Source: Rugalucina vietnamica
Taxonomy: Eukaryota; Mollusca; Bivalvia; Lucinida; Lucinidae
Assembly (NCBI GenBank): GCA_964017185.1
Contig: OZ024874.1
Span: 12,829,957-12,893,956, forward strand
Direction: 5' to 3'
Length of the DNA: 64,000 nt
Within the stretch, counting starts at the first letter, position 1. The number at the start of each line of letters is the position of its first letter. This document shows, piece by piece, positions 1 through 64,000 of the stretch. The notes beneath the pieces are model-generated. The model saw only the letters and a program-made list of their open reading frames with translations, ran no database searches and had not been told where the DNA came from. A program made the position numbers and the translations under genes.

Positions 1-581
1 TCCTGTTTCGCTTTTAAAAATTGAGTCAGTTGCGGAGTGCAGAAGCAAAAAGGCCAACTCGTATTCAGTAAAAGTGTAGTTTTTCATATATGGCATATTG
101 TAACCTTAGTAGCACAAAGGCAAACTGTTGTGAATTTGCATAAATTGACCTGTAGCTAGGCCAAGATATGAAATATATGTGATAAAAATTTCAGTATCGC
201 CAGGTATTTTTAAAACTTTTCCGAAGAGCTAAAAGTGTTAGGGCCCTAACTTATTTCCATGTGTATATTTGGAAGTGCAAGTAAATCTTTGCTTTGACTA
301 CTAAAAGCCAACAATATATCTGGCCGGAGCTACATGTAGTTATCCTTGAGTTAATATTTAATCAAGGGTTTTAGAAGAAAACACTCTCACACATCCTGAG
401 ATGTGAGAAGCTGACTGGTAGCTCGATCGGTGTGGAAACATTTCCAAGGTCCACTTGATGGATTGGAAAATGTACACAAGCGATGTTTGCAACTAGGAAT
501 TACACCCATAACAAGGATAAATTGCAACCTTAAAACCTAAAGATGTGAATACTTGCAGAAATAGTCACTGAATATTATATT
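1..581. other. No gene seen
   Basis: AT-rich sequence with stop codons in every frame. I see no conserved protein segment, tRNA-like box or clear repeat edge here. Confidence 0.5.
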
Positions 582-798
582 TGAGACACCTCGTGGGAAA
601 ACCAACAATGTGGTTTCCGAACATGTCTGACACAAATCAGGCTACACAGTCACAGAAGCAGGCTAGAAGCTTGACATTTTGGATTTAAGTAGAAATGGAA
701 TTGTACTGTCCGAGTAGCGAAAACAAAGGTACTGATCAGCTGATATGCGCCTTTGTTTTCGCCTATGCAGATTGTTGTTTTTCCCAAGCGGCGGCTCA
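582..798. mobile_element. Palindromic MITE, family 1 (copy 1)
   Basis: It begins TGAGACACCTCGTGGG and ends in the inverse GGCGGCTCA. It carries the family's internal blocks: AACCAACAATGTGG, TAGAAGCTTGA, a TACTGTCCGAGTAGCGAAAACAAAGG block and TTTGTTTTCGC. A TT dinucleotide flanks both ends, which fits a 2-bp target duplication. It has no coding capacity, so it is a non-autonomous element. Confidence 0.8.
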
Positions 799-959
799 TT
801 TTATAAAGGTCTGAAAATGAGAGCAAAAATTCCCACGAATGACCTTATTCCAAAGAATACTAGTAAGTATTGCTGAAGTGAAGGAGTGACCATAGACTCT
901 TTGGTATTTCAGATTTCAGACAGAATCAGCTGGTTTTACATAGTTGACCCCCCCCCCTT

Positions 960-1560
960 TCCTGACTAAGTTCGGCTAAGTTTAAAACACTGTAAAATTG
1001 TTCAAAACATTTTTTTCATCAAGAAAAATCTTCAAGCACATCTGCTATATGGCTGAAAGCTAATTGCAGTATTAAAAGGATACACTAAAAAGTCTAGGAG
1101 GATTTGACTTCACAAAGTAGACACGATATGCCATAGTTCAATATGTAATTAACAAGTGAACGAAAAATTTGCCAAGTTCTAAACGCTGTAACACTAGTAA
1201 ACATTATTTTTTTTCACCAAGAAAAATCTTCATGCATATCTTCAATATGTCTGAAAGATAACTGCAAAATATTTAAAGGATATACTGTAAACTCTTGGAG
1301 AAGCTGATTTCACAAAGTAGGCTCTATAAATGCCATTGTTCAATATAAATGAAAATTGGCTAAGTTCAAAACGCTGTAAAAATTGTTTTGTTTTGTTGTT
1401 ATTTTTTTTTTTCACCAAAAAATCTTCATGCACATCTTCAATATGTCTGAAAGATAATTTTGCAACTTTCAACAGGGTAGTCGATATACAGACTATTATT
1501 ATACAAATGGGACCAAATATGATAAACATTGGTTAGAAAATGAATCTTAACCGATAATAA
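960..1560. repeat. Decayed tandem array, about 200-bp unit
   Basis: The phrase AAAAATCTTCA(A/T)GCA recurs near 1024, 1224 and 1425. Each copy is followed by a similar ATATG(G/T)CTGAAAG and CACAAAGTAG context. The layout resembles the core repeats of the pearl-like element at 8434-9276, so this may be a diverged core array of such an element. No inverted ends were found. Confidence 0.5.
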
Positions 1561-1900
1561 ATTTCTTATTTCTCAGAATAGCCTCGCTGATCTCAAAGGA
1601 TCAAAAAGAAAATATAACCTGCACTATGGATGGTGTACGGGGAGACTTTTAAGGCCGCCACACGGCACAACACCAGCTGCAGTGATAGCAAATAAAAAGT
1701 TTGAACGAGAATATTATTATGAACGAGTTATCCACTAGTCATTTGTAAGCACGGCCCCCATCCCAGGGGAATAGCGGGGACTTTGACTTTTGATCCAGCA
1801 AATCCCCACTAAAAGCCACCCTGCGGGGACAACTTGTTAGTAAAACCACTGCTGTTTCCCTCCGCAGTCTGCTATGCTTTCATTTTACTGCTGTTTTGTG

Positions 1901-3070
1901 TACTGACGTCAATAAAAAACGCCTCATCGAAAATTGTGCATAACTTGGCCAATAGATATACAATATGAACGAAATTTGCATTTTTCGTATTTTTACGTTC
2001 TCTCTCATGGTATAGCATAAACCGAATTTAGTTAAGATGCGCACTTTTCTCAAAACTTGCGTGGGTGCACCATTTATACAGACGTTTTTGACATGAAAAT
2101 TCTTGAAAGCCTTGCAAATTTGTTTTACAAACTTAAGAAATCACAATTTTGTAACGAAACATTACTGGACTACGTGAAGTTGAAAAAATGTAAATAACAT
2201 GGGGACTTTCCACAAGAAAAGAAACAGACGGAACGAAAAAATGATACTGTTCGGTTTCTAGCGTTCGAAGCGACTCCATAATATAGGACAATCTTTCGCT
2301 TCGGCATAAGGTTCCCTCTATCGATTTTTGTTGCCGTAGCTCTTTCGCCAACGCTTTTGTAGCAAAATCTTTTTGACGTCGACGTCTCTTATAAATGCTA
2401 ACGAATTCTAATGATGAAACATTTCAGAAACGATGCCATTATATTCGGATGCATACCTTGAATTAATTTTCATAACGTAGTCGCATTATTTTAAATAAAT
2501 AGCAAAGAATAGAGCAATGGTATTCTGACGCTTACTTCCATAGACGTCAAATACACGTTATCCGTAAGGACGTTGGTTTCGCGCTGAAAAGCAGGAGAAG
2601 TAACAATAGAAACTATTCTTTGCCAAAAGCCATGTCACGATAGCCTTTGAAAACATTTCGACCAGTTTGACGGCGATTACCATTTAGGCATTGATCGGTA
2701 GCCGCAGTGACGTCAATAACGCTAGAGAACGAAATTTGGTTTTCAAAAAATGTGTTTCATTAACATATGGTTATGTTTGGATTTCTCACTCTATGGCTTA
2801 TGTGTTGGTATTGCAAAGGAGGCTTTCAGTAATCGAAAGAAGCGATGCCTGACAGACCGGTTCATGACCAGAATAGGAAATTTGCGAGGGGTGTATGTTT
2901 TCGACAGCATGTCATTTTTCAAGCAGCTGTCTGAATAATCCCATTTTAGCCTTTCCGAATGCGTAAAAGGTTAGCAAAAGATATGGCTAATATTTAAAAT
3001 AATTAAAATTGTTGATCTTGGCAGTATGACGTGTCAAAGTTGACTGAGGCGTTTTTTGTTGACGTCAGTA
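1901..3070. mobile_element. TA-flanked MITE with TGACGTCA in its ends
   Basis: Inverted ends of about 24 bp start CTGACGTCAA and continue into AAAAACGCCTCA. Both are bordered by TA (1901-1902 and 3069-3070), the target preference of Tc1/mariner-type transposons. The 1.17-kb interior has no credible reading frame. The exact octamer TGACGTCA occurs in both ends and again near 2708. A near match (AGACGTCA) lies near 2545. Confidence 0.75.
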
Positions 3071-3111
3071 TATATATAAAGCAAATACCCGCACTGCCGT
3101 GACAAAAACCA

Positions 3112-3202
3112 TTGGTCGAAACCCGGATCATTTCCACGGCTATTCATCGCCCTCGCCCGGGGGGAGGGGGGGGGGCGTGGTTACAAATGGCTGGTGCATT
3201 AG
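3112..3202. repeat. G-rich MITE end fragment
   Basis: The G-run followed by CGTGGTTACAAATGGCTGGTGCATTA matches the right end of the palindromic element at 35655-36109. I take it as a truncated copy. Confidence 0.45.
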
Positions 3203-3311
3203 AAGAGCATGTTACGTCATATTATAAGCATGTGCATGGGCGTCTCCTCACGAAGATAACATGCATGTGGATTGCATCTTTAAAGACGCATTAAACTTTT
3301 AAGAAATAAAA

Positions 3312-4450
3312 TGAAAGTTGATTGTGTTATTGCTGGGTTTTTCAAAGGCCTTTGATAAAGTGAATCACCCCAAACTCCTTTGGAAGCTCCATCAGTATGG
3401 AATCAGAAGAAATGCACTTGCCTGGATTCGTGCCTTCCTGGGGAACCGGTCGCAGACGGTGGTCCTTGATGGCGAGGAATCAGAGTCGGTCCCTGTGACC
3501 TCTGGGGTACCCCAGGGCTCGGTCCTGAGACCGATCCTGTTTCTGGTCTATATCAATGACCTGCCGGATGAACTGTCACCACAGGTTCGACTATTTGCAG
3601 ATGACATGGCCGTGTACCTGACAACAGGAGATACGGAAGATGGCAAAGTGCTACAGAATGACCTAGACAGACTATCTGTGTGGGTTGACGGATGGGGCAT
3701 GGAATTCAAACCCTCAATGTGCCAGGTGGTACGGATGACAACTTCCAGGAAACTCATTAATGTAACATACACTTTACATGGCCAAGTCCTGGAGGTTGTC
3801 ACAAGTGCAAAGTACTTGGTGGTTGGTATCTCCAGTGGCCTATCCTTGAATCCCCACATAGACCGGATAACTAAAAATGCCACCAGGACGTTAAACATCA
3901 AAACAAGAAATCAAAAGGTTAGAGAGTCTGCCTATAACACACTGGTCCGCCCTCAGCTGGAGTACGCCGCCCCCGTCTGAGACCCACACACTAAGGAAAA
4001 GGTACTCCAGCTGGAAAACGTTCAACGTAGGGCAGCACGCTGGACCACTAGCAACTATGACTACCGGTCAAGTACTACTGCCTGTAAATAACCTCGGCTG
4101 GAGAACACTTGAGTCCCGGTTACGACGGGCAGATGCGCGTCTGGTACTATTCTTCAAAATAGTACATGGCCTTGTTGCTGTACCCCTCCCTGATTATATT
4201 CACCCTCCGCCCAGAATATCTAGACATTGCCATTCTTTGACATTTCGCCAACTTCATACTACCACAAATTACTACAAGTCTACAAGTACTCCTTCTTTCC
4301 ACTGGCCATTGTCCAGTGGAATGCCCCCCCCCCCCCCCCTGCAGATGTTGCATGCTTACCAGACCTTGCTTCATTCAAGGTCGCAGTCAGTAAGCTGCAA
4401 CACACCAGGTCGCAGACCCAGGTTCCGCATATGAGGACCAAGAAAAGGTA
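3312..4450 (+). pseudogene. Degenerate LINE reverse transcriptase (CR1/Jockey type)
   Basis: This is a 5'-truncated copy of a non-LTR retrotransposon ORF2. It starts inside the reverse transcriptase at FSKAFDKVNH, passes GVPQGSVLRPILF (palm motif, with GS in the usual place) and reaches the catalytic box FADDMAVY near 3592. It then continues into the conserved C-terminal region VQRRAARWT, NLGWRTLE and KIVHGLVAVPLPDY. The copy is dead: a TGA at 3978-3980 replaces a Trp codon in APVWDPHTKEK, and at least two frameshifts follow (near 4055 and 4227). The last readable phrase is YKYSFFPLAIVQWNA near 4280, interrupted by a C-run. The endonuclease domain is absent. It belongs to a different family from the LINE at 27.5-32.8 kb. 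Confidence 0.85.
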
Positions 4451-4451
4451 A

Positions 4452-6784
4452 ACAAAACATACACTACCAGGATCGATTGATGATTATATTTTAGTAAAGA
4501 AAAATATCGATTATCTATGAATGCTATTTTGTCACTTATTTACTAATTGTTAGTCAGCACCAAAGAAGCTCGCAAAATAATTTGATGGTCTTTGAGTAAT
4601 TTATTCCTTCCTTCGAACCTGGTTTTACAACACGGCCAAAGTCGGCGAAATACAACTAAAAGTTTCACAATTTGCTGGTAAATATCAAATTTTAGTGATT
4701 GTTCCACGACAAGTTTACAGATATATATTTACTTAAATGCAACTGATGTCTATGCCAATATTTCGTTGTGTTAGTGCCCGGTATTACCGATTTGAAGGGA
4801 AGGAAAAGATGGTTACGCATTTAATCATTTAAATATGAAGGATATATTTCAAGATATGTTTGAAAACCTCTAAGGGTTCAAGTTATGGTATTTAATTCTC
4901 AGTTAAGCGTTTTGAATGACATAAAACCAGGAAAAAGCAAATTAAAGCACACAGAATGCTGTAAAATCGTCATGAACAGGAATATCATGCATGTGAATTA
5001 TTGTATTACATGTATTGGCATTTGCATAGACTGTTTGTATTATTTTATATAAAACATTTTCACTGCAAATATCACAAAGACACCAATTGGAGTTAGAAAC
5101 CATTCAGAGAGGACGAGAGGATGTGGCAATTAAAAACTATTAACAAAAACAAAAACTTAAATACATATGTTTTATGATTAAATTCGTAACCGATTGTTGA
5201 CACAGCTTTTAACCACATATGCATAAAATGCAGTAGCCAGAGGCAACGAAACTGTCAACAGACCTCACACAATGTTAAAATCAATTACACGCTGTATTGC
5301 TTTCCGTTAATGGACGTAATGTGCGGATATCTAAAAATATCCCTGCGACTGACCCACATTTTCTTCATGTACAACGCAATCCCAACATGTATTTTGGAGG
5401 AGGGAATAAAAATCACGATTATAAAGAAAAGTTTCTGGAAATCCTTTGGGATACAAATAAAGCAATGTCTCACTGATGAAATAGCATTGAGAGAATTATA
5501 CTATCTGTCTTCGAATCAAAATATTTTACTCGGAAACACGAGCTGCAAAAGTTTGTTTACCTTTTGTTGGTCATCTGATGCGAAACCGGAAGAACGTGAA
5601 TCGGATTTCTTTTCGTAACCGCGGTTACGCATTTAAAGATTTGTTAGCCGTGGTATATGGCAGTATACGAAGATAGATAGATAGAGATAGAAAACTTATA
5701 ATATGGCCCATACTACCTTTTCACTGCTTTCAAAGGATCAAACTTATATTTATATTTATATTATATATTATATATTTATATTATATATTTTATTCAAATA
5801 CAAGACTTCCTTTGAGCAGGCTAAAAACCGAGACTTTTAACTGTTCACTCCGAATCTGTCTACTCCTAGGCCTTAGAGCTATCTTCTGCTTCAACTCAGC
5901 AAGCTTATTTATATCCATGTAAGCGTCTTTTTATAGAAATATAGTCTTTATTACCAGTTTGCTAAAAAGTCAAGCTGCCTTATCAAAGCTGAGCCGATGC
6001 ACATGCATTTTGTATTATGTAGGTGAAAAATTGAAGGTGCAGATCAGATGTGCTGGAGCTGAGTTTTTACTATTCCTGCCATGATAGAATAATACTCTTA
6101 TATTTTTAAATAGTCTTTATATTTTTCAATCAAACAAACCAAGCACAAATGGTAGCAATGGTAGCTTTCAAGCTGTGCAGCATCCAGTGTGGTTATCAGG
6201 GTCTGACTAATGAAGAAAGGTTTTCTCATACAGAAACTAATGTGTTAACAAAATTATAAATCAAGCCCAATTTTACAAGCAAATTATACAGGGGATGTAA
6301 CCTAATAAGTTATAGTAATCAATTTTGCATTTTCTATAAAACTTGTACACTGCATATACTAGTCTACAGAGAATATACAAATGAAGTAATGACCAGGAAC
6401 CGGCACAATCAGAGAAAGGTACTGACCTTACTAGATGGGAAACAATCAACATCTTAATATAATAAGGCTGTATGTGGTACATGTGCACTGCTTTTTACTT
6501 TAAGTATGGATGATCTTCATTACATTCTTGTCAGTCCCATAGGCTTCACTCAACTTTCTGACACTATTTTCTAGGAAGTTTTTGATAAGCCTGTTCATAA
6601 AAATGAAATATGGTCACCATATCAAAACTTCAGAAATGGCTTCATAAAAATGACCACTAACTGTATAATGTTGTACCCCCTGTAACAAAATCTTGTATCG
6701 CAGCATGAATTGGTTAATCAGATAAAACTTGATGTATGCAGTCAGTTTGTAAAAATGCATGATGATGTTATTACCCGTGTTGTT
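4452..6784. other. No gene seen
   Basis: AT-rich sequence with a short GATA run near 5670 and a TATATTTA-rich tract at about 5746-5795. The open frames up to 102 codons here show no recognisable domain or low-complexity signature of a real gene. Confidence 0.45.
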
Positions 6785-6836
6785 GTTATTATTATTATTA
6801 TTATTATAATTATTATTATTATTATTATTATTATTA
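6785..6836. repeat. TTA/ATT trinucleotide microsatellite
   Basis: About 17 nearly perfect trinucleotide units lie immediately upstream of a tRNA-derived SINE. They explain the poly-Asn and poly-Ile reading frames seen on the two strands. Confidence 0.95.
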
Positions 6837-6854
6837 ACAATGGTATGTTTAACG

Positions 6855-7018
6855 GCGGCCCCCGTGGCCGAGCGGTTAAGAGCGCTCATCTCACCGCTGT
6901 GACGGGTGTGTCAGGTGTTTTTTCTCGGGGTTTTCCCGTTTTCGTCCCACCTACTGATTGGCCCATCTCATATGAGCTGAAATAATCTGAAAGGGACGTA
7001 AAACTGAATTAAAAAAAA
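6855..7018 (+). mobile_element. tRNA-derived SINE, short copy
   Basis: The head reads CCCCCGTGGCCGAGCGGTTAAG, a class II tRNA-like A-box region (Leu/Ser type). It is followed by the body found in the SINEs at 22099-22355 and 50339-50595 (TTTTCTCGGGGTTTTCCCG, then CTGATTGGCCCATCTCATATG) and an A-rich tail. The segment with the B box is missing, so this copy is internally deleted. Confidence 0.8.
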
Positions 7019-8433
7019 AGTAGGGCATGTTGAAATTGCTTTAACTTCGACAAAACACTTTTCAAATTTGTAGACCAACAAACTAAAATGAAGGAAAAAG
7101 CAGGCAGTGATCAGGAAATTGCGCAATCAGAAAGAAATTCCCACTCCAATAACTGAGGTGGGAAAAACAAATTGAACCTCAATGCGACAAAATGTACCTT
7201 CGGACATTCTGACATTACTAGCAGAAAGTGGAAAAAGCCGAAAAATCATGTTATATACACTGAAAAAAAATATATAAGAGGCCACTTTTCAAACTCATTT
7301 TTGGTTTCTAAGCCATGTTCAAAATTGCACGATATTTTGCCTTAAGACATGTCTTTCAAGTAAGTAAAGTTTCAAAGTGTTCAGAAATACTTTTCTTTCA
7401 CTAAACACTCCTGTATCCATCGCCAAAAAATAGCTCCAATGGAGCTGAATGAGCCTGTAATAAATCTCAGAAAATATCTTGTAGCTTTCAGCTTTTTAGA
7501 CTGTGAAAAGAGCAATTAACAGTCTCCAGATGTCCGATATCAGGTTTCTACAAGTTTCATTTTTGTTCAGTTTTCTCTTGGTCCATTTGTGTTAGAAGGT
7601 AGTGGGTACTAATATATATGGCTACTCAAAATTTGTAAACGTGTTTTTGGAGTAAAAATGCAAAAATCAATGATTTTAAATAAAAAAAAATGGATAAAGC
7701 ACAGCATATATGAAAATTAGTAACGGGTGCCATCAAAGGGGCCCTTCCGGCTTGGAAAAACATCATCAAACATTCAAATTTTCTCTAATGGTAGACTTTT
7801 TACCCATTTTTAGAAAATCCCTTTTTAGAGATTTTTTGAAAAAATCATCAATGTGGCTCTTAAACATGTTAATCCCTGTTAAGCCTGGAAATGATAGATA
7901 TAACTAAAATGAACTGTTTTAGACTATTTTAGTATCTATCATATTATAAAGGTGTCCTAGATTTTGAACTATAGCCCCACCTCTGGGGACAGAATCCATG
8001 ATTCGGCCTGGACACAGGGATACGAACTCATGTAAACAAAGCTAACCTTATAGGGTACCTATGGTACCCATGGTCCAAATATGAATGATTTCTGATGGTT
8101 GGTTCATGAGATATACACCACTAGATAACCGAAACATTGACATGAATTCTACGAACTAACGAACATATGAACGGGCAAGCGAAAAGTATATACCGGTACC
8201 CATCGTCATAAATGCTGGGGGTATAATAAGAACCACCACAAAGGAACCATCATAGAGTTTGATGCCCAGCTAAAAGAAGACAGTTAAGTTATCAAACACG
8301 ATTGAGTTAAAAACTAGGCTTACACATTGGTCGGTGGGGTCGGTGGGTTGTCAAATTCAACTAAAGCGTTGCTTTTGAATATAACAGCCTAAGTTTAAGT
8401 AAATAATAACTAGAAAATGTGTTTATGAAACAC
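7019..8433. other. No gene seen; one dispersed repeat
   Basis: A stretch at about 7088-7172 (GATCAGGAAATTGCGCAATCAG, then CCCACTCCAA and GAGGTGGGAAAAAC) recurs at about 50798-50872, so it is a dispersed repeat. I see nothing gene-like in the rest. Confidence 0.4.
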
Positions 8434-9276
8434 TATGCCCCCAACTGGTAAGTCACTTTCAAGATGTAAAAATGTCCAAAAAATTGTAAAAAAAAGTGGC
8501 AAAAATTGACCTGAGGAGTATATCCCAACCACATGCATATCTTCAAAGCATGGTCACAATGTTTGCAAAGTTTCAAAAGCATCGGTATTAAATTGTAGGA
8601 GGAGTTGTGCACACAAGGTACCCTCTATCCATTCACTAAAATGCCCCAAAAAATGACTAAGTTCAAATTGTGAAAAAATGACAAAAAATAATCCAAGGAT
8701 TATATCCAAACCACGTGCATATTTTCAGACCATGCCCATAACACTTGTAAAGTTTTAAATGAATTGGCATGAAACTGTAAGAGTTGCGCACACAAGGTAC
8801 CCACTGCCCATTCACTTTCATTGTGAAAATGCCCGAAAAATGGGTAAGTACAAATTGCGAAAAAGTGACAAAAATTAATTTGAGGATTATATCCAAACCA
8901 CATGCATATCTTCAAAGCATGGTCACAACATCTGTAAAGTTTAAGAGAATCGGAATAAAACTGTAGGAGAAGTTGCGCACACAAGGTACCCACTATCTAT
9001 TCACGTTATTCACGTTATCAAGAATTAAAATGGGAAATAACTCCCACAGAATGGGCCCCTAGCCCCTTGATTTTACCTGAAAGAAAAAATACAGGTCCTC
9101 TTAATTTTCATATTCAAACTACATACCAAATTTCAAGATCTTAGCTCTAACGGTTCCTGACCGAGTGCTAAGCGTTACTCACGCATCACAGACAGACAGA
9201 CAGACTGACTGACTGCACTGCACTGACAGACCCAAACCAATATGCCCCTTCAACTTCTTCCGAAGTTGGGGGCATA
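8434..9276. mobile_element. Pearl-like (Helentron-type) non-autonomous element
   Basis: It starts TATGCCCCCAACT and ends with the inverse AGTTGGGGGCATA. The interior has three tandem core units of about 182-187 bp, marked by TATATCC(A/C)AACCAC at about 8519, 8701 and 8888. A tetranucleotide tract (CAGACAGACTGACTG) follows near 9190-9220, then a unique right arm. Inverted ends, core repeats, a microsatellite and a right arm make up the layout known for bivalve pearl elements and related Helentron-derived repeats. Several short frames inside are not genes. Confidence 0.75.
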
Positions 9277-10986
9277 AAAATTTCACTTCTGGAATCGACA
9301 AAAAGAAGAATGGCCGTAGAAATATATTCATTCTTTGCAAATGTGCCGGGTGAGAGAAATATACCTCAGGTTCGCACCAACAGAAGGACTTGTTGTTTTG
9401 TATACTGCCTCTTTATTTACTCTTCTTTCAGTTTTGCTTTAGGTTGTTTGAAAAACCGTAGAGAAAGGTTTCCTGATGAAACCGCTTGTACAAACATAAA
9501 ATGCAATTATTCAATTTGTATAACCTTCTAATGTAGTTTTTTGTTTCATTATCAGAAAAAAAATTCTGAAGTTTGTTCATGGTTTGTTAAGATCTGTAAT
9601 TTATCTGTCAACACCTACTCTGACAAGAGAGAGTGTTTTAGGTTATGATACAGAGTATAATCTAAACTTAGATTAGAACTGGATATTCCTTCCCCAAAAA
9701 TAGATTAGTCATGGTTTCATATTTCAAAACATTCCTAGTTTTCTTCTGTGGCACAGGAGTATGTCGGAGACGGTGGTGCGGCTTGTTGGTGAACTGTCTT
9801 ATCTCTATGTATTGCTGCGTATTGGATTCTGTACAGTGGACTTGTTGTGTAATAAATAGAACCAGCTCAAAATTTACTGCATTCAACCTCAACGCAGTGG
9901 AAAAACATGGATTAGACGCGTGAAAGGTACGTCATCAGGTCTTAGTAGCTTGAGCATGTTGAGGGTGATCTCCCTCACTGCACAGTATTTTCCCGGGGCT
10001 GCGGTCAATTTCAAACGTTATTTATACTACAAAAGCTACATCTTAATATTATTGACCCGTTTTTAAAAATGAAACTGTATTTTTATTGCTTTAACTTCCG
10101 GGTTCACAATCAGGCATGTTTGTCCAGTTGTTTGATCTAAGCACTAGTGAGATCAGTAAAAGCCGGGAACCGGAAATCAGGCGGAATAACCCAGTGTTTT
10201 TTCTTAGTCAAATCGTGTCAACTGGAAGTGCGTGGTTTTGACATTAAAATCGACTTTTGATGTTTTTCTTTCTTGTGGATCTTATCCATAAATGAATAAA
10301 TGTATCAGCAAGTACCATTTTCGATGATTATCTCTGTTGCGATGACTTGATTGAAAATTTAATTTTTTCGCATTTTCATTCCGAATCAATCCGTATGTGA
10401 TAGAACGAAGCTGTGCATGTTAGAAACAATATGTGACCAGTTTGAAATGAATACATAGCAGCACATTGAAGCGCAAGCCAAAATAAATTTTGTTTACTTC
10501 ATTTTCATACCTTGCTCAGTGGCCATATTGGATTTGGTACCTTGCTTCATGGCCATGGCCATTGCATAGCTGGGAACCTGTGAGGTCACTTACAGGTCAC
10601 TGCTTGACCCATGCTCTGAGACTATTTGACCTTTTGATTTTTTTTTATTATTTTTCAAATTGAACAATTTTCTAGCATTTAATTTGGTTGTCTGACTACT
10701 TAAAAAACTATTTCATGCAATGTTTTTCAATAGAACAATAAAAGTAAAAATGAATTGCAAGGTATTGTTTTGGGTTTGAGGCTATCAGTCATTGTCAACC
10801 ATTGTCAACAATGGTGAAGGATTTAGTGCATGTGGCTGTTGTCAAGGCAATAGTTTCTCATTTAAATGAACTTCTTTGTGGAAAAGTGATGTAATTCTAT
10901 ATTTCTAGAGGACTGGAGACACCATTTTTGTAAAAGCTGAGCAGAAAAGTTGAGTTTGAAAAAACAGTTGGAGTCACTATAAGCAC
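9277..10986. other. No gene seen
   Basis: No domain, RNA gene or clear repeat boundary was recognised. A small palindrome (CCATTGTCAACAATGG) lies near 10799-10815. Confidence 0.4.
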
Positions 10987-11131
10987 AGGACATTGACGAA
11001 ATAAAAGGTCCAAAGTGTCCTAAAACCCGACTATTTTTCTGTATTGCTGAGTGTAGGTATTACGAAAAAGAGGGGTTTTAGGCAGCTTTGGTCCTTTTAT
11101 ATTGCTTTTGGACATGAAACGCCAATGTCCT
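10987..11131. mobile_element. Small MITE (AGGACATTG ends)
   Basis: Inverted ends are AGGACATTG (10987) and CAATGTCCT (11131). A related right half, ACATGAAACGCCAATGTCC, occurs again at about 12185-12298, which supports a dispersed family. Confidence 0.55.
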
Positions 11132-11140
11132 ATGATCCAG

Positions 11141-11560
11141 CCTCGGGGGGGGGGGGGGTAACTCGGAGGTAATTTTGGTACGGACGTGCCACTCGATACT
11201 TTAAAACATACCCCATTCATATACCTGGTAATCGCAAAAAGGGACCTATCATGCCTTCGAAAAAAAGTGGCCCATTCATGTATTTGATTGTACAAAATTT
11301 GACCTATACACATACATGTATATACAAATATTTCGACTTTCTGAGCTGTGTATGTCAGCAAAAAAGTGCGCTTAAACATGGATGTCCGAACAATTTGGTC
11401 ATTCGTAGACTAAATATGGAAAAATGGGGCCTTTCATATATTTTGACTTGAAAAAGGTAACCCATTCATATATCTGGCGAGGCTGAAAAAGGGGGCTATT
11501 CGGGCGCCACATCCCTACTACGCCATATATAGGTAGTTATCCCCCCCCCCCCCCCCGAGG
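11141..11560. mobile_element. MITE with CCTCGGGG ends and 6-bp target duplication
   Basis: The ends are CCTCGGGG plus a G-run at the left and a C-run plus CCCCGAGG at the right. The 6-bp sequence ATCCAG directly flanks both sides (11135-11140 and 11561-11566), a clear target-site duplication. The interior holds degenerate repeats of the type CCCATTCATATAT. Confidence 0.75.
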
Positions 11561-11586
11561 ATCCAGCCTGCTGAGAGCAAATGAAA

Positions 11587-11757
11587 TGAGCCGCGACTCG
11601 AGAGGCAGGTTAGAAGCTAGAAGCTTGAAATTTCGGATTTAAGAAGAAGAGAAATTGTACTATCCGTGAAGCCAAAACAAAGGCGTGATACTGCGAAGCT
11701 GATCTGCGCCTTTGTTTTCGCATAGGCAAAAATCCGGTTTTCTCACGATTCGGCTCA
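11587..11757. mobile_element. Palindromic MITE, family 1 (copy 2, deleted)
   Basis: It starts TGAGCCGC and ends CGGCTCA. It retains the TAGAAGCTTGAAATTTCGGA block, the GCTGATCTGCGCC half-hairpin and TTTGTTTTCGCATA, but has lost the left AACCAACAATGTGG segment. Confidence 0.7.
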
Positions 11758-12184
11758 ATTTAATACAGCTACTCCGCAGCATCATGACTTAGGAAAAAAG
11801 TCACAAAAGTGATTTTTTGAAAGCGGAAGTCCTATATTCAGTAAGGTACCGTTCACAAATAATATAAGGTTGGACTTGTTCCATATACCTTAACCGTCGA
11901 GGTAAAATTTTACCTCCATTCGTCACTTTTAGTACACAGGACACGTTCTGTATGGCACCGGTTTATTTTAAGGCATCGCTTTACTGCTATACAAAAAGTA
12001 AGCAATCACCAGGAACTGTCAGAACAAGAGCCCCACCCTAAACTTAGCGGCCGGAGGAAGGAAATACCAAAAAGACAATCATGCACTAACACAATGTAAC
12101 AAATAGAAGATTTCGTCAGCAGAGTAAGCACCTAGCTCCCGTAATGTGGCCGCTGAAGGACCCGAACGTGTAGTGTATAAAAAC

Positions 12185-12298
12185 AAAAGAAATAGCCACA
12201 AATTCCATAGAAACCCAATTTCTGAATCGCTGAGCGACTCAGAAGTGTTTTAGAGCATTTTGGACCATTTTTGTAGACATGAAACGCCAATGTCCTAT
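12185..12298. repeat. Partial copy of the AGGACATTG MITE
   Basis: Shares the right half GACATGAAACGCCAATGTCC with the element at 10987-11131. The left end is not recognisable. Confidence 0.45.
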
Positions 12299-12352
12299 GT
12301 CTGATATCTGAATAACACAATAAATTTGACTCAATAAATCATAGAACCACCA

Positions 12353-12568
12353 TGAGTCGCCTCATGAGAAAACCAGCAATCTGCATATGCAAAACCAAAG
12401 TAACTACGAAGCTGATCAGCGCCTTTGTTTTCGCTTTACGGATAGTACAATTCCTCTACTTTCCAAATCCAAAATTTCCAGCTTCTATCCATCGTCTGTG
12501 CTTGTACAGCTCAGTTTGTGTTGAACCTGTTCGGAAACCACATTGTTGGTTTCCCATGAGGCGGCTCA
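12353..12568. mobile_element. Palindromic MITE, family 1 (copy 3)
   Basis: Starts TGAGTCGCCTCATGAG and ends CATGAGGCGGCTCA. It has the family's internal blocks in reverse order to copy 1, so it is inserted in the opposite orientation. Confidence 0.8.
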
Positions 12569-12717
12569 AATAAAGAAGTCTTTAAACACGAATATGGAAA
12601 CGGTATAATGTGAATGCTAGTTTTTATTTCGTTCCGTTCTTAAGAGATGACAAAAGTGCCATAGAAGGTTTATATATGCTCAATTCACAGTCTCGTTAAC
12701 TATATGTAATCCATTCC

Positions 12718-12719
12718 AG
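12718..12719 (+). promoter_or_regulatory. Putative 3' splice site upstream of the first TRIM-like CDS
   Basis: TGTAATCCATTCCAG precedes the ATG by 21 bases. The paralogue at 36785 has the same layout, with a 3' splice site just before a coding exon that begins with its own ATG, which suggests a shared 5'UTR intron. The upstream exon of this copy was not located. Confidence 0.45.
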
Positions 12720-12740
12720 ACACAAGCCATACCTGAATCG

Positions 12741-14060
12741 ATGGCGTCTTTCGACGAATCAGTCAAAATGTCATCCGATGAACGGTTCGAGATTGAATGC
12801 ACTCCTTGTAAAGATGGTGACACCATACGAGAGGCCAAGCACTTCTGTCCAGAATGTTCAGAATACTACTGCGACCCCTGTGAAATGACGCATCGACGAC
12901 TCAAGGCGACAAGATCTCATACGGTCCTTCACGGAGATGAAATGTCCCAAAGCACATCGCAAAGAAAAATCATGCTTCCCTTCATGTATTGCACCTGCGA
13001 TAAAACTCGGCTAGTAGAATTCATCTGCGAGGAACACCTTATTGCAGCCTGCTCGGAATGTAAAGGGGTCTACCACAGAAAGTGCAAGACGGTCTCTATC
13101 CAAGAAAAGGGCAGATCTTTCTCAAAAAGCAGCATAACGACAACATACGATACCATGAAAGCAATCGCTGAAAAGATTGACCAGATTCAAGAACAGCAGA
13201 AAGAATCTATTGAATCATTCGCTGAAATGAAAAATGCATGCAAAGAACGTATTGAAGCGATGAGACAGAAACTACACGTATTTGTTGATAAAATATCGGA
13301 TGCTTCTTTGGGAGAACTTGATACTTGCACTATGACCCACTCTAACGACAATGATGAAATCATAACAACGACTGCCAGTACGAAAGCGAAGCTTCAAAAT
13401 GAGATGAAACGCCTAGAAGATGCCATTGCAACTGCTGATGGATGCCTGATGCTGGTTGCTGACACAATTGCCAAACAAAGATGCAACGACTTTCATAGCG
13501 TAACAGCGGATATAGAAAAAGACTTCATCTCTTTAGAAGTTACCTTTGATAACGATGAAACACTTAATGCGCTAATCGATAAAACAACCAAGTTGGGGAA
13601 TCTTCGCGTGAACATGAAACGTTCAACTGTTCTTCCAAAAGACTTAGCTAGTATGTCTTTGATTGAGGATAAAGATGCTAGCTTCAGTCCAAAAGATGCT
13701 AAAAGAATTACAGGGTCAGCGTTTATGCCTAATGGTGATCTACTTGTTTGTGATACTAGTTCAAATTTTGTGTCATTATTTGACCAGAGCTTCAATGTGG
13801 TTTCTACGTGGCAATCTTCAGAGAGCCCATGGAACGTGGCACCAGTAACAGACACTACTGCACTCGTCTCGCTATATAATGCCAAGAAATTACTGTTCAT
13901 AGATACAAGACCACTTATCAAGGAGAACAAATGTATCACACTGGATAAAAAATGTTTTGGAATCGCTTTAGTAGATGGTGAAATATTTGTTTCATGTTCC
14001 GATGATCCTGGCAAAGGAGAAATACGCATTCTTGATATGGATGGAAATAATATGAAATAA
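12741..14060 (+). CDS. TRIM-like B-box/coiled-coil/NHL-type protein, truncated 5' part
   Basis: A 439-codon frame. Residues 20-60 form a first B-box-like zinc finger (Cys20, Cys23, Cys36, Cys39, Cys44, Cys47, His51, His60). Residues 84-115 form a second (Cys84, Cys86, Cys96, His99, Cys104, Cys107, His112, Cys115). There is no RING finger. Residues of about 140-280 are Glu/Lys-rich and heptad-like (coiled coil). From about 315 the protein has propeller strands of the NHL/TRIM2-TRIM3 kind (FMPNGDLLVCD, CFGIALVDGEIFVSCSD). The frame stops after GEIRILDMDGNNMK, where the intact paralogue at 36785-38515 continues for about 120 residues. That missing part is found at 32836-33222. No splice donor lies before the stop, so the gene is probably broken, or makes a half-propeller protein. 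RING-less proteins of this kind may act in ubiquitin or innate-immune signalling; that role is inference. Confidence 0.8.
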   Translation: MASFDESVKMSSDERFEIECTPCKDGDTIREAKHFCPECSEYYCDPCEMTHRRLKATRSHTVLHGDEMSQSTSQRKIMLPFMYCTCDKTRLVEFICEEHLIAACSECKGVYHRKCKTVSIQEKGRSFSKSSITTTYDTMKAIAEKIDQIQEQQKESIESFAEMKNACKERIEAMRQKLHVFVDKISDASLGELDTCTMTHSNDNDEIITTTASTKAKLQNEMKRLEDAIATADGCLMLVADTIAKQRCNDFHSVTADIEKDFISLEVTFDNDETLNALIDKTTKLGNLRVNMKRSTVLPKDLASMSLIEDKDASFSPKDAKRITGSAFMPNGDLLVCDTSSNFVSLFDQSFNVVSTWQSSESPWNVAPVTDTTALVSLYNAKKLLFIDTRPLIKENKCITLDKKCFGIALVDGEIFVSCSDDPGKGEIRILDMDGNNMK

Positions 14061-14413
14061 ATAGGTTTTACCTATTGCCGTGCATCCTAAACACACAACA
14101 ATGAAAACTTTAAAATAAAATAATATAAATGCTATGCAATAAATGATCTTACACAAGTACTTATTTCACAACTCGCCAAAGTATTCTTAAATAAGTTTCA
14201 TATGATAGGACCATGAATGTTAGATATCTGAAATATCGAAATACCTTACCATAATAATGTAAAAAAATATTGCACCCTTTAAGTGTTCAATGTCAGAAAC
14301 CCGGAGATGCACAAGGTGCAGGGTGCTAAAAGTGCAATAAGCAACTTATTATATGGTTCGTCCGTGTGTACGAACGTTAACCACTCCCTTAGAGCTTGTG
14401 TAGATAAAAAAAA
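14061..14413. other. Left edge of the 18.8-kb insert; no gene seen
   Basis: Sequence directly after the truncated frame. It starts with a small palindrome (ATAGGTTTTACCTAT) and then GCCGTGCATCCT. The 10-mer CGTGCATCCT recurs in inverted orientation near 32818-32829, just inside the right edge of the insert. Confidence 0.4.
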
Positions 14414-14537
14414 ATGGCTTTGGTTGGCCAAGGGATTTCAGAGAAGAAGATTTTTGAAAATGTGACTGTACGGATGCACACCGACTCGAGTACCATCCTA
14501 TAAGCTATCCATGAGCATTCGGCTCAGGTCAGCTAAA
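14414..14537 (+). mobile_element. Right-end fragment of a pearl-like element (GGCTCAGGTGAGC family)
   Basis: GGCTTTGGTTGGCCAAGGGATTTCAGAG, a short GACTGTACGGATG stretch and the terminal hairpin TCGGCTCAGGTCAGCTAAAA match the right end of the fuller copy at 15484-16639. Confidence 0.65.
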
Positions 14538-14735
14538 ATCGTTGAATTTTGCAACAGAAAATGCAAAATAAATACTGTCTATTGTGAAACTATACAAGGG
14601 ATAATTTGACTAATTACTCCCTAGTAAGTTTCTGCCATTCCCCACTTTTGCATTTTCGATTTAGTCAAACAAAAATGAAAGTTTCATTCTTTATTAAAAT
14701 AATCATGTGATAAACATTAAAGAACAATTCATTTA

Positions 14736-14968
14736 TGAGCCGCCGCATCAGAAAACCAACAATCTGCATATGCGAAACCAAAGGCACAGATCAGGTGTGC
14801 AGTAACTGTACAGCTGATCAGCTTCTTTCTTTTCAGTACAGGAATAGTAAAATCCCTCTTCCTGTTAAATCAAATTTTCAAGCTTCTTAAATCTAGGACT
14901 GTACAGACAGATATTTGTCAGGCCTGGTAAGAAACCCAGATTGTTGGTTTTCTCGTGCGAAGGCTCAT
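14736..14968. mobile_element. Palindromic MITE, family 1 (copy 4)
   Basis: Starts TGAGCCGCCGCATCAG and ends CGTGCGAAGGCTCA. TA borders both ends (14734-14735 and 14969-14970), consistent with a TA target duplication. Confidence 0.8.
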
Positions 14969-15483
14969 ATACGACACCTGACACCCTGATTATTTGATAC
15001 AAACATCCATCTATCAAACACAATCACAGATCAGCTTAATCACATACAAAACAAATCAGCCTGATTACTTTTCATTGCATAATTAAATCAAATCAAAGGC
15101 CCTGATAGTACATGTACATGTATGTGTGAGTGAGAGCTTCCCTGGTATTGACTGACCTGCGTCATCTGAAAAACTGGATTTTTGCATAGCTGTTCAATCC
15201 CTATAACGTTTGTTAACCCAAGTTTCCAAATCTAGAGCTATTTTCTGTGGTTGTATAATAGCTTTCAGATCTGGTCAAAACACCCAGGACCTGGTCAGAA
15301 CAACCAAATACCAATTTTCTCATAACACAGCTCATACATTTATACTTTCTAAGAACAATGTTCTGCTCATGATGCATTTACAGTGTGATAAACTAGATGG
15401 TAACGTAACAATTCTCATTTATATTGGGTAGTCATAAAATTTAAAAAAAATAAATAAAGAGAAAAAAAAAGACATCAAACTAT

Positions 15484-16639
15484 GACCAAAGCAAACTTTG
15501 AAATCAGTCCACCAGTTCTGGAGAAGATTTTTGAAGAGTTTTTACCGTATATGGGCATGGCGGCCATCTTGGTAATGTGACCTAGATTATTTATATATAT
15601 GCACATTGATTCCCCCATTCTATAGATGCTTCACATAAAATTTGGCTTTGATTGGTCAAGCAGTTTCACAGGAGAAGATGTGTGAATATTATGGTAATAT
15701 ACATATACAATACCCCGGGGTGGGGGCAGATGAGGCCCTTGGGTCCAATTTTGTTTTCAGAATCATTAATATTCAGTCCTACTGCCCATTTCCTGCAAGA
15801 CTTTCTCTTTAAATGACTTTTTAAAAGTTTTCTCCATTCAAATGCATTGGGGACCTATGTTGACCTTGCCATAAAATAGGCCAAGGTCATCCCAGGGTCA
15901 TGATTCATGTATACTTTGTAGTACTTGAGCCATCGATACTTTAGGCCAGGTTTCATTGAAATCGTTTAACTGGTTCTGGAGAAGAAGATTTTTGAAGGGT
16001 TTTTACCATACATGGGCATGACGGCCATCTTGGTCATGTGACTTGGATTATATTTATATACACATTGGTTACCCCTTCCTGTTGATGCTTCACATAACAT
16101 GTGGCTTTGTTTGGCCAAGCGGTTTCAGAGGAGATGTTTGAATATTATGGAGATATACATGTATATTGCCACGGGGTGGGGCACATGAGCCTCTGTGGTC
16201 CAATTTTTTTCAGAATCATAAATATTCAGTCCTACTGCCCATTTCCTGCAAGACTTTAATGACATTTAAAAAGTTTTCCTCATTCAAATGCATTGGCGAC
16301 CTATGTTGACCTTGCCGTAAAATAGGTCAAGGCCATCAATGCTTCATGCCAAGTTTCTTTGAAATCGGTCCACCGGTTCTGGAGAAGATTTTTGAAGGGT
16401 TTTTACTATATATGGGTGTAGTGGCCATCTTGGTCATGTGACCTGGATTTCTTATATACACATTGGTTCCCCCTTCCTATAGATGCTTCATGTAAAATTT
16501 GGCTTTGACTGGCCAAGTGGTTTCAGAGTAGAAGATCTTTGAAATTGTGAACGGACGACGACGACAGGTGACGGACGGACGCCAGAGCATGGCTATCCTA
16601 TAAGCTCACCATGTGAGCCTTCGGCTCAGGTGAGCTAAA
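15484..16639 (+). mobile_element. Pearl-like element, third family, with about 420-bp core units
   Basis: At least two long core units recur: GGTTCTGGAGAAGA(N)ATTTTTGAAG...GGCCATCTTGGTCATGTGAC...GCCCATTTCCTGCAAGACTTT. The array ends in an ACGGACG/ACGACG tract (about 16550-16583) and a right arm with the hairpin AGCTCACC...GGTGAGCTAAAA. A reverse-strand copy is at 54955-58598. The element is non-coding and the left end is not clear here. Confidence 0.7.
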
Positions 16640-17218
16640 AAAAGGCAAATAGAACATACTTTGTAGGTATTCATTAAAATCATGAATTTAAACAATTTAT
16701 TCATCAACCCTCAATACAATCAAAAGTGTCACTACGTTTCAGAAATAGGCAACATTTTGTAACCCTCATTAAAGTCTCTTGTCACCCTCATTAAAGTCTA
16801 AAGGTAAACAAAGTCACCAAAATAAAATCAACCAACAATTATGATAACAAACATCGATTTTTTGGTCAAAATTGATAATTTTGTTTATATCCAATCAAAT
16901 TTGTGTGCCTTGATTTGTCATCAAAAATATCATAAATTTAAGAATCGCCTATATCAACAACTGTGGGCTTCAGCAAATATTTAATATCTCAAATAAACAT
17001 TACAGTTGGCGAAATAAGGCCGTCTCTCGCCAAGCACTGCCCTACCAGACTCTGTATCAGACTGCTCAGGCGGAGTGCAGCAATTGTGTTCAGCTAGTTC
17101 CAGCTTAGGTTTCATAGGGCACTAGATTTTCCTTTGGAGGATCTAATACAGCAGCTACTCGCTTCTGAATTTCACTTGAAGCAACCTTATACTTCTGTAC
17201 ACTTTTCTCAGATCTATA
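16640..17218. other. No gene seen
   Basis: AT-rich sequence without recognisable coding or repeat structure. Confidence 0.4.
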
Positions 17219-17914
17219 CTGAACAAAAAAAGAAACGCAACATTTATATTTCACTAAATTTTGAGCAAACTATGATACAATCAGAAATCATTGCATTTTC
17301 TACTTCTGCATTAGATATCAGGCTTCCGAATGCAAGAAACAGAGTTTCATTTTGATGCGTATTTGCAGAGTTATTCGATGCCGACCATGGGCATGCTGAA
17401 AGTAGTTATCCACACAGTGCGCATGCGTGGGCATTAAAATAATGGTACGATTCAAATCCGCTATAAAACCCCATTCAAAATCACAATGTACCACTCAGCA
17501 GATGACTCACACGTTAAAGAAATAAAATGAATAAAATTGAAATTATCCCCCTCTCAATTAAACATATAGGGATTTTGATGGTTTTAATTACGAGCTTGTG
17601 TGTCGTGGAACTTTATTTATTTTTCATGAATTTTAATCAGGAAGCAGCTGACATTGTTTCTTGATGATCTGGAGGTTGAAAAGTGTGCGCATGCCCAGAA
17701 CAAATCTTTCCCGATTTGCATTAGATTTGCATTATTTAAGACGACAAAAAAATTCTCATTCAATTTTTATCGAATTGAAAATCAGTTTTTGCATGATATA
17801 CCCTAATATCCCATGAATGGGAATCAGACAGCAACAGACATGAAATTATCAACGTTTAACCATTACACTCGAAAATCTTCGGTGGTCTATTGTTGCGTTT
17901 CTTGTTTTGTTCAG
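17219..17914. mobile_element. TA-flanked MITE (CTGAACAAAA ends)
   Basis: Inverted ends run CTGAACAAAA(A)AAAGAAACGCAACA at the left and TGTTGCGTTTCTTGTTTTGTTCAG at the right. Both are bordered by TA. The 696-bp interior has no credible gene. The end sequence resembles a widespread animal MITE type with TA targets. Confidence 0.8.
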
Positions 17915-18205
17915 TATATGTCCAGTCTTTTGCATTATTTCTTGCTCATCCACCCCTGCCATGTAGAGTTGTGTCACACACGTTCTTTTACCGCTATGAT
18001 TGGTATAATTCCCAGAAAGTTCAGCATGTGCCCATATTACTTTTTATCATGTTTTTATGTTTATTTACTCCAATGACTTGATTGCCATAGCGTATAGGGA
18101 GTCCAGCTAGTGGTCTTCGGTAGAAAGCGTCTCTATTTAACGCCACCAAATATTTCTTAAAAGATCTGCAATTGGTTTCTCATCTGAAAAAAAAAAAAAC
18201 ACACC

Positions 18206-18450
18206 ATCAAGAAGACATGTCCATGAAATAAATACCCCCTTGAACCCCTATTTTATACAGTAAAACAGGAGTTTACAGGGATGTCCCTATCCAAAGCATA
18301 GATTGTGGGTACTCGTTAAAACCGCCTCAGCGAGGCGGTTCTCACGTGTGCCTACAATTAATGTTTTGAGCACATAAAATAAACATATCATAATTTTTCT
18401 AATGAGATTTCAATTTTTACAGAGCTGCAATGATCTCAATTTCAATTTTT
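18206..18450. mobile_element. Hairpin MITE, family 2 (copy a)
   Basis: It begins with AGACATGTCCATGAAATAAATACCCCC and carries the family hairpin CCGCCTC-AGCGAGGCGG, flanked by the ATAGATTGTGGGTAC / GTGCCTACAATTAATG arms. The right end is eroded. Confidence 0.65.
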
Positions 18451-18549
18451 CGTATAAATGCTAAGAATCGGACTATTTGGTACAATTAAATTCAGACATC
18501 AGTTCCACTTGTTTACACAAATTATTTCTATAATATTTACTGTCCAAAC

Positions 18550-18703
18550 ATGGGCGGATCCAGAGGGGGGGGACAGGGGGTCCGCCCCTCTCCCCCCCCC
18601 CACTGGAATTGCCAGATTATTTGTTTTTGCCATGTTGAAATTTTCCCCTTCTGGGAATTTGGACCCCCCCCCCCCCTGGGAAAATTTTCTGGATCCGCGC
18701 ATG
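18550..18703. mobile_element. Short MITE (ATGGGCGGATCCAG ends)
   Basis: Inverted ends are ATGGGCGGATCCAG and CTGGATCCGCGCAT, with G- and C-runs just inside. The open frames across it are proline/glycine artefacts of these runs. Confidence 0.65.
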
Positions 18704-19072
18704 CCAAACACGATCTTTCAGAATCTTTTTTTCAAAATAATTACTTTCCTTGCTAACATTTTCTCAAATTTATTTTCTCCACGGGAAATTCTTGGATTTT
18801 TTTTATTTCAATACAGGTTTTCATTCTATTTATGTGACAACTTTTTGAACGTGACAGAATGACAAATTTTCCTTCAGGTGCTCCACAAAAGGGAGAATTT
18901 ACAAACGCAGTTTCTGAAATACGAGCCATGTTGGCATGACATTCAATGACAAAATATAACAAAAAGATACATACCATTTAGGCTGTAATGTCTTATCCGT
19001 TTGTTAGAGAGTTCCAAGTCCTTTTAGCCCCCTTTGTACGTTTTGGAGCTTTGTCTACTGAACTCGACATAC

Positions 19073-19355
19073 TTTCCATGGGCGATAGGGTTCGACTTCT
19101 TTCTTCTGCGCTTCCACCACAAATCTGCTCAAATAATGGTTCATCTGCTCCACTGTCATTAACTGTATTTCCGGCACGAATTCAGGTCCAGCAGCATTTC
19201 TCCAAGAGGAAAAGACCCCTGCAGCCCAGTTTGTGTTTTTCTTTGTGTTTCTGTTCTTATGGTTCTCTATGAGCTGACGGATCTCATAATCGGATACTGT
19301 CGGCACAAATTGGGATGTGGCGGTTTCAGCACCCTTTTCAGCAACAGTGGCATCG
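19073..19355 (-). pseudogene. Remnant exon of a Crypton/DUF3504-type tyrosine-recombinase-like gene
   Basis: Read on the minus strand after a possible acceptor (TTTTAG, exon from 19355), the frame gives VSDYEIRQLIENHKNRNTKK, then TNWAAGVFSSWRN and MTVEQMNHYLSRFVVEAQKK. This resembles the N-terminal core-binding part of Crypton-derived DUF3504 proteins (KIAA1958, ZMYM2 and QRICH1 relatives): a Thr-Lys...Trp...Phe..Trp run followed by LSRFVVEARK. A possible donor (AAA|GTATGT) follows at 19073/19072, and readthrough meets a stop soon after. No matching recombinase core was found nearby, so it is either one exon of a gene with large introns or, more likely given the surroundings, a fragment left by a transposon. 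It is not the same sequence as the DUF3504 gene at 42186-43494. Confidence 0.55.
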
Positions 19356-19525
19356 CTAAAACAAAAATATAAATATCAAAGATTTTCGTTTTATCAAAAG
19401 GTGTGAACTGAAATTTTAAATTGTTACAGCTTATAAAACCGCTGTTACATCTTGGACCGTATATCTATTTTTCCTTATATTTGGCGGTTCTAGCGTGTAC
19501 CCTAGATCTATGACCAATCAGTACT

Positions 19526-19612
19526 TTATGTGGGCAGAAACAAGAGAACCCCAAGAAAAAACACCTGGCACACCGGCAAGCAGAACTTGGCTTGTCTCAC
19601 ACATGCTAGTGG
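19526..19612 (-). repeat. SINE body fragment
   Basis: AGAACCCCAAGAAAAAACACCTGGCACACC, then AGCAGAACTTGGCTTGTCTCACA, matches the body of the SINEs at 22099-22355 and 50339-50595. The tRNA-like head is missing. Confidence 0.65.
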
Positions 19613-19811
19613 ATAATTTCCTGTCATAAAAAGTGTTATGAACACACATGACATGAATTATCACTTTTATGGGAATATGAGACGTAATTGATGATGTATG
19701 TAAAAACAATGTAAATTTTCAAAGAAAATATTAATATTACACTCATGGTTATTTCCATATATATCCGTATGAAACTTATTGTTGCTTTGTTTAGAGGCGT
19801 ACAATTTTTCA

Positions 19812-19956
19812 GTCATGTCAGGATGGACCCAACTCTTCCTGGGTTTAACCAGTACTGTAGGGAGTTAATGTGTCTTGCTCAAGGACACAACAAGGTGACG
19901 CATGTGGGGATTGAAACCAGGACCTCTCTATTCGGAGTTCCACACTCTACCACTAC
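19812..19956 (-). mobile_element. tRNA-derived SINE, second type
   Basis: On the minus strand the head TGGCGTAGTGGTAGAGTG (A box) and CCTGGTTTCAATCCCC (B-box-like) precede a TTGTTGTGTCCTTGAGCAAG body. Related copies lie at 35470-35620 (plus) and 56363-56547 (minus). The promoter boxes have decayed, so this is a SINE and not a tRNA gene. Confidence 0.65.
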
Positions 19957-19959
19957 GCC

Positions 19960-20239
19960 ATCACGAAAACATGTCCGTGTAATGTATACCCCCTTGAACC
20001 CCACTTTCATAAATAGCAAAACTGGGGTATGCAGGGGTATACCTATTTTTTCTTATTTTTGCTTCAAATCATAGATTGTGGGTACTCGTTAGAAACGCCT
20101 CGCCGAGGCGATTCTAATGTGTACCCATAATCTAAGTTTTGAGCAATAATAGGAAAAATATCAATTTTTCAGCTCAAAATGTTCAATTTTTAAAGCTCAA
20201 AAAATCTGTATATTGCATCATGGGCAAGTTTTCGTAATG
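19960..20239. mobile_element. Hairpin MITE, family 2 (copy b)
   Basis: Ends are ATCACGAAAACATGTCC and GGGCAAGTTTTCGTAATG (inverted). The centre is the palindrome ACGCCTCGCCGAGGCG between GATTGTGGGTACTCG and TGTACCCATAATC arms. Confidence 0.75.
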
Positions 20240-20366
20240 CCATTGTCATGATTGTACTCCCTATAAAATTTATTAAATTAATGCAAGATGCTGGGGTGGG
20301 AGTAATGCTTCGTGATCAATGTAACATTACTACCACTGAAAAACTTAAATTATTTATCTTGCATAA

Positions 20367-20645
20367 CATCAGAAATAACATATCAATGATATGTATACCC
20401 CCATAAACCCCCACTTCTATATATAGAGAAACTGGAGTTTGCAGGCGGTATACCTATTTTTCTTATTTTTGATACAAAACATAGATTGTGGGTGTTAGAA
20501 ATGCCTAGCCAAGGCGGTTCTAACATGTACCCATAACCTATGTTTTGAGAAAAAATATCAATATTTTTCCAATGAAATTTTCAATTTTTACGGCTGAAAA
20601 GAATCTAGAGATGTATATTGTATCCATGGTAAAGTTTTCATAATG
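20367..20645. mobile_element. Hairpin MITE, family 2 (copy c)
   Basis: Same architecture as copy b (TATACCCCC block, GGCGGTATACC block, central ATAGATTGTGGGT hairpin, AAGTTTTCATAATG end). The central palindrome is partly eroded (GCCTAGCCAAGGCGG). Confidence 0.7.
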
Positions 20646-20820
20646 ATGGCTATGTTTCAATGTTTCATTCCAAGGTTAAAAGGATAGTAAACAAAACTTA
20701 CCCAAATTACTCTGTAACTGTTTCACCAGTCTAACTACAGTACTTTTAACCTCTGTGAATCACTACAAAATAGAAAAACAAATAGAGAATCTTACACTAG
20801 AAAATAACAACATCATATGA

Positions 20821-21022
20821 TAATTCTAACACACCTCACCTATATTACACGTGTTATAATATTGTGCAGAATCGTAATAGATCAGCTTAAGTACATGTGA
20901 ATTGTTGAGTAATTATTCAGTTTTTTGGTCAGTTGTAAGAATATGCGCTCGTGATTTGATCCTCTTTACTGATCTCCAAACAGTAAATTATTACTCAACA
21001 ATTCACTGCTAGAGCTGATCCA
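20821..21022. mobile_element. Composite palindromic element, deleted copy
   Basis: TTCTAACACACCTC is followed by GTGTTATAATATTGTGCA and then, after an apparent deletion, by AATAGATCAGCTT...AGAGCTGATCC. Read on the minus strand, 48398-48866 has the same blocks in the same order with about 190 bp more between them. Confidence 0.6.
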
Positions 21023-21137
21023 AGAGTGATCAGCATCCAGCAGTCAAACAGCTGGTACTCCACAGCTCCTGAGGTAATGGTCAGAAATTGATCGACTCGG
21101 TAAACTGTAAAAAAAGATATATCTGCTTAAGCCCCTA

Positions 21138-21759
21138 TCTCACTGGAATGTGACAACTTGAGACTAGTTCGTGAATAGTTTGCCACTATTTTTCGACAAA
21201 ATTTAAAGATACAAACACAACATTCACGTTGCAGTCTCACTGAATGCACGTTTATGAAACAAATTCGGGAGTTTCAATCTAATTTTGAAAATATATCTCG
21301 CGACTGTCGCACGACTTTCCCATGAATGTAGCTTATTTTCATTTTCATTCGTATAACAGTTGCGTGACATTGGAATGAATGTTGCTTAGTTTTACTTTCT
21401 TGCCAGATAGTTGCGAGGTGTTCGCGCATTTTTTCCTCAAGACTGTTGCGCGAACTTCATACCACACTCGCACGACATTCATACGAGCGTCGCAAAAATT
21501 TTGCATTGTAAATTTGCCAAAGTTTTGCGCCGACAAGTTCGCGACACTCCCACGAACGTCCCATGAGTAGCGTGACAGTCTTGCAAAATATTTTGGTGAA
21601 AAAAATCGCATAAAATTTTTAAACAAGTTTAAAAATTTCATGACCAGTTCGCGACACATGAAATACTTGTGACACTCGTGCAACACTGGTACGAATGTTG
21701 TGTGAAAGTCCGCGACAAAATTCGCAAAACAGTTGCCAGAAATTCGCATGCCAGTGAGA
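21138..21759. mobile_element. TA-flanked MITE with GTCGCGAA-type motif cluster
   Basis: Inverted ends TCTCACTGG / CCAGTGAGA are flanked by TA on both sides (21136-21137 and 21760-21761). The interior is full of variants of TTCGCGAC(A), TCGCACGAC and CGAACGTC on both strands. The 134-codon minus-strand frame across it reads through these motifs and is not a gene. Confidence 0.7.
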
Positions 21760-22098
21760 TACTAGCTTTAAATATCTGATAGTTTTGTCTTATGTTATGC
21801 AATCAGTTTTGAAATTTTTGAAACGAAAGAAAGAGTATGCCGGGTATATAGTTATACAGCAGAAATTAAGGTGGAATATATTGATATACTCAACTATAAC
21901 ATTGACTTGAGAAGATGCCCCCCCCCCCCTTATAAGTCTGCATGCGTCCACTTTAATTGACCAAAACCAACATCTAGAAGAGAACAGTAGGGCTAGATCT
22001 ATTGGTTAAAGATTACCAATGTTATAGCGTATGGAAAAGTTCTCAACCCCTCAAATTATTATTTAGCTGACAGAATGAGGGACTTGAACTTCGATTTC

Positions 22099-22355
22099 TT
22101 TTTTTTTTTTTTTTTTATTCAGTTTTACGTCTCTTTCCAGCTTTTTCACTCATATCGAGACAAATCAATCGGTAGGTGGGGCGAAAACCGGAGTACCCGG
22201 GGAAAAACCACCTGACACACCCGCAAGCAGAACATGGCTTGTCTCACATATGAATTCGTGCCCCGTGCGAGGCGCGAACCCACATCGGTGAGATGATCGA
22301 ATGATCAAGAGCACTGAAGTCAGCGACCTTAACCACTCGGCCACGGGGGCCGCCT
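22099..22355 (-). mobile_element. Full-length tRNA-derived SINE with 12-bp target duplication
   Basis: On the minus strand it reads GGCGGCCCCCGTGGCCGAG (A-box region), a GGGTTCGCGCC B-box-like segment, the SINE body and a T-run (A-tail on the minus strand) near 22100. AACTTCGATTTC occurs directly at both sides (22087-22098 and 22356-22367). That is an exact 12-bp target-site duplication, so the insertion is fairly recent. Confidence 0.9.
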
Positions 22356-22536
22356 AACTTCGATTTCAGACCATAGACTAGTTCCGGAAGGTCGAACAAT
22401 GTTTGGTTGGTATATATGGAAGCTAATATGGCGGCGCCCATGGTCAACCGTCTTGTATTTGTTAAATTTCAAAATAAAGAAGAGAGAATATTTCAGAGGA
22501 TTGAAAAACATGAGAAAATGCATCAAAGAAACAAGA

Positions 22537-23570
22537 CAAGAACTCCGCGGAGGTCGATATCGCACCTGCATCGGGCAAAGTCAATAGACCATGAAATATA
22601 GTTCAAGGGCACCGGGTCAAGGTGCATGCTTGAAGGGCATGTCAAGGACAATTACTATGCAAGGTCTCAGACTCGCAGCTATCTCTGATGTCGAGAAAAC
22701 CAAACTTCGCATAAAAATTTTCAAAGTCAGTGGACCGTGAAATATAGGTCAAGGGCACCAGGTCAAGGTGCGTGCTTGAAGGGTATGTCAAGGACATTTA
22801 CTATGCAAAATTTCAGACTTGCAGCTATCTCTGATGTCGAGAAAACCAAACTTCGACGTAAAAATTTTCAAAGTCAGTGGACCGTGAAATATAGGTCAAG
22901 GGCATCGGGTCAAGGTGCATGCTTGCAGGGTATGTCAAGGACATTTACTATGCAAGGTTTCAGACTAGCAGCTATCTCTGATGTCGAGAAAACCAAACTT
23001 CGACGTGAAAATTTTCAAAGTAAGTGGACCGTGAAATATAGGTCAAGGGCACCGGGTCAAGGTGCGTGCTTAAAGGATATGTCAAGGACATTTACTATGC
23101 AAGGTTTCAGACTTGCAGCTATCTCTGATGTCGAGAAAACCAAACTTCGACGTAAAAATTTTCAGAGTCAGTGGACCGTGAAATATAGGTCAAGGGCACC
23201 GGGTTAAGGTGCGTGCTTGAAGGGTATGTCAAGGACAATTACTATGCAAGGTTTCAGACTCGCAGCTATCTCTGATGTCAAGAAAACAAAACTTCGACGT
23301 AAATGTTGACAAAACTTCGACGTAAAAATTTTCAAAGTCAGTGGACCGTGAAATATAGGTCAAGGGCACCGGGTTAAGGTGCGTGCTTGAAGGGTATGTC
23401 AGGGACAATTACTATGCAAGGTTTCAGACTCGCAGCTATCTCTGATGTCGAGAAAACCAAACTTCGACGTAAATGTTGACAGACGGACGGACGAACGAAC
23501 GAATGGACGGACGGACGGACAGAAATTTGGACTCCTATATCGCACTCTGCTATAAGCAGGTGCGATAAAA
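22537..23570 (+). mobile_element. Pearl-like element 1, 147-bp core repeats
   Basis: It starts with AAGAACTCCGCGG and an inverted end TATCGCACCTGC, and closes with GCAGGTGCGATAAAA. Between them are six core units whose ATAG(G/T)TCAAGGGCA landmark is at 22597, 22744, 22891, 23038, 23185 and 23355. The first four intervals are exactly 147 bp. The last is 170 bp because a 23-bp piece is duplicated. A GGAC/GAAC tetranucleotide tract follows (23481-23521). Core repeats plus an ACGG-type tract between inverted ends is the bivalve pearl layout. The 156-codon frame at 22737-23207 exists only because 147 is divisible by 3. Confidence 0.9.
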
Positions 23571-23571
23571 A

Positions 23572-24487
23572 AGTAACACAAGAACTCCGTGGAGGTCGAT
23601 ATCGCACCTGCATCGGGCAAAGTCAATAGACCGTGAAATATAGTTCAAGGGCACCGGGTCAAGGTGCGTGCTTGCAGGGTATGTCAAGGACAATTACTAT
23701 GCAAGGTTTCAGACTCGCAGCTATCTCTGATGTCGAGAAAACCAAACTTCGACGTAAAAATTTTCAAAGTCAGTGGACCGTGAAATATAGGTCAAGGGCA
23801 CCGGGTTAAGGTGCGTGCTTGAAGGGTATGTCAAGGACAATTACTATGCAAGGTTTCAGACTTGCAGCTATCTCTGATGTCGAGAAAACCAAACTTCGAC
23901 GTAAAAATTATCAAAGTCAGTGGACCATGAAATATGGGTCAAGGGCACTGGGTTAAGGTGCGTGCTTGAAGGGTATGTCAAGGACAATTACTATGCAAGG
24001 TTTCAGACTTGCAGCTATCTCTGATGTCGAGAAAACCAAACTTCGACGTAAAAATTTTCAAAGTCAGTGGACCATGAAATATAGGTCAAGGGCACTGGGT
24101 TAAGGTGCGTGCTTGAAGGGTATGTCAAGGACAATGATTATGCAAGGTTTCAGACTCGCAGCTATCTCTGATGTCGAGAAAACCAAACTTCGACGTAAAT
24201 GTTGACAAAACTTCGAGGTAAAAATTTTCAAAGTCAGTGGACCGTGAAATATAGGTCAAGGGCACCGGGTTAAGGTGCGTGCTTGGAGGGCATGTCAGGG
24301 ACAATGACTATGCAAGGTTTCAGACTCGCAGCTATCTCTGATGTCGAGAAAACTAAACTTCGACGTAAATGTTGACGGACGGACGAACGGACGAACGAAC
24401 GCCCGAACGAACGCCCGAACGAACGTACGGACGGACGGAAATTTGAACTCCTATATCGCACCCTGCTATAAGCAGGTGCGATAAAAA
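23572..24487 (+). mobile_element. Pearl-like element 2, head-to-tail with element 1
   Basis: Same left arm, TIR and right arm as the element at 22537-23570, starting within two bases of that element's end. Five core units start at 23640, 23787, 23934, 24081 and 24251, with the same 147-147-147-170 spacing. A GGAC/GAAC/GCCC tract runs at about 24377-24437. The direct tandem arrangement is typical of Helitron-class insertion next to an existing copy, or of tandem duplication. Confidence 0.9.
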
Positions 24488-25092
24488 TCCCCCCCCTCCG
24501 GATCATCGTTTTTCGATTAATCAAATGTATTATAATTATTATAAAGGACCAGGAAATATTTTCAACACTGTTGGTCATACCAGGGAACTGCCAGGTTAAC
24601 ATTCCCTGGTCATACATGGTCCGGCGAAACCATTCAGAACTATGATATCAGGGAAATGACATCAGACAAATTGATGTGTATCGAAGCATAAAGTCTATAG
24701 TCTCCGATCGAAGTCGGTCTATAATTGACACCTGCGCACGCAGAGCCAAGGGCGACAATGCGATTAACAGATTATACTTTATTTTTTGTTCTTCTGTCAT
24801 TCCATTGACATTCTTTATATCGGACTGCAATGCACAAGTTTATGAGATGGGAATAGCTTGTACTCAGCGAAATCAATGCAATATTTAGCTGTCTGCTAGA
24901 AAGTTTTATCTTATGTTATGCAATTCAATATTCTGAGGTGATGATCAGAAATTTATTGACTAAGTATCTGAAGAAAGAAAAGAAAGAAACAAGTCTATAA
25001 TGAAATGAAACATAATCCTCGCGAGAGGGTGCTGCAGTATATATAGAAAGAAGGAAAGAGAGGGCAATTTCATCATGCAGAGTGTTTCTTGT
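24488..25092. other. No gene seen
   Basis: No coding or repeat structure recognised beyond short simple stretches (AAAGAAAG near 24972). Confidence 0.4.
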
Positions 25093-25370
25093 GCTAGAGG
25101 TCCCGGGTTCGATCCCCGCCGGCGGCGAGGAAAATTTGTTGGTCCGAACTTGCTTCCCTTCGTGTCATTTGCAGGAATGACATGATACAGTGCGCCGTCC
25201 TTCGGATCGGGACGTTAACTGGAGGCCCCCTGTGCAGGGACAGTCATCCCCTGTGCGGATTAAAGATCCCTACACAGGTTCTATCCTCATGCATGTAGGC
25301 TCATCCTGCAAAACACACCGGAGTGTACAATGTACACCTCCCAAGAATAATCAGAAATTGATTGATGTAA
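25093..25370 (+). mobile_element. V-domain SINE
   Basis: A tRNA-like B-box segment (GGTCCCGGGTTCGATCCCC) is followed by CGTCCTTCGGATCGGGACGTTAACTGGAGG and ATTAAAGATCCC. The latter match the central V-domain shared by vertebrate and invertebrate SINEs. The A-box half is missing or decayed. Confidence 0.75.
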
Positions 25371-25952
25371 CAGGAAAACAAAAAAACAAAAAAAAATGAT
25401 TATTACATAAACAAGACGCCACACGTGTCCGCTTTAATTGACCATAGCCAACATCTAAAACTGTAGCCAAAGGTCCTTGTTGTATGAGTATTACGATGCT
25501 GTCCCCTGGAGTTGCGCACCTAAGCATTGTTTGACCGTTTAGACATGAAAAGAAGCTCAGTCTCGATGAAATAAATAATCCTCTATTTGCATGAAAATCT
25601 GATGCATACAATTACCAAATGAAATCGTGAAAATATTCAAACGATTTCTTGGAATTCCAACGTAAGTAAAGGTACCCCCCATGTTTATCCCTGACATCAA
25701 AGGTCACATGGAGTTGCGCACTTCATTTATTTGACATTAGCAGAGGGCTTTCCATAAGAAATTTTGTATTTGAATAGATAATTCATTCGGTCGGCGCGAC
25801 GCCATAGATAATTCGTACGAGGTGAATTACTCGGTGTTTATCGCTGTAACCATACTGAATTAAAAGCAGAAAATATGAAACTAAAATAAAAATATTGATA
25901 AAAGCTTTGCCTGTATTTTTAGATTTTCATTATTTCTTCAACTCAACAGGCC

Positions 25953-26793
25953 CTGCTCAAGTCAAAATTTAGGTAGTGTACCTCAATCGAGGTACATAAC
26001 CTCCATTGAGGTTTGAAAATGTACATGAAATTGCTTATATTGAGGAAAACAAATAGCTATGCAAAAATTGCAACATCATTCCTGGCCAAAGTTGCTTGCA
26101 AACTTTGCAGCTTTCTAATGAAACATTTCTCAGCAAAATCTATTGGAGAATTTTTTGCAAATTCCTCCATTTCATAAGTGGAAGGGGTAATCTTTTGAGA
26201 TTTTAAACAATATTCTTCAATGTATGACATAATTTGAATAGTGCAACAGTATTTCTACTGCTTTCTGTATATTTTATACCTTTGTTCATAAGAATTACAT
26301 CATTTGATGCTTAAAATTGCTGAATTGCTGCTAAAACAAAAATTGAAAACAAGTAAAAGCTTTTTTAAAAAACATGAAAACAAGTTTAAGCTTTTTAAAA
26401 ATGCAAACCACTTACATGTACCCTTTGTGCCAGTGGCAGAAAACAGTGTTAAAATTATTCAGAAAGACACCAGGAAGGACAGAAAAGTAAAGTTCCACAA
26501 GCTAGAAATAGGATTTTAACATTCTCATTAAAATTATGTATGGAAATTGTCACAAATCAGTGGTAGCATTAGGAAAAACATGTTTTGCCAAAAAAATCCC
26601 TGATGAATTTTCAAAACAATTGTATCAAAAGAAGTAAATTGCCAAGGTTTACAGATTTATCATAACAAAATTTTGCAATTTGCAGTTTTATACTTATTTT
26701 TTTACATTTTGCAAATTTCTATGCAAATTGCAAACCTCAATGTAGGTTATGTACCTCGATTGAGGTACACTACCTAAATTTTGACTTGAGCAG
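25953..26793. mobile_element. MITE with about 65-bp inverted ends
   Basis: The left end CTGCTCAAGTCAAAATTTAGG continues through GTGTACCTCAATCGAGGTAC and AACCTCCATTGAGGTTTG. The right end is the near-exact inverse, ending CCTAAATTTTGACTTGAGCAG. Each arm itself contains the perfect palindrome GTACCTCAATCGAGGTAC or its inverse. The frame at 26304-26519 inside is Lys-rich noise. Boundaries are accurate to a few bases. Confidence 0.75.
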
Positions 26794-27479
26794 AGCCTGC
26801 TCAAGGTATGAACCCTGTTATATTTCAAACAAATTATGATTTTATAAGCGTCTAAAAATGATTAAATCACAACGATATTGACCGAGTTGTACCCTCGACC
26901 AAATGAGCGAAGAGGCGGGAAAGGTACAGTTCCGGTAACCAATATTGATTTTTTCTCACTAAAGAGGAGATTGCCGACCGGGTCAATTGTTGAAGTAGTC
27001 TTGTTTCTAGCTGATTGGTAAGAAAAATATGGATTACAGCAGCCTAATGAATAGATAATTAGGACAATGCAATACACTAGGTAAACAAAATGACTGACAT
27101 GTATGTTTTACTTAAACTTTCACCGTCTGTTCTGTTCATGGATGCTCAATCTATGATATTTTGCATCTTTGGCTTCTATAATGATGTTAATTGATAAAAT
27201 GTTACTAACAAACGATTGTAAACTTTCATGCATTAGTTCCGAGACACTAAAATATGACATGCGCAAGTCCATGTGCCGCGCAACTCCAGGAGACTCAACT
27301 GTATACAGATTTGGGATCGCACAAATCGGGTTTTGTTGGCAAGACTAAAGATTACGCTGGTCGTGATGCTCAGGTCGGGTGTCGCGCTAACGCGCGACCC
27401 CCTCTGTCACGTTACCTATGGCAAATCGTTTTGAGTGCCAAGTCCGTTTAGTTATCAAATAAACACCTGAAAAATTGCT
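26794..27479. other. No gene seen
   Basis: Unique-looking sequence to the left of the LINE. No supported feature. Confidence 0.35.
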
Positions 27480-27856
27480 GTCTGTGGCTTTTAAAGCTTC
27501 AAAAATGGCGGCGGTAAACAGCTGACGGACGACCTCTGTCAGTGGGCGGAGCATGCCAATGCGCATTGCGCAGTCGAAAGATTAGCCTGCTTTTCTGGCG
27601 AGTTCATTCAAAAGATCATCTTTGATTGGACGATTGGGAGCATGCGCGAGGGTGTTTCCGCGGTCCGTGCGCGACGCAGTCTCGTGATCTTGCACGTAAT
27701 GGATTATGGGAATTTAGACATACGATGAGTGGGAAGAAAGCAAAGTACTCCGCATATATTTTCAATATGCCGCGACAGGGTTGCACCCAATTATACAGGG
27801 CGCGGCCATTTAATGAATCAGTCCGAGTCCTTCGGTTCTTTTCCTTATCCTTTTGA

Positions 27857-28224
27857 CAGACACTTTCTTGGAGCCTAAGTACAACGGGTCCTTTCAGTAA
27901 TGATTCAGTTTCTGATGACTCAACATGTATATACGTTGACAGTTCTTTTGATTCGTTAAGTTCGGAGTTAATTAATTCAGATGTTGAAAGTTTAGACTTA
28001 AATAGTTCTTTTTCAAATATTTCTGAAGATTTACATTCAAATGACACTTTTTCTGAGCCAAGTATAGGAAAGCTGAGAGTTTACTACACAAATGCTGACA
28101 GTTTATTGAACAAAATTAATGAACTTGAAGTATTGATTGCTCTTGTGAAACCAGATGTTATAGTTATCACAGAATTGTTTCCAAAAAATATGAACCCAAC
28201 AAACATTGATAAAAATGAGTACAA
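27857..28224 (+). CDS. LINE ORF2, N-terminal endonuclease segment
   Basis: The frame is open from a TGA at 27854. It reads GKLRVYYTNADSLLNKINEL, then KPDVIVITELFPKN, the first two blocks of an AP-like (EEP) endonuclease with the metal-binding Glu in ITEL. The upstream 65 residues are Ser/Asp-rich. No ATG precedes the endonuclease in this frame. A good acceptor-like sequence (CCTTATCCTTTTGACAG) ends at about 27859, so the start may lie in another frame or exon, or the TGA may be a lesion. The frame breaks at 28224, where a 1.76-kb transposon begins. If that insert and one copy of the flanking AA are ignored, the reading frame runs straight on at 29989. Confidence 0.75.
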
Positions 28225-29986
28225 CCCAGATAGCACGTATACATTGGCCCTCCATTGGCCCATCGGACGCCGCACGATTGGCCCATGATTGTAAAACTTG
28301 AATGGGCCAACCTAGTGTTTGCTCATCGGCCCAACTTTGGGCCATAACATTGGCTCTATATTGGGCCAATGCAGAGGTTTTGCAGCTTTTGTTGGCCCAT
28401 CACTGTTTGAATGTGCTCATTACAAGCTATCGACGATGTATTTCTATCGTATATGTCCACTCGGTACAGTTTCTTGATCTGCAGCACCATGGTGACTGTC
28501 GAGTTTGGAGCTCTATGCTGGATTACTTTGACGACTGGTATTCTGAAAACAAACGAATAAATACAGGACCATGAGAAAAACCTAAACTAGCCGCATTTAC
28601 GCAACATTTTAACGCGTGCATTTTAGCTCATAAAGGAATAGCTGTCAAAGAAATAAATGTTAAACTAAAACCATTTTGTTGCAACGAAGTATGATGGCTA
28701 AAGGAAATAAAACATTGAAGTAAATGATATCAATTATATTTACGCAACTGCCTTTTATAAGATAGAGAAATAAGCATAATAATTAATGCAAGAAATAAAT
28801 AAAACTTACCTTCTAAACCTCAAAGTGTCTGTTTCATGTATGCAAAACTGACTTCTCTAAAACTTCATGCGAAACACCTGTTAATAATTCTCATATGCCT
28901 GAGAAATTTTCTCGTTGCTATGACAACTGATGTACTCTTGTACTCTGGCTGGAGCAGCGAAGCAAATAATAAACCAAAATATTATGAAAAGGCGTGTTAC
29001 AGTGAAAAAAGGTGTTAACTTCAATTTTGCTTCCATTGCTTGCTAAATATTTACAGAATAGATATACAGTTAATTTAAATGGCCTGGTCAAGGAAGTAAA
29101 TGCTAATTAAGATAATGGTTTTAAAATCATTGATATTGATTTATAAATCATAATAATTATTTATGACTGATATATAAATTGATACCATGAGGAGACCGGA
29201 CTGTTTATTTAAACTCTTTATTGAACAAGATTTAAAGACAATTAATCGATAACAAATTAACACCGGTCAGTAATTAGTCATATACGAATCGGCCAATGAT
29301 ATGCCAACCATCGGCCAACGGAAAGTGTACACGACAAGTTTTTATTTATTTTTTCAGGCTTCTTTGTATGAGCCTTGTCAGTTATCCATTTCCTTAAATA
29401 TATGTCAATATTATGCATTAAGTTAGAGTTAAAGTACTGAGTACAAAAAAATAAGTAAAATAAAGCGAGTCGAAGACGAGCTGTTTTTACTTTTTTTTTT
29501 CTACGAGGTCTTTAACTAACTTGTAGTATGACACAAAACAAATTGGCAGATTCATACTGTAACTTCCAATATTAGGAAGATATTGTACGGGCTTCATCCC
29601 GCCCCTTTGCTTAGTATTAATATGTGGGCCCGCCTCTTTTGATATTTACTTGTATTGGATTTAATTTTACAAAAACTTCAAAGGAAAAACAGAAAGTCAT
29701 ACTACAATGTATCAAACTACTAAACTGTATAGAAAAAGAAAAAAAATATATCGTTTATTACAATATCTAACAAATATTGGGCCACTCTTGTTTCTGTGAA
29801 AGACAATCACTTTCATGATCCGTTGCAGTAGTAGATCGTTTGCCAAAATTGGGCCAACGTCGGCAAATATTGCATGTGAATGCACTACTACACCGACATT
29901 GGCCCAATGATGTACATGCAACTGCAACCAAACGCCAATTACCCAATCAATATGCAATGTTGGCCCAATGATATTTGCTATCTGGG
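28225..29986. mobile_element. Non-autonomous DNA transposon with TTGGCCCA motif clusters
   Basis: The inverted ends are CCCAGATAGCA and TGCTATCTGGG, flanked by AA on both sides. The octamer TTGGCCCA or its inverse TGGGCCAA recurs many times within about 170 bp of each end (for example around 28245, 28254, 28279, 28303, 28365, 28395; and 29778, 29850, 29899, 29960). The middle is AT-rich with no credible frame. Motif clusters just inside both ends are typical of transposase-binding regions. I do not recognise the superfamily: the 2-bp AA duplication argues against hAT and piggyBac. Confidence 0.75.
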
Positions 29987-32680
29987 AAAATCCAAGGATA
30001 TGCATGCTTTACTGGTCAAGTTAAAGAACATTACAGAGGAGTAGCAATATATGTAAGAGACAATATTAAAGCAGATTATTGTTACCCATTATTGAATGAT
30101 GACTTTAAAGAATCAGTTTGGTGTGAAATAAGGATGAATAGCAAAGACAAGTTACTCATTGGTGGAATATACAAATCTCCAAACAGTGATGCTGTGAATC
30201 ATGAACAATTGAACAAACTCATAACACAAGCAGTGGAATTGAAATATAAAAGTACGGTTATATTAGGTGACTTTAATTTCCCTGAAATCAACTGGGATAC
30301 TTGGACAGTAAATAAAAGTGAAACTCATCCAGCGTTCCATTTTGTTGAATGCATTAGAGACAATTTTTTGTATCAACACACAGACTCTTATACACGTTTT
30401 AGGGAGGGACAAGACCCAAGCTGTCTTGATTTAGTATTGACTGATAAAGAAGAGATTATTGAAGACTTAAAAATAGGAGATAAATTGGGAGCCAGTGATC
30501 ATGCTAGTATTGTTTTTGATGTTTTATGTGACATTGAAAGAAATGATCCCCAAAATATGAGACCTAACTTTTACAAAGCAGACTATAATTCAATTAGAGA
30601 TTATTTGAAGACTGTTGAATGGAATGAAATGTATGAATTGAATACTGAAGACTCGTGGAAATTTTTCATGACTAAGATAAACTATTGTATTGAAAAACAT
30701 GTACCAGTGAAAAGAACAAATACCAAATTCAAAAAGCCAAAATGGATGGACCAGTACTGTGTAAGGAAAGTGAAAAAGAAGTATCATGCATGGAAGCGTT
30801 TTACATACAGTCACAGCTATGTAGACTATGAGAATTATTGTAAACTGAGAAATAGTGCCTCTAAAGCAGTTAGATTTGCCAAGAAAAGGTATCAAAGGGG
30901 AATTGCTGAGAGTGTAAAAGAATCACCAAAAACTTTTTGGAGTCATGTTAAGGAGGAAACAAAGAGCAAAAGTAATATTGGAGATATTAAAGACGAAAAT
31001 GGAGAAATTAGAACAGATGATGCAGAAAAAGCTGAAATCCTAAATGACTTTTTTGCTTCTGTATTTACAGTGGAGGGAAATTCTGAAATGCCTGAATTTG
31101 AACAAAAAGTGAAAGACAATGAACACTTAAGTTTTGTTGACATTAAGGCAGAAAAAGTACTGAAACAGTTAAAAACTCTAAATAGTTCAAAATCGTGTGG
31201 TCCAGATCAATGTCATCCTTACTTTCTCAAAGAATGTGCTGAAGAGATATATATACCACTGACTGAAATATTTCGTAAATCTTTACGGTCGGGAGAAGTG
31301 CCTGAAGATTGGAGAAGAGCAAACATAACATGTATTTTCAAAAAGGGAAATAAACAAGATCCAGGGAATTATAGACCAGTGTCATTGACATCTGTAATAT
31401 GTAAACTGTTAGAAAGTAATATTAGAGAAGAAATAATGAACCACTTGTCAAAACATAATTTACTATCGGACAGTCAATTCGGATTTCGAAAGAATAGAAG
31501 CACTATATTGCAACTGTTAACGGTTATGGAAGATTGGACTGAAGCATTAGATAATAATTTGCAAGTAGATACAGTGTACATGGATTTCAGAAAGGCATTC
31601 GACAGTGTGCCTCATAAACGCCTTATCAAGAAATTGGCAGGTTATGGTATAGATGGAACATTGTTAACATGGTTGAAAAACTTTCTAAATGAAAGGAAAC
31701 AAAGAGTTGTGATCAATGGAAAGGCATCTAAGTGGAATGATGTATTGTCGGGAATTCCGCAAGGATCTATCCTCGGTCCTGTGTTGTTTATCCTCTACAT
31801 AAACGACCTACCTGGGGTCGTTGGAAGTGTTTGTCAATTATTTGCAGATGACTGCAAATTATACAGGAACATTAAATCTGAAGCTGACTTGAGGGAATTA
31901 CAAGAAGACATTGACAGGCTTTGTCAATGGAGTAAGGACTGGTTACTAGGATTCAACATCAAAAAGTGCAAATTAGTCTCATATGGAAATATCCATTTTG
32001 AAACTGAATATAAATTGACTGACAGTGACAATAACTCCCATACATTATCATCAGATGACTCAGAGTGTGATCTAGGTATTCTGTTCAAGAGAAACCTAAA
32101 ATTTGATGAACATATAAACAATGTAGTGAATAAAGTAAACCGTATAAGTGGTTTAATCAAAAGAAAATTCACACATATGGACAAAAGTTTATTTTTGACA
32201 TTATATAAATCACTATTGAGATCCCATCTGGATTATGGAAATCTGATATATTACCCAACAACCAAGAAAAACAAGCAAGTACTTGAGAATGCACAGCGTA
32301 GAGCTACACGTATGGTGCCAGAGTTACGTGGTATGTCATACAGTGAGCGCCTCATGGAACTGAATTTATCAACCTTAGAGTACAGGAGAAAAAGATATGA
32401 CATTATTCAAGTGTTTAAAATAGTCCATAAAATAGATGACATTGACATGAACAAATTCTTCACATTCACTGATAACAGCCAACTAAGAGGGCACAATCTT
32501 AAACTGACCAAACCCCGGGTAAATAAATCTATAAGGCTGAACTCATTTCCAATGCGAAATATTCAAGTATGGAATAACCTCCCATCAGAGGTCGTGAATT
32601 CTAAAACTGTGCTGGAGTTCAAGACAAAGATTGACCATTTATGGAAGAGTTCAAGATACGAATTATCTGACATCTACTAA
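29987..32680 (+). CDS. LINE ORF2, endonuclease remainder and reverse transcriptase
   Basis: An 898-codon frame without stops. It continues the endonuclease with GYACFTGQ, GGIYKSPNS, ILGDFNFPEINW and LGASDHASIVF, so the catalytic Asp/Asn and SDH motifs are intact. A linker follows, then the reverse transcriptase: SSKSCGPDQCHPYFLKE, NYRPVSLTSVICKLLE, DSQFGFRKNRST, YMDFRKAFDSVPH, SGIPQGSILGPVLF and the catalytic FADD at 31841-31852. It ends with the C-terminal block QRRATRMVPELRG, STLEYRRKRYD and WNNLPSEVV. This matches CR1-clade ORF2 proteins of about 1,000 residues. The nominal start at 29975 lies in the inserted transposon and is not biological. Apart from that insertion the protein looks undamaged, so the element is young. 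Confidence 0.9.
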   Translation, partial: KIQGYACFTGQVKEHYRGVAIYVRDNIKADYCYPLLNDDFKESVWCEIRMNSKDKLLIGGIYKSPNSDAVNHEQLNKLITQAVELKYKSTVILGDFNFPEINWDTWTVNKSETHPAFHFVECIRDNFLYQHTDSYTRFREGQDPSCLDLVLTDKEEIIEDLKIGDKLGASDHASIVFDVLCDIERNDPQNMRPNFYKADYNSIRDYLKTVEWNEMYELNTEDSWKFFMTKINYCIEKHVPVKRTNTKFKKPKWMDQYCVRKVKKKYHAWKRFTYSHSYVDYENYCKLRNSASKAVRFAKKRYQRGIAESVKESPKTFWSHVKEETKSKSNIGDIKDENGEIRTDDAEKAEILNDFFASVFTVEGNSEMPEFEQKVKDNEHLSFVDIKAEKVLKQLKTLNSSKSCGPDQCHPYFLKECAEEIYIPLTEIFRKSLRSGEVPEDWRRANITCIFKKGNKQDPGNYRPVSLTSVICKLLESNIREEIMNHLSKHNLLSDSQFGFRKNRSTILQLLTVMEDWTEALDNNLQVDTVYMDFRKAFDSVPHKRLIKKLAGYGIDGTLLTWLKNFLNERKQRVVINGKASKWNDVLSGIPQGSILGPVLFILYINDLPGVVGSVCQLFADDCKLYRNIKSEADLRELQEDIDRLCQWSKDWLLGFNIKKCKLVSYGNIHFETEYKLTDSDNNSHTLSSDDSECDLGILFKRNLKFDEHINNVVNKVNRISGLIKRKFTHMDKSLFLTLYKSLLRSHLDYGNLIYYPTTKKNKQVLENAQRRATRMVPELRGMSYSERLMELNLSTLEYRRKRYDIIQVFKIVHKIDDIDMNKFFTFTDNSQLRGHNLKLTKPRVNKSIRLNSFPMRNIQVWNNLPSEVVNSKTVLEFKTKIDHLWKSSRYELSDIY

Positions 32681-32835
32681 CTACGAGAAATCACAAAAAA
32701 CCGGAAGCGACGACTAAAATAAAAGAGTGCAGAGGGGAATAACAAGCCTAAAGGGCTTAAGAAGTTTCCCAGAAGACTAAAGGTAGACTAAAGGTAGGTA
32801 GTATAACGTGCAACCTAAAGGATGCACGTATTAAA

Positions 32836-33222
32836 AGGAGGCTCGGTGTCAGTAAAGACGGTGAGCCCATGCTGACTTCCCCAGCCTACTTATTGCTTGC
32901 AAAAGATGAAGTCCTTGTCACGGAATATAGTAGAGGAGAAATACTTGGCCAGAAGAATGATGGATACACCGGCCTCAAATATTCAATACCTGGAAGCAAT
33001 CTACTTGGCATGCTGATAGATGGTGGTGAGAACATCTACGTTTGCGATGAGAATAAAAGCTGTGTTTGTGTTATTACCGATGGCGGTACCAAACACAATA
33101 CTTTTCTAGAACTTCCAGACAGGAATGCTAAGCCAACATCCATCAGTTTCAGAACCATAGATAGTACTCTGATTGTCACCGGCTATAAGAAGATATACGT
33201 CTACAAAGTGAAACCAAAGTAA
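32836..33222 (+). pseudogene. C-terminal propeller fragment of the split TRIM-like gene
   Basis: The frame reads RRLGVSKDGEPMLTSPAYLL, then EYSRGEILGQKNDG, GMLIDGGENIYVCDENKS and IYVYKVKPK before a stop. It aligns without gap to the last part of the 576-aa paralogue, starting at KKRLGICEDG. Its first residue follows directly on the last residue of the frame that ends at 14057 (GNNMK). Together the two pieces give one complete propeller. The ATG at 32869 is internal and unlikely to be a true start. The fragment follows the LINE 3' end by about 30 bp. I see no promoter or upstream exon that could express it alone. Confidence 0.8.
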
Positions 33223-33430
33223 ACATGTACAAAGTGAAAAAAAAAAAAACCTGTACAAAGTGAAACCAAAGTAATCATGTGCAAAGTAATTCAAAGTAAA
33301 CATGTGCAAAGTAAGCCAAATTTAAAGTAGGCATGACATGTACAAAGTGAAGCCATAGTAAACGTACAAAGTGAAACACTATGATAGTAAACATGTACAA
33401 AGAAACCAAAGCAAGCATGTACAAAGTGAA
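33199..33430 (+). repeat. Degenerate minisatellite from the last codons of the split gene
   Basis: The end of the coding sequence (TACAAAGTGAAACCAAAGTAAAC) is repeated with changes at about 33225, 33250, 33280, 33300, 33339, 33363, 33395 and 33418. The unit is roughly 25-30 bp. The array therefore starts inside the codons for YKVKPK and runs into the 3' flank. Confidence 0.75.
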
Positions 33431-33440
33431 ATATTGTGAT

Positions 33441-34380
33441 AATTGACATACTGTTAAAAGATTCGAGTATAAATAAAATGAAACCATCCTCGTTTTTTAC
33501 CTTGCCCGAGACAGCGGGACAGTACAACCACAGACTATCATACCTGTAAGAGAATGGAAATTAAAGTGACTGTGATGTCTAGAGCCACGTCCATGCATGG
33601 CTACTTGAGTGAAATACCGGTTTTATTCAACAATTTCAGTTTCGTTCTAACAGCCTCCTGGCTTATGGAACTGATGCTTGGAAATTCACGCAATAACTGG
33701 CATGTGAATAGACGGTTATGTTTTGTCCAGAATGGTTGCGGTGTCTGTAATTCTAGCATTTTCGTGGTGGAAACATCATTTATTTTACTCTCATCTAAAA
33801 TTGATTAAATGCTTTCTTCTGAGTCTAAATCGTGTGTTTCAATTGTATACATGGGCGCTTTATGTTCAAATTGACAAATTGCATTTGGACTCATCTGCAG
33901 ACACTATAGAAAACATATGGCTCTTCAACTGAAGTCATGCTACCCGAATCGCATCTTGGGATGGTCTTGAGAATGAGTCGTCCAATGTCTCCGACGGAGT
34001 ATATATGTTTGTGTTACATGACTTAGCTTTGTTTGGTTGTAAAATAATATTGATTGATTTTGATGTTATTTATTTATTTAATATTTATTTATTTTGCTTG
34101 AATATATCTAGTGTGGATACAGTTTAGAACGTACTCGCAAGGCTATAATTTTGAGCAAAAATAAATAAAATAAAATAAACAAGAAAATAAGTATATAGAT
34201 CCATAAAAAGGCCTGTTTCTATTGGTCGAATACATTCATTTGTATCAACGGTAAACCTGTGACGTAAGTCTGCTACGATTGTCCGGGATCTATACCCATG
34301 TACACCCAAATTTTATTGCATAAACGTGGATTTAAGAAGGGATGCATATATTTCACGGACATAGTATCGTCATGTATGGT
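33441..34380. other. No gene seen
   Basis: Contains a run of ATTTATTT-like sequence near 34067-34095. The short open frames show no recognisable domain. Confidence 0.4.
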
Positions 34381-34383
34381 TGA

Positions 34384-34700
34384 AGAACGCCTGCAGTGGA
34401 TAAGTCACTCGCCTTGTAAACCAGGGGTCGCAGGTTCGATCACGGGCTTCTCCAAAACCGAAAAAAAAAATCAACCACCTAACCGGTTGAGCCTTCGGGT
34501 GTTCCAGGGACAACGGGACAACAAACAACCTCATAGTACTGGTCTCGCCCAGAGAAAAAAGGCTTGGTCTCAGCTGCATGTAGGTCTTCCGTATATTGTA
34601 AAAAACGACGTAAAGGCGAACACACATAAGCCAAAGTCCCTCGATGTAGGCTTGCGTGGAATTCTTCTTTGTTCGATATATTGCTTTACGTCCTTGTCAA
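34384..34700 (+). mobile_element. tRNA-derived SINE
   Basis: The tRNA-like head has an A-box region (TGCAGTGGATAAGTCAC) and a B box (GCAGGTTCGATCA). A body with GAGCCTTCGGGTGTTCCAGGG follows. The same head appears on the minus strand at 44178-44356. The 140-codon frame across it is not a gene. Confidence 0.7.
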
Positions 34701-35009
34701 CAGCTAACGTCATGACATGACTATTGTTGTTACTCAAAACTTCATCCCCTAGAATATCCATGTTCTGGAGACATTCCGTCGTCGTCGCCCGTCATTTATC
34801 GTCGTTCTTAAAAACGTCTTTTCTATGAACTCAGTGTTTACGAAACTAGCGTAGCCAAAACAGTACCTGTGATCAGGCAGACTCTAGAAGTTTGCTGGGC
34901 ACAGACATATTCACCCGGCCTTCAGCACATTCGATTAGTTTCGTTTGACACTTTTGACAAGTCTAGGCCTACTCACCAATTGCTGCATTATAATTAGTAA
35001 AATGGTTGG

Positions 35010-35168
35010 GGTTGGTTGGTTGATTTGTAGTTAAAACGTCCCATAAACAGATAAGGTCATATGGAGACGGGACCTCGGTTTATAGTCTCATCCGACTAGA
35101 CTATAGAAGTCCGGGATCTAACCTAAGACCCCTGGCGATTGACACAACCACTGCGCCACTGAGGCTTC
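35010..35168 (-). mobile_element. V-domain SINE, minus strand
   Basis: On the minus strand: GCCTCAGTGGCGCAGTGGTTG (A box), a decayed B box (TTAGGTTAGATCCCGG) and a V-domain-like GAGACTATAAACCGAGGTCCC. Closely similar to the copy at 44178-44356. Confidence 0.7.
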
Positions 35169-35192
35169 TTTCAGTAAAATGGATTGAAAATA

Positions 35193-35432
35193 TGAGCCGC
35201 CTCGTGGGAAAACCAACAATGTGGTTTTCGACCAGGTCCGACATAAACCGGCCTGTACAAGCAAAGAAAAGGGCTAGAAGCTTGAAATTTTGGAGTTAAG
35301 TAGAGGAGGAATTGTACTATCCGAGTAGCGAGAACAAAGGCGCTGATCAGCTTCGCGGTTACCGCGAAGCTGATCTGCGCCTTTGTTTTCGCCTATAGAT
35401 GCAGATTGTTGGTTTTCCCATGGGATGGCTCA
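35193..35432. mobile_element. Palindromic MITE, family 1 (copy 5)
   Basis: Near-consensus copy with ends TGAGCCGCCTCGTGGG / CCCATGGGATGGCTCA and a TA on each side. The centre is the perfect hairpin GATCAGCTTCGCGG-TTA-CCGCGAAGCTGATC. Confidence 0.85.
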
Positions 35433-35469
35433 TATATGCACGTGGAAATAATGTCATGCCAACTCAAAA

Positions 35470-35620
35470 TAAATGTGTGAAGCGCGGTGTTCTAGAGAGG
35501 AGCATCGAACTCCGAATCGAGGGGTTCTGGGTGCGAACTCCACTGGTGCCGAGTTGTGTCACTGAGCAAGACACATTTTACTCCCCATGGTGGCTCCGTG
35601 TCGACACGACTGAAAAAAAT
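35470..35620 (+). mobile_element. SINE, second type
   Basis: The segment GAGCATCGAACTCCGAATCGAGG, a decayed B box (GGGTGCGAACTCC) and CACTGAGCAAGACACATTTTAC match the SINEs at 19812-19956 and 56363-56547. Confidence 0.55.
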
Positions 35621-35654
35621 GTTAGTTGGATGTTAAGCCACAGTACAATATATG

Positions 35655-36109
35655 CACCAGTCATTTGTATCTCTCCTCCCCCACCCCCCGTAGGGCCGGG
35701 GATATCGGGAACACAGCGGGGCTAAAATGCCGGGACTTAGCCTCTGATGAGTCTCGGCAGTGCCGGGGATGTGCTGGGGGTTTAACTTCCCGCCAGTTTA
35801 TGCTCACATTAATTCAAATCAGATATTAATTGTATATTTAACATTTAATTACTTTTTTATGGTTGTACATTTACATACAGAAATTAAAAAAAAAAATCAA
35901 GCCCCGCTCTAATATTTTTATTCACTAGAACAACCCACAGCTGTTGTTCCACATTGTTGTCAGCCCCCGGGGAGCCCAGACTTTTAGCAGGGATATTGCC
36001 ACAAATCTGTCCCGGCAGTTCCGGGCTTTTTTTGGGATTTAAAAACTGAAAAACTAAACGCCCGACTATTCCCCGGCCCCAGGGGGGGCATGGATACAAA
36101 TGACTGGTG
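35655..36109. mobile_element. Palindromic MITE (CACCAGTCATTTGTA ends)
   Basis: The left end CACCAGTCATTTGTATC runs into C-runs and GGGCCGGGGA. The right end mirrors it, with TCCCCGGCCCC, a G-run and GATACAAATGACTGGTG. The pieces CCGGGACTTAGCC and TCCCGGCAGTTCCGGGC inside suggest further hairpins. Confidence 0.7.
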
Positions 36110-36212
36110 TATTATGGAACATGAAGCAATTTCATTTAGTCTGATAAACCAAAGCAGCAATTCTCAAACAGAAACGTTATGGTTTTCTGGTGCAACGCAA
36201 AAAATGACAAAC

Positions 36213-36431
36213 TGAGCTGCGTCGTTAGAAAACCAACAAAATATCTGACACAAACGGAGCTGTACAAGTACAGAAGACGGCTAGAGCCTGGAAACTTGGG
36301 ATTGAGAAAGTAGAGGAATTGTACTATCCATGTAGGGAAAACAAAGGAGCTGATCAGCTTCGCAGTTACTGCGAAGCTGATCTGCACCTTTGTTTTCACA
36401 TATACAAAGTGTTGGTTTCAACTATTGCTCA
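36213..36431. mobile_element. Palindromic MITE, family 1 (copy 6)
   Basis: Starts TGAGCTGCGTCGTTAG and ends TATTGCTCA. The central hairpin GATCAGCTTCGCAG-TTA-CTGCGAAGCTGATC is perfect although both ends are eroded. It lies just upstream of the 5'UTR exon of the TRIM-like gene that follows. Confidence 0.75.
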
Positions 36432-36544
36432 CCAAGCTAACGTCGACATGGCGACGTCAGATAGAGCGTACCGTGTAACGTTGCCTAGGAACAAACAAAA
36501 CTGAACGTTTCGGTTCCAGTCGAGTAAAAATGGATGTCTCGTAG
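36432..36544 (+). other. Probable 5'UTR exon of the intact TRIM-like gene
   Basis: Sequence ending ATGGATGTCTCGTAG|GTAAGC, a strong donor at 36545. It contains a tiny upstream frame (Met-Asp-Val-Ser-stop) that closes exactly at the donor. Joined to the acceptor at 36764-36765 it gives a 221-bp 5'UTR intron. The exon's 5' limit is a guess. Confidence 0.5.
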
Positions 36545-36720
36545 GTAAGCATAGGACAATGACATTTTTTTCTGATCGATATTCATGATGAGGTTTCATT
36601 CCGAGTCAGCACTGGAACAAGATGGTGTTATTTGTATGAGGCGTTGCTCTTTCACGAGTGCGTTGCAATGGCAGTAATCTATCGATACATGAGAGCTCGT
36701 ACGGTTACATGCTGAATATT

Positions 36721-36722
<2 letters not shown>

Positions 36723-36763
<41 letters not shown>
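36723..36763 (+). repeat. (CT)n microsatellite forming a polypyrimidine tract
   Basis: About 20 perfect CT units run straight into CAG (36763-36765) and the coding exon, so the microsatellite is the polypyrimidine tract of the 3' splice site. Confidence 0.85.
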
Positions 36764-36765
<2 letters not shown>

Positions 36766-36784
36766 ATACCACTACAATAACAAA

Positions 36785-38515
36785 ATGATGATGTCGTCAG
36801 GAGATGCCGACAGTGTATTGCCAAATGAACAGCCAGAAAATACGATTTCTCCCGTCAGTGGTGGCGACATGAACAAAACCTTGGATCTGATTTCGTCGGC
36901 AGAGGGGTGCGGTTTCGATAAAGCCCACGACAACTCTGAATTGCGCAATATATCTGATTGTCATATAAAGGTGGGAGAAGTTCCTAAAGGCATTGGTGAT
37001 TCAGGAAAAGCTGTGAAAGATACAGTGAGGGTTACCCCTGTGGGACAGTGTAGGTGCGACCAAAGACTACCTATCGCGTTTATCTGCCAGGAGCATGGAG
37101 ATGCATTTTGCTCAAATTGTAAAAGTGGTTCCCACAAAAATTGCAAAACATCCATAATTTCTAAAAATGGAAGAAAAAATTCTAAGGATACCGTGAAATC
37201 AACATACAAGCAAATGGAAGCGATTAGTACACAAGTCGAGCATTTTCTTAATATTCAGCAAGAAAACGTTCGAAAATTCTCGAATATGACAGAAGACTGC
37301 AAGGAACGAATAAGAATAATGCGAGAAAAGCTACACAAGTTTATTGACAAAATAGCTGACGCGTCTTTGTTGGAACTAAGATCTTGCGCTTTAACTCACA
37401 CAAATGACATGGGCAGCGTTTTAGATAGGATTGCAAATATCAAAGAACAGGCTGCAAATGAAAAGAACATTTTAGAAAGCGCAATTTCAAGTGAGGACGC
37501 ACATCAGATGTCAACAGCCGATATGATTGGAGCACACAAATGTAAATTCTTCCAAAGAATGATCTCAGACATTGAAAATGATACAAAACTCCCGGAGATT
37601 TCATTTGAAGAAGACAAAACTATCAGTAACATAGTGGATAAAATAGGCAAGATAGGAATAGTTTCAATTCGTCAAGGGAAGTGCGCTCCTGACGTTATTT
37701 CTATGGATTTGATTGCCGCGTGTCCTATAGAGCACAAGGCTGCGAGGCTGTGTCCAAAAGATGCCGAGAGAATGACAGGTTCCACGTTCATGCCAAATGG
37801 CGACCTACTGATCTGTGACCGTAATGCAACACTAGTGAGATTATTTGACACTTCGTTCACGGAGGTTTCAAAGGTTCGACTCCCTGGAAACCCATGGGAT
37901 GTTACATCGGTAAAGAGCACCACGGCGCTTGTTTCAATGCCATATTTGATGAAACTGCAATTCATAGAGACGAAACCAAGCATGAAAGCAAAGACGAAGA
38001 AATGCATCACGCTAGATAGGAAATGTTTTGGAGTCTCTGTGGTGGATGATAGAATTTTCGTATCCTGTTCCGATGCCCCAGGAAATGGCGAGATTCGTAT
38101 ATTAGACATGGCTGGGAATCTCAAAAAGAGGCTTGGCATATGCGAAGACGGTACATCAGAATTGATTAACCCCCTGTACATGGTGTTTATACGAGGGTCT
38201 AAAACATATATTGCGTCGGAGTATGGGAAAAGAGAAATAGTAAACATGACAAAAACTGGCCAAATACAGTTCAGATACAGTGTTACTGGGGCCAGCCTAC
38301 GCGGTATGATTGTGGATAAGGATGAAAATATCTTTGTTTGTGACGAGAGCAAAAATTGTGTCTATGCCATCACAGATAACGGGACTAATCACCGGACTTT
38401 TCTTGAAATCCCGGCATCAGATGGTGATAGACCGACATCAGTATGTTACAGAGTTAGTGATGGCACGCTCGTCGTAACCTGCTGGAAAACTATACTGGTT
38501 TACAAACTAAAGTAA
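36785..38515 (+). CDS. TRIM-like B-box/coiled-coil/NHL-type protein, intact paralogue
   Basis: A 576-aa protein in one coding exon, just after a 3' splice site. The first 85 residues are acidic and Ser-rich, without zinc ligands. One B-box-like finger follows at residues 89-120 (Cys89, Cys91, Cys101, His104, Cys109, Cys112, His117, Cys120), equivalent to the second box of the paralogue at 12741. Residues of about 130-250 form a coiled coil (YKQMEAISTQVEHFLNIQQE). From about 315 a propeller runs to the C-terminus, with repeated strands such as FMPNGDLLICDRN, GVSVVDDRIFVSCSDA and IVDKDENIFVCDESKNC. There is no RING finger, so E3 activity of its own is not expected; B-box/coiled-coil proteins usually act as oligomeric scaffolds. 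The second ATG (36788) could serve equally well as the start. ATTAAA near 38546 may be the poly(A) signal. Confidence 0.85.
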   Translation: MMMSSGDADSVLPNEQPENTISPVSGGDMNKTLDLISSAEGCGFDKAHDNSELRNISDCHIKVGEVPKGIGDSGKAVKDTVRVTPVGQCRCDQRLPIAFICQEHGDAFCSNCKSGSHKNCKTSIISKNGRKNSKDTVKSTYKQMEAISTQVEHFLNIQQENVRKFSNMTEDCKERIRIMREKLHKFIDKIADASLLELRSCALTHTNDMGSVLDRIANIKEQAANEKNILESAISSEDAHQMSTADMIGAHKCKFFQRMISDIENDTKLPEISFEEDKTISNIVDKIGKIGIVSIRQGKCAPDVISMDLIAACPIEHKAARLCPKDAERMTGSTFMPNGDLLICDRNATLVRLFDTSFTEVSKVRLPGNPWDVTSVKSTTALVSMPYLMKLQFIETKPSMKAKTKKCITLDRKCFGVSVVDDRIFVSCSDAPGNGEIRILDMAGNLKKRLGICEDGTSELINPLYMVFIRGSKTYIASEYGKREIVNMTKTGQIQFRYSVTGASLRGMIVDKDENIFVCDESKNCVYAITDNGTNHRTFLEIPASDGDRPTSVCYRVSDGTLVVTCWKTILVYKLK

Positions 38516-38915
38516 AACTTGTTCAGTAGAGACATATTGCTTTATTAAATCAGCGTTGTATAAAATACAAATCATTAATGGCCATTTCAATGTGAACATT
38601 TTATGTGTAAGATGTTTACTTTAAGACCTATCTCCGAGATTAATCTGTCTCCTTAGTTTCCGACTAAATCCTTAGTCCTTATCAAAACCGTATGTACAGC
38701 CAAAGAAGTTGACAACAAACTGGAAATTTCGAATTTAGGAAGAATTATATTGAAATATACTTCATACATATTCAGCGTCAATGCGACAACAACAATGGTT
38801 CTGATTAGATGTGCATTGTGTTTAATGAAATCAAATATAAAACGTGTTATTTTGTTTTCAAAGCATGCCTTGTGCTCATACATTTTGTGTATTTGGTGGC
38901 CAACAACACCATCAA
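38516..38915. other. 3' flank of the TRIM-like gene; no further gene seen
   Basis: AT-rich sequence containing the probable 3'UTR. No repeat boundary was recognised until the family 2 MITE. Confidence 0.4.
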
Positions 38916-39245
38916 CATGATCAAGAAAACATTTCCGTGAAATGTATACCCCCTTTAACCCCCTATTTATATAGAAAACGGGTGTTTACAGGGCTATACC
39001 TAATTTTCTTATTTTTGATCCAGAAAATTCATTGTGGGTACTCGTTAGAACCGCCTCGGCGAAGCGGTTCTATGCCAAGGCGGTTCTATCGTTAGAACCG
39101 TCTCGGCGAGGCGGTTCTAACGTGTACCCACATTGTATATGTTGAGAGAAAATATGAAAAATATCATTTTTTCCAATTTCCATTGAAATATTCATTTTTA
39201 CAACTTCAAAAATCTCTGTATATTGCACGGGCATGTTTTCCTAAT
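38916..39245. mobile_element. Hairpin MITE, family 2 (copy d), with expanded centre
   Basis: Ends are ATCAAGAAAACATTTCCG and GGGCATGTTTTCCTAATG. The central palindrome is partly triplicated: GTTAGAACCGCCTCGGCGAAG, then GCCAAGGCGGTTCTA, then GTTAGAACCGTCTCGGCGAGG. Confidence 0.75.
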
Positions 39246-39503
39246 GTGTCTACCTTTCACTCTAATGGCCACCTCTCTTTAACTAGTAACTTATGCAACT
39301 TGTAAGAACTGAATGTTTCTTCTGTCACCTCAGGCTTGAACCAATGACATTCAAATTTTCTATGTCACATTTCAATATACAACAAGGGCGAGATAATTAC
39401 TTGGAAGATGATTGTGGCCAATATAAAGTTTCCTGCACTGGTGGAGAGTTGTGCATAAAGATCTTGCCAAGAGTTGTGTATAGTGACATACAGCACATGT
39501 ACA

Positions 39504-39703
39504 TGAGCCATCGCGTGGGAAAACCAACAATCTACATAGGCGAAAATAAAAGGCGCATTTGTTTTCGCTACACGGATAGTACAATTCATCTACTTTCTAA
39601 ATCAAAAATTTACAGCCTCTAACCATCTTATGTGACTGTACTGGCCGGTTTGTGTCGGACCTTGTTGGAACCAAAGTTGTTGGTTTTCTCACGCACATAC
39701 TCA
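39504..39703. mobile_element. Palindromic MITE, family 1 (copy 7)
   Basis: Starts TGAGCCATCGCGTGGG and ends CACGCACATACTCA. The central hairpin is deleted. It lies 57 bp past the stop codon of the HECT-like exon, so it is probably in that gene's 3'UTR. Confidence 0.75.
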
Positions 39704-39759
39704 AATGTAATCTGAAATGATCACAATGTATATACCCATCCAGCTTGCCTCTGTGTTAG

Positions 39760-40850
39760 TCAGGAGTCCACAAAGCTACTGTTAGGTATCTGACTTTCCA
39801 GTAACTCTCTCAGTTCATCTAATGATGTACATGCCGAGGGGAGACAAATCATTGCTTGTTTTGATGTGAATACTGGGTTATCGTCGCTGGACTCGCTCGC
39901 GAACTTCACATACAAATCAGACACACATAGACAGTCAAAACCGCACCACTGATACAACAGTCGCTGCAGTGCTGTCTTTGACAATTTGTACAAGTATTGC
40001 TCGAAAAATCGTTTTACTTTCTTCTCAGTCTCGTTTTGTTCGAGATCGGACGAGAATATGTACGTCAGCCTTTCAGTAATGGCGGTTACGGATGGTGCGA
40101 GCGCTTGATAGACAGCTAGAATGTCTTCCTCACTTATCCCCTCCAATAATAAGGGTCCAGCCATCCGAATACCGTCTTTTAGTTTCAACAGTGACCAGTA
40201 TATCTGACGAATTAGATAACATTTCGCGACATCCGCCATGCTTGAATCAAGTTCCTCTGGGTTTGGGATCTTCCTGCAGCCGTAGCTTCCCAGAATAACT
40301 TTCACACCATGGTCGATTTGCAGTGAAAAGCTTTCAACTCCCATTCGAACTTCATCCATTGCATTTTCCAGAACCTCCTTTTCTGATTCTGACATCAGTC
40401 TGTACAGTGACGTCAGGAGCAATCTGTCTGAACATTTTCCTGTCAAAAGGTACGTGAGGCAAGCAGGCGAGAATTTTATTGGCAAATAATCCCTGAGAAT
40501 GAGTCCGTGGACTAAAACTCGACCGAGAATAACAAACAAATCGTCTGACACACTCGGATCTATAACGGGAATCTGGTCCTTATTTCCGGTAAAATGACGC
40601 CTGAATGCTTCCTCCCAGAACATTACGAGGATGGAACCAGTGTCCACGTCATCATCATGTGACTCAGTGTTGTCGTCAGCAAACTGATGTGGCTGGAAAC
40701 AGAATGTCAACTTGTGTTGTTCTAGAGCAGGGTCTCTTCTATACACTTCCATCATGTCAAGGAATAAGTTTTCTGGCTTGATATGAACTCTTTTCTCTTC
40801 CCTCAGTTGTTTTCGGAGTTCAGACGCCCTTTCGAAAACTCTTATTGCAT
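39760..40850 (-). CDS. HECT-like domain, last exon (no catalytic Cys)
   Basis: This is exon 5 of the five-exon gene that starts at 50212. The acceptor is TCTCTTTCAG|AT, with the exon from 40850 down and the stop at 39760-39762. The preceding exon ends ...GGNPF+G, and the join gives NPFDAIRVFERASELRKQL. This matches the conserved entry to the HECT-like domain of G2E3-related invertebrate and fish proteins. N-lobe features: VDTGSILVMFWEEAF, LGRVLVHGLILRDYLPIKFS and YLLTGK. C-lobe features: LLYQWCGFD and the end of the catalytic strand, PVFTSKQAMICLP. In active HECT ligases this strand reads P-x-A-x-T-C-x(5)-L-P. Here Lys replaces the Cys, and the only cysteine is five residues later. Ubiquitin transfer by the usual mechanism is therefore not expected; a binding or regulatory role is inference. 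Confidence 0.85.
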
Positions 40851-41017
40851 CTGAAAGAGAAAATGAAAACGTAACACATCATAACTGCTACCAATTTGCC
40901 TGCAAATTGCAGTCTAGCCAGCAGGACCGATGAGAAAATCTGTGGATGGTATATGAACAATTTGTCAAACTGAGTACAACAGGGTCCCGATCCTGGCCTC
41001 AAGGTTATAAACCTTTA

Positions 41018-41232
41018 GTCATGCTCAGCTAAGCTGAGACATAAATTTATCCTGCACACAAATGTTAAAATGCCAGCAACAATTGTTGGCATTTATTGGC
41101 ATTTTAACATTTATAAGCAGGATAAATTACTGGCTCAAGTTGATGGTCTAACCACAAAACATCAATGAATTTGGGCTATTTCAGTATTAATGCAGTTTAT
41201 GTTTCAAGCTCAGCTGAGTTGAGCATGAAAAA
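41018..41232. mobile_element. Small palindromic element in the last intron
   Basis: Outer arms CATGCTCAGCTAAGCTGAG and CTCAGCTGAGTTGAGCATG enclose an inner inverted pair, AATTTATCCTGC...ATGTTAAAATGCCA and TGGCATTTTAACAT...GCAGGATAAATT. Confidence 0.6.
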
Positions 41233-41379
41233 CATTTTTATACTGCAAATTGCATCGAATTTTGAAACAAATCGCGTGCTTCGTTCATAAAATTCTTTCT
41301 CATTTGAATACACTTGATGGTTCAAAGTGTCGACGACAGCGTGTGTTCATTGTCGAAATGGAGCCACAAAATAAATATT

Positions 41380-41615
41380 TGAGCCACCTCGTGGGAAAAC
41401 CAACAATGTGGTTTCCGAACAGGTTTGACACAAACCGGCCTGTACAGCTACAGAAGCAGGCTAGAAGCTTGAAATTTTGGAGTTAAGTAGAGGAGGAATA
41501 GTACTATCCGAGAAGCGAAAACAAAGGCGCTGATCAGCTTCGCAGTTACTACGAAGCTGATCTGCGCCTTTGTTTTCGCATATGCAGATTGTTGGTTTTC
41601 CCATGCGGCGGCTCA
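41380..41615. mobile_element. Palindromic MITE, family 1 (copy 8)
   Basis: Near-consensus copy, TGAGCCACCTCGTGGG to CATGCGGCGGCTCA, with TT on both sides. The central hairpin GATCAGCTTCGCAG-TTA-CTACGAAGCTGATC is present. It sits in the last intron of the HECT-like gene. Confidence 0.85.
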
Positions 41616-42185
41616 TTTCTTTCAGTCGATTAGATACACTATGCACGATTCTGCAAGCCCCTGTCTGTGGAGATTTAACATTGAACATGATTATTTTAAA
41701 AGTTCATAGTTTCCTGCAGAAAGTACTTTCACGCTCTAGTGGTCACAGTCGCGTGCTTGATCAAAAATAAAAAGCATTGCAGATGATGAGGAACAAAATT
41801 TGCTTCAAGATAATACTAAGATTATTATACTCAAATCATTCATATGCGCACGCGCAGCAATTTTCGTGAACTTGATCCGGAACGGGTAGATTAATTGTAT
41901 CTACGCAAAAAAGCACAATATCATAGCTGCATTGGTCGATAACGCAAAATCAAATCTTAAAACTACCCCCGGAAACTACCGCTGAAATCAGTGAATTTAT
42001 TTCGTTTCATTTACGAACTGCGATTTCGAACTATACCCATACGGAACGACGGACAAGTGTGCGTATTGTAAGGAAAAACACCACCGCTCGTACGTCATGT
42101 GAAGCGATATTAAGAATTACATGAACATCGTTCCGAATGTCTGATTTTTTACTGCAATGAAAATTAATCTCTGTGTTACACAAAC

Positions 42186-43494
42186 CTGTAACTACTTCTA
42201 TTTTCGGGACAATTCCGTGGTCTTCCTGGATGCCATCCATTCTTTCTGGTACTGGGCTGCTACAGGGCTCTGTCTTGATCACAACGACCGGCTCTGTTAC
42301 GCTCACAGACATTGGCTCTGACCTGGGCATCTTGGCCGGCTCTGTCACGTTCACAGACATTGTCTCTGACCTGGAGCTCGTGGCAGGCTTTGGCATGATG
42401 GTCTTCATGACTGTCTTTGACCTGGTTACCCCAGTCATGGAGAATGGGTGTGTGATTGACGCGGATGCTGGATGTGGCATAGCCGCCCGGACGGGCGCTG
42501 GTTTGAACATCAACACAGGTCCCGACAAAGGCACCAAGATTGGTTGTGAGAGAGACACCGAGACTGACCCCCTCTCCGCCATTTGTTGAGTTCCCCCAGC
42601 TTCAAGTGACCCTAGAAGACTAACAGGAGTAACTTTCAAGCAGAGATTGGTGTATTCCCTTGAGAGTCCATACGCCTTCGATAATGACTTCATTTTGATA
42701 CCAAGATTGTTCTTTCCAATAACAATATTTTCATACCAAATGTTAGAAATCAGAGTTTCTCGTGGAGCTTTTGGTCTCTGAAAGAAGAATGGGCACTTGG
42801 GGTTCAATCTTGACAAATATTTTGACAACGAATCAAACGCGCACAGTGGTGAGGAGGTTCTCAAGATTCTATTTCCTTTATCAGAATCACTCCTTGTACT
42901 GCCCCTCCCATTACCAGCATCCTTTAACTCAATATATCCGTCTTGTTCGTTCACAATAAAATCACTCTTCTTCAATGCCCGTAAATTCTCTCGCCCACGA
43001 TTGCTGAAATACAGCAGAAAATCGACGAACGCTTTATCCTGTAGACCTCTTGGTTTTCCCAACTCAAATGAAGTGTACAGTTTTATAAGATCATCTTTCG
43101 ATAACGGCGTCTTGTGCTGCACCGATTCTTTTCCTTCTTGAGTAACCCTGACTAGCATAGCACTGAATATCTTATTCGCCTCCTTGAACTCTTTCCCATG
43201 CACTACATCAACCCCCTTTTCTTTCTCGAAATGTTTTTGGAGCCCATAGCGTATTGCTATCATTGATTTCTTGCTGTACAGCTCCCTAGTTTTTGACCTG
43301 GCTCCGGTGTAAAACTTCTTCAACGTATCGTTCAGATCCTCATTGTCCCTATCGATGTTTTGTTCCGTACAAAATGAATCGAATATCCTTACTGCACCTC
43401 TCACAACTCTTTTGGTGCTTTCAGAATCTTTCTTTTCTAAAATTTTCAACAATTCCTCTTCCTGAATCGAATCAAATGTTTCCCCAGTCGCCAT
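42186..43494 (-). CDS. Crypton-derived DUF3504 protein; possible alternative first exon of the HECT-like gene
   Basis: It starts at ATG 43494 with an in-frame TAG 12 nt upstream. Residues of about 20-110 form the core-binding part (VRGAVRIFDSFC, LNDTLKKFYTGARSKTRELYSKKSMIAIRYGL, FKEANKIFSAML). The recombinase-like core follows (FVDFLLYFSNRGRENLRALKKSDF, retaining the first Arg; CPFFFQRP). The usual TNHxxR box reads TNLCLKVT near residue 285, so His and Arg are lost and the GH-Tyr end is absent: a catalytically dead tyrosine recombinase. This matches DUF3504 proteins of the KIAA1958, ZMYM2 and QRICH1 group. The tail is Ser/Thr/Pro-rich with repeated (S)EPMSVxVTEP and SUMO-like VIKTEP. The frame can run on to a TGA at 42031 (487 aa). 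However, VVT-G|GTTTGT at 42186/42185 is a possible donor in the same phase as the HECT-like exon at 40850, and that join would give 799 aa. Confidence 0.75.
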
Positions 43495-44177
43495 CTTTGT
43501 CGCTTGCTAGATGGTTTTCCGCTGCACAATTCCGACGCATCGTTACAATCCGGAAACAGTTAGCCGCAGGGAACCAACTTTATCGATCAAGGTTTGTTTA
43601 CACGTCTGACAGGTAGACAGTTAAAAATATCACCCATTAAATAGTGCATTAACTGGGTCAACCCGGTTTTAACTTCTCAAATGCGCCGCGTCATGATGAT
43701 AGTGATATTGAATATCAACGACAAGTAAGTTGAAACTCATCTTTAACAGAACAGTGCGCAGCTTTAGCCTATGTCTGCATCTGCTCATGCTGACACAGCC
43801 GCGACGCGAGCGAAGGTTTAGAGTTCACGCGACCGAATCGGGCATAGCCGTTTTCGATTATTTAATGATTGTAACATGAGCGCAAAGCGGCAAAAATCCA
43901 TTCCCATGCAATCTTCAGTCACAATTCATCATGTATGTAACCTTTCTATTAAATAAGATTTTTTTCTTCGGCTTCACGAAGTGATAAAATGTCAAATCTT
44001 AAACTAAACGTTTTCATACCAAGTTCCCCTTATACTTTTCCTGAATGTTACACATATAAGAAAATGAAACATTTCCTTGTACACTTACTACAATTATAAC
44101 TTATGATAGGAAACTAAAATTCCGTACGGTACACTATAAATCGCAACCTAAAAGAATCGAAAACATGGCGGAGGTTG
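43495..44177. promoter_or_regulatory. Upstream region of the DUF3504 gene
   Basis: Intronic to the larger gene but upstream of ATG 43494, so it should hold the promoter if the DUF3504 gene is transcribed on its own. It is locally GC-richer around 43530-43680 and 43795-43860. I could not identify a TATA box or initiator with confidence. Confidence 0.3.
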
Positions 44178-44356
44178 GCTTGATTGATTGTTTGATTGAT
44201 TGATTGGGGTTTAACGTCCCACCAACAGCTAAGGTCATATGGAGACGGGACCTCGGTTTATAGTCTCAATCCGAAGGACTGGAGAAGCCCGGGATCGAAC
44301 CTGCGACCCCTGGTTTACAAGGCAAATGGCTTAACAACTGCGCCTCGGAGGCTTTG
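44178..44356 (-). mobile_element. tRNA-derived V-domain SINE, minus strand
   Basis: On the minus strand: GCCTCCGAGGCGCAGTTGTTAAG (A box), GCAGGTTCGATCCCGGG (good B box), a V-domain segment (CCTTCGGATTGAGACTATAAACCGAGG) and GGGACGTTAAACCCCAATCAATC as tail. Confidence 0.8.
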
Positions 44357-45589
44357 GAGGTTGGTGATTTAGTATTCACTATGAGCTTTTGCTGGAGTGT
44401 TATTCCGAATTTCGTAAAACACAGTGATTTATTTATAATTTTGAGACTATGAGTCCTTGGGACTCACTTGATTCTATATCAATGGGTCCTACTGCAAACT
44501 TATGGGTCCTGAACACTATTTTCATAGAAAAAGCATGCAAAATCATTGCATCCTGGGACCCACCGAAATTAAAACTTTGCATCCTAGAGACCAAATTGTG
44601 AGTATAGGATGCAGGATGCGCAGGTAAAAAATCACTGAAAACACACGCTACGGAGAAACGAAACTACTTTCTGCAGGAAACTACGCAATTTATTAAGCTG
44701 ATACTCCTAAGTAGGTTTTTGTAAAATCATTCATATGCAATATGCAATCCATCGAAGAGGAATGCTTTATGGCTTAAACGACGTTTACTGATTTGATCTA
44801 AAATTCAAAGATAGACTCCACTGGCTATTCGACTTCGTCGAAACTCCATGTAAAATGTCTTTTGAAAGTGAAATTACATCAGGGAAACTTATTCATGAAA
44901 TGTAGGCCTATACATGTACATCGTTAGAATAATGGGTTTCATTTATTTGTATTAAGTCTGAGAATGTATACTCGTGCTGCTTAGAAATGTTAACAAGCAC
45001 AATTTAAATTAAACAGATTTAGGTGTTAAGCTTATTCTTCGAATTTTATTGCAATCCAATTTTTGCCTACCATCATCAATTATTGAATAACATGTCATGT
45101 TAACTGATCAGCGATCCTCAAAATTTAAATCAACCACGCAATGCAACGAACACACTTATGCTCAAATGCGTTTAAACTGTTCGATGTCATCGACGTTTCG
45201 AATTAAAGTCACATGCCGAATACCAGCAAATCCCCATGCATTTCGTTTCTTACAGACACACTGCCTCTGTTAAATCGCCATAGTGACTGGTCATTAAAAT
45301 TTAAGTTTCACGCCCTACCAGTATTTTAGTTTTGAAAATATTCCGACGAAACTTTGGACGGGATGAGTAAAAATTGGGTAAAATAATCCACTGTAGCGTT
45401 CGCTCTTTTGGCTAGTATATTTATTAAATCGTGTACTGAGACAGTTGGAAAACATTATTTTTTATAAAATCACGACAAAAGGACATTTTGCTTTAAAGTT
45501 TGAGGGGGAAAAATAGTACATGTATCTACCTTCGCAAACGCAATTCAAATCATTAATCGTTGAACCCTCACAAAATAAACATTCCTTCT

Positions 45590-45591
<2 letters not shown>
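44357..45591. other. Intron sequence; no gene seen
   Basis: Part of the 4.9-kb last intron of the HECT-like gene. No additional exon with good splice sites was recognised. Confidence 0.4.
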
Positions 45592-45688
<97 letters not shown>

Positions 45689-45716
45689 CAAATAAACTAC
45701 AACGCACGCACGCACG
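45592..45716. repeat. (AC)n and (GCAC)n compound microsatellite
   Basis: (AC)n runs to about 45645, followed by (GCAC)n to about 45689 and then a duplicated AAATAAACTACAAC spacer with more GCAC units. It lies 60-190 bp inside the intron on the minus strand, where it reads as (GT)n. Confidence 0.95.
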
Positions 45717-45781
45717 CACAAATAAACTACAACAGTCGGCGGTTATGTGCGCTAGAGTCTAAGAGATGGGAGTCGCCTTAC

Positions 45782-45884
45782 CAAATGGGTTGCCGCCTGT
45801 CCCATTGCATTGCACGTGCTCTTCATTACAACCAATGATTTCGTCAGTTTCCATGGCATCGGTGGCTGCTGTATCAGCACGAGC
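45782..45884 (-). CDS. HECT-like gene, exon 4
   Basis: Bounded by acceptor TTTTTCAG|GCT (45884) and donor CATTTG|GTAAGG (45782/45781). It encodes ARADTAATDAMETDEIIGCN, then EEHVQCNGTGGNPF plus the first base of an Asp codon. It is 103 nt and changes phase from 0 to 1, matching the HECT-like exon at 40850. This is an acidic linker before the HECT-like domain. Confidence 0.75.
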
Positions 45885-45954
45885 CTGAAAAATGATTACA
45901 TTACGAAAACTTTCCCATGTACTTTTCCGCTGTGAAAATAAAAATTTCATTAGA

Positions 45955-46133
45955 GAAAAGTTTGATTTTTTTTCTTATTTTTGCCGAGTCAAAACATATA
46001 TTGTGGGTACACGTTAGAACCGCCTCGGCGAGTCGGTTCTAACGAGTACCGACAATCTATGTTTTGAACTAAAGATAAGAAAACTAGATATACCCCTGTT
46101 TTCCTAAAAACGAGAAGTGGGGTTCAAGGGAGC
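45955..46133. mobile_element. Hairpin MITE, family 2 (copy e), truncated and inverted
   Basis: Contains CATATATTGTGGGTACACG, the hairpin TTAGAACCGCCTCGGCGAGTCGG and the TATACCCCTGTTTTCCTA block in inverse order. It lies in the intron between exons 3 and 4. Confidence 0.7.
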
Positions 46134-46196
46134 AATGTTTCCGAGCCTCTCCGTTCCACAGAACCACTCTCGCCAGTTTTGTTACCAAGAAGCTGA

Positions 46197-46420
46197 TGAG
46201 GCCCTCCCAGGGGGGGGGGGGGGTCTTTGCTCCCTGCTCCCTGAAAGAAAAATGACCTTTCTCCCCAGCTCCCCAAAATGTTTTTCCTAAGCCCCCTGCT
46301 CCCTGCTCCCTAAAACCCCAAAATCTCCCCAAATCCCTGAAAATAAATGACCCTTCTCCCCAAATCCCTGAAAATAAATAGCCCTTCTCCCTGAATCCCC
46401 CAAACCCCTGGGAGGGCCTC
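46197..46420. mobile_element. MITE-like element with internal CTCCCT minisatellite
   Basis: Inverted ends GAGGCCCTCCCAGGGG / CCCCTGGGAGGGCCTC. The interior is a degenerate tandem array of CTCCCTGAAA, AATGACC and TTCTCCCC units. Confidence 0.6.
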
Positions 46421-46708
46421 GCTGATCAAGACTGAAAGGGCTGCGATATCATGGTTTTAACATGTTGGCACTTTTCGAAATAAAATATTATTATAATTGT
46501 TTATTACAATATAAAATATTATTGTTCATGTTGTTCAAATTGAGACTTTAGAAACAAAATTTATTGGAACCAACAATAATCTATTATAGGTTGTAGAGTG
46601 ATATACATAGATAATTTGACCACCAATGAAAGAAGATATCAGCCTCCCCTCCCCCCACCCATCCCAACACACTCGATGGGATATTGCTAAGGTCAGTGCG
46701 GTATATAC

Positions 46709-46957
46709 CTGCAACAGAGCCTTAACGGCTTCTTTTGGCGACAGTTCTACCGTTTGCGTTGGAAACACCGGCTGTTGCTCGGCCTGGAACTCTTCTTCGG
46801 TAACTTCCGTCACCTCCGCGTCGGAAACCAGCCCGGGTAGACTGGTTAACGGAATGGTTAGATTTTGCATTAAATTCAGACTATTGCTGTTTGGAGAAGA
46901 GAAGCAGTCATCAAAGTTCCGGTGTATCACCGGCGCGGGACGGTCATCATAGTTGTC
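46709..46957 (-). CDS. HECT-like gene, exon 3
   Basis: Acceptor CAATTCCAG|GAC (46957) and donor TTGCAG|GTATAT (46709/46708); 249 nt, phase 0 at both ends. It encodes DNYDDRPAPVIHRNFDDCFS, then an acidic stretch VSDAEVTEVTEEEFQAEQQP and ELSPKEAVKALLQ. This is a linker region without a recognisable fold. Confidence 0.75.
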
Positions 46958-47344
46958 CTGGAATTGAATGGTCATCAAACATTACGTTATTTAGGGGTTG
47001 AACTGTCTGGCTGTCCGTACGAGTGTACGTCACGACCGTCCGTCTGTATGTCTGTCTGTTAGGCTACTCAGTATTTTAAGCTATAGCTTCTGAGAAATGA
47101 ATCGCTCATTTTCCTTATGCATCTGCCAGAAGAGGTCTAAAATTGCCCAATAAACCTTTAAGTTATAGAAAAGAAGGAACCAAATAGTCGAAGAAACAAA
47201 ATAGCCTGTAGGATTTATTACAAACTCTACAAAATACGTATGGACGGCCCGCTAGTCATTTAGGAATGTCATCATTGTAAAAAAATGAAATGTATGGATT
47301 CAAACATGTACATTTTCATAGCTTTATATTCAAATCATACTTAC

Positions 47345-47577
47345 GTATGGTATAATGATAACACTGCCTTGATATTTCATATCTTTGAGTTCTCTGGGTG
47401 ATTTAACGTCAATCCTGATGAGACGTCGCGTCTTGTCTATCCTGTACATATCATACATGCGGCCCTCTAACTTAGGATATATAGCAACCATGAAGTTATG
47501 GAACTTTTCATCGGAGAAGCTCAGGCACATTGCGGTTTTCCGGGGTATTCCGTTGATATAATCTTGTGCTGGGTATC
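47345..47577 (-). CDS. HECT-like gene, exon 2
   Basis: Acceptor TTGAACAG|GAT (47577) and consensus donor CATAC|GTAAGT (47345/47344); 233 nt, phase 1 to 0. It encodes YPAQDYINGIPRKTAMCLSF, then SDEKFHNFMVAIYPKLEGRM, YDMYRIDKTRRLIRIDV and KSPRELKDMKYQGSVIIIPY. The pattern of a short F..YPKL..Y....L..I...SP.ELK....I.P module upstream of a HECT-like domain is also seen in G2E3-like fish and invertebrate proteins. I have no firm name for the module. Confidence 0.8.
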
Positions 47578-47972
47578 CTGTTCAATTAAAACAAAACGTT
47601 GGAATACAAATGAGCCTTCGCGTGAAAAAAAAAATCTGGCTTTTCGACCAAATATGGTCCTTTATTACTAGAGCCGTGACGCGATAAAATGGTTTTCGGT
47701 GGTTCCGACCGAATCCGACACGTCAAAGTGACGCATGTTCAAAAAACAAAGAATCATGTACATTATTATGAATTGGAATTTCTTTTTTATATTTCTTGGA
47801 AAGGTTGGTACTTCAACAAAATTAAACATTCCGTCTAAACAGTTGTACAGAGCTATGGTTGTCCGAATACTGCTTCATAAAACAGAAATCAGTGAAAAAG
47901 AAAAATATTTTGCAATATTCCGGAATGGAATTAAACATCCTGAAATTCAGGGGACATCCAATCAATGAAAAT

Positions 47973-48222
47973 TAGTCAGGCCCAGCGGAAAATGCCATAT
48001 CGCATATGCGAGCTACACATTGAAGCTACAGACCAGCCTTTTTCTCAATCAGCTCTGCAGTAAACGCACAGCTGATCAGCGTCTTTGTTTTCGCTACACG
48101 GATAGTACAACTCTTCATCCTAAATCAGAAATTTTAAGCTTCTAGCCGTCTTGTAAGGCGGGTTGTGTCAGACCCGGTCGGAAACCCCGAAGACCGGTTT
48201 TCTAGCGTCGTGCATCATCTTT
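47973..48222. mobile_element. Palindromic MITE, family 1 (degraded copy 9)
   Basis: The stretch GCACAGCTGATCAGCGTC-TTTGTTTTCGCTACACGGATAGTAC and TTTTAAGCTTCTAGCCGTC are family-specific. Both ends are eroded. Confidence 0.6.
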
Positions 48223-48397
48223 GACGCGGACCGGAGAGAAAAATCGATCAAAACATGATTTTATGAAGATATTGATCACACTAGAAGACTTAATGTGGAA
48301 ATATTCTGATTCCATAATTATATGATATTTCTTTATTATCGGCAAAATGGGTTATTTGCGTCAGAGAGCTATTTGGAATTCTCGTTATTCATTTAAG

Positions 48398-48866
48398 AAA
48401 TAGATCAGCTCTAGCAGTGAATTGTTGAGTAATAATTCACTGTTTGGAGGTCAGTTGTAAAGAAGATCAAATCACGAGCGCGTAGCGCGAGTGATTTATC
48501 TTCTTACAACTGACCGACAAACAGTGAATTATTACTCAACAATTCACGCACTTGAGCTGATCTATTTCGATTCTAACACACAATAAACGGTATAAATGTT
48601 GCTGAAACCGTCGATATCGTTCAGCTTTCCGCCATTGCATTGCAGATATCCCGCCAAATATTTGACTGTAATGCTGGTATTTACACACACTTATTACGTT
48701 TGTTGTGCGCTAAAACGACGTTTCACCGTCTAACGCTGCTTTGTGGGATAGCTGACGTCACAAATGCCGCAAAGTAACGTCACGCTTATTCGCCCAGTGA
48801 AATCGTTGCACAATATAACACGTTTTTTACCATTGGCTATATAGGCGAGGTGTGTTAGAATTAACG
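48398..48866. mobile_element. Composite palindromic element, full copy
   Basis: Two adjoining inverted structures. 48398-48567 has AAATAGATCAGCTC / GAGCTGATCTATTT arms and the inner pair TGAATTGTTGAGTAATAATTCACTGTTTG and its inverse. 48571-48860 has TTCTAACACAC / GTGTGTTAGAA arms. The copy at 20821-21022 has both parts in the same relative order, so they move together. Confidence 0.65.
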
Positions 48867-49041
48867 GTTTATTCACAGATGAAGTCAGAATGTCGCTGTA
48901 GCATAAACTTTAAAAAATGCGGGGAACTGTTTTTGTTTCTGTAAAACCAGACTTTATTTTTCTGTAATCTGAAATGTGAAAATCCTACTGAGCATTCACA
49001 CTGAAGCTCCCTTCATCGTTACGTGGCTGTATACATGACAT

Positions 49042-49093
<52 letters not shown>

Positions 49094-49096
49094 ATA
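49042..49096. repeat. (TAAA)n microsatellite
   Basis: About 13 tetranucleotide units in the first coding intron of the HECT-like gene. Confidence 0.95.
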
Positions 49097-49356
49097 CCGT
49101 ATTCGTTCTAATTAGCGCACAGTGCAGTTAACTTATCAAAATAATTTAAAGTTTATGTAACAAAATATCATTCTAATAAGCGCACACGAAGAACCGAAAC
49201 AACACATTCACATGTCAAAATAATCAATGATGATGCCATTTGACCATTTACGGTTAAGTTTTAAAGCAATGTAACGTCGAGCTATAAATGATTTTTTTTA
49301 ATCGCCATGCACCAAACTTCTCAATATAGCCGCACTGCAACGTATAAACTACCTAC

Positions 49357-50224
49357 CATAACCTTCTTGCTGGTGCTGGTCTACCAGGCATCTCTCTACC
49401 GGATCCAAGGATGAAAACTTTGGAAGCTTAGAATTTTTATCTGGTAGACAGTACATAAATACTGAAAACGTTTCTTTTTCTTTTGGTCCTCTCTTCTTCT
49501 TGTTTCTGTGACGTAGAACTTCCATAGCGTGCATGATGATACCAGGATTGGCGACTTGGCCGAAACGGTCAAAATTGTCTATTCCTGGTCGCAAAACCCG
49601 ACCCGATGCCGTTCTGGTGCGGATTGGTCCTCCGCCTGACGAGCGGCTCTGCAAAAGACCGCCTTCTAATTTTATATGCGGGGAACCAGGGTTTGGCGGA
49701 GACGCTGTTCCATTTATTGTACCAACTTCCTGTTTGACTTTGTTCTGATATATGGGAGCCGGAGCTGACCGAATGTTCGCGAGGCCATTTTGAAGAGTGT
49801 GAAGTTGCATAATCTGCGCTATGGTCGCTGGCTTGTCACCTCCTGGCTTTTTCGTCTGCGGAAGCATGCTCGGTATAAATCCAAGATGGCTACTACTAGC
49901 GGTTGCATTTCTGACGAGCTGTTTGGCAAGTTCCGCCATTACAAGTTGATCGGTACTGGGGTGGGCTGTTTCTGCTGGTTTTTGCAAGATGGGCAGCGTT
50001 TGCGCCGGCGCCGGAGAAGACGTAGGTTCTTGTATTCCGCTTGAGAGCTGTCTGGCCAGCGCTATCAGCTTTTCTGGGTCGTTTGGTAAATTTGTCGTCT
50101 GCTGTGGTAATTTCGGAAGCTGAAATGCATTCTGGGGCTGTTGCTGGGGCAACTGTGTTTGTTGCATCATCATGGACGCCAACTGAATCATAAGTTTGGT
50201 GTTCTCGTCCATCTTTATTTTTTC
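49357..50224 (-). CDS. HECT-like gene, first coding exon
   Basis: With exons at 47345-47577, 46709-46957, 45782-45884 and 39760-40850 this predicts 843 aa from ATG 50212. The exon is bounded by acceptor CTTGTTGCAG|GAAAAAATAAAG (50224) and donor GGTTATG|GTAGGT (49357/49356), phase 1. An ATG at 50254 is also in frame if the acceptor is not used. The protein begins MDENTKLMIQLASMMMQQ with a Gln-rich stretch (LPQQQPQNAF) and is Pro/Ser-rich. It has two SUMO-consensus sites (KVKQEVG, HIKLEGG), then RTRTASGRVLRPG, a basic stretch RHRNKKKRGPKEKE (possible nuclear signal) and CLPDKNSKLPKFSSLDPVER. A nuclear, transcription-linked role is inference. Upstream 5'UTR exons were not found. Confidence 0.75.
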
Positions 50225-50338
50225 CTGCAACAAGGAAAGATTCCATTGCTCCAACGAGGATAGGCTATCACAGTGAAATTAACAGCAAGACATAACAGAA
50301 AATTTCTGCAACTGTAGAGAAGTAATAAACATTCTATT

Positions 50339-50594
50339 TTTTTTTTTTTTATTATTTTTTTTTAATTCAGTTTTACGTCCCTTTCAAGATTATTTCAGCT
50401 CATATGAGACGGGCCAATCAGTAGGTGGGCGAAAACGGGAGAACCCCGAGAAAAACCACCTGGCACACCCACAAGCAGAACTTTGCTTGTCTCACATGTA
50501 GTCAGAGCGGGGCTCGAACCCACTCCAGACACAGCGGTGAAATGATCGAGTGATTAAGAAACAGCGCTCTTAACCGCTCGGCCACGGGGGCCGC
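50339..50594 (-). mobile_element. tRNA-derived SINE, full length
   Basis: On the minus strand: GCGGCCCCCGTGGCCGAGCGG (A-box region), GTGGGTTCGAGCCCCG (good B box), the common SINE body and an A-tail (T-run on the plus strand). TAAACATTCTAT (about 50324) and TAAACATTTTAT (about 50595) are a near-perfect target duplication. Confidence 0.85.
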
Positions 50595-50606
50595 TTAAAC
50601 ATTTTA

Positions 50607-52002
50607 TGCAATGATTTCAATTGAATTTCAACTGTTTTAAATTTGATCACGCAACATGACACACAAAGTGGCGGCCGCCATTGCAGAAAGTAGAAGTTAC
50701 CATATACGTGCAACTACAACATCGGGTCACTAAAATTCCAATAGGTCATACATGTATATTGCAAATCTATCTCCAAGCTACAAAAAGGTACAAGTAGGCA
50801 AAGATCAGGAAAAGGCGCAATCAGAAAAAGATTCCCACTCCAAAAACCGAGGTGGGAAAAAACCAAACTAACAATCAGGTACTTATACCATGAAAACATT
50901 TCGTAAGCCGAATGAGCAGCTATTTTCCCAATAGGTGGCCACTCAGTTACCTTAACTTAACTAAAATATGAAAACATACATAAGGCGCCAACAGCACAAA
51001 AATATTTTAAACACCAAGACATAAAACAAAAAGAACCACCACAGAAGTATCGACTTGGAACGATCAGTAACACAAAGTTACTGGCGGGTTTAAATCGATT
51101 TTACATGGCCATAACCTCACCCTCAGCCTCTGCAGTGGTTCACAACATTTAGTTAGTTCTTCGGTCCTCGTGGTGAATCTCTAACTAGTCAATGAATCAT
51201 CAAGAACAAACAAATAAATCATGATAAACATCCTGATGAATCAAAAACCAGGACTCACAGATTGAGTAAGCTGCCCGACGATGGAGATCCCTGGGCGCCG
51301 AATAACTTACTAACTCCGGAGCAAAAGAAAAACATCAGTTGGATCCCGCCTTTTGTGGTACCTGTACCTTCCCTTTAATTCTTATTCTGTGAATATCAAA
51401 TATATGCCTTCTTTATCTATTCAATATACGACTTATTCTGTAAACAAAACTGACGAATGATATCCCGGGCGGACATGTAAATGAAGTTGCAGATGCACCA
51501 CTCTAGAGCCACTGCTCACCAATGACACCAATGCCGCCGATGTTCAGTCCAAAAATATGGCATATCGCCGTGGGGAAAAAAAAAAACAACAAAAAACTTG
51601 TACGTGCAGAATTTCCAGGGAACTGTTATAAGTTTCTTCTATATACCCAATGTTCTCGTTATTTGCTAGTAATAATACTTTAGATTAAATAATAAATATT
51701 ATTCTTTGTTTGTTTTTGATAATAATTATAGTTCTCAAACATAAAGGAGCTCACCTTCTTAACTATACTTTTACAGCATCCAGTGAAATCATCATATCAT
51801 CTCTTTCTTCCAATATTAGAACAAACGTCCCGTTTAAAACAAAAGCACTTGCCCTCCTCTAAGTTTGTTCTGTTTTCAAATAACACTAAACTAAATAACG
51901 CAGATGTGACGATGATTAAATTGGATTTCGTTCATGTTGTCATGGCGACCGTGCTGAACATAATAATTTTATTAGATGCAATATCCTTACTCTGAATTAT
52001 AT
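50607..52002. other. No gene seen; one dispersed repeat
   Basis: Includes the dispersed repeat at about 50798-50872 shared with 7088-7172. I see no exon, RNA gene or MITE boundary in the rest. Confidence 0.4.
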
Positions 52003-52009
52003 TTCGCAT

Positions 52010-52408
52010 CAGGGCAACATGTCCATGAAAGGTATACCCCCTTTAACCGCGTGACTTTTATATAGACTTTACAATAGTGAAAATGGGTTTAACAGGAGTA
52101 ATTTATTTTTTTATATGTGAACCAATGATCAATGTTTTGAACAAAAATATTAGAAATATGAGTCACTTCATGAGAACGTTTCCGAACAGGTCCGTCTCAA
52201 ATCGAGCTTGAACTATCCATGTAACAAAAAGGAAGACGCTGATGAGCTTTGCAGTTACGGCGAAGCTGATCTGCGCCTATGTTTTCGCATAATATGCAAA
52301 ATGTTGGTTTTCCCATGAAGCGACTCATATATTTTTAAATAAAATTTATAATTTTTACAGCTGAAAAAAAAAAAATCTCTGTATTTTGCATGAGTGTGGT
52401 TTCGTAAT
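52010..52408. mobile_element. Hairpin MITE, family 2 (copy f), split by a family 1 MITE
   Basis: The left part (ACATGTCCATGAAAGGTATACCCCC...CAATGTTTTGAACAAAAATATTAG) and right part (ATTTTTACAGCTGAAAA...GGTTTCGTAATG) of one family 2 copy are separated by a family 1 copy at 52159-52327, bordered by TA. Confidence 0.75.
52159..52327. mobile_element. Palindromic MITE, family 1 (copy 10), nested
   Basis: TGAGTCACTTCATGAG to CATGAAGCGACTCA with TA on each side, internally deleted. It is inserted in a family 2 MITE, so family 1 was active later at this site. Confidence 0.8.
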
Positions 52409-52627
52409 GTAAATTCTATTTCGTGCGGGACTGGAAATAATTAGATTGACTAGGCTATAATTCTATATTGATTTATTATGCCTGGCTCAGAATACCATTA
52501 ACCAATATCATTATGGCCGCGTAACGACCTAGCAATGTTTAATTTCAAGTGCTCAATCTATTTTAGGGGAAACTAAACAACCCATTATTATTGCAATTAT
52601 TGTTATAGTAAATATCAAGCGCATATA

Positions 52628-52908
52628 TGTAAAGCATCAGGAAAACATGTCCATGAAAAGTATATCCCCTTAAACCCCACTTTATATAGTAAAACTGGCC
52701 TATACAGGGGTATACCTATTTTTTTTCTTATTTTGCTCCAAAACATAGATTTTGGATACTCGTTTGACCCACCTCTAACGTGTACCAACAATCTATGTTT
52801 TGAGCAAAAATATTGAAAATAGCTAACATTTTCCAATGAATTTTTCATTTTTTTACAGCCGCGAAAAAAATCTCTGTAAGATGCATGGGCAAGTTTTCGT
52901 AAATTGGT
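52628..52908. mobile_element. Hairpin MITE, family 2 (copy g)
   Basis: Ends ATCAGGAAAACATGTCCATG and CATGGGCAAGTTTTCGTAA. The central palindrome has been lost, leaving AACATAGATTTTGG and CCAACAATCTATGTT arms. Confidence 0.75.
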
Positions 52909-53084
52909 AAATTAGGCAAAGAAACTTGACTCCAGCAACAATTTTGTTACATTTTATGTTAGAACAAAATACCATGCTTGCAATAAATGATAAATTATAT
53001 TAGTTCAAGGACAGAATAGAGATAAAATGAAAATGAAATACAGTTAATAGCATTATACTTTATCAAACCGGCACAATCAATAAA

Positions 53085-53320
53085 GGAGCCGCCTCATGGG
53101 AAAACCAACAATCTGCATAGGCGAAAACAAAGACGCAGATCAGCTTCGCGGTAACCGCGAAGCTGATCAGCGTCTTTCTTTTCGCTACTCGGATAGTACA
53201 ATTCCTCTTCTACTTAAATCCGAAATTTCAAGCTTCTAGCTCTTTTCTGTGCTTGTACAGGCCGGTTTGTGTAGGACCTGTACGGAAACCACATTGTTGG
53301 TTTTCCCACGAGGCGGCTCA
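53085..53320. mobile_element. Palindromic MITE, family 1 (copy 11)
   Basis: Near-consensus. Starts GGAGCCGCCTCATGGG and ends CACGAGGCGGCTCA, with the perfect hairpin GATCAGCTTCGCGG-TAA-CCGCGAAGCTGATC. Confidence 0.85.
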
Positions 53321-53392
53321 AAGCTTTAACCTAGCTATGATGGATTTGTAGTACCATAGAAGAACAATTTTATAGTAAATGATGTAAAATGC

Positions 53393-53393
<1 letters not shown>

Positions 53394-53434
<41 letters not shown>
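53394..53434. repeat. Poly(T) tract, 41 bases
   Basis: Uninterrupted T-run. No SINE or LINE body is recognisable on either side, so its origin as a retroposon tail is not shown. Confidence 0.95.
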
Positions 53435-53438
<4 letters not shown>

Positions 53439-54536
53439 AGTAGCTAAAAATACTGTTTAATAAACATATATGTACATACAAAATTTGGTAAGTGCAGGTC
53501 CCACGGAATCGTAAGCAAACGTACGATTGTCTAATCATAACTTTATTGATAAGACTGCGTATGCAAAATTTGCATTTTAATGTTTTCGAACATGTTTCTG
53601 CTTTTTAATTTCCATATCGGGGTCAAAGAAATGATCCCCAAATTAATATTAAGACAATGGTATATAGCGATCTTAGGCGCAGTGCGACCGGGACTGCATT
53701 GGCTGAATGACTTCTGCATCTGAAAAGCATTTTAACTACAATCTGTAAATGACCCCTTGAATGGTCAATAGATGACCATTAGTTGGCTGTATCTGCATGC
53801 AATAGTATCCAAAATTCCATTGTTTTCACTTTTTCCATGTAAACGCCTAATTTCCAAATTGGCCTTGGCAATTGAAGATGGTCATCCTAGGGCCATCATT
53901 TGAAATACTGATGGGCCGAAGTCCAATTTAAGCTTCAAATCAATTTTCATCATTTTAGTTATTTGTAAGCATGGCAGCCATCTTCAACATGTGACTCCGT
54001 TTCTCGAGCAGACTTTCATTCAACCGCTTATCCGCCGAAAGGCAAAAAGCTTTTCTACCACCAAACGAAGATCATTTAAATCGTGGAAAGACGATGGGCA
54101 GACGATGGGCAGATCTCGGACATGCCAAGGTCAAGTGATGACCTTGGCCTCAATTCATCACGAACATTCATCAATGAACAATGAAGAGTTGAAAAAATAC
54201 AAAATAGGCCTTATTGTTTCAAAACATAAATTGTTTTCACCTTTTTTCCATTGTACGGTAAAAGTCTAAGTTTTCAACATTAACATTGCCATAATATCAT
54301 CTGAGGTCAAATTCATGAACTAGGATCACCAATAAAGGGTTGGGTTGCACATGTAACCTGAGTGAACGGCACTGGCAGTCGAAGGGTTTAAAACATGCTG
54401 GGTTTATTGATCATAATAAACAACATCATCATATAGCTTAATTGTTATTTTCATGTTGTAATATTGTAATTAAGTCTCAAATAAAGATAAAATTGAACGT
54501 AATAATAATAATTTAAGTTGAAAATAACATACTTGA
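53435..54536. other. Diverged pearl-like core sequence; no gene seen
   Basis: GGCAGCCATCTTCAACATGTGAC near 53968 and the duplicated GACGATGGGCA near 54091 recall the core units of the third pearl-like family (GGCCATCTTGGTCATGTGAC). No inverted ends were found. The 92-codon frame is not convincing. Confidence 0.35.
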
Positions 54537-54715
54537 TTTGGGCCACGACGCAAGAAAGAGTGTCTTCGGTGTTTCCGACAAGGTCTGACACAAACCGACC
54601 AGTAGTCACAAAAGAATGCTAGAAGTTTGAAGTTTCGATTTAAGAAGGGTTGTACTGTCCATGGAGCGAAAACAAAGACGCTGCACAGCTGACCCGCGTC
54701 TTTCTTTTCGCATAG
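54537..54715. mobile_element. Palindromic MITE, family 1 (copy 12, truncated)
   Basis: Contains GTTTCCGACAAGGTCTGACACAAACCG, TAGAAGTTTGAAGTTTCG, GAGCGAAAACAAAGACGC and TCTTTCTTTTCGCATAGG in family order. The right end is lost. Confidence 0.7.
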
Positions 54716-55730
54716 GAAAAATCTTGATAATTATACAGATTTACAATACATGAACATACATTTTTGTCAGGGAAACTGAAAGGGAGACAAAATAAAATAA
54801 CATTTTAACTACATTCCTACATACACTAATTATATTTAAAATCTCAACACAGGCACAAAAGAAATGATGGTCAATGCTACGAAAAGAAAAGGCCAATACA
54901 ATTTAAACATCACCGAACATATCAGTGTGAAAAGGAAGATGACACCCTGTAGCTCTTTTCCCACAAGGTAGCACAAGTACTACAATGTGTATATAAATCA
55001 TGACCCTGTGGTGACCTTGACATATTTTGCAGCAAGGTCAACATAAGTCGCCTATGCATTTGAATGGGAAAAACTGTTAAAATGTCAATCAAAGGGAAAA
55101 CCTTGTAGGAAATGGGCAGTAGGACTGAATATCAATGATTCAGAAAAGAAATGGACAACAGGGGCACATCTGCCCCCACCCCAGGGCAACATACATGTAT
55201 ATTACCATAATATCAAACTTCTTCTCTGAAACTGCTTGGCCAATCAAAGCCAAATTTTATATGAAGCATCTATAGGAAGGGGGAACCAATGTGTATATAC
55301 ATGTAAATAATCCAGGTCACATGACCAAGATGGCCGTCATGCCCATATATGATAAAAAAAACCCTTCAAAAATCTTCTCCGGAACTGGTTTACCGATTTC
55401 AGCGAAACTTTGCATGAAGCATCGATGACTCAAGTACTGCAATGTGTATATAAATCATGACCCTGCGATGACTTTGACCTATTTTAGTGTCATAGGGTCA
55501 GTAAATTCTAAAATCTATTTTAGTATATATTAGCATTTACGTCCCCTTTATGTCCTATATTATGGCGCAGAATTCCAGACATTTTACAGGAACTTGTATA
55601 TGGCACTTCAGGAAATTAGTAGGTATTACATACTTAGGTAGCGTAGTTAGTCTTGGCCAGTATATGTAGATAGGTAGTTTTAGTGGTATTGTTATGTAAT
55701 ACTTGATACTAACAAGCGTTCACGCATGTA

Positions 55731-58263
55731 CAGTGGTGTTATGGCTAAAAACCCAAATTAGCCGTTTTAACGGCTAATTTGTAAACGGCTAATTGTAAAA
55801 TTTCGCGGCGAAATTGTGTGTAAAATAAAAGTCAGCGCGGAATTTCGCCGCGAAATTCCGCGAAAAAAGTTTACCTGTTATTACGCATAAAAATCAATTG
55901 ACCGGTGTTTCGCGGCGAAAAAGACGACAGTCACACATTTTTCTTGTTGTTTAAATAATATTTTAAATTGAATGTTTTTATTTCATTTAAGTTGTATCAA
56001 TATTTTGTTTACTTCTCAATTTTGTATAATTATCGTTTTAGTCCCGACAGTCACAACAGTTTTATTGTTTAAATTTCATTTTAATTTGTATGCATTTATT
56101 ACTTTTCAAGTCGTATAAATATTTCGTTTTCTTTTCAATTTTGTATAATTATCGTGTTTTATTTGTGTCTCAACTACTTTGAAGTTTCTGAGACCCTGAT
56201 TATTGGCTTTGTGTGTTTATTTTCATGCTTCTTTTTCAGATTAATCAGACTTACCCGATAATATTAGATCCTCCTATTATCTAGCTTAATTAATAGAAAA
56301 GAGCTCATAGCGGCGCTAGCAATTTTCATGGTATGATTGTCCACAGATTTGTTTGTTTGTATTGAGGCTGGACGTCCCAGTCACCAAATGTCTGGACGGA
56401 GCTACCGTTTCCTGGGTTTTAAGTAGTACTGTGGGTAATCAATGTGCATTGCTCAAGGACACAACACGGTTTCGCCAGTGCGGATCGAACTCAGGACCTC
56501 TCGATTCGGAGTCTGATGCACTACAACTATGCCACCGCGATCCCAACCCACATATTAATACAAGTCTTTGGATTCAACATGATGAAGCAATCGGCTTTAA
56601 CTCTGTTTTAGACATTTAATCGCCTATGGTTAATGACACTGCTAAAAAGCATCAATGATTTTCGATTACGTCAAGTGGATGCCGTTTAGTTGAAATCAAT
56701 TTAGTCGAAACGACTTTTGGTCGCATACGACCTCCACCGGGTCGATACGATATTCGGTCGAATACGAGCAATACAGCAACGTACATGTACAAAATTGTGT
56801 CCAAATTGTCGATTTTTGCTAACCGTTTTGAGTTAAACAGCGTATTGTGTTCCTTCCAAAATCCTCATGTACGGATGGCTTACATGCATATCGAATGACA
56901 AAACCTCATTATATACAAGGCGCAATACACTAGAAAAGGGAAGATACTGTGTTTAAAACAAAGTACTGACGTCATTATATGAAGTTTTCAGTTTATTTTT
57001 GAACACATATATACAATAAGGGCCGTGTACGCACCGTGGCAATATGAGCGCATGCCGCATTAGATTAATAAGAACAAAGTTGAGCGCAGAAGCCTAGTGG
57101 TGGATTAAAGGAATTGACCGGAATCTAAATGTCCTGTGTTCGATTCCTCCTATATTCGTTGGGTTTCGTACTTGAGCAAAACCGGTATACATGTATTACC
57201 CTGAAAGTGTTGTCACCACGGGACTGTTGACTGTTAAAATAATCTTCGCTAGTTGTACTTCTACAAGGCAAGTATAATGTATAAATCGATATGATTGCAA
57301 TTAGTCTTATGCTGGCATTCATAGAGGGTGCCCAAATGTCAATATGCCTCTTTTTGTTTTGTCGTTTCTACATGATTGAGCTCAAATTAAGTTATCGTAG
57401 TTCAGGAAAATTTACTAAAAAGAAAGTAAGGATTCTGTTTATTTAGCATTACCCTTTAGACAATGTTTGTGCTACAAAACAAGGCACAAAGTTAGATGGC
57501 CCCTGCCTATTGGGACCTAAACAAATATATAGGCTGCTTGTCCCTCCAGGCAAAACTTATAAGCTATTGACTGATCATCTGATTACTGGTTTACCGCTCA
57601 AGTCTGTGCCTGCCTAGGAAAAATGGTTTCAAGTGAAACCATCCATACATATAAGCAGTATTGGCTTAGAGGGATCGTTATATTTCAAACACGTCCCATA
57701 AAATGGGGGCAGCGTCCCGACATGACCATTGCTGTTGATAGGACGTAAAGCATTTATTCAAACAAACAAACAACAAAGTTAGATTCAACGAGCTGGCGCA
57801 TTACGTTATAATTATTTTCGTTAATCCGTGATTTCGCTATCGTTCCACGTACGATAAAACATTAGCAAAGTCGCGTTATGCACGTTTTTCATTTCTATAC
57901 ATGTATAATCGTACATATTATGTGCACGTAAATAAAGATCTATACATGGAACAGATGAATCATAGTGTTGCCATTAAATTAAAAATTAATTATTTTATGT
58001 TAACATTTTACAGGTATTTCGCCGTGTTTCGCGGCGAAATAGGAAATTTCAACTTACCTGTTGTAAACGTTAAAAAACAAATTTCGCCGCGAAACACGGC
58101 GGAATTTCACCGCGAAAATCGGATTTTCGCGGCGAAAAAAATAACCGATTAAACGTTTAAATTTTTTCTTGGCCGGTGAAATTTCGCGGTGGTTTCGCCG
58201 CGAAAAATCACAAGTGATCAGCGCGAACTGTGCAAAAGTGGGTTTTTAGCCATAACACCACTG
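55731..58263. mobile_element. TA-flanked element with TTTCGCGGCGAAA palindrome clusters
   Basis: A perfect inverted end of about 25 bp starts CAGTGGTGTTATGGC and continues TAAAAACCCA. TA borders both sides (55729-55730 and 58264-58265). Palindromes of the type TTTCGCGGCGAAA or AATTTCGCCGCGAAATT crowd the first 200 bp and the last 250 bp (for example 55800, 55838, 55908; 58018, 58030, 58082, 58125, 58193). The AT-rich middle has no gene and contains a SINE at 56363-56547. Confidence 0.8.
56363..56547 (-). mobile_element. SINE, second type, minus strand
   Basis: On the minus strand: GGTGGCATAGTTGTAGTGC (A-box-like), CCTGAGTTCGATCCGC (B box) and GTGTTGTGTCCTTGAGCAATG. Matches 19812-19956. Confidence 0.7.
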
Positions 58264-58717
58264 TAACAGTTCTTTGCATTTGCCATTTACGATACTTTTG
58301 AACAAGTTCGTTTTTCTTGTTATATTTGGAATTTCAATCATAATTATATTATTTCATATAATTACAGGCGTTTGCCTTTATACGAATCCACGGGAAGAGT
58401 AGAACAAATATCACAATCTACCAAACTAGCCCGTTGACATTAGGGCAAGGTCAACATGGGTCGCCTATGCATTTGAATCGGTAAAACTGTTAAAATGTCA
58501 TTTGAAGGGAATTTGGACAGGATATTGAGTATTTAAAAAGAAAATGGCCCCAGGGTTTTCCATAATATTATTGGTATATACAGCAGATCTCAGGTGAGCG
58601 TATGGTCCTCTGGTTCTTTCTGGCCTCTAAATTCTCAGAGGGGCAATGACCCCCAAAATTTTCAAATATTTTATAATGAAGTAAATGTCCCCCAAATTCC
58701 CAAGTGTTTTAAAAAAA

Positions 58718-58950
58718 TGAGCCATCTCGTGGAAAAACCAACGTGGTTTCCGAACAGGTCCGACACAAACCGGCCTGTACAGTCACAGAAAAGAGCTACA
58801 AGCTTGAAATTTCAGATTTAAGTAGAAGAGGAATTGTACTATCCGAGTAGCGAAAACAAAGGCGCTGATCAGCTTCGCGGTTACCGCGAAGCTGATCTGC
58901 GTCTTTGTTTTCGCCTATGCAGATTGTTGGTTTTCCCATGAGGCGGCTCA
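58718..58950. mobile_element. Palindromic MITE, family 1 (copy 13)
   Basis: TGAGCCATCTCGTGG to CATGAGGCGGCTCA, with the perfect hairpin GATCAGCTTCGCGG-TTA-CCGCGAAGCTGATC. Confidence 0.85.
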
Positions 58951-59146
58951 AATGTCCCCTGGGAGATGACAGTAGTCATACATTGGTCTTCTAAATCGAA
59001 ATTCCAAGGGAAAGCCTTGAGAATATCTAAAAGCATTGGGTGTGTTTTAATTATGACACCTCTAGGTCGTCTAGATTCTATACCAAAATTCTCAAGACCA
59101 AAGAGCTAGCCTCCAAAGGCTCAAGTTTGATGTTAGATACGCAAAT

Positions 59147-59380
59147 GAGCCGCCTCATGAGAAAACCAACAATTTGGGTTTCCGACAAGGTCTGACACAA
59201 ACCGGGCTGTACAGTCAAAGAAAAAGGCTAGAAGCTTGAAATTTCGGATTTAAGTAGAAGAGGGATTGTACTATCCGAGTAGCGAAAACAAAGGCGCTGA
59301 TCAGCTGTGCAGTTACTGCACAGCTGATCTGTCTTTGTTTTCGCATATGCAGACTGTTGGTCTTCCCATGCAGCGGCTCA
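59147..59380. mobile_element. Palindromic MITE, family 1 (copy 14), variant hairpin
   Basis: TGAGCCGCCTCATGAG to CATGCAGCGGCTCA. The centre is GATCAGCTGTGCAG-TTA-CTGCACAGCTGATC: both arms changed together compared with other copies. Confidence 0.85.
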
Positions 59381-59556
59381 ATTACTAGTCAGCAGCTCTT
59401 ATGGAGAGGATTTGACAAAAAAGCCCAATATATCAAGATGATGAATATCTTTTTATTTTCAACAATATATGAAAACTTCAAGTAAAGCAAAGGAAATGAT
59501 GTTTGCTCTGCAATCACTGAAGACGCCAGTTAGACGCTGCATTATACATCTGGGGA

Positions 59557-59748
59557 CCCAGTTGTTCAAAATTAACAACATCGTTAGTTAATATTACAAA
59601 TACACCGTTATTTTTGTTGAAAAATGTGAGAATCCTATGCATTGCAAAGAATTCTCACATTTTTCAACAAAAAATAACTGAAGTCGATATAGTTAACAAA
59701 TTGAGGGCTAACGGCAGAGTTAAGCTAACAAAGTTTTGAACAACTGGG
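59557..59748. mobile_element. Palindromic MITE (CCCAGTTGTTCAAAA ends)
   Basis: Outer ends CCCAGTTGTTCAAAA / TTTTGAACAACTGGG. An inner pair, TTGTTGAAAAATGTGAGAAT and its inverse, surrounds CCTATGCATTGCAAAG. Confidence 0.8.
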
Positions 59749-61480
59749 CCCTGATCTGAAACTGCAATACTTACAGATAATGAAATATCCCTAAAATAGG
59801 ATATAAAGGTTAAGAACATAATTTGTTTAAGGCTTAAACAAAATATGTGTACGAGTCATGTCCTGATGGAGCCACGTTATTGTTGTTGTTTCGTAGAGTT
59901 CCGCCGTTGACTTATCGACACACCCGGTAAAACTGGTAAAATGGAGGATTTTTGGATAAAAGTGTTTCACTATTATCTTGGCACGTAACTTTCTGGGCAC
60001 TTAAACAGTACTGTAATCAAATTGATCTTCTTATGATGGGCCGAGGCGTAGTAATTCGTCGTAATGTCTGGCTAGGTCCTCAAGAGGGAACACAAATTGA
60101 AAAACAAGTATTGATATATAGTCTATATTGACTTATGCATCATTCTTTCAGTCATACTGAGACTTCATAGACTATTAAGGTCTATTAACTATTCTATTAA
60201 TACTTTGTACTCTTGACTCAAGTGTTGAACAACTCTTTGATGTATTTACCGATCCTTTTTATGGAATTTAATATCTAATTTCAAGTCTCTTTTTAATTTA
60301 CAAAGCTTTTTGGAGGTTTTTAATTATTCTAGAATTTGTAAAATGTTCATATGCCAGGCTTAATGTCCAAATGAAGGGAGGCTACACACCTACTGCTTTG
60401 ACTTTAGACTAAAAGAGTTGCTTCCCTTGTACACAGTGCAAAAGTGAAAGTAGCCTGGCTATCGATTGACGTTTTTGACTTTTTGACCTTTTGATCTTCC
60501 GATCAGAGTTGATGATCAACACGCTTGAGCGAGCTCTATATATAGGCTTGACCAGCCAATCAAATGCCAGAACGCAAGGGGAAAATTTCTATGCACCAAT
60601 CATTGCAGGGATAGAGTTTAGATTTTTCTATCCAGTGTAGAAAATAATGGCGGACATCTATTCAGTTTGGGATTTTGACGCCAGGTTTTGAAATAAATAC
60701 TGGAAATTCTTGATCTATCCCAGTCTTAAAATGAAGCTTGGACAATTTAGAAATGGGATAGACTAGTGGGACTTTATAAAATGGATTAAAATAATGGGGA
60801 TTTGGAGGTAAGATTTTCTGACAAGAGTATAGATTTTCTATACTTTTCAAAACATGGCGCCTTCCGAACTTCTTCTGGCAAAACTTTAAATGTCTTACAC
60901 AAGAATCTTTCCTAGTATGTTTGATATCAGCAAAAAGCTCAGAAACTGCTCTTGCAGGAGGAAGGAATGGCAAAAACCAAAACTGTCGGAGATTCTGTCA
61001 ACTTCAAAGAAACTTTGACGGACGCTGACAGACGCTCGGACGAATTCGATAAAAGATAGTTCCTTCTCCGAAAATTCCAGCTCTTTTAGAAAGCAACAGA
61101 CCGCAATAAATGACCCCATTTATCGCGTAAATTCTTATTCGCTACAACATTTAATCGGACATTGTTTATGACAGACCATCTGAAATACTCGTATCGAGTA
61201 TGTTTACAAAAGGAAAGAAACTTGTGTTCGTATGTTACCTAAGTTCGTCATTGCTTATTTGGTTTGATTAAGAGCAGTAATAGCCACAGATATTACATTC
61301 TCCCCCCCTTTAAATATTATACTCCGGTATAATGAAATATTGAAAATTTGACTTAAATAGGGAATGGAAAGACAATTTAAGTGAACAACTTATCAAGGAC
61401 TCGATCATTTTTTCTTTAGCTGGAGGGGTCAGCAGAACGACCCTCAATGATCGCTTCATAAATTCAATTTTATACTTAAA
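59749..61480. other. No gene seen
   Basis: Minus-strand frames of 74 and 103 codons at about 60660-61119 have no recognisable domain. The short GC-richer stretch near 60470-60660 (TCTATATATAGGC, then AAAATAATGGCGG) could be a promoter, but nothing downstream supports a gene. Confidence 0.35.
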
Positions 61481-61491
61481 CACAATTTGCT

Positions 61492-61608
61492 GCGGGGGAC
61501 AGCTTCACGTCCCCGATCAGTTCCATTCAAGCAGCTGCCGGGGACAGCATCACGTCCCCGGTATTTAAATGTTCCACCCTGCTGTGGGGGACAGCGTCAC
61601 ATCCCCCT
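61492..61608 (-). repeat. Three hairpin-bearing direct repeats after the zinc-finger gene
   Basis: GGGGACAGC(T/A/G)TCAC(G/A)TCCCC occurs near 61496, 61541 and 61588. Each copy is preceded by a TGC(C/G/T)G(G/C/T) stretch and can fold as a stem of GGGGAC with GTCCCC (third copy GGGGAC/ATCCCC). They start within 20 bp of the stop codon at 61622 and would lie in the 3'UTR of the minus-strand gene. Confidence 0.75.
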
Positions 61609-61621
61609 AGAATTTATGTAT

Positions 61622-63007
61622 TCACTTTTCAAGGCGCAGCCTTATCCCAGCACCATTAATCGATCTGATCATGGAGTCCAGCTCGTTTTCTCTGTCCCGT
61701 GCCGCGTTTTCAAACATCTTTAAAACTCTCATGTCATTGTCCTTTTCAGTCGCGATGTCCCGGAGTTGAACATAATTTCCATGTCTCATCCCAGATTTTG
61801 CCGTCTGCTGGCGAGGTGCTGAGCCTGGTAATGCTAGAAAATTGTACCTGTCCAATAAGTCCTTCTTGGATGATACAGGAAACCCCGACAGGTCGGAGTC
61901 CAACAGCGCACTCGCGTGTTCAAAACACTGAAGTTTTCTCTCAGCTGTGAATGTGCGCCATCCCCGAGGTGGCCACTTCAAGGATGTCTGGCGTCCCTGG
62001 AGTGTGACCACCTCGTCCTGGTCCCAGTTCCGGCGTGCTGGGGGAATCAAAGGCATGACACCCCAGGAGAGGAGGTCCCTGGCCTGCTGTTGTGGCGTCT
62101 TGGGTGGTGGTGGCAATGACGGCGGTTGAATCTTTGGAGCTGAAGGTCCAGATGCCGGGGTCTGTGTCACGGGAGCTATTGGCAGGCATGGTTGGGTGGC
62201 CTTGGGAAATGGATGGGGTAGCCTCCCCGGTTCTGGCTTAATGGTCAAGATACAGTCAATAAACATGGCTGAGATCTGTGTCAGTTGGCTGGCCTTTCTG
62301 GACAGTTCCTCGTGGAGGGCCCCAGTTACCGTAGTAAAAGTCCCGGTGGGCCTTGCACGGCGGTTGACCACGGATCTCTTCAAAGTTTCCATCCTGTTCA
62401 TGTCCTGTCTAACACTGGAGTTCAGCTTCACAATGAAGTAGGCACTTCCCTGAATAATATCAAGCTCTATCCCATCCTCCCCTACGAGAAATTGGTTGGC
62501 CACCAAATCCGCCACCATCTCCGGCCTGGTAGGACTGTATGGGGGGGCCTCATCTCCCCTGGCAGGACTCCGTGGATCCACTCCGGAGGGCTCTTCCCTT
62601 GTAGGGGTAGCGTCACCCAATGCCCAGCCTTGCTTCCACTCCTGGAGTGAACGGGAGGAGCTTGGTGTTACAGATGTCCAACTCTTCACTGCCTCCATGG
62701 CCTGGATCGCCTCTTGTGATGATGGAGGGGTGGGAGTGATGATTCTTGCATAATCCTTAGGAAACATAGCCAGGTAAAAGCCATTGCCGTCAGAGAAGAA
62801 TTTGTCCCCGAAGAGCTTGTCAAATGCGTGTTTTGTCGCTACATGCCTCTTCAAGTCCCCGACCCGATTACTGGTTTTCTCCCCGTCATAACACCATGGA
62901 CACAGTACCCTAAGCCGGAGGTGGTTCGAGCTTCCGATGTGGGCTCTCAGCTCTTTCCTGGTTGCGAAGGTGCTGGGGCACAGCCAACATTGGGATATGG
63001 AAGACAT
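61622..63007 (-). CDS. Intronless protein with two C2H2-like fingers, function unknown
   Basis: A 461-aa frame from ATG 63007. Residues 7-29 are a C2H2-like finger (Cys7, Cys10, His23, His29). Residues 36-60 are a second (Cys36, Cys39, His55, His60), with RVGDLKRHVATKH typical of a finger helix. Then come FFSDGNGFYLAMFPKDYARI and LQEWKQGWALG. The middle is Pro/Ser-rich, 215-260 is polar and possibly helical, a Pro-rich linker (SAPKIQPPSLPPPPKTPQQQ) follows, and the C-terminus is charged and helical (VLKMFENAARDRENELD). I do not recognise a named family. An intronless gene of this kind in a repeat-rich region could be a transposon-associated or recently duplicated ORF, or a lineage-specific gene. 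The region is clearly GC-richer than its surroundings. Overlapping frames on the plus strand are shadows. Confidence 0.7.
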   Translation of the reverse strand: MSSISQCWLCPSTFATRKELRAHIGSSNHLRLRVLCPWCYDGEKTSNRVGDLKRHVATKHAFDKLFGDKFFSDGNGFYLAMFPKDYARIITPTPPSSQEAIQAMEAVKSWTSVTPSSSRSLQEWKQGWALGDATPTREEPSGVDPRSPARGDEAPPYSPTRPEMVADLVANQFLVGEDGIELDIIQGSAYFIVKLNSSVRQDMNRMETLKRSVVNRRARPTGTFTTVTGALHEELSRKASQLTQISAMFIDCILTIKPEPGRLPHPFPKATQPCLPIAPVTQTPASGPSAPKIQPPSLPPPPKTPQQQARDLLSWGVMPLIPPARRNWDQDEVVTLQGRQTSLKWPPRGWRTFTAERKLQCFEHASALLDSDLSGFPVSSKKDLLDRYNFLALPGSAPRQQTAKSGMRHGNYVQLRDIATEKDNDMRVLKMFENAARDRENELDSMIRSINGAGIRLRLEK

Positions 63008-64000
63008 TCTGAAGATATAACATGGGAATGTTCTAAGACGATGAATTTTCTATAAGCTTGAGGACCTTGCCGCCGTCCGTTTTCCGTCGTAAACATGGTG
63101 TGTATTTTGTAATTTCATTTTTTTATCAACTGTCCATGTAATACCTGTAGTTTTCTTACAGTCATTTTAAATTTCAGTCTATGGTAAAAGAGTCATTTCA
63201 TTACTGGATATACTAATCTTGCTTCTCATTGTATTTCAGTTACACTGCAGATTCCCTAGAACCTTACATTTAATATTAATTTCTATCTCGTTTCAGGTAT
63301 GTCTATCACACAGTCAACAGTCTTAACACTTGCCCGAGCTGGGGGTAAAACCTATCAAGTGCTCATGTATCCTAGAGTGAAGAATATACACTACAGTGGC
63401 GTCTCTGGTTGATCAGGCCAAATCCCACCGTCATTTAGATTTACATATCCCTACCATGCATGGATTTTTTTCGTCACGCAGTTAACAGAAATCATACTTC
63501 AATTGTTCATTTATTTACTTTATATCCAGTCAAAGGGAGACAACTTCACTTTACCACAGTCACATTTACAGTTCTGAACTACCATGCTAGCATAGACTTT
63601 AGGTTTAGACAGATTTCAGCTACAGAATGCCACACAGTACCTGTTAGAATTAAGCTGCTGACCCCTATCACATGTACTTAATAATTAGAATTTTCTGTGC
63701 TATTACTGCCCCTTTATATTACATTTATACCACAAATTTGCTCGAAACAATGCATTCACACAATTATGCAACAAAATGGCAAAAATTTAACAATTAACTT
63801 GAAATTTCAACCCTAAACTTACAGTTAAGAACAATAATTAATGTAAATGACATTTTAAGCATGTGAAATTTGCTTATAAGTTTGTTGAAAATATTCATAA
63901 AATCAGTCACTGTCTGAAGTTCAATCAACATTATTACCCAACCTACTATATAAAGAGAAATTAAACATTTCAGGCTGTTTTTTTAAACAATTTCAGTAAA
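63008..64000. other. No gene seen
   Basis: Upstream side of the zinc-finger frame, then AT-rich sequence. GCCGCCGTCCGTTTTCCGTCG near 63070 may belong to a promoter or 5'UTR of the minus-strand gene; this is a guess. Confidence 0.35.

Follow-up and report, generated by a model that had tools for sequence, protein, structure and literature searches.

Gene models and their common last exon

The locus lies on the minus strand of the window, the whole 64,000-nucleotide stretch of Rugalucina vietnamica DNA analysed here; all features below are on that strand. Rebuilding the host gene gives five exons (50212-49357, 47577-47345, 46957-46709, 45884-45782 and 40850-39760) that would encode 843 aa and a stop. 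Coding starts in exon 1 (49357..50212) with the ATG at 50212; a genome search with this exon returns one match, exon 1 itself, and its coding score is 0.104 bits/codon with the five-exon gene left out of training. Exon 2 (47345..47577) comes next in the rebuilt model. Exon 3 (46709..46957) has an open frame extending beyond its donor and serves below as a control for the change-point method, and exon 4 (45782..45884) ends in phase 1 at the donor TTG/GTAAGG. Splice sites were scored with weight tables on which two of the acceptors assumed for this gene score about 0.

A second model uses the same last exon. The fourth intron (4.9 kb) holds a recombinase-like coding exon on the same strand, and joining the two (43494-42186 + 40850-39760) gives 799 aa and a stop. 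Exon 4 and the recombinase-like exon both end in phase 1 with a final G, and both yield GAT (Asp) once joined to 40850. Rebuilding the two models thus reproduced all the coordinates, phases, protein lengths and Asp joins of an earlier note, which had proposed that the locus may make a host protein and a recombinase-HECT hybrid from two promoters. Agreement in phase was dropped as stand-alone evidence, as it is expected in one case in three by chance.

The exon common to both models (39760..40850) begins after the acceptor TTTCTCTTTCAG/ATG, ends with TGA at 39762-39760 and would contain a putative domain in a single exon. This domain had been called HECT-like. In Pfam the exon has no HECT match at E <= 1 and it is absent from the genome's 64 PF00632 matches, so that the label is weaker than stated; what stands is a resemblance to two other loci in the genome, L010 (E 5e-11) and L011 (E 3e-8; 3.9e-8 in the reverse search from L011). 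L011 itself falls below the Pfam HECT cut-off (E 0.0061), and L010 has no match there. Exons 1-4 have no notable similarity to L011 (best E 5.5). A profile of the exon with L010 and L011 aligns with the genome's HECT genes at P 0.013 and an hhalign probability of just 3.3%, and in this low-probability alignment the Cys of an LPSAC motif lines up with the catalytic Cys of those genes; the HECT-like protein alone aligns at P 0.26, over a different stretch without the Cys. Searches of the PDB with the exon and with L011 returned nothing, and the three-row profile matched only HUWE1, weakly, in two rows (E 0.6, E 0.85). An AlphaFold prediction of the exon made without an alignment was unusable (mean pLDDT 41.8), and an NCBIfam search of three proteins gave nothing. 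The HECT assignment is therefore a weak one, resting on the relatives L010 and L011.

The recombinase-like exon

The recombinase-like exon (42186..43494; 436 codons plus 1 nt) consists of an N-terminal half, a catalytic half and a tail. Its ORF is 58% identical to another locus in the genome, L014, and 52-53% identical to L015-L017. L014 passes the Pfam DUF3504 family (PF12012) narrowly, at 30.3 bits against a cut-off of 29.7. At E <= 1 the intronic ORF fails to match PF12012; its only Pfam match is to QRICH1, below the cut-off (E 0.0025). The PDB yields just two weak, unrelated rows. By its sequence the ORF is a relative of Crypton-type tyrosine recombinases, and the DUF3504 label that it had been given holds by way of L014.

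An active Crypton needs an intact set of Arg, His, Arg and Tyr, and some relatives in the genome (L014-L016) have both open frames and these catalytic residues. In the intronic ORF the first Arg alone is left: RGRENLR is retained, NHCLR has become NLCLK, and the GHR motif and the Tyr are absent. With the His, the second Arg and the Tyr lost, the ORF would not be an active Crypton, and the recombinase of the proposed hybrid is hardly one any more. Despite these losses, the frame is uninterrupted through all 436 codons.

The tail after the recombinase homology (42187..42600; 138 codons) contains one SUMO-type motif (IKTE). In a genome search it has no relative, the next match after itself being at E 4.1, and its GC content is 0.54 versus 0.40 in the recombinase part. 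Inverted arms flanking the ORF were considered as the ends of a single element and found unsupported.

For measuring selection, NG86 dS proved unusable (undefined in ten of 12 comparisons, above 3 in the remaining two), and so changes were counted by codon position in a three-way comparison. The catalytic half has 38 second-position changes among 159 in the intronic ORF versus 4 among 125 in L014 (P 4e-7); the corresponding counts for the N-terminal half are 5/78 and 10/83 (P 0.28). Within the catalytic half, changes at third positions still outnumber those at second positions about two to one. Judged by this single comparison, the N-terminal half is under constraint and the catalytic half relaxed.

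These results bear on whether the ORF is simply a functionless pseudogene on its way out, with splice-like signals that arose by accident. Its missing catalytic residues, relaxed catalytic half and long branch (0.61 vs 0.22 for L014) all suit such decay. Against it stand the constraint on the N-terminal half, a coding score that stays positive as far as the proposed donor, and the absence of any stop or frameshift, where 5.9 stops would be expected in the catalytic half alone at the observed divergence and 2.4 at one third of it. When substitution was simulated freely at the observed divergence of 0.305 per site, a value that charges sites of unsure ancestry to the branch of the intronic ORF, the catalytic half (190 codons) stayed free of stops in 0.24% of 5,000 runs. 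This share rises to 2.8% if the divergence is set to 0.15, and to 8.6% if it is set to 0.10. We regard mere decay as very improbable.

The end of coding and the possible joins

The proposed donor (42184..42186) reads CAG/GTTTGT, with the last exon base at 42186, the GT at 42185/42184 and phase 1. The frame stays open beyond it (42031..42183) as far as a TGA at 42033-42031, and an AATAAA (41996..42001) begins 30 nt past that stop. Codon statistics separate the two possible ends of coding. The recombinase part scores 0.112 bits/codon and the tail 0.175, and the 50 codons after the donor score -0.231; none of 191 overlapping coding windows of 51 codons is as low as this last stretch, and 92.5% of 1,580 non-coding windows score at least as high, so the stretch looks non-coding. 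A change-point analysis puts the likeliest end of coding at 42214, with a 3-bit interval of 42226-42163. Across eight combinations of training data (four coding by two non-coding sets), the likeliest end stays within 42220-42196, and the interval contains 42186 in seven. The eighth combination, trained on recombinases only with the first non-coding set, has an interval (42229-42196) that falls 10 nt short of 42186, and the other recombinase-only combination has a wide one (42880-42184). Applied to exon 3, with its gene left out of training, the method placed the end at 46691 (interval 46718-46589), the assumed donor being 46709. From these statistics we infer that the coding part of the recombinase-like exon ends at the splice donor 42186.

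In the main competing view the Crypton-derived ORF is a stand-alone, single-exon gene, with the TGA at 42031 as its stop and the AATAAA at 42001 as its poly(A) signal; only the five-exon gene would then use the HECT-like exon, and the match in phase would be chance. The open frame and the AATAAA, a candidate poly(A) signal followed by T- and G-rich sequence, favour this view, as do the nearest relatives, L014-L016, which are single ORFs with a stop shortly after the recombinase domain; L015 also has an A[AT]TAAA about 40 nt beyond its stop. L015 is the only one of five relatives checked to have this motif within 50 nt: L025 has it at about 135 nt, and L014, L016 and L022 lack it in the 1.1-1.4 kb examined. 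AATAAA occurs on the minus strand at 1.09 per kb. Given the low coding score past 42186 and the agreement of all eight training combinations on an earlier end, we consider a stand-alone gene rather unlikely.

As a splice site, donor 42186 ranks fifth of the 93 GTs in the ORF, and none of the four GTs that score higher is in phase. Among random 64-nt intervals of the same strand (20,000 trials), a GT scoring at least as high was found in 3.9% in the given phase and in 11.5% in any phase. On the other side of the join, 40850 is the top acceptor of 260 AGs in 43600-39800, and likewise of 138 in 42150-39800; within the latter range just one other AG has both a positive score and at least 100 aa in frame after it, namely 40439, inside the HECT-like exon. 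Donor 42186 could also pair with acceptors at 41439, 41447 or 41900, which would add 46, 33 and 21 aa, and so its use would by itself be no proof of the join to the HECT-like exon. The hybrid of the earlier note is partly borne out: its in-frame join can be drawn, and the coding signal ending near 42186, the quality of acceptor 40850 and the frame kept open across the relaxed catalytic half speak for it; the recombinase activity implied by its name can hardly have survived.

That the whole recombinase exon follows exon 4 as an internal exon was rejected, because an in-frame TAG lies directly before the ORF (43509-43507) and the sole in-phase AG between this stop and the ATG, which would start the exon at 43502, has a score of -11.3. 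A shorter internal exon can be drawn from an acceptor-like site at 42611..42613 (TTCTAG/GGTC; exon start 42611, phase 1 after exon 4), with which a third product becomes possible. Neither this site nor the AATAAA at 42001 figured in the earlier note. Here exon 4 would be joined to 42611 and 42186 to 40850, making the tail (142 codons in this case) an optional cassette, and the start of the recombinase ORF might be unused. The protein would be in frame across both joins, and the cassette would consist of the GC-richer part without a relative; the site ranks sixth of 368 AGs in 45720-39800 and is one of three among the 113 AGs of the ORF to score at least 2.69. One in-phase site out of three good ones is, on the other hand, the chance expectation, and the N-terminal half upstream is constrained. 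The recombinase homology also seems to extend about 14 nt beyond 42611 (SLLGSLEA vs TLLDCFEA), so that 42611 is no obvious old host boundary. Such a cassette seems to us improbable. The CpG and GC profile was inspected for evidence of a promoter and was not decisive.

A candidate Crypton capture and its known counterparts

The layout (one recombinase exon that precedes the C-terminal exon of the host in the same orientation, with in-phase splice sites) suggests that a Crypton remnant in a host intron may serve as an alternative first exon of a HECT-like gene. We favour, with moderate confidence, the explanation that a captured dead Crypton exon is spliced from 42186 to 40850 beside the host transcript. 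A Crypton DNA transposon would have inserted in the same orientation into the fourth intron; it lost its catalytic residues, and its N-terminal half was kept under constraint. It carries the tail, with coding now probably stopping at the donor. Transcripts beginning before 43494 would then probably be spliced to the HECT-like exon, giving a 799-aa product of dead recombinase domain, tail and HECT-like domain, and the host promoter would give the 843-aa protein. Cosby and others (2021) reportedly described such 'transposase capture', in which host exons are spliced to a transposase gene that lies inside or close to the host gene; their host-transposase fusions are said to involve mainly DDE transposases, whereas the candidate here is a tyrosine recombinase.

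The idea of such a capture has a published precedent that speaks for the join, since PMC3212892 explains vertebrate KCTD1b likewise. There, a single-exon Crypton-derived DUF3504 domain forms the N-terminal part of the longer KCTD1 isoform, and a shorter isoform lacks that domain and keeps the C-terminal one; the longer form, KCTD1b, is expressed and has been conserved throughout the jawed vertebrates (PMC3212892). A dead Crypton exon provides an alternative N-terminus in KCTD1 and would do so here, and both have lost the catalytic Tyr and second Arg; the His, kept in KCTD1, is lost here. The partner is BTB/POZ there and HECT-like here, and the insertion is inferred to lie upstream of the gene there, as opposed to intron 4 of our model. 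Two further cases are described in PMC3212892. In amniote ATF7IP, a Crypton sequence likewise lies in an intron and was predicted to splice into the gene, with no fusion mRNA seen; its ORF is intact in zebra finch and frameshifted in chicken and turkey, whereas ours is open without catalytic residues. In KIAA1958, intronless DUF3504 exons are, as proposed here, alternative parts of a single locus (isoforms a and b, splicing without experimental confirmation), but two DUF3504 domains alternate there, and here one would alternate with the host N-terminus.

The present locus is probably an independent Crypton capture with a new partner domain, and in the literature searched for DUF3504 together with HECT no paper combining both was found. 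If the join is true, capture of a Crypton recombinase as an alternative N-terminus has happened at least twice, in vertebrates and molluscs alike, and in one instance beside a ubiquitin-ligase-like domain. Following the family proposal in PMC3212892, the recombinase part might be a DNA- or protein-binding module redirecting the HECT-like domain to other targets. A transposon-guided ubiquitin ligase, whose N-terminal half binds Crypton-like DNA or proteins and brings in an active HECT-like domain to police its own relatives, L014-L016 among them, is a far more speculative idea that we hold to be very doubtful. The main text of PMC12062965, in which the terms HECT, crypton and recombinase are absent, describes captured Tc1/mariner F-box genes of Caenorhabditis; these likewise combine a transposon domain with a ubiquitin-ligase component, but involve another transposon class and an F-box instead of HECT.

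Two gene models and the end of recombinase coding

The earlier note proposed that one minus-strand locus may make two proteins (coordinates are window positions): an 843-aa product of five exons, and a 799-aa hybrid in which a Crypton-derived recombinase-like exon (43494-42186), lying in intron 4, is joined to the HECT-like last exon (40850-39760). Both models can be rebuilt from the window coordinates as claimed, and exon 4 and the recombinase exon do both end in phase 1 with a final G, giving GAT at either join. By chance alone, phases would agree one time in three; among 20,000 random 64-nt intervals on the same strand, 3.9% contain a donor-like site in a given phase that scores at least as high as 42186.

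Splice sites were scored with weight tables. No other of the 260 AGs in 43600-39800 scores as high as the acceptor at 40850 (8.16); over this strand of the entire window, the share of the 3,366 AGs that reach this score, 40850 itself counted, is 0.18%. For the other three acceptors assumed for the five-exon gene the scores are 2.69, -0.05 and -0.11, which makes the tables a rough guide. The four donors of that gene span scores of 1.35 to 4.09; the donor at 42186, with 1.53, lies within these limits and ranks fifth of the 93 GTs in the recombinase ORF. Other high-scoring acceptors between 42186 and 40850 yield only short ends: 41439 (46 aa), 41447 (33) and 41900 (21). The first two fall within a roughly 245-bp repeat of high copy number (41377-41617), which carries inverted arms and is itself inside the proposed hybrid intron. 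This repeat has at least 40 other places in the genome (94-98% identity); just 40 of 10,253 candidates were scored, and thus its copy number is probably far higher. A long simple repeat, (tgcg)n(tg)n, occupies 45590-45730, in intron 4 just past the exon 4 donor.

Chief among the new evidence for the recombinase exon ending at a splice donor, not at the TGA at 42031, is the point where coding ends in a codon model whose training sets were 12 ORFs (from the window and other loci) and, as non-coding, introns. The recombinase scores 0.112 bits per codon, its C-terminal tail 0.175, and the 50 codons past the donor -0.231. None of 191 coding windows, which overlap and include the five-exon gene, is that low, and 92.5% of 1,580 non-coding windows score at least as high. 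The most likely coding end is 42214 (3-bit interval 42226-42163). Across eight training combinations it ranges from 42220 to 42196, and the interval contains 42186 in seven; the exception pairs a recombinase-only coding set with the first of the non-coding sets (42229-42196). Pairing those recombinases with the other non-coding set widens the interval to 42880-42184, and under both recombinase-only trainings the tail itself scores no more than 0.07 and 0.04. In a control, exon 3 of the five-exon gene, whose frame also continues, the end is placed at 46691, with an interval (46718-46589) that spans the assumed donor at 46709.

The strongest rival to a splice donor is a stand-alone gene that ends at 42031, with AATAAA at 42001. 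Among five recombinase relatives checked elsewhere in the genome, L015 has a similar poly(A)-type signal about 40 nt past its stop, L025 has one at about 135 nt, and L014, L016 and L022 have none in the flanking DNA examined. Possibly, too, 42611-42186 serves as a cassette exon between exons 4 and 5, where it keeps the frame; the earlier note did not raise this arrangement.

Divergence and probable retention of the recombinase frame

Searching the genome (1.09 Gb, 47 contigs; the window is C6:12829957-12893956) with the window ORF returns 63 matches at E <= 0.001, a count that includes the ORF itself and, in some cases, several fragments of one copy. L014 (58% identity) is closest, followed by L015 and L016 (53%) and L017 (52%). 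In a Pfam scan L014 is narrowly above the DUF3504 cut-off; the window ORF falls short of it. L014, L015 and L016 retain NHCLR, GHRS and, further on, a Tyr; the window ORF retains RGRENLR, has NLCLK in place of NHCLR, and shows neither the GHR motif nor the Tyr. We take residues of these motifs to be catalytic, consistent with PMC3212892. In human DUF3504 proteins, as described in that paper, the Tyr and second Arg are gone in all, and the His in all except KCTD1. In a tree built from 11 of 20 recombinase loci, the window ORF and L014 are sisters (support 0.62), with branch lengths of 0.61 and 0.22 respectively. The tail starts after about residue 298, and its best genome match besides itself has an E of 4.1. 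L015 (C13:27087370-27088287) and L016 (C15:22716197-22717114) are near-identical ORFs on separate contigs with catalytic residues intact, perhaps a recently moving Crypton-like family.

Changes were counted by codon position where two of three sequences (window ORF, L014, L015) agree, using a single outgroup and gapped alignments. In codons 111-300, second positions changed at 38/159 in the window ORF versus 4/125 in L014 (P 4e-7), and third positions at 35/68 versus 42/75 (P 0.62); in codons 1-110, second positions changed at 5/78 versus 10/83 (P 0.28). On these counts the catalytic half of the window ORF is relaxed though not free (changed fraction 0.24 at second and 0.51 at third positions), and the N-terminal half is not relaxed. 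Free drift of the catalytic half at 0.305 differences per site, an upper value since unsure-ancestor sites are charged to the window ORF branch, would bring 5.9 stops, and 0.24% of 5,000 runs are stop-free (2.8% at 0.15 and 8.6% at 0.10 per site). By these figures, which come from one outgroup and gapped alignments, the frame is probably kept for something; a decaying recombinase copy is the least likely reading, since the frame is open. In frame downstream of the catalytic half is the tail, plus the HECT-like exon if spliced.

The proposed HECT-like partner and precedents

Three sequences elsewhere in the genome are related to the last exon (22-24% identity). One, L011, has a Pfam HECT match below cut-off; another, L010, has no HECT match in the scan. 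When a profile of the last exon, L010 and L011 is compared with one of eight in-genome HECT genes, P is 0.013 and the hhalign probability 3.3%, with a Cys aligned on the catalytic Cys. L011 alone gives P 0.0037, and the last exon alone 0.26, over a stretch without the Cys. We term the exon HECT-like, not HECT; judged by eye, the join would fall in a linker ahead of this domain.

A literature search for DUF3504 together with HECT found none among the papers covered, and the words recombinase, transpos- and DUF3504 are absent from the main text of a bivalve HECT survey (PMC11353290). PMC3212892 supplies the direct precedent, KCTD1b, and close cases, ATF7IP and KIAA1958. Given these precedents and the empty search, the locus is a candidate further case of the KCTD1b kind, with a new partner domain.

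Flanking repeats and other open frames

Inverted arms of 32 nt (88%) at 41699-41730 and 44660-44691 flank the recombinase ORF. Their 19-mer TAGTTTCCTGCAGAAAGTA has 111 genome places at up to one mismatch (reversed control, 0); among the matches listed, exact first, only these two arms carry it exactly. The core motif is absent from the other recombinase loci examined and homology to the L072 repeat extends outward from both arms, so that two old repeat insertions seem likelier than the two ends of a single element.

On the plus strand, LINE-type elements are represented by an open frame of 902 aa that encodes endonuclease and reverse transcriptase domains (29972-32677) and a second reverse transcriptase fragment (3315-3977). 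Three further plus-strand ORFs (12741-14057, 32761-33219 and 36782-38512) are alike by eye; of the two scanned, one gave nothing and the other resembled a B-box weakly, under the cut-off (E 0.00061), and the three are perhaps a TRIM/NHL-like cluster.
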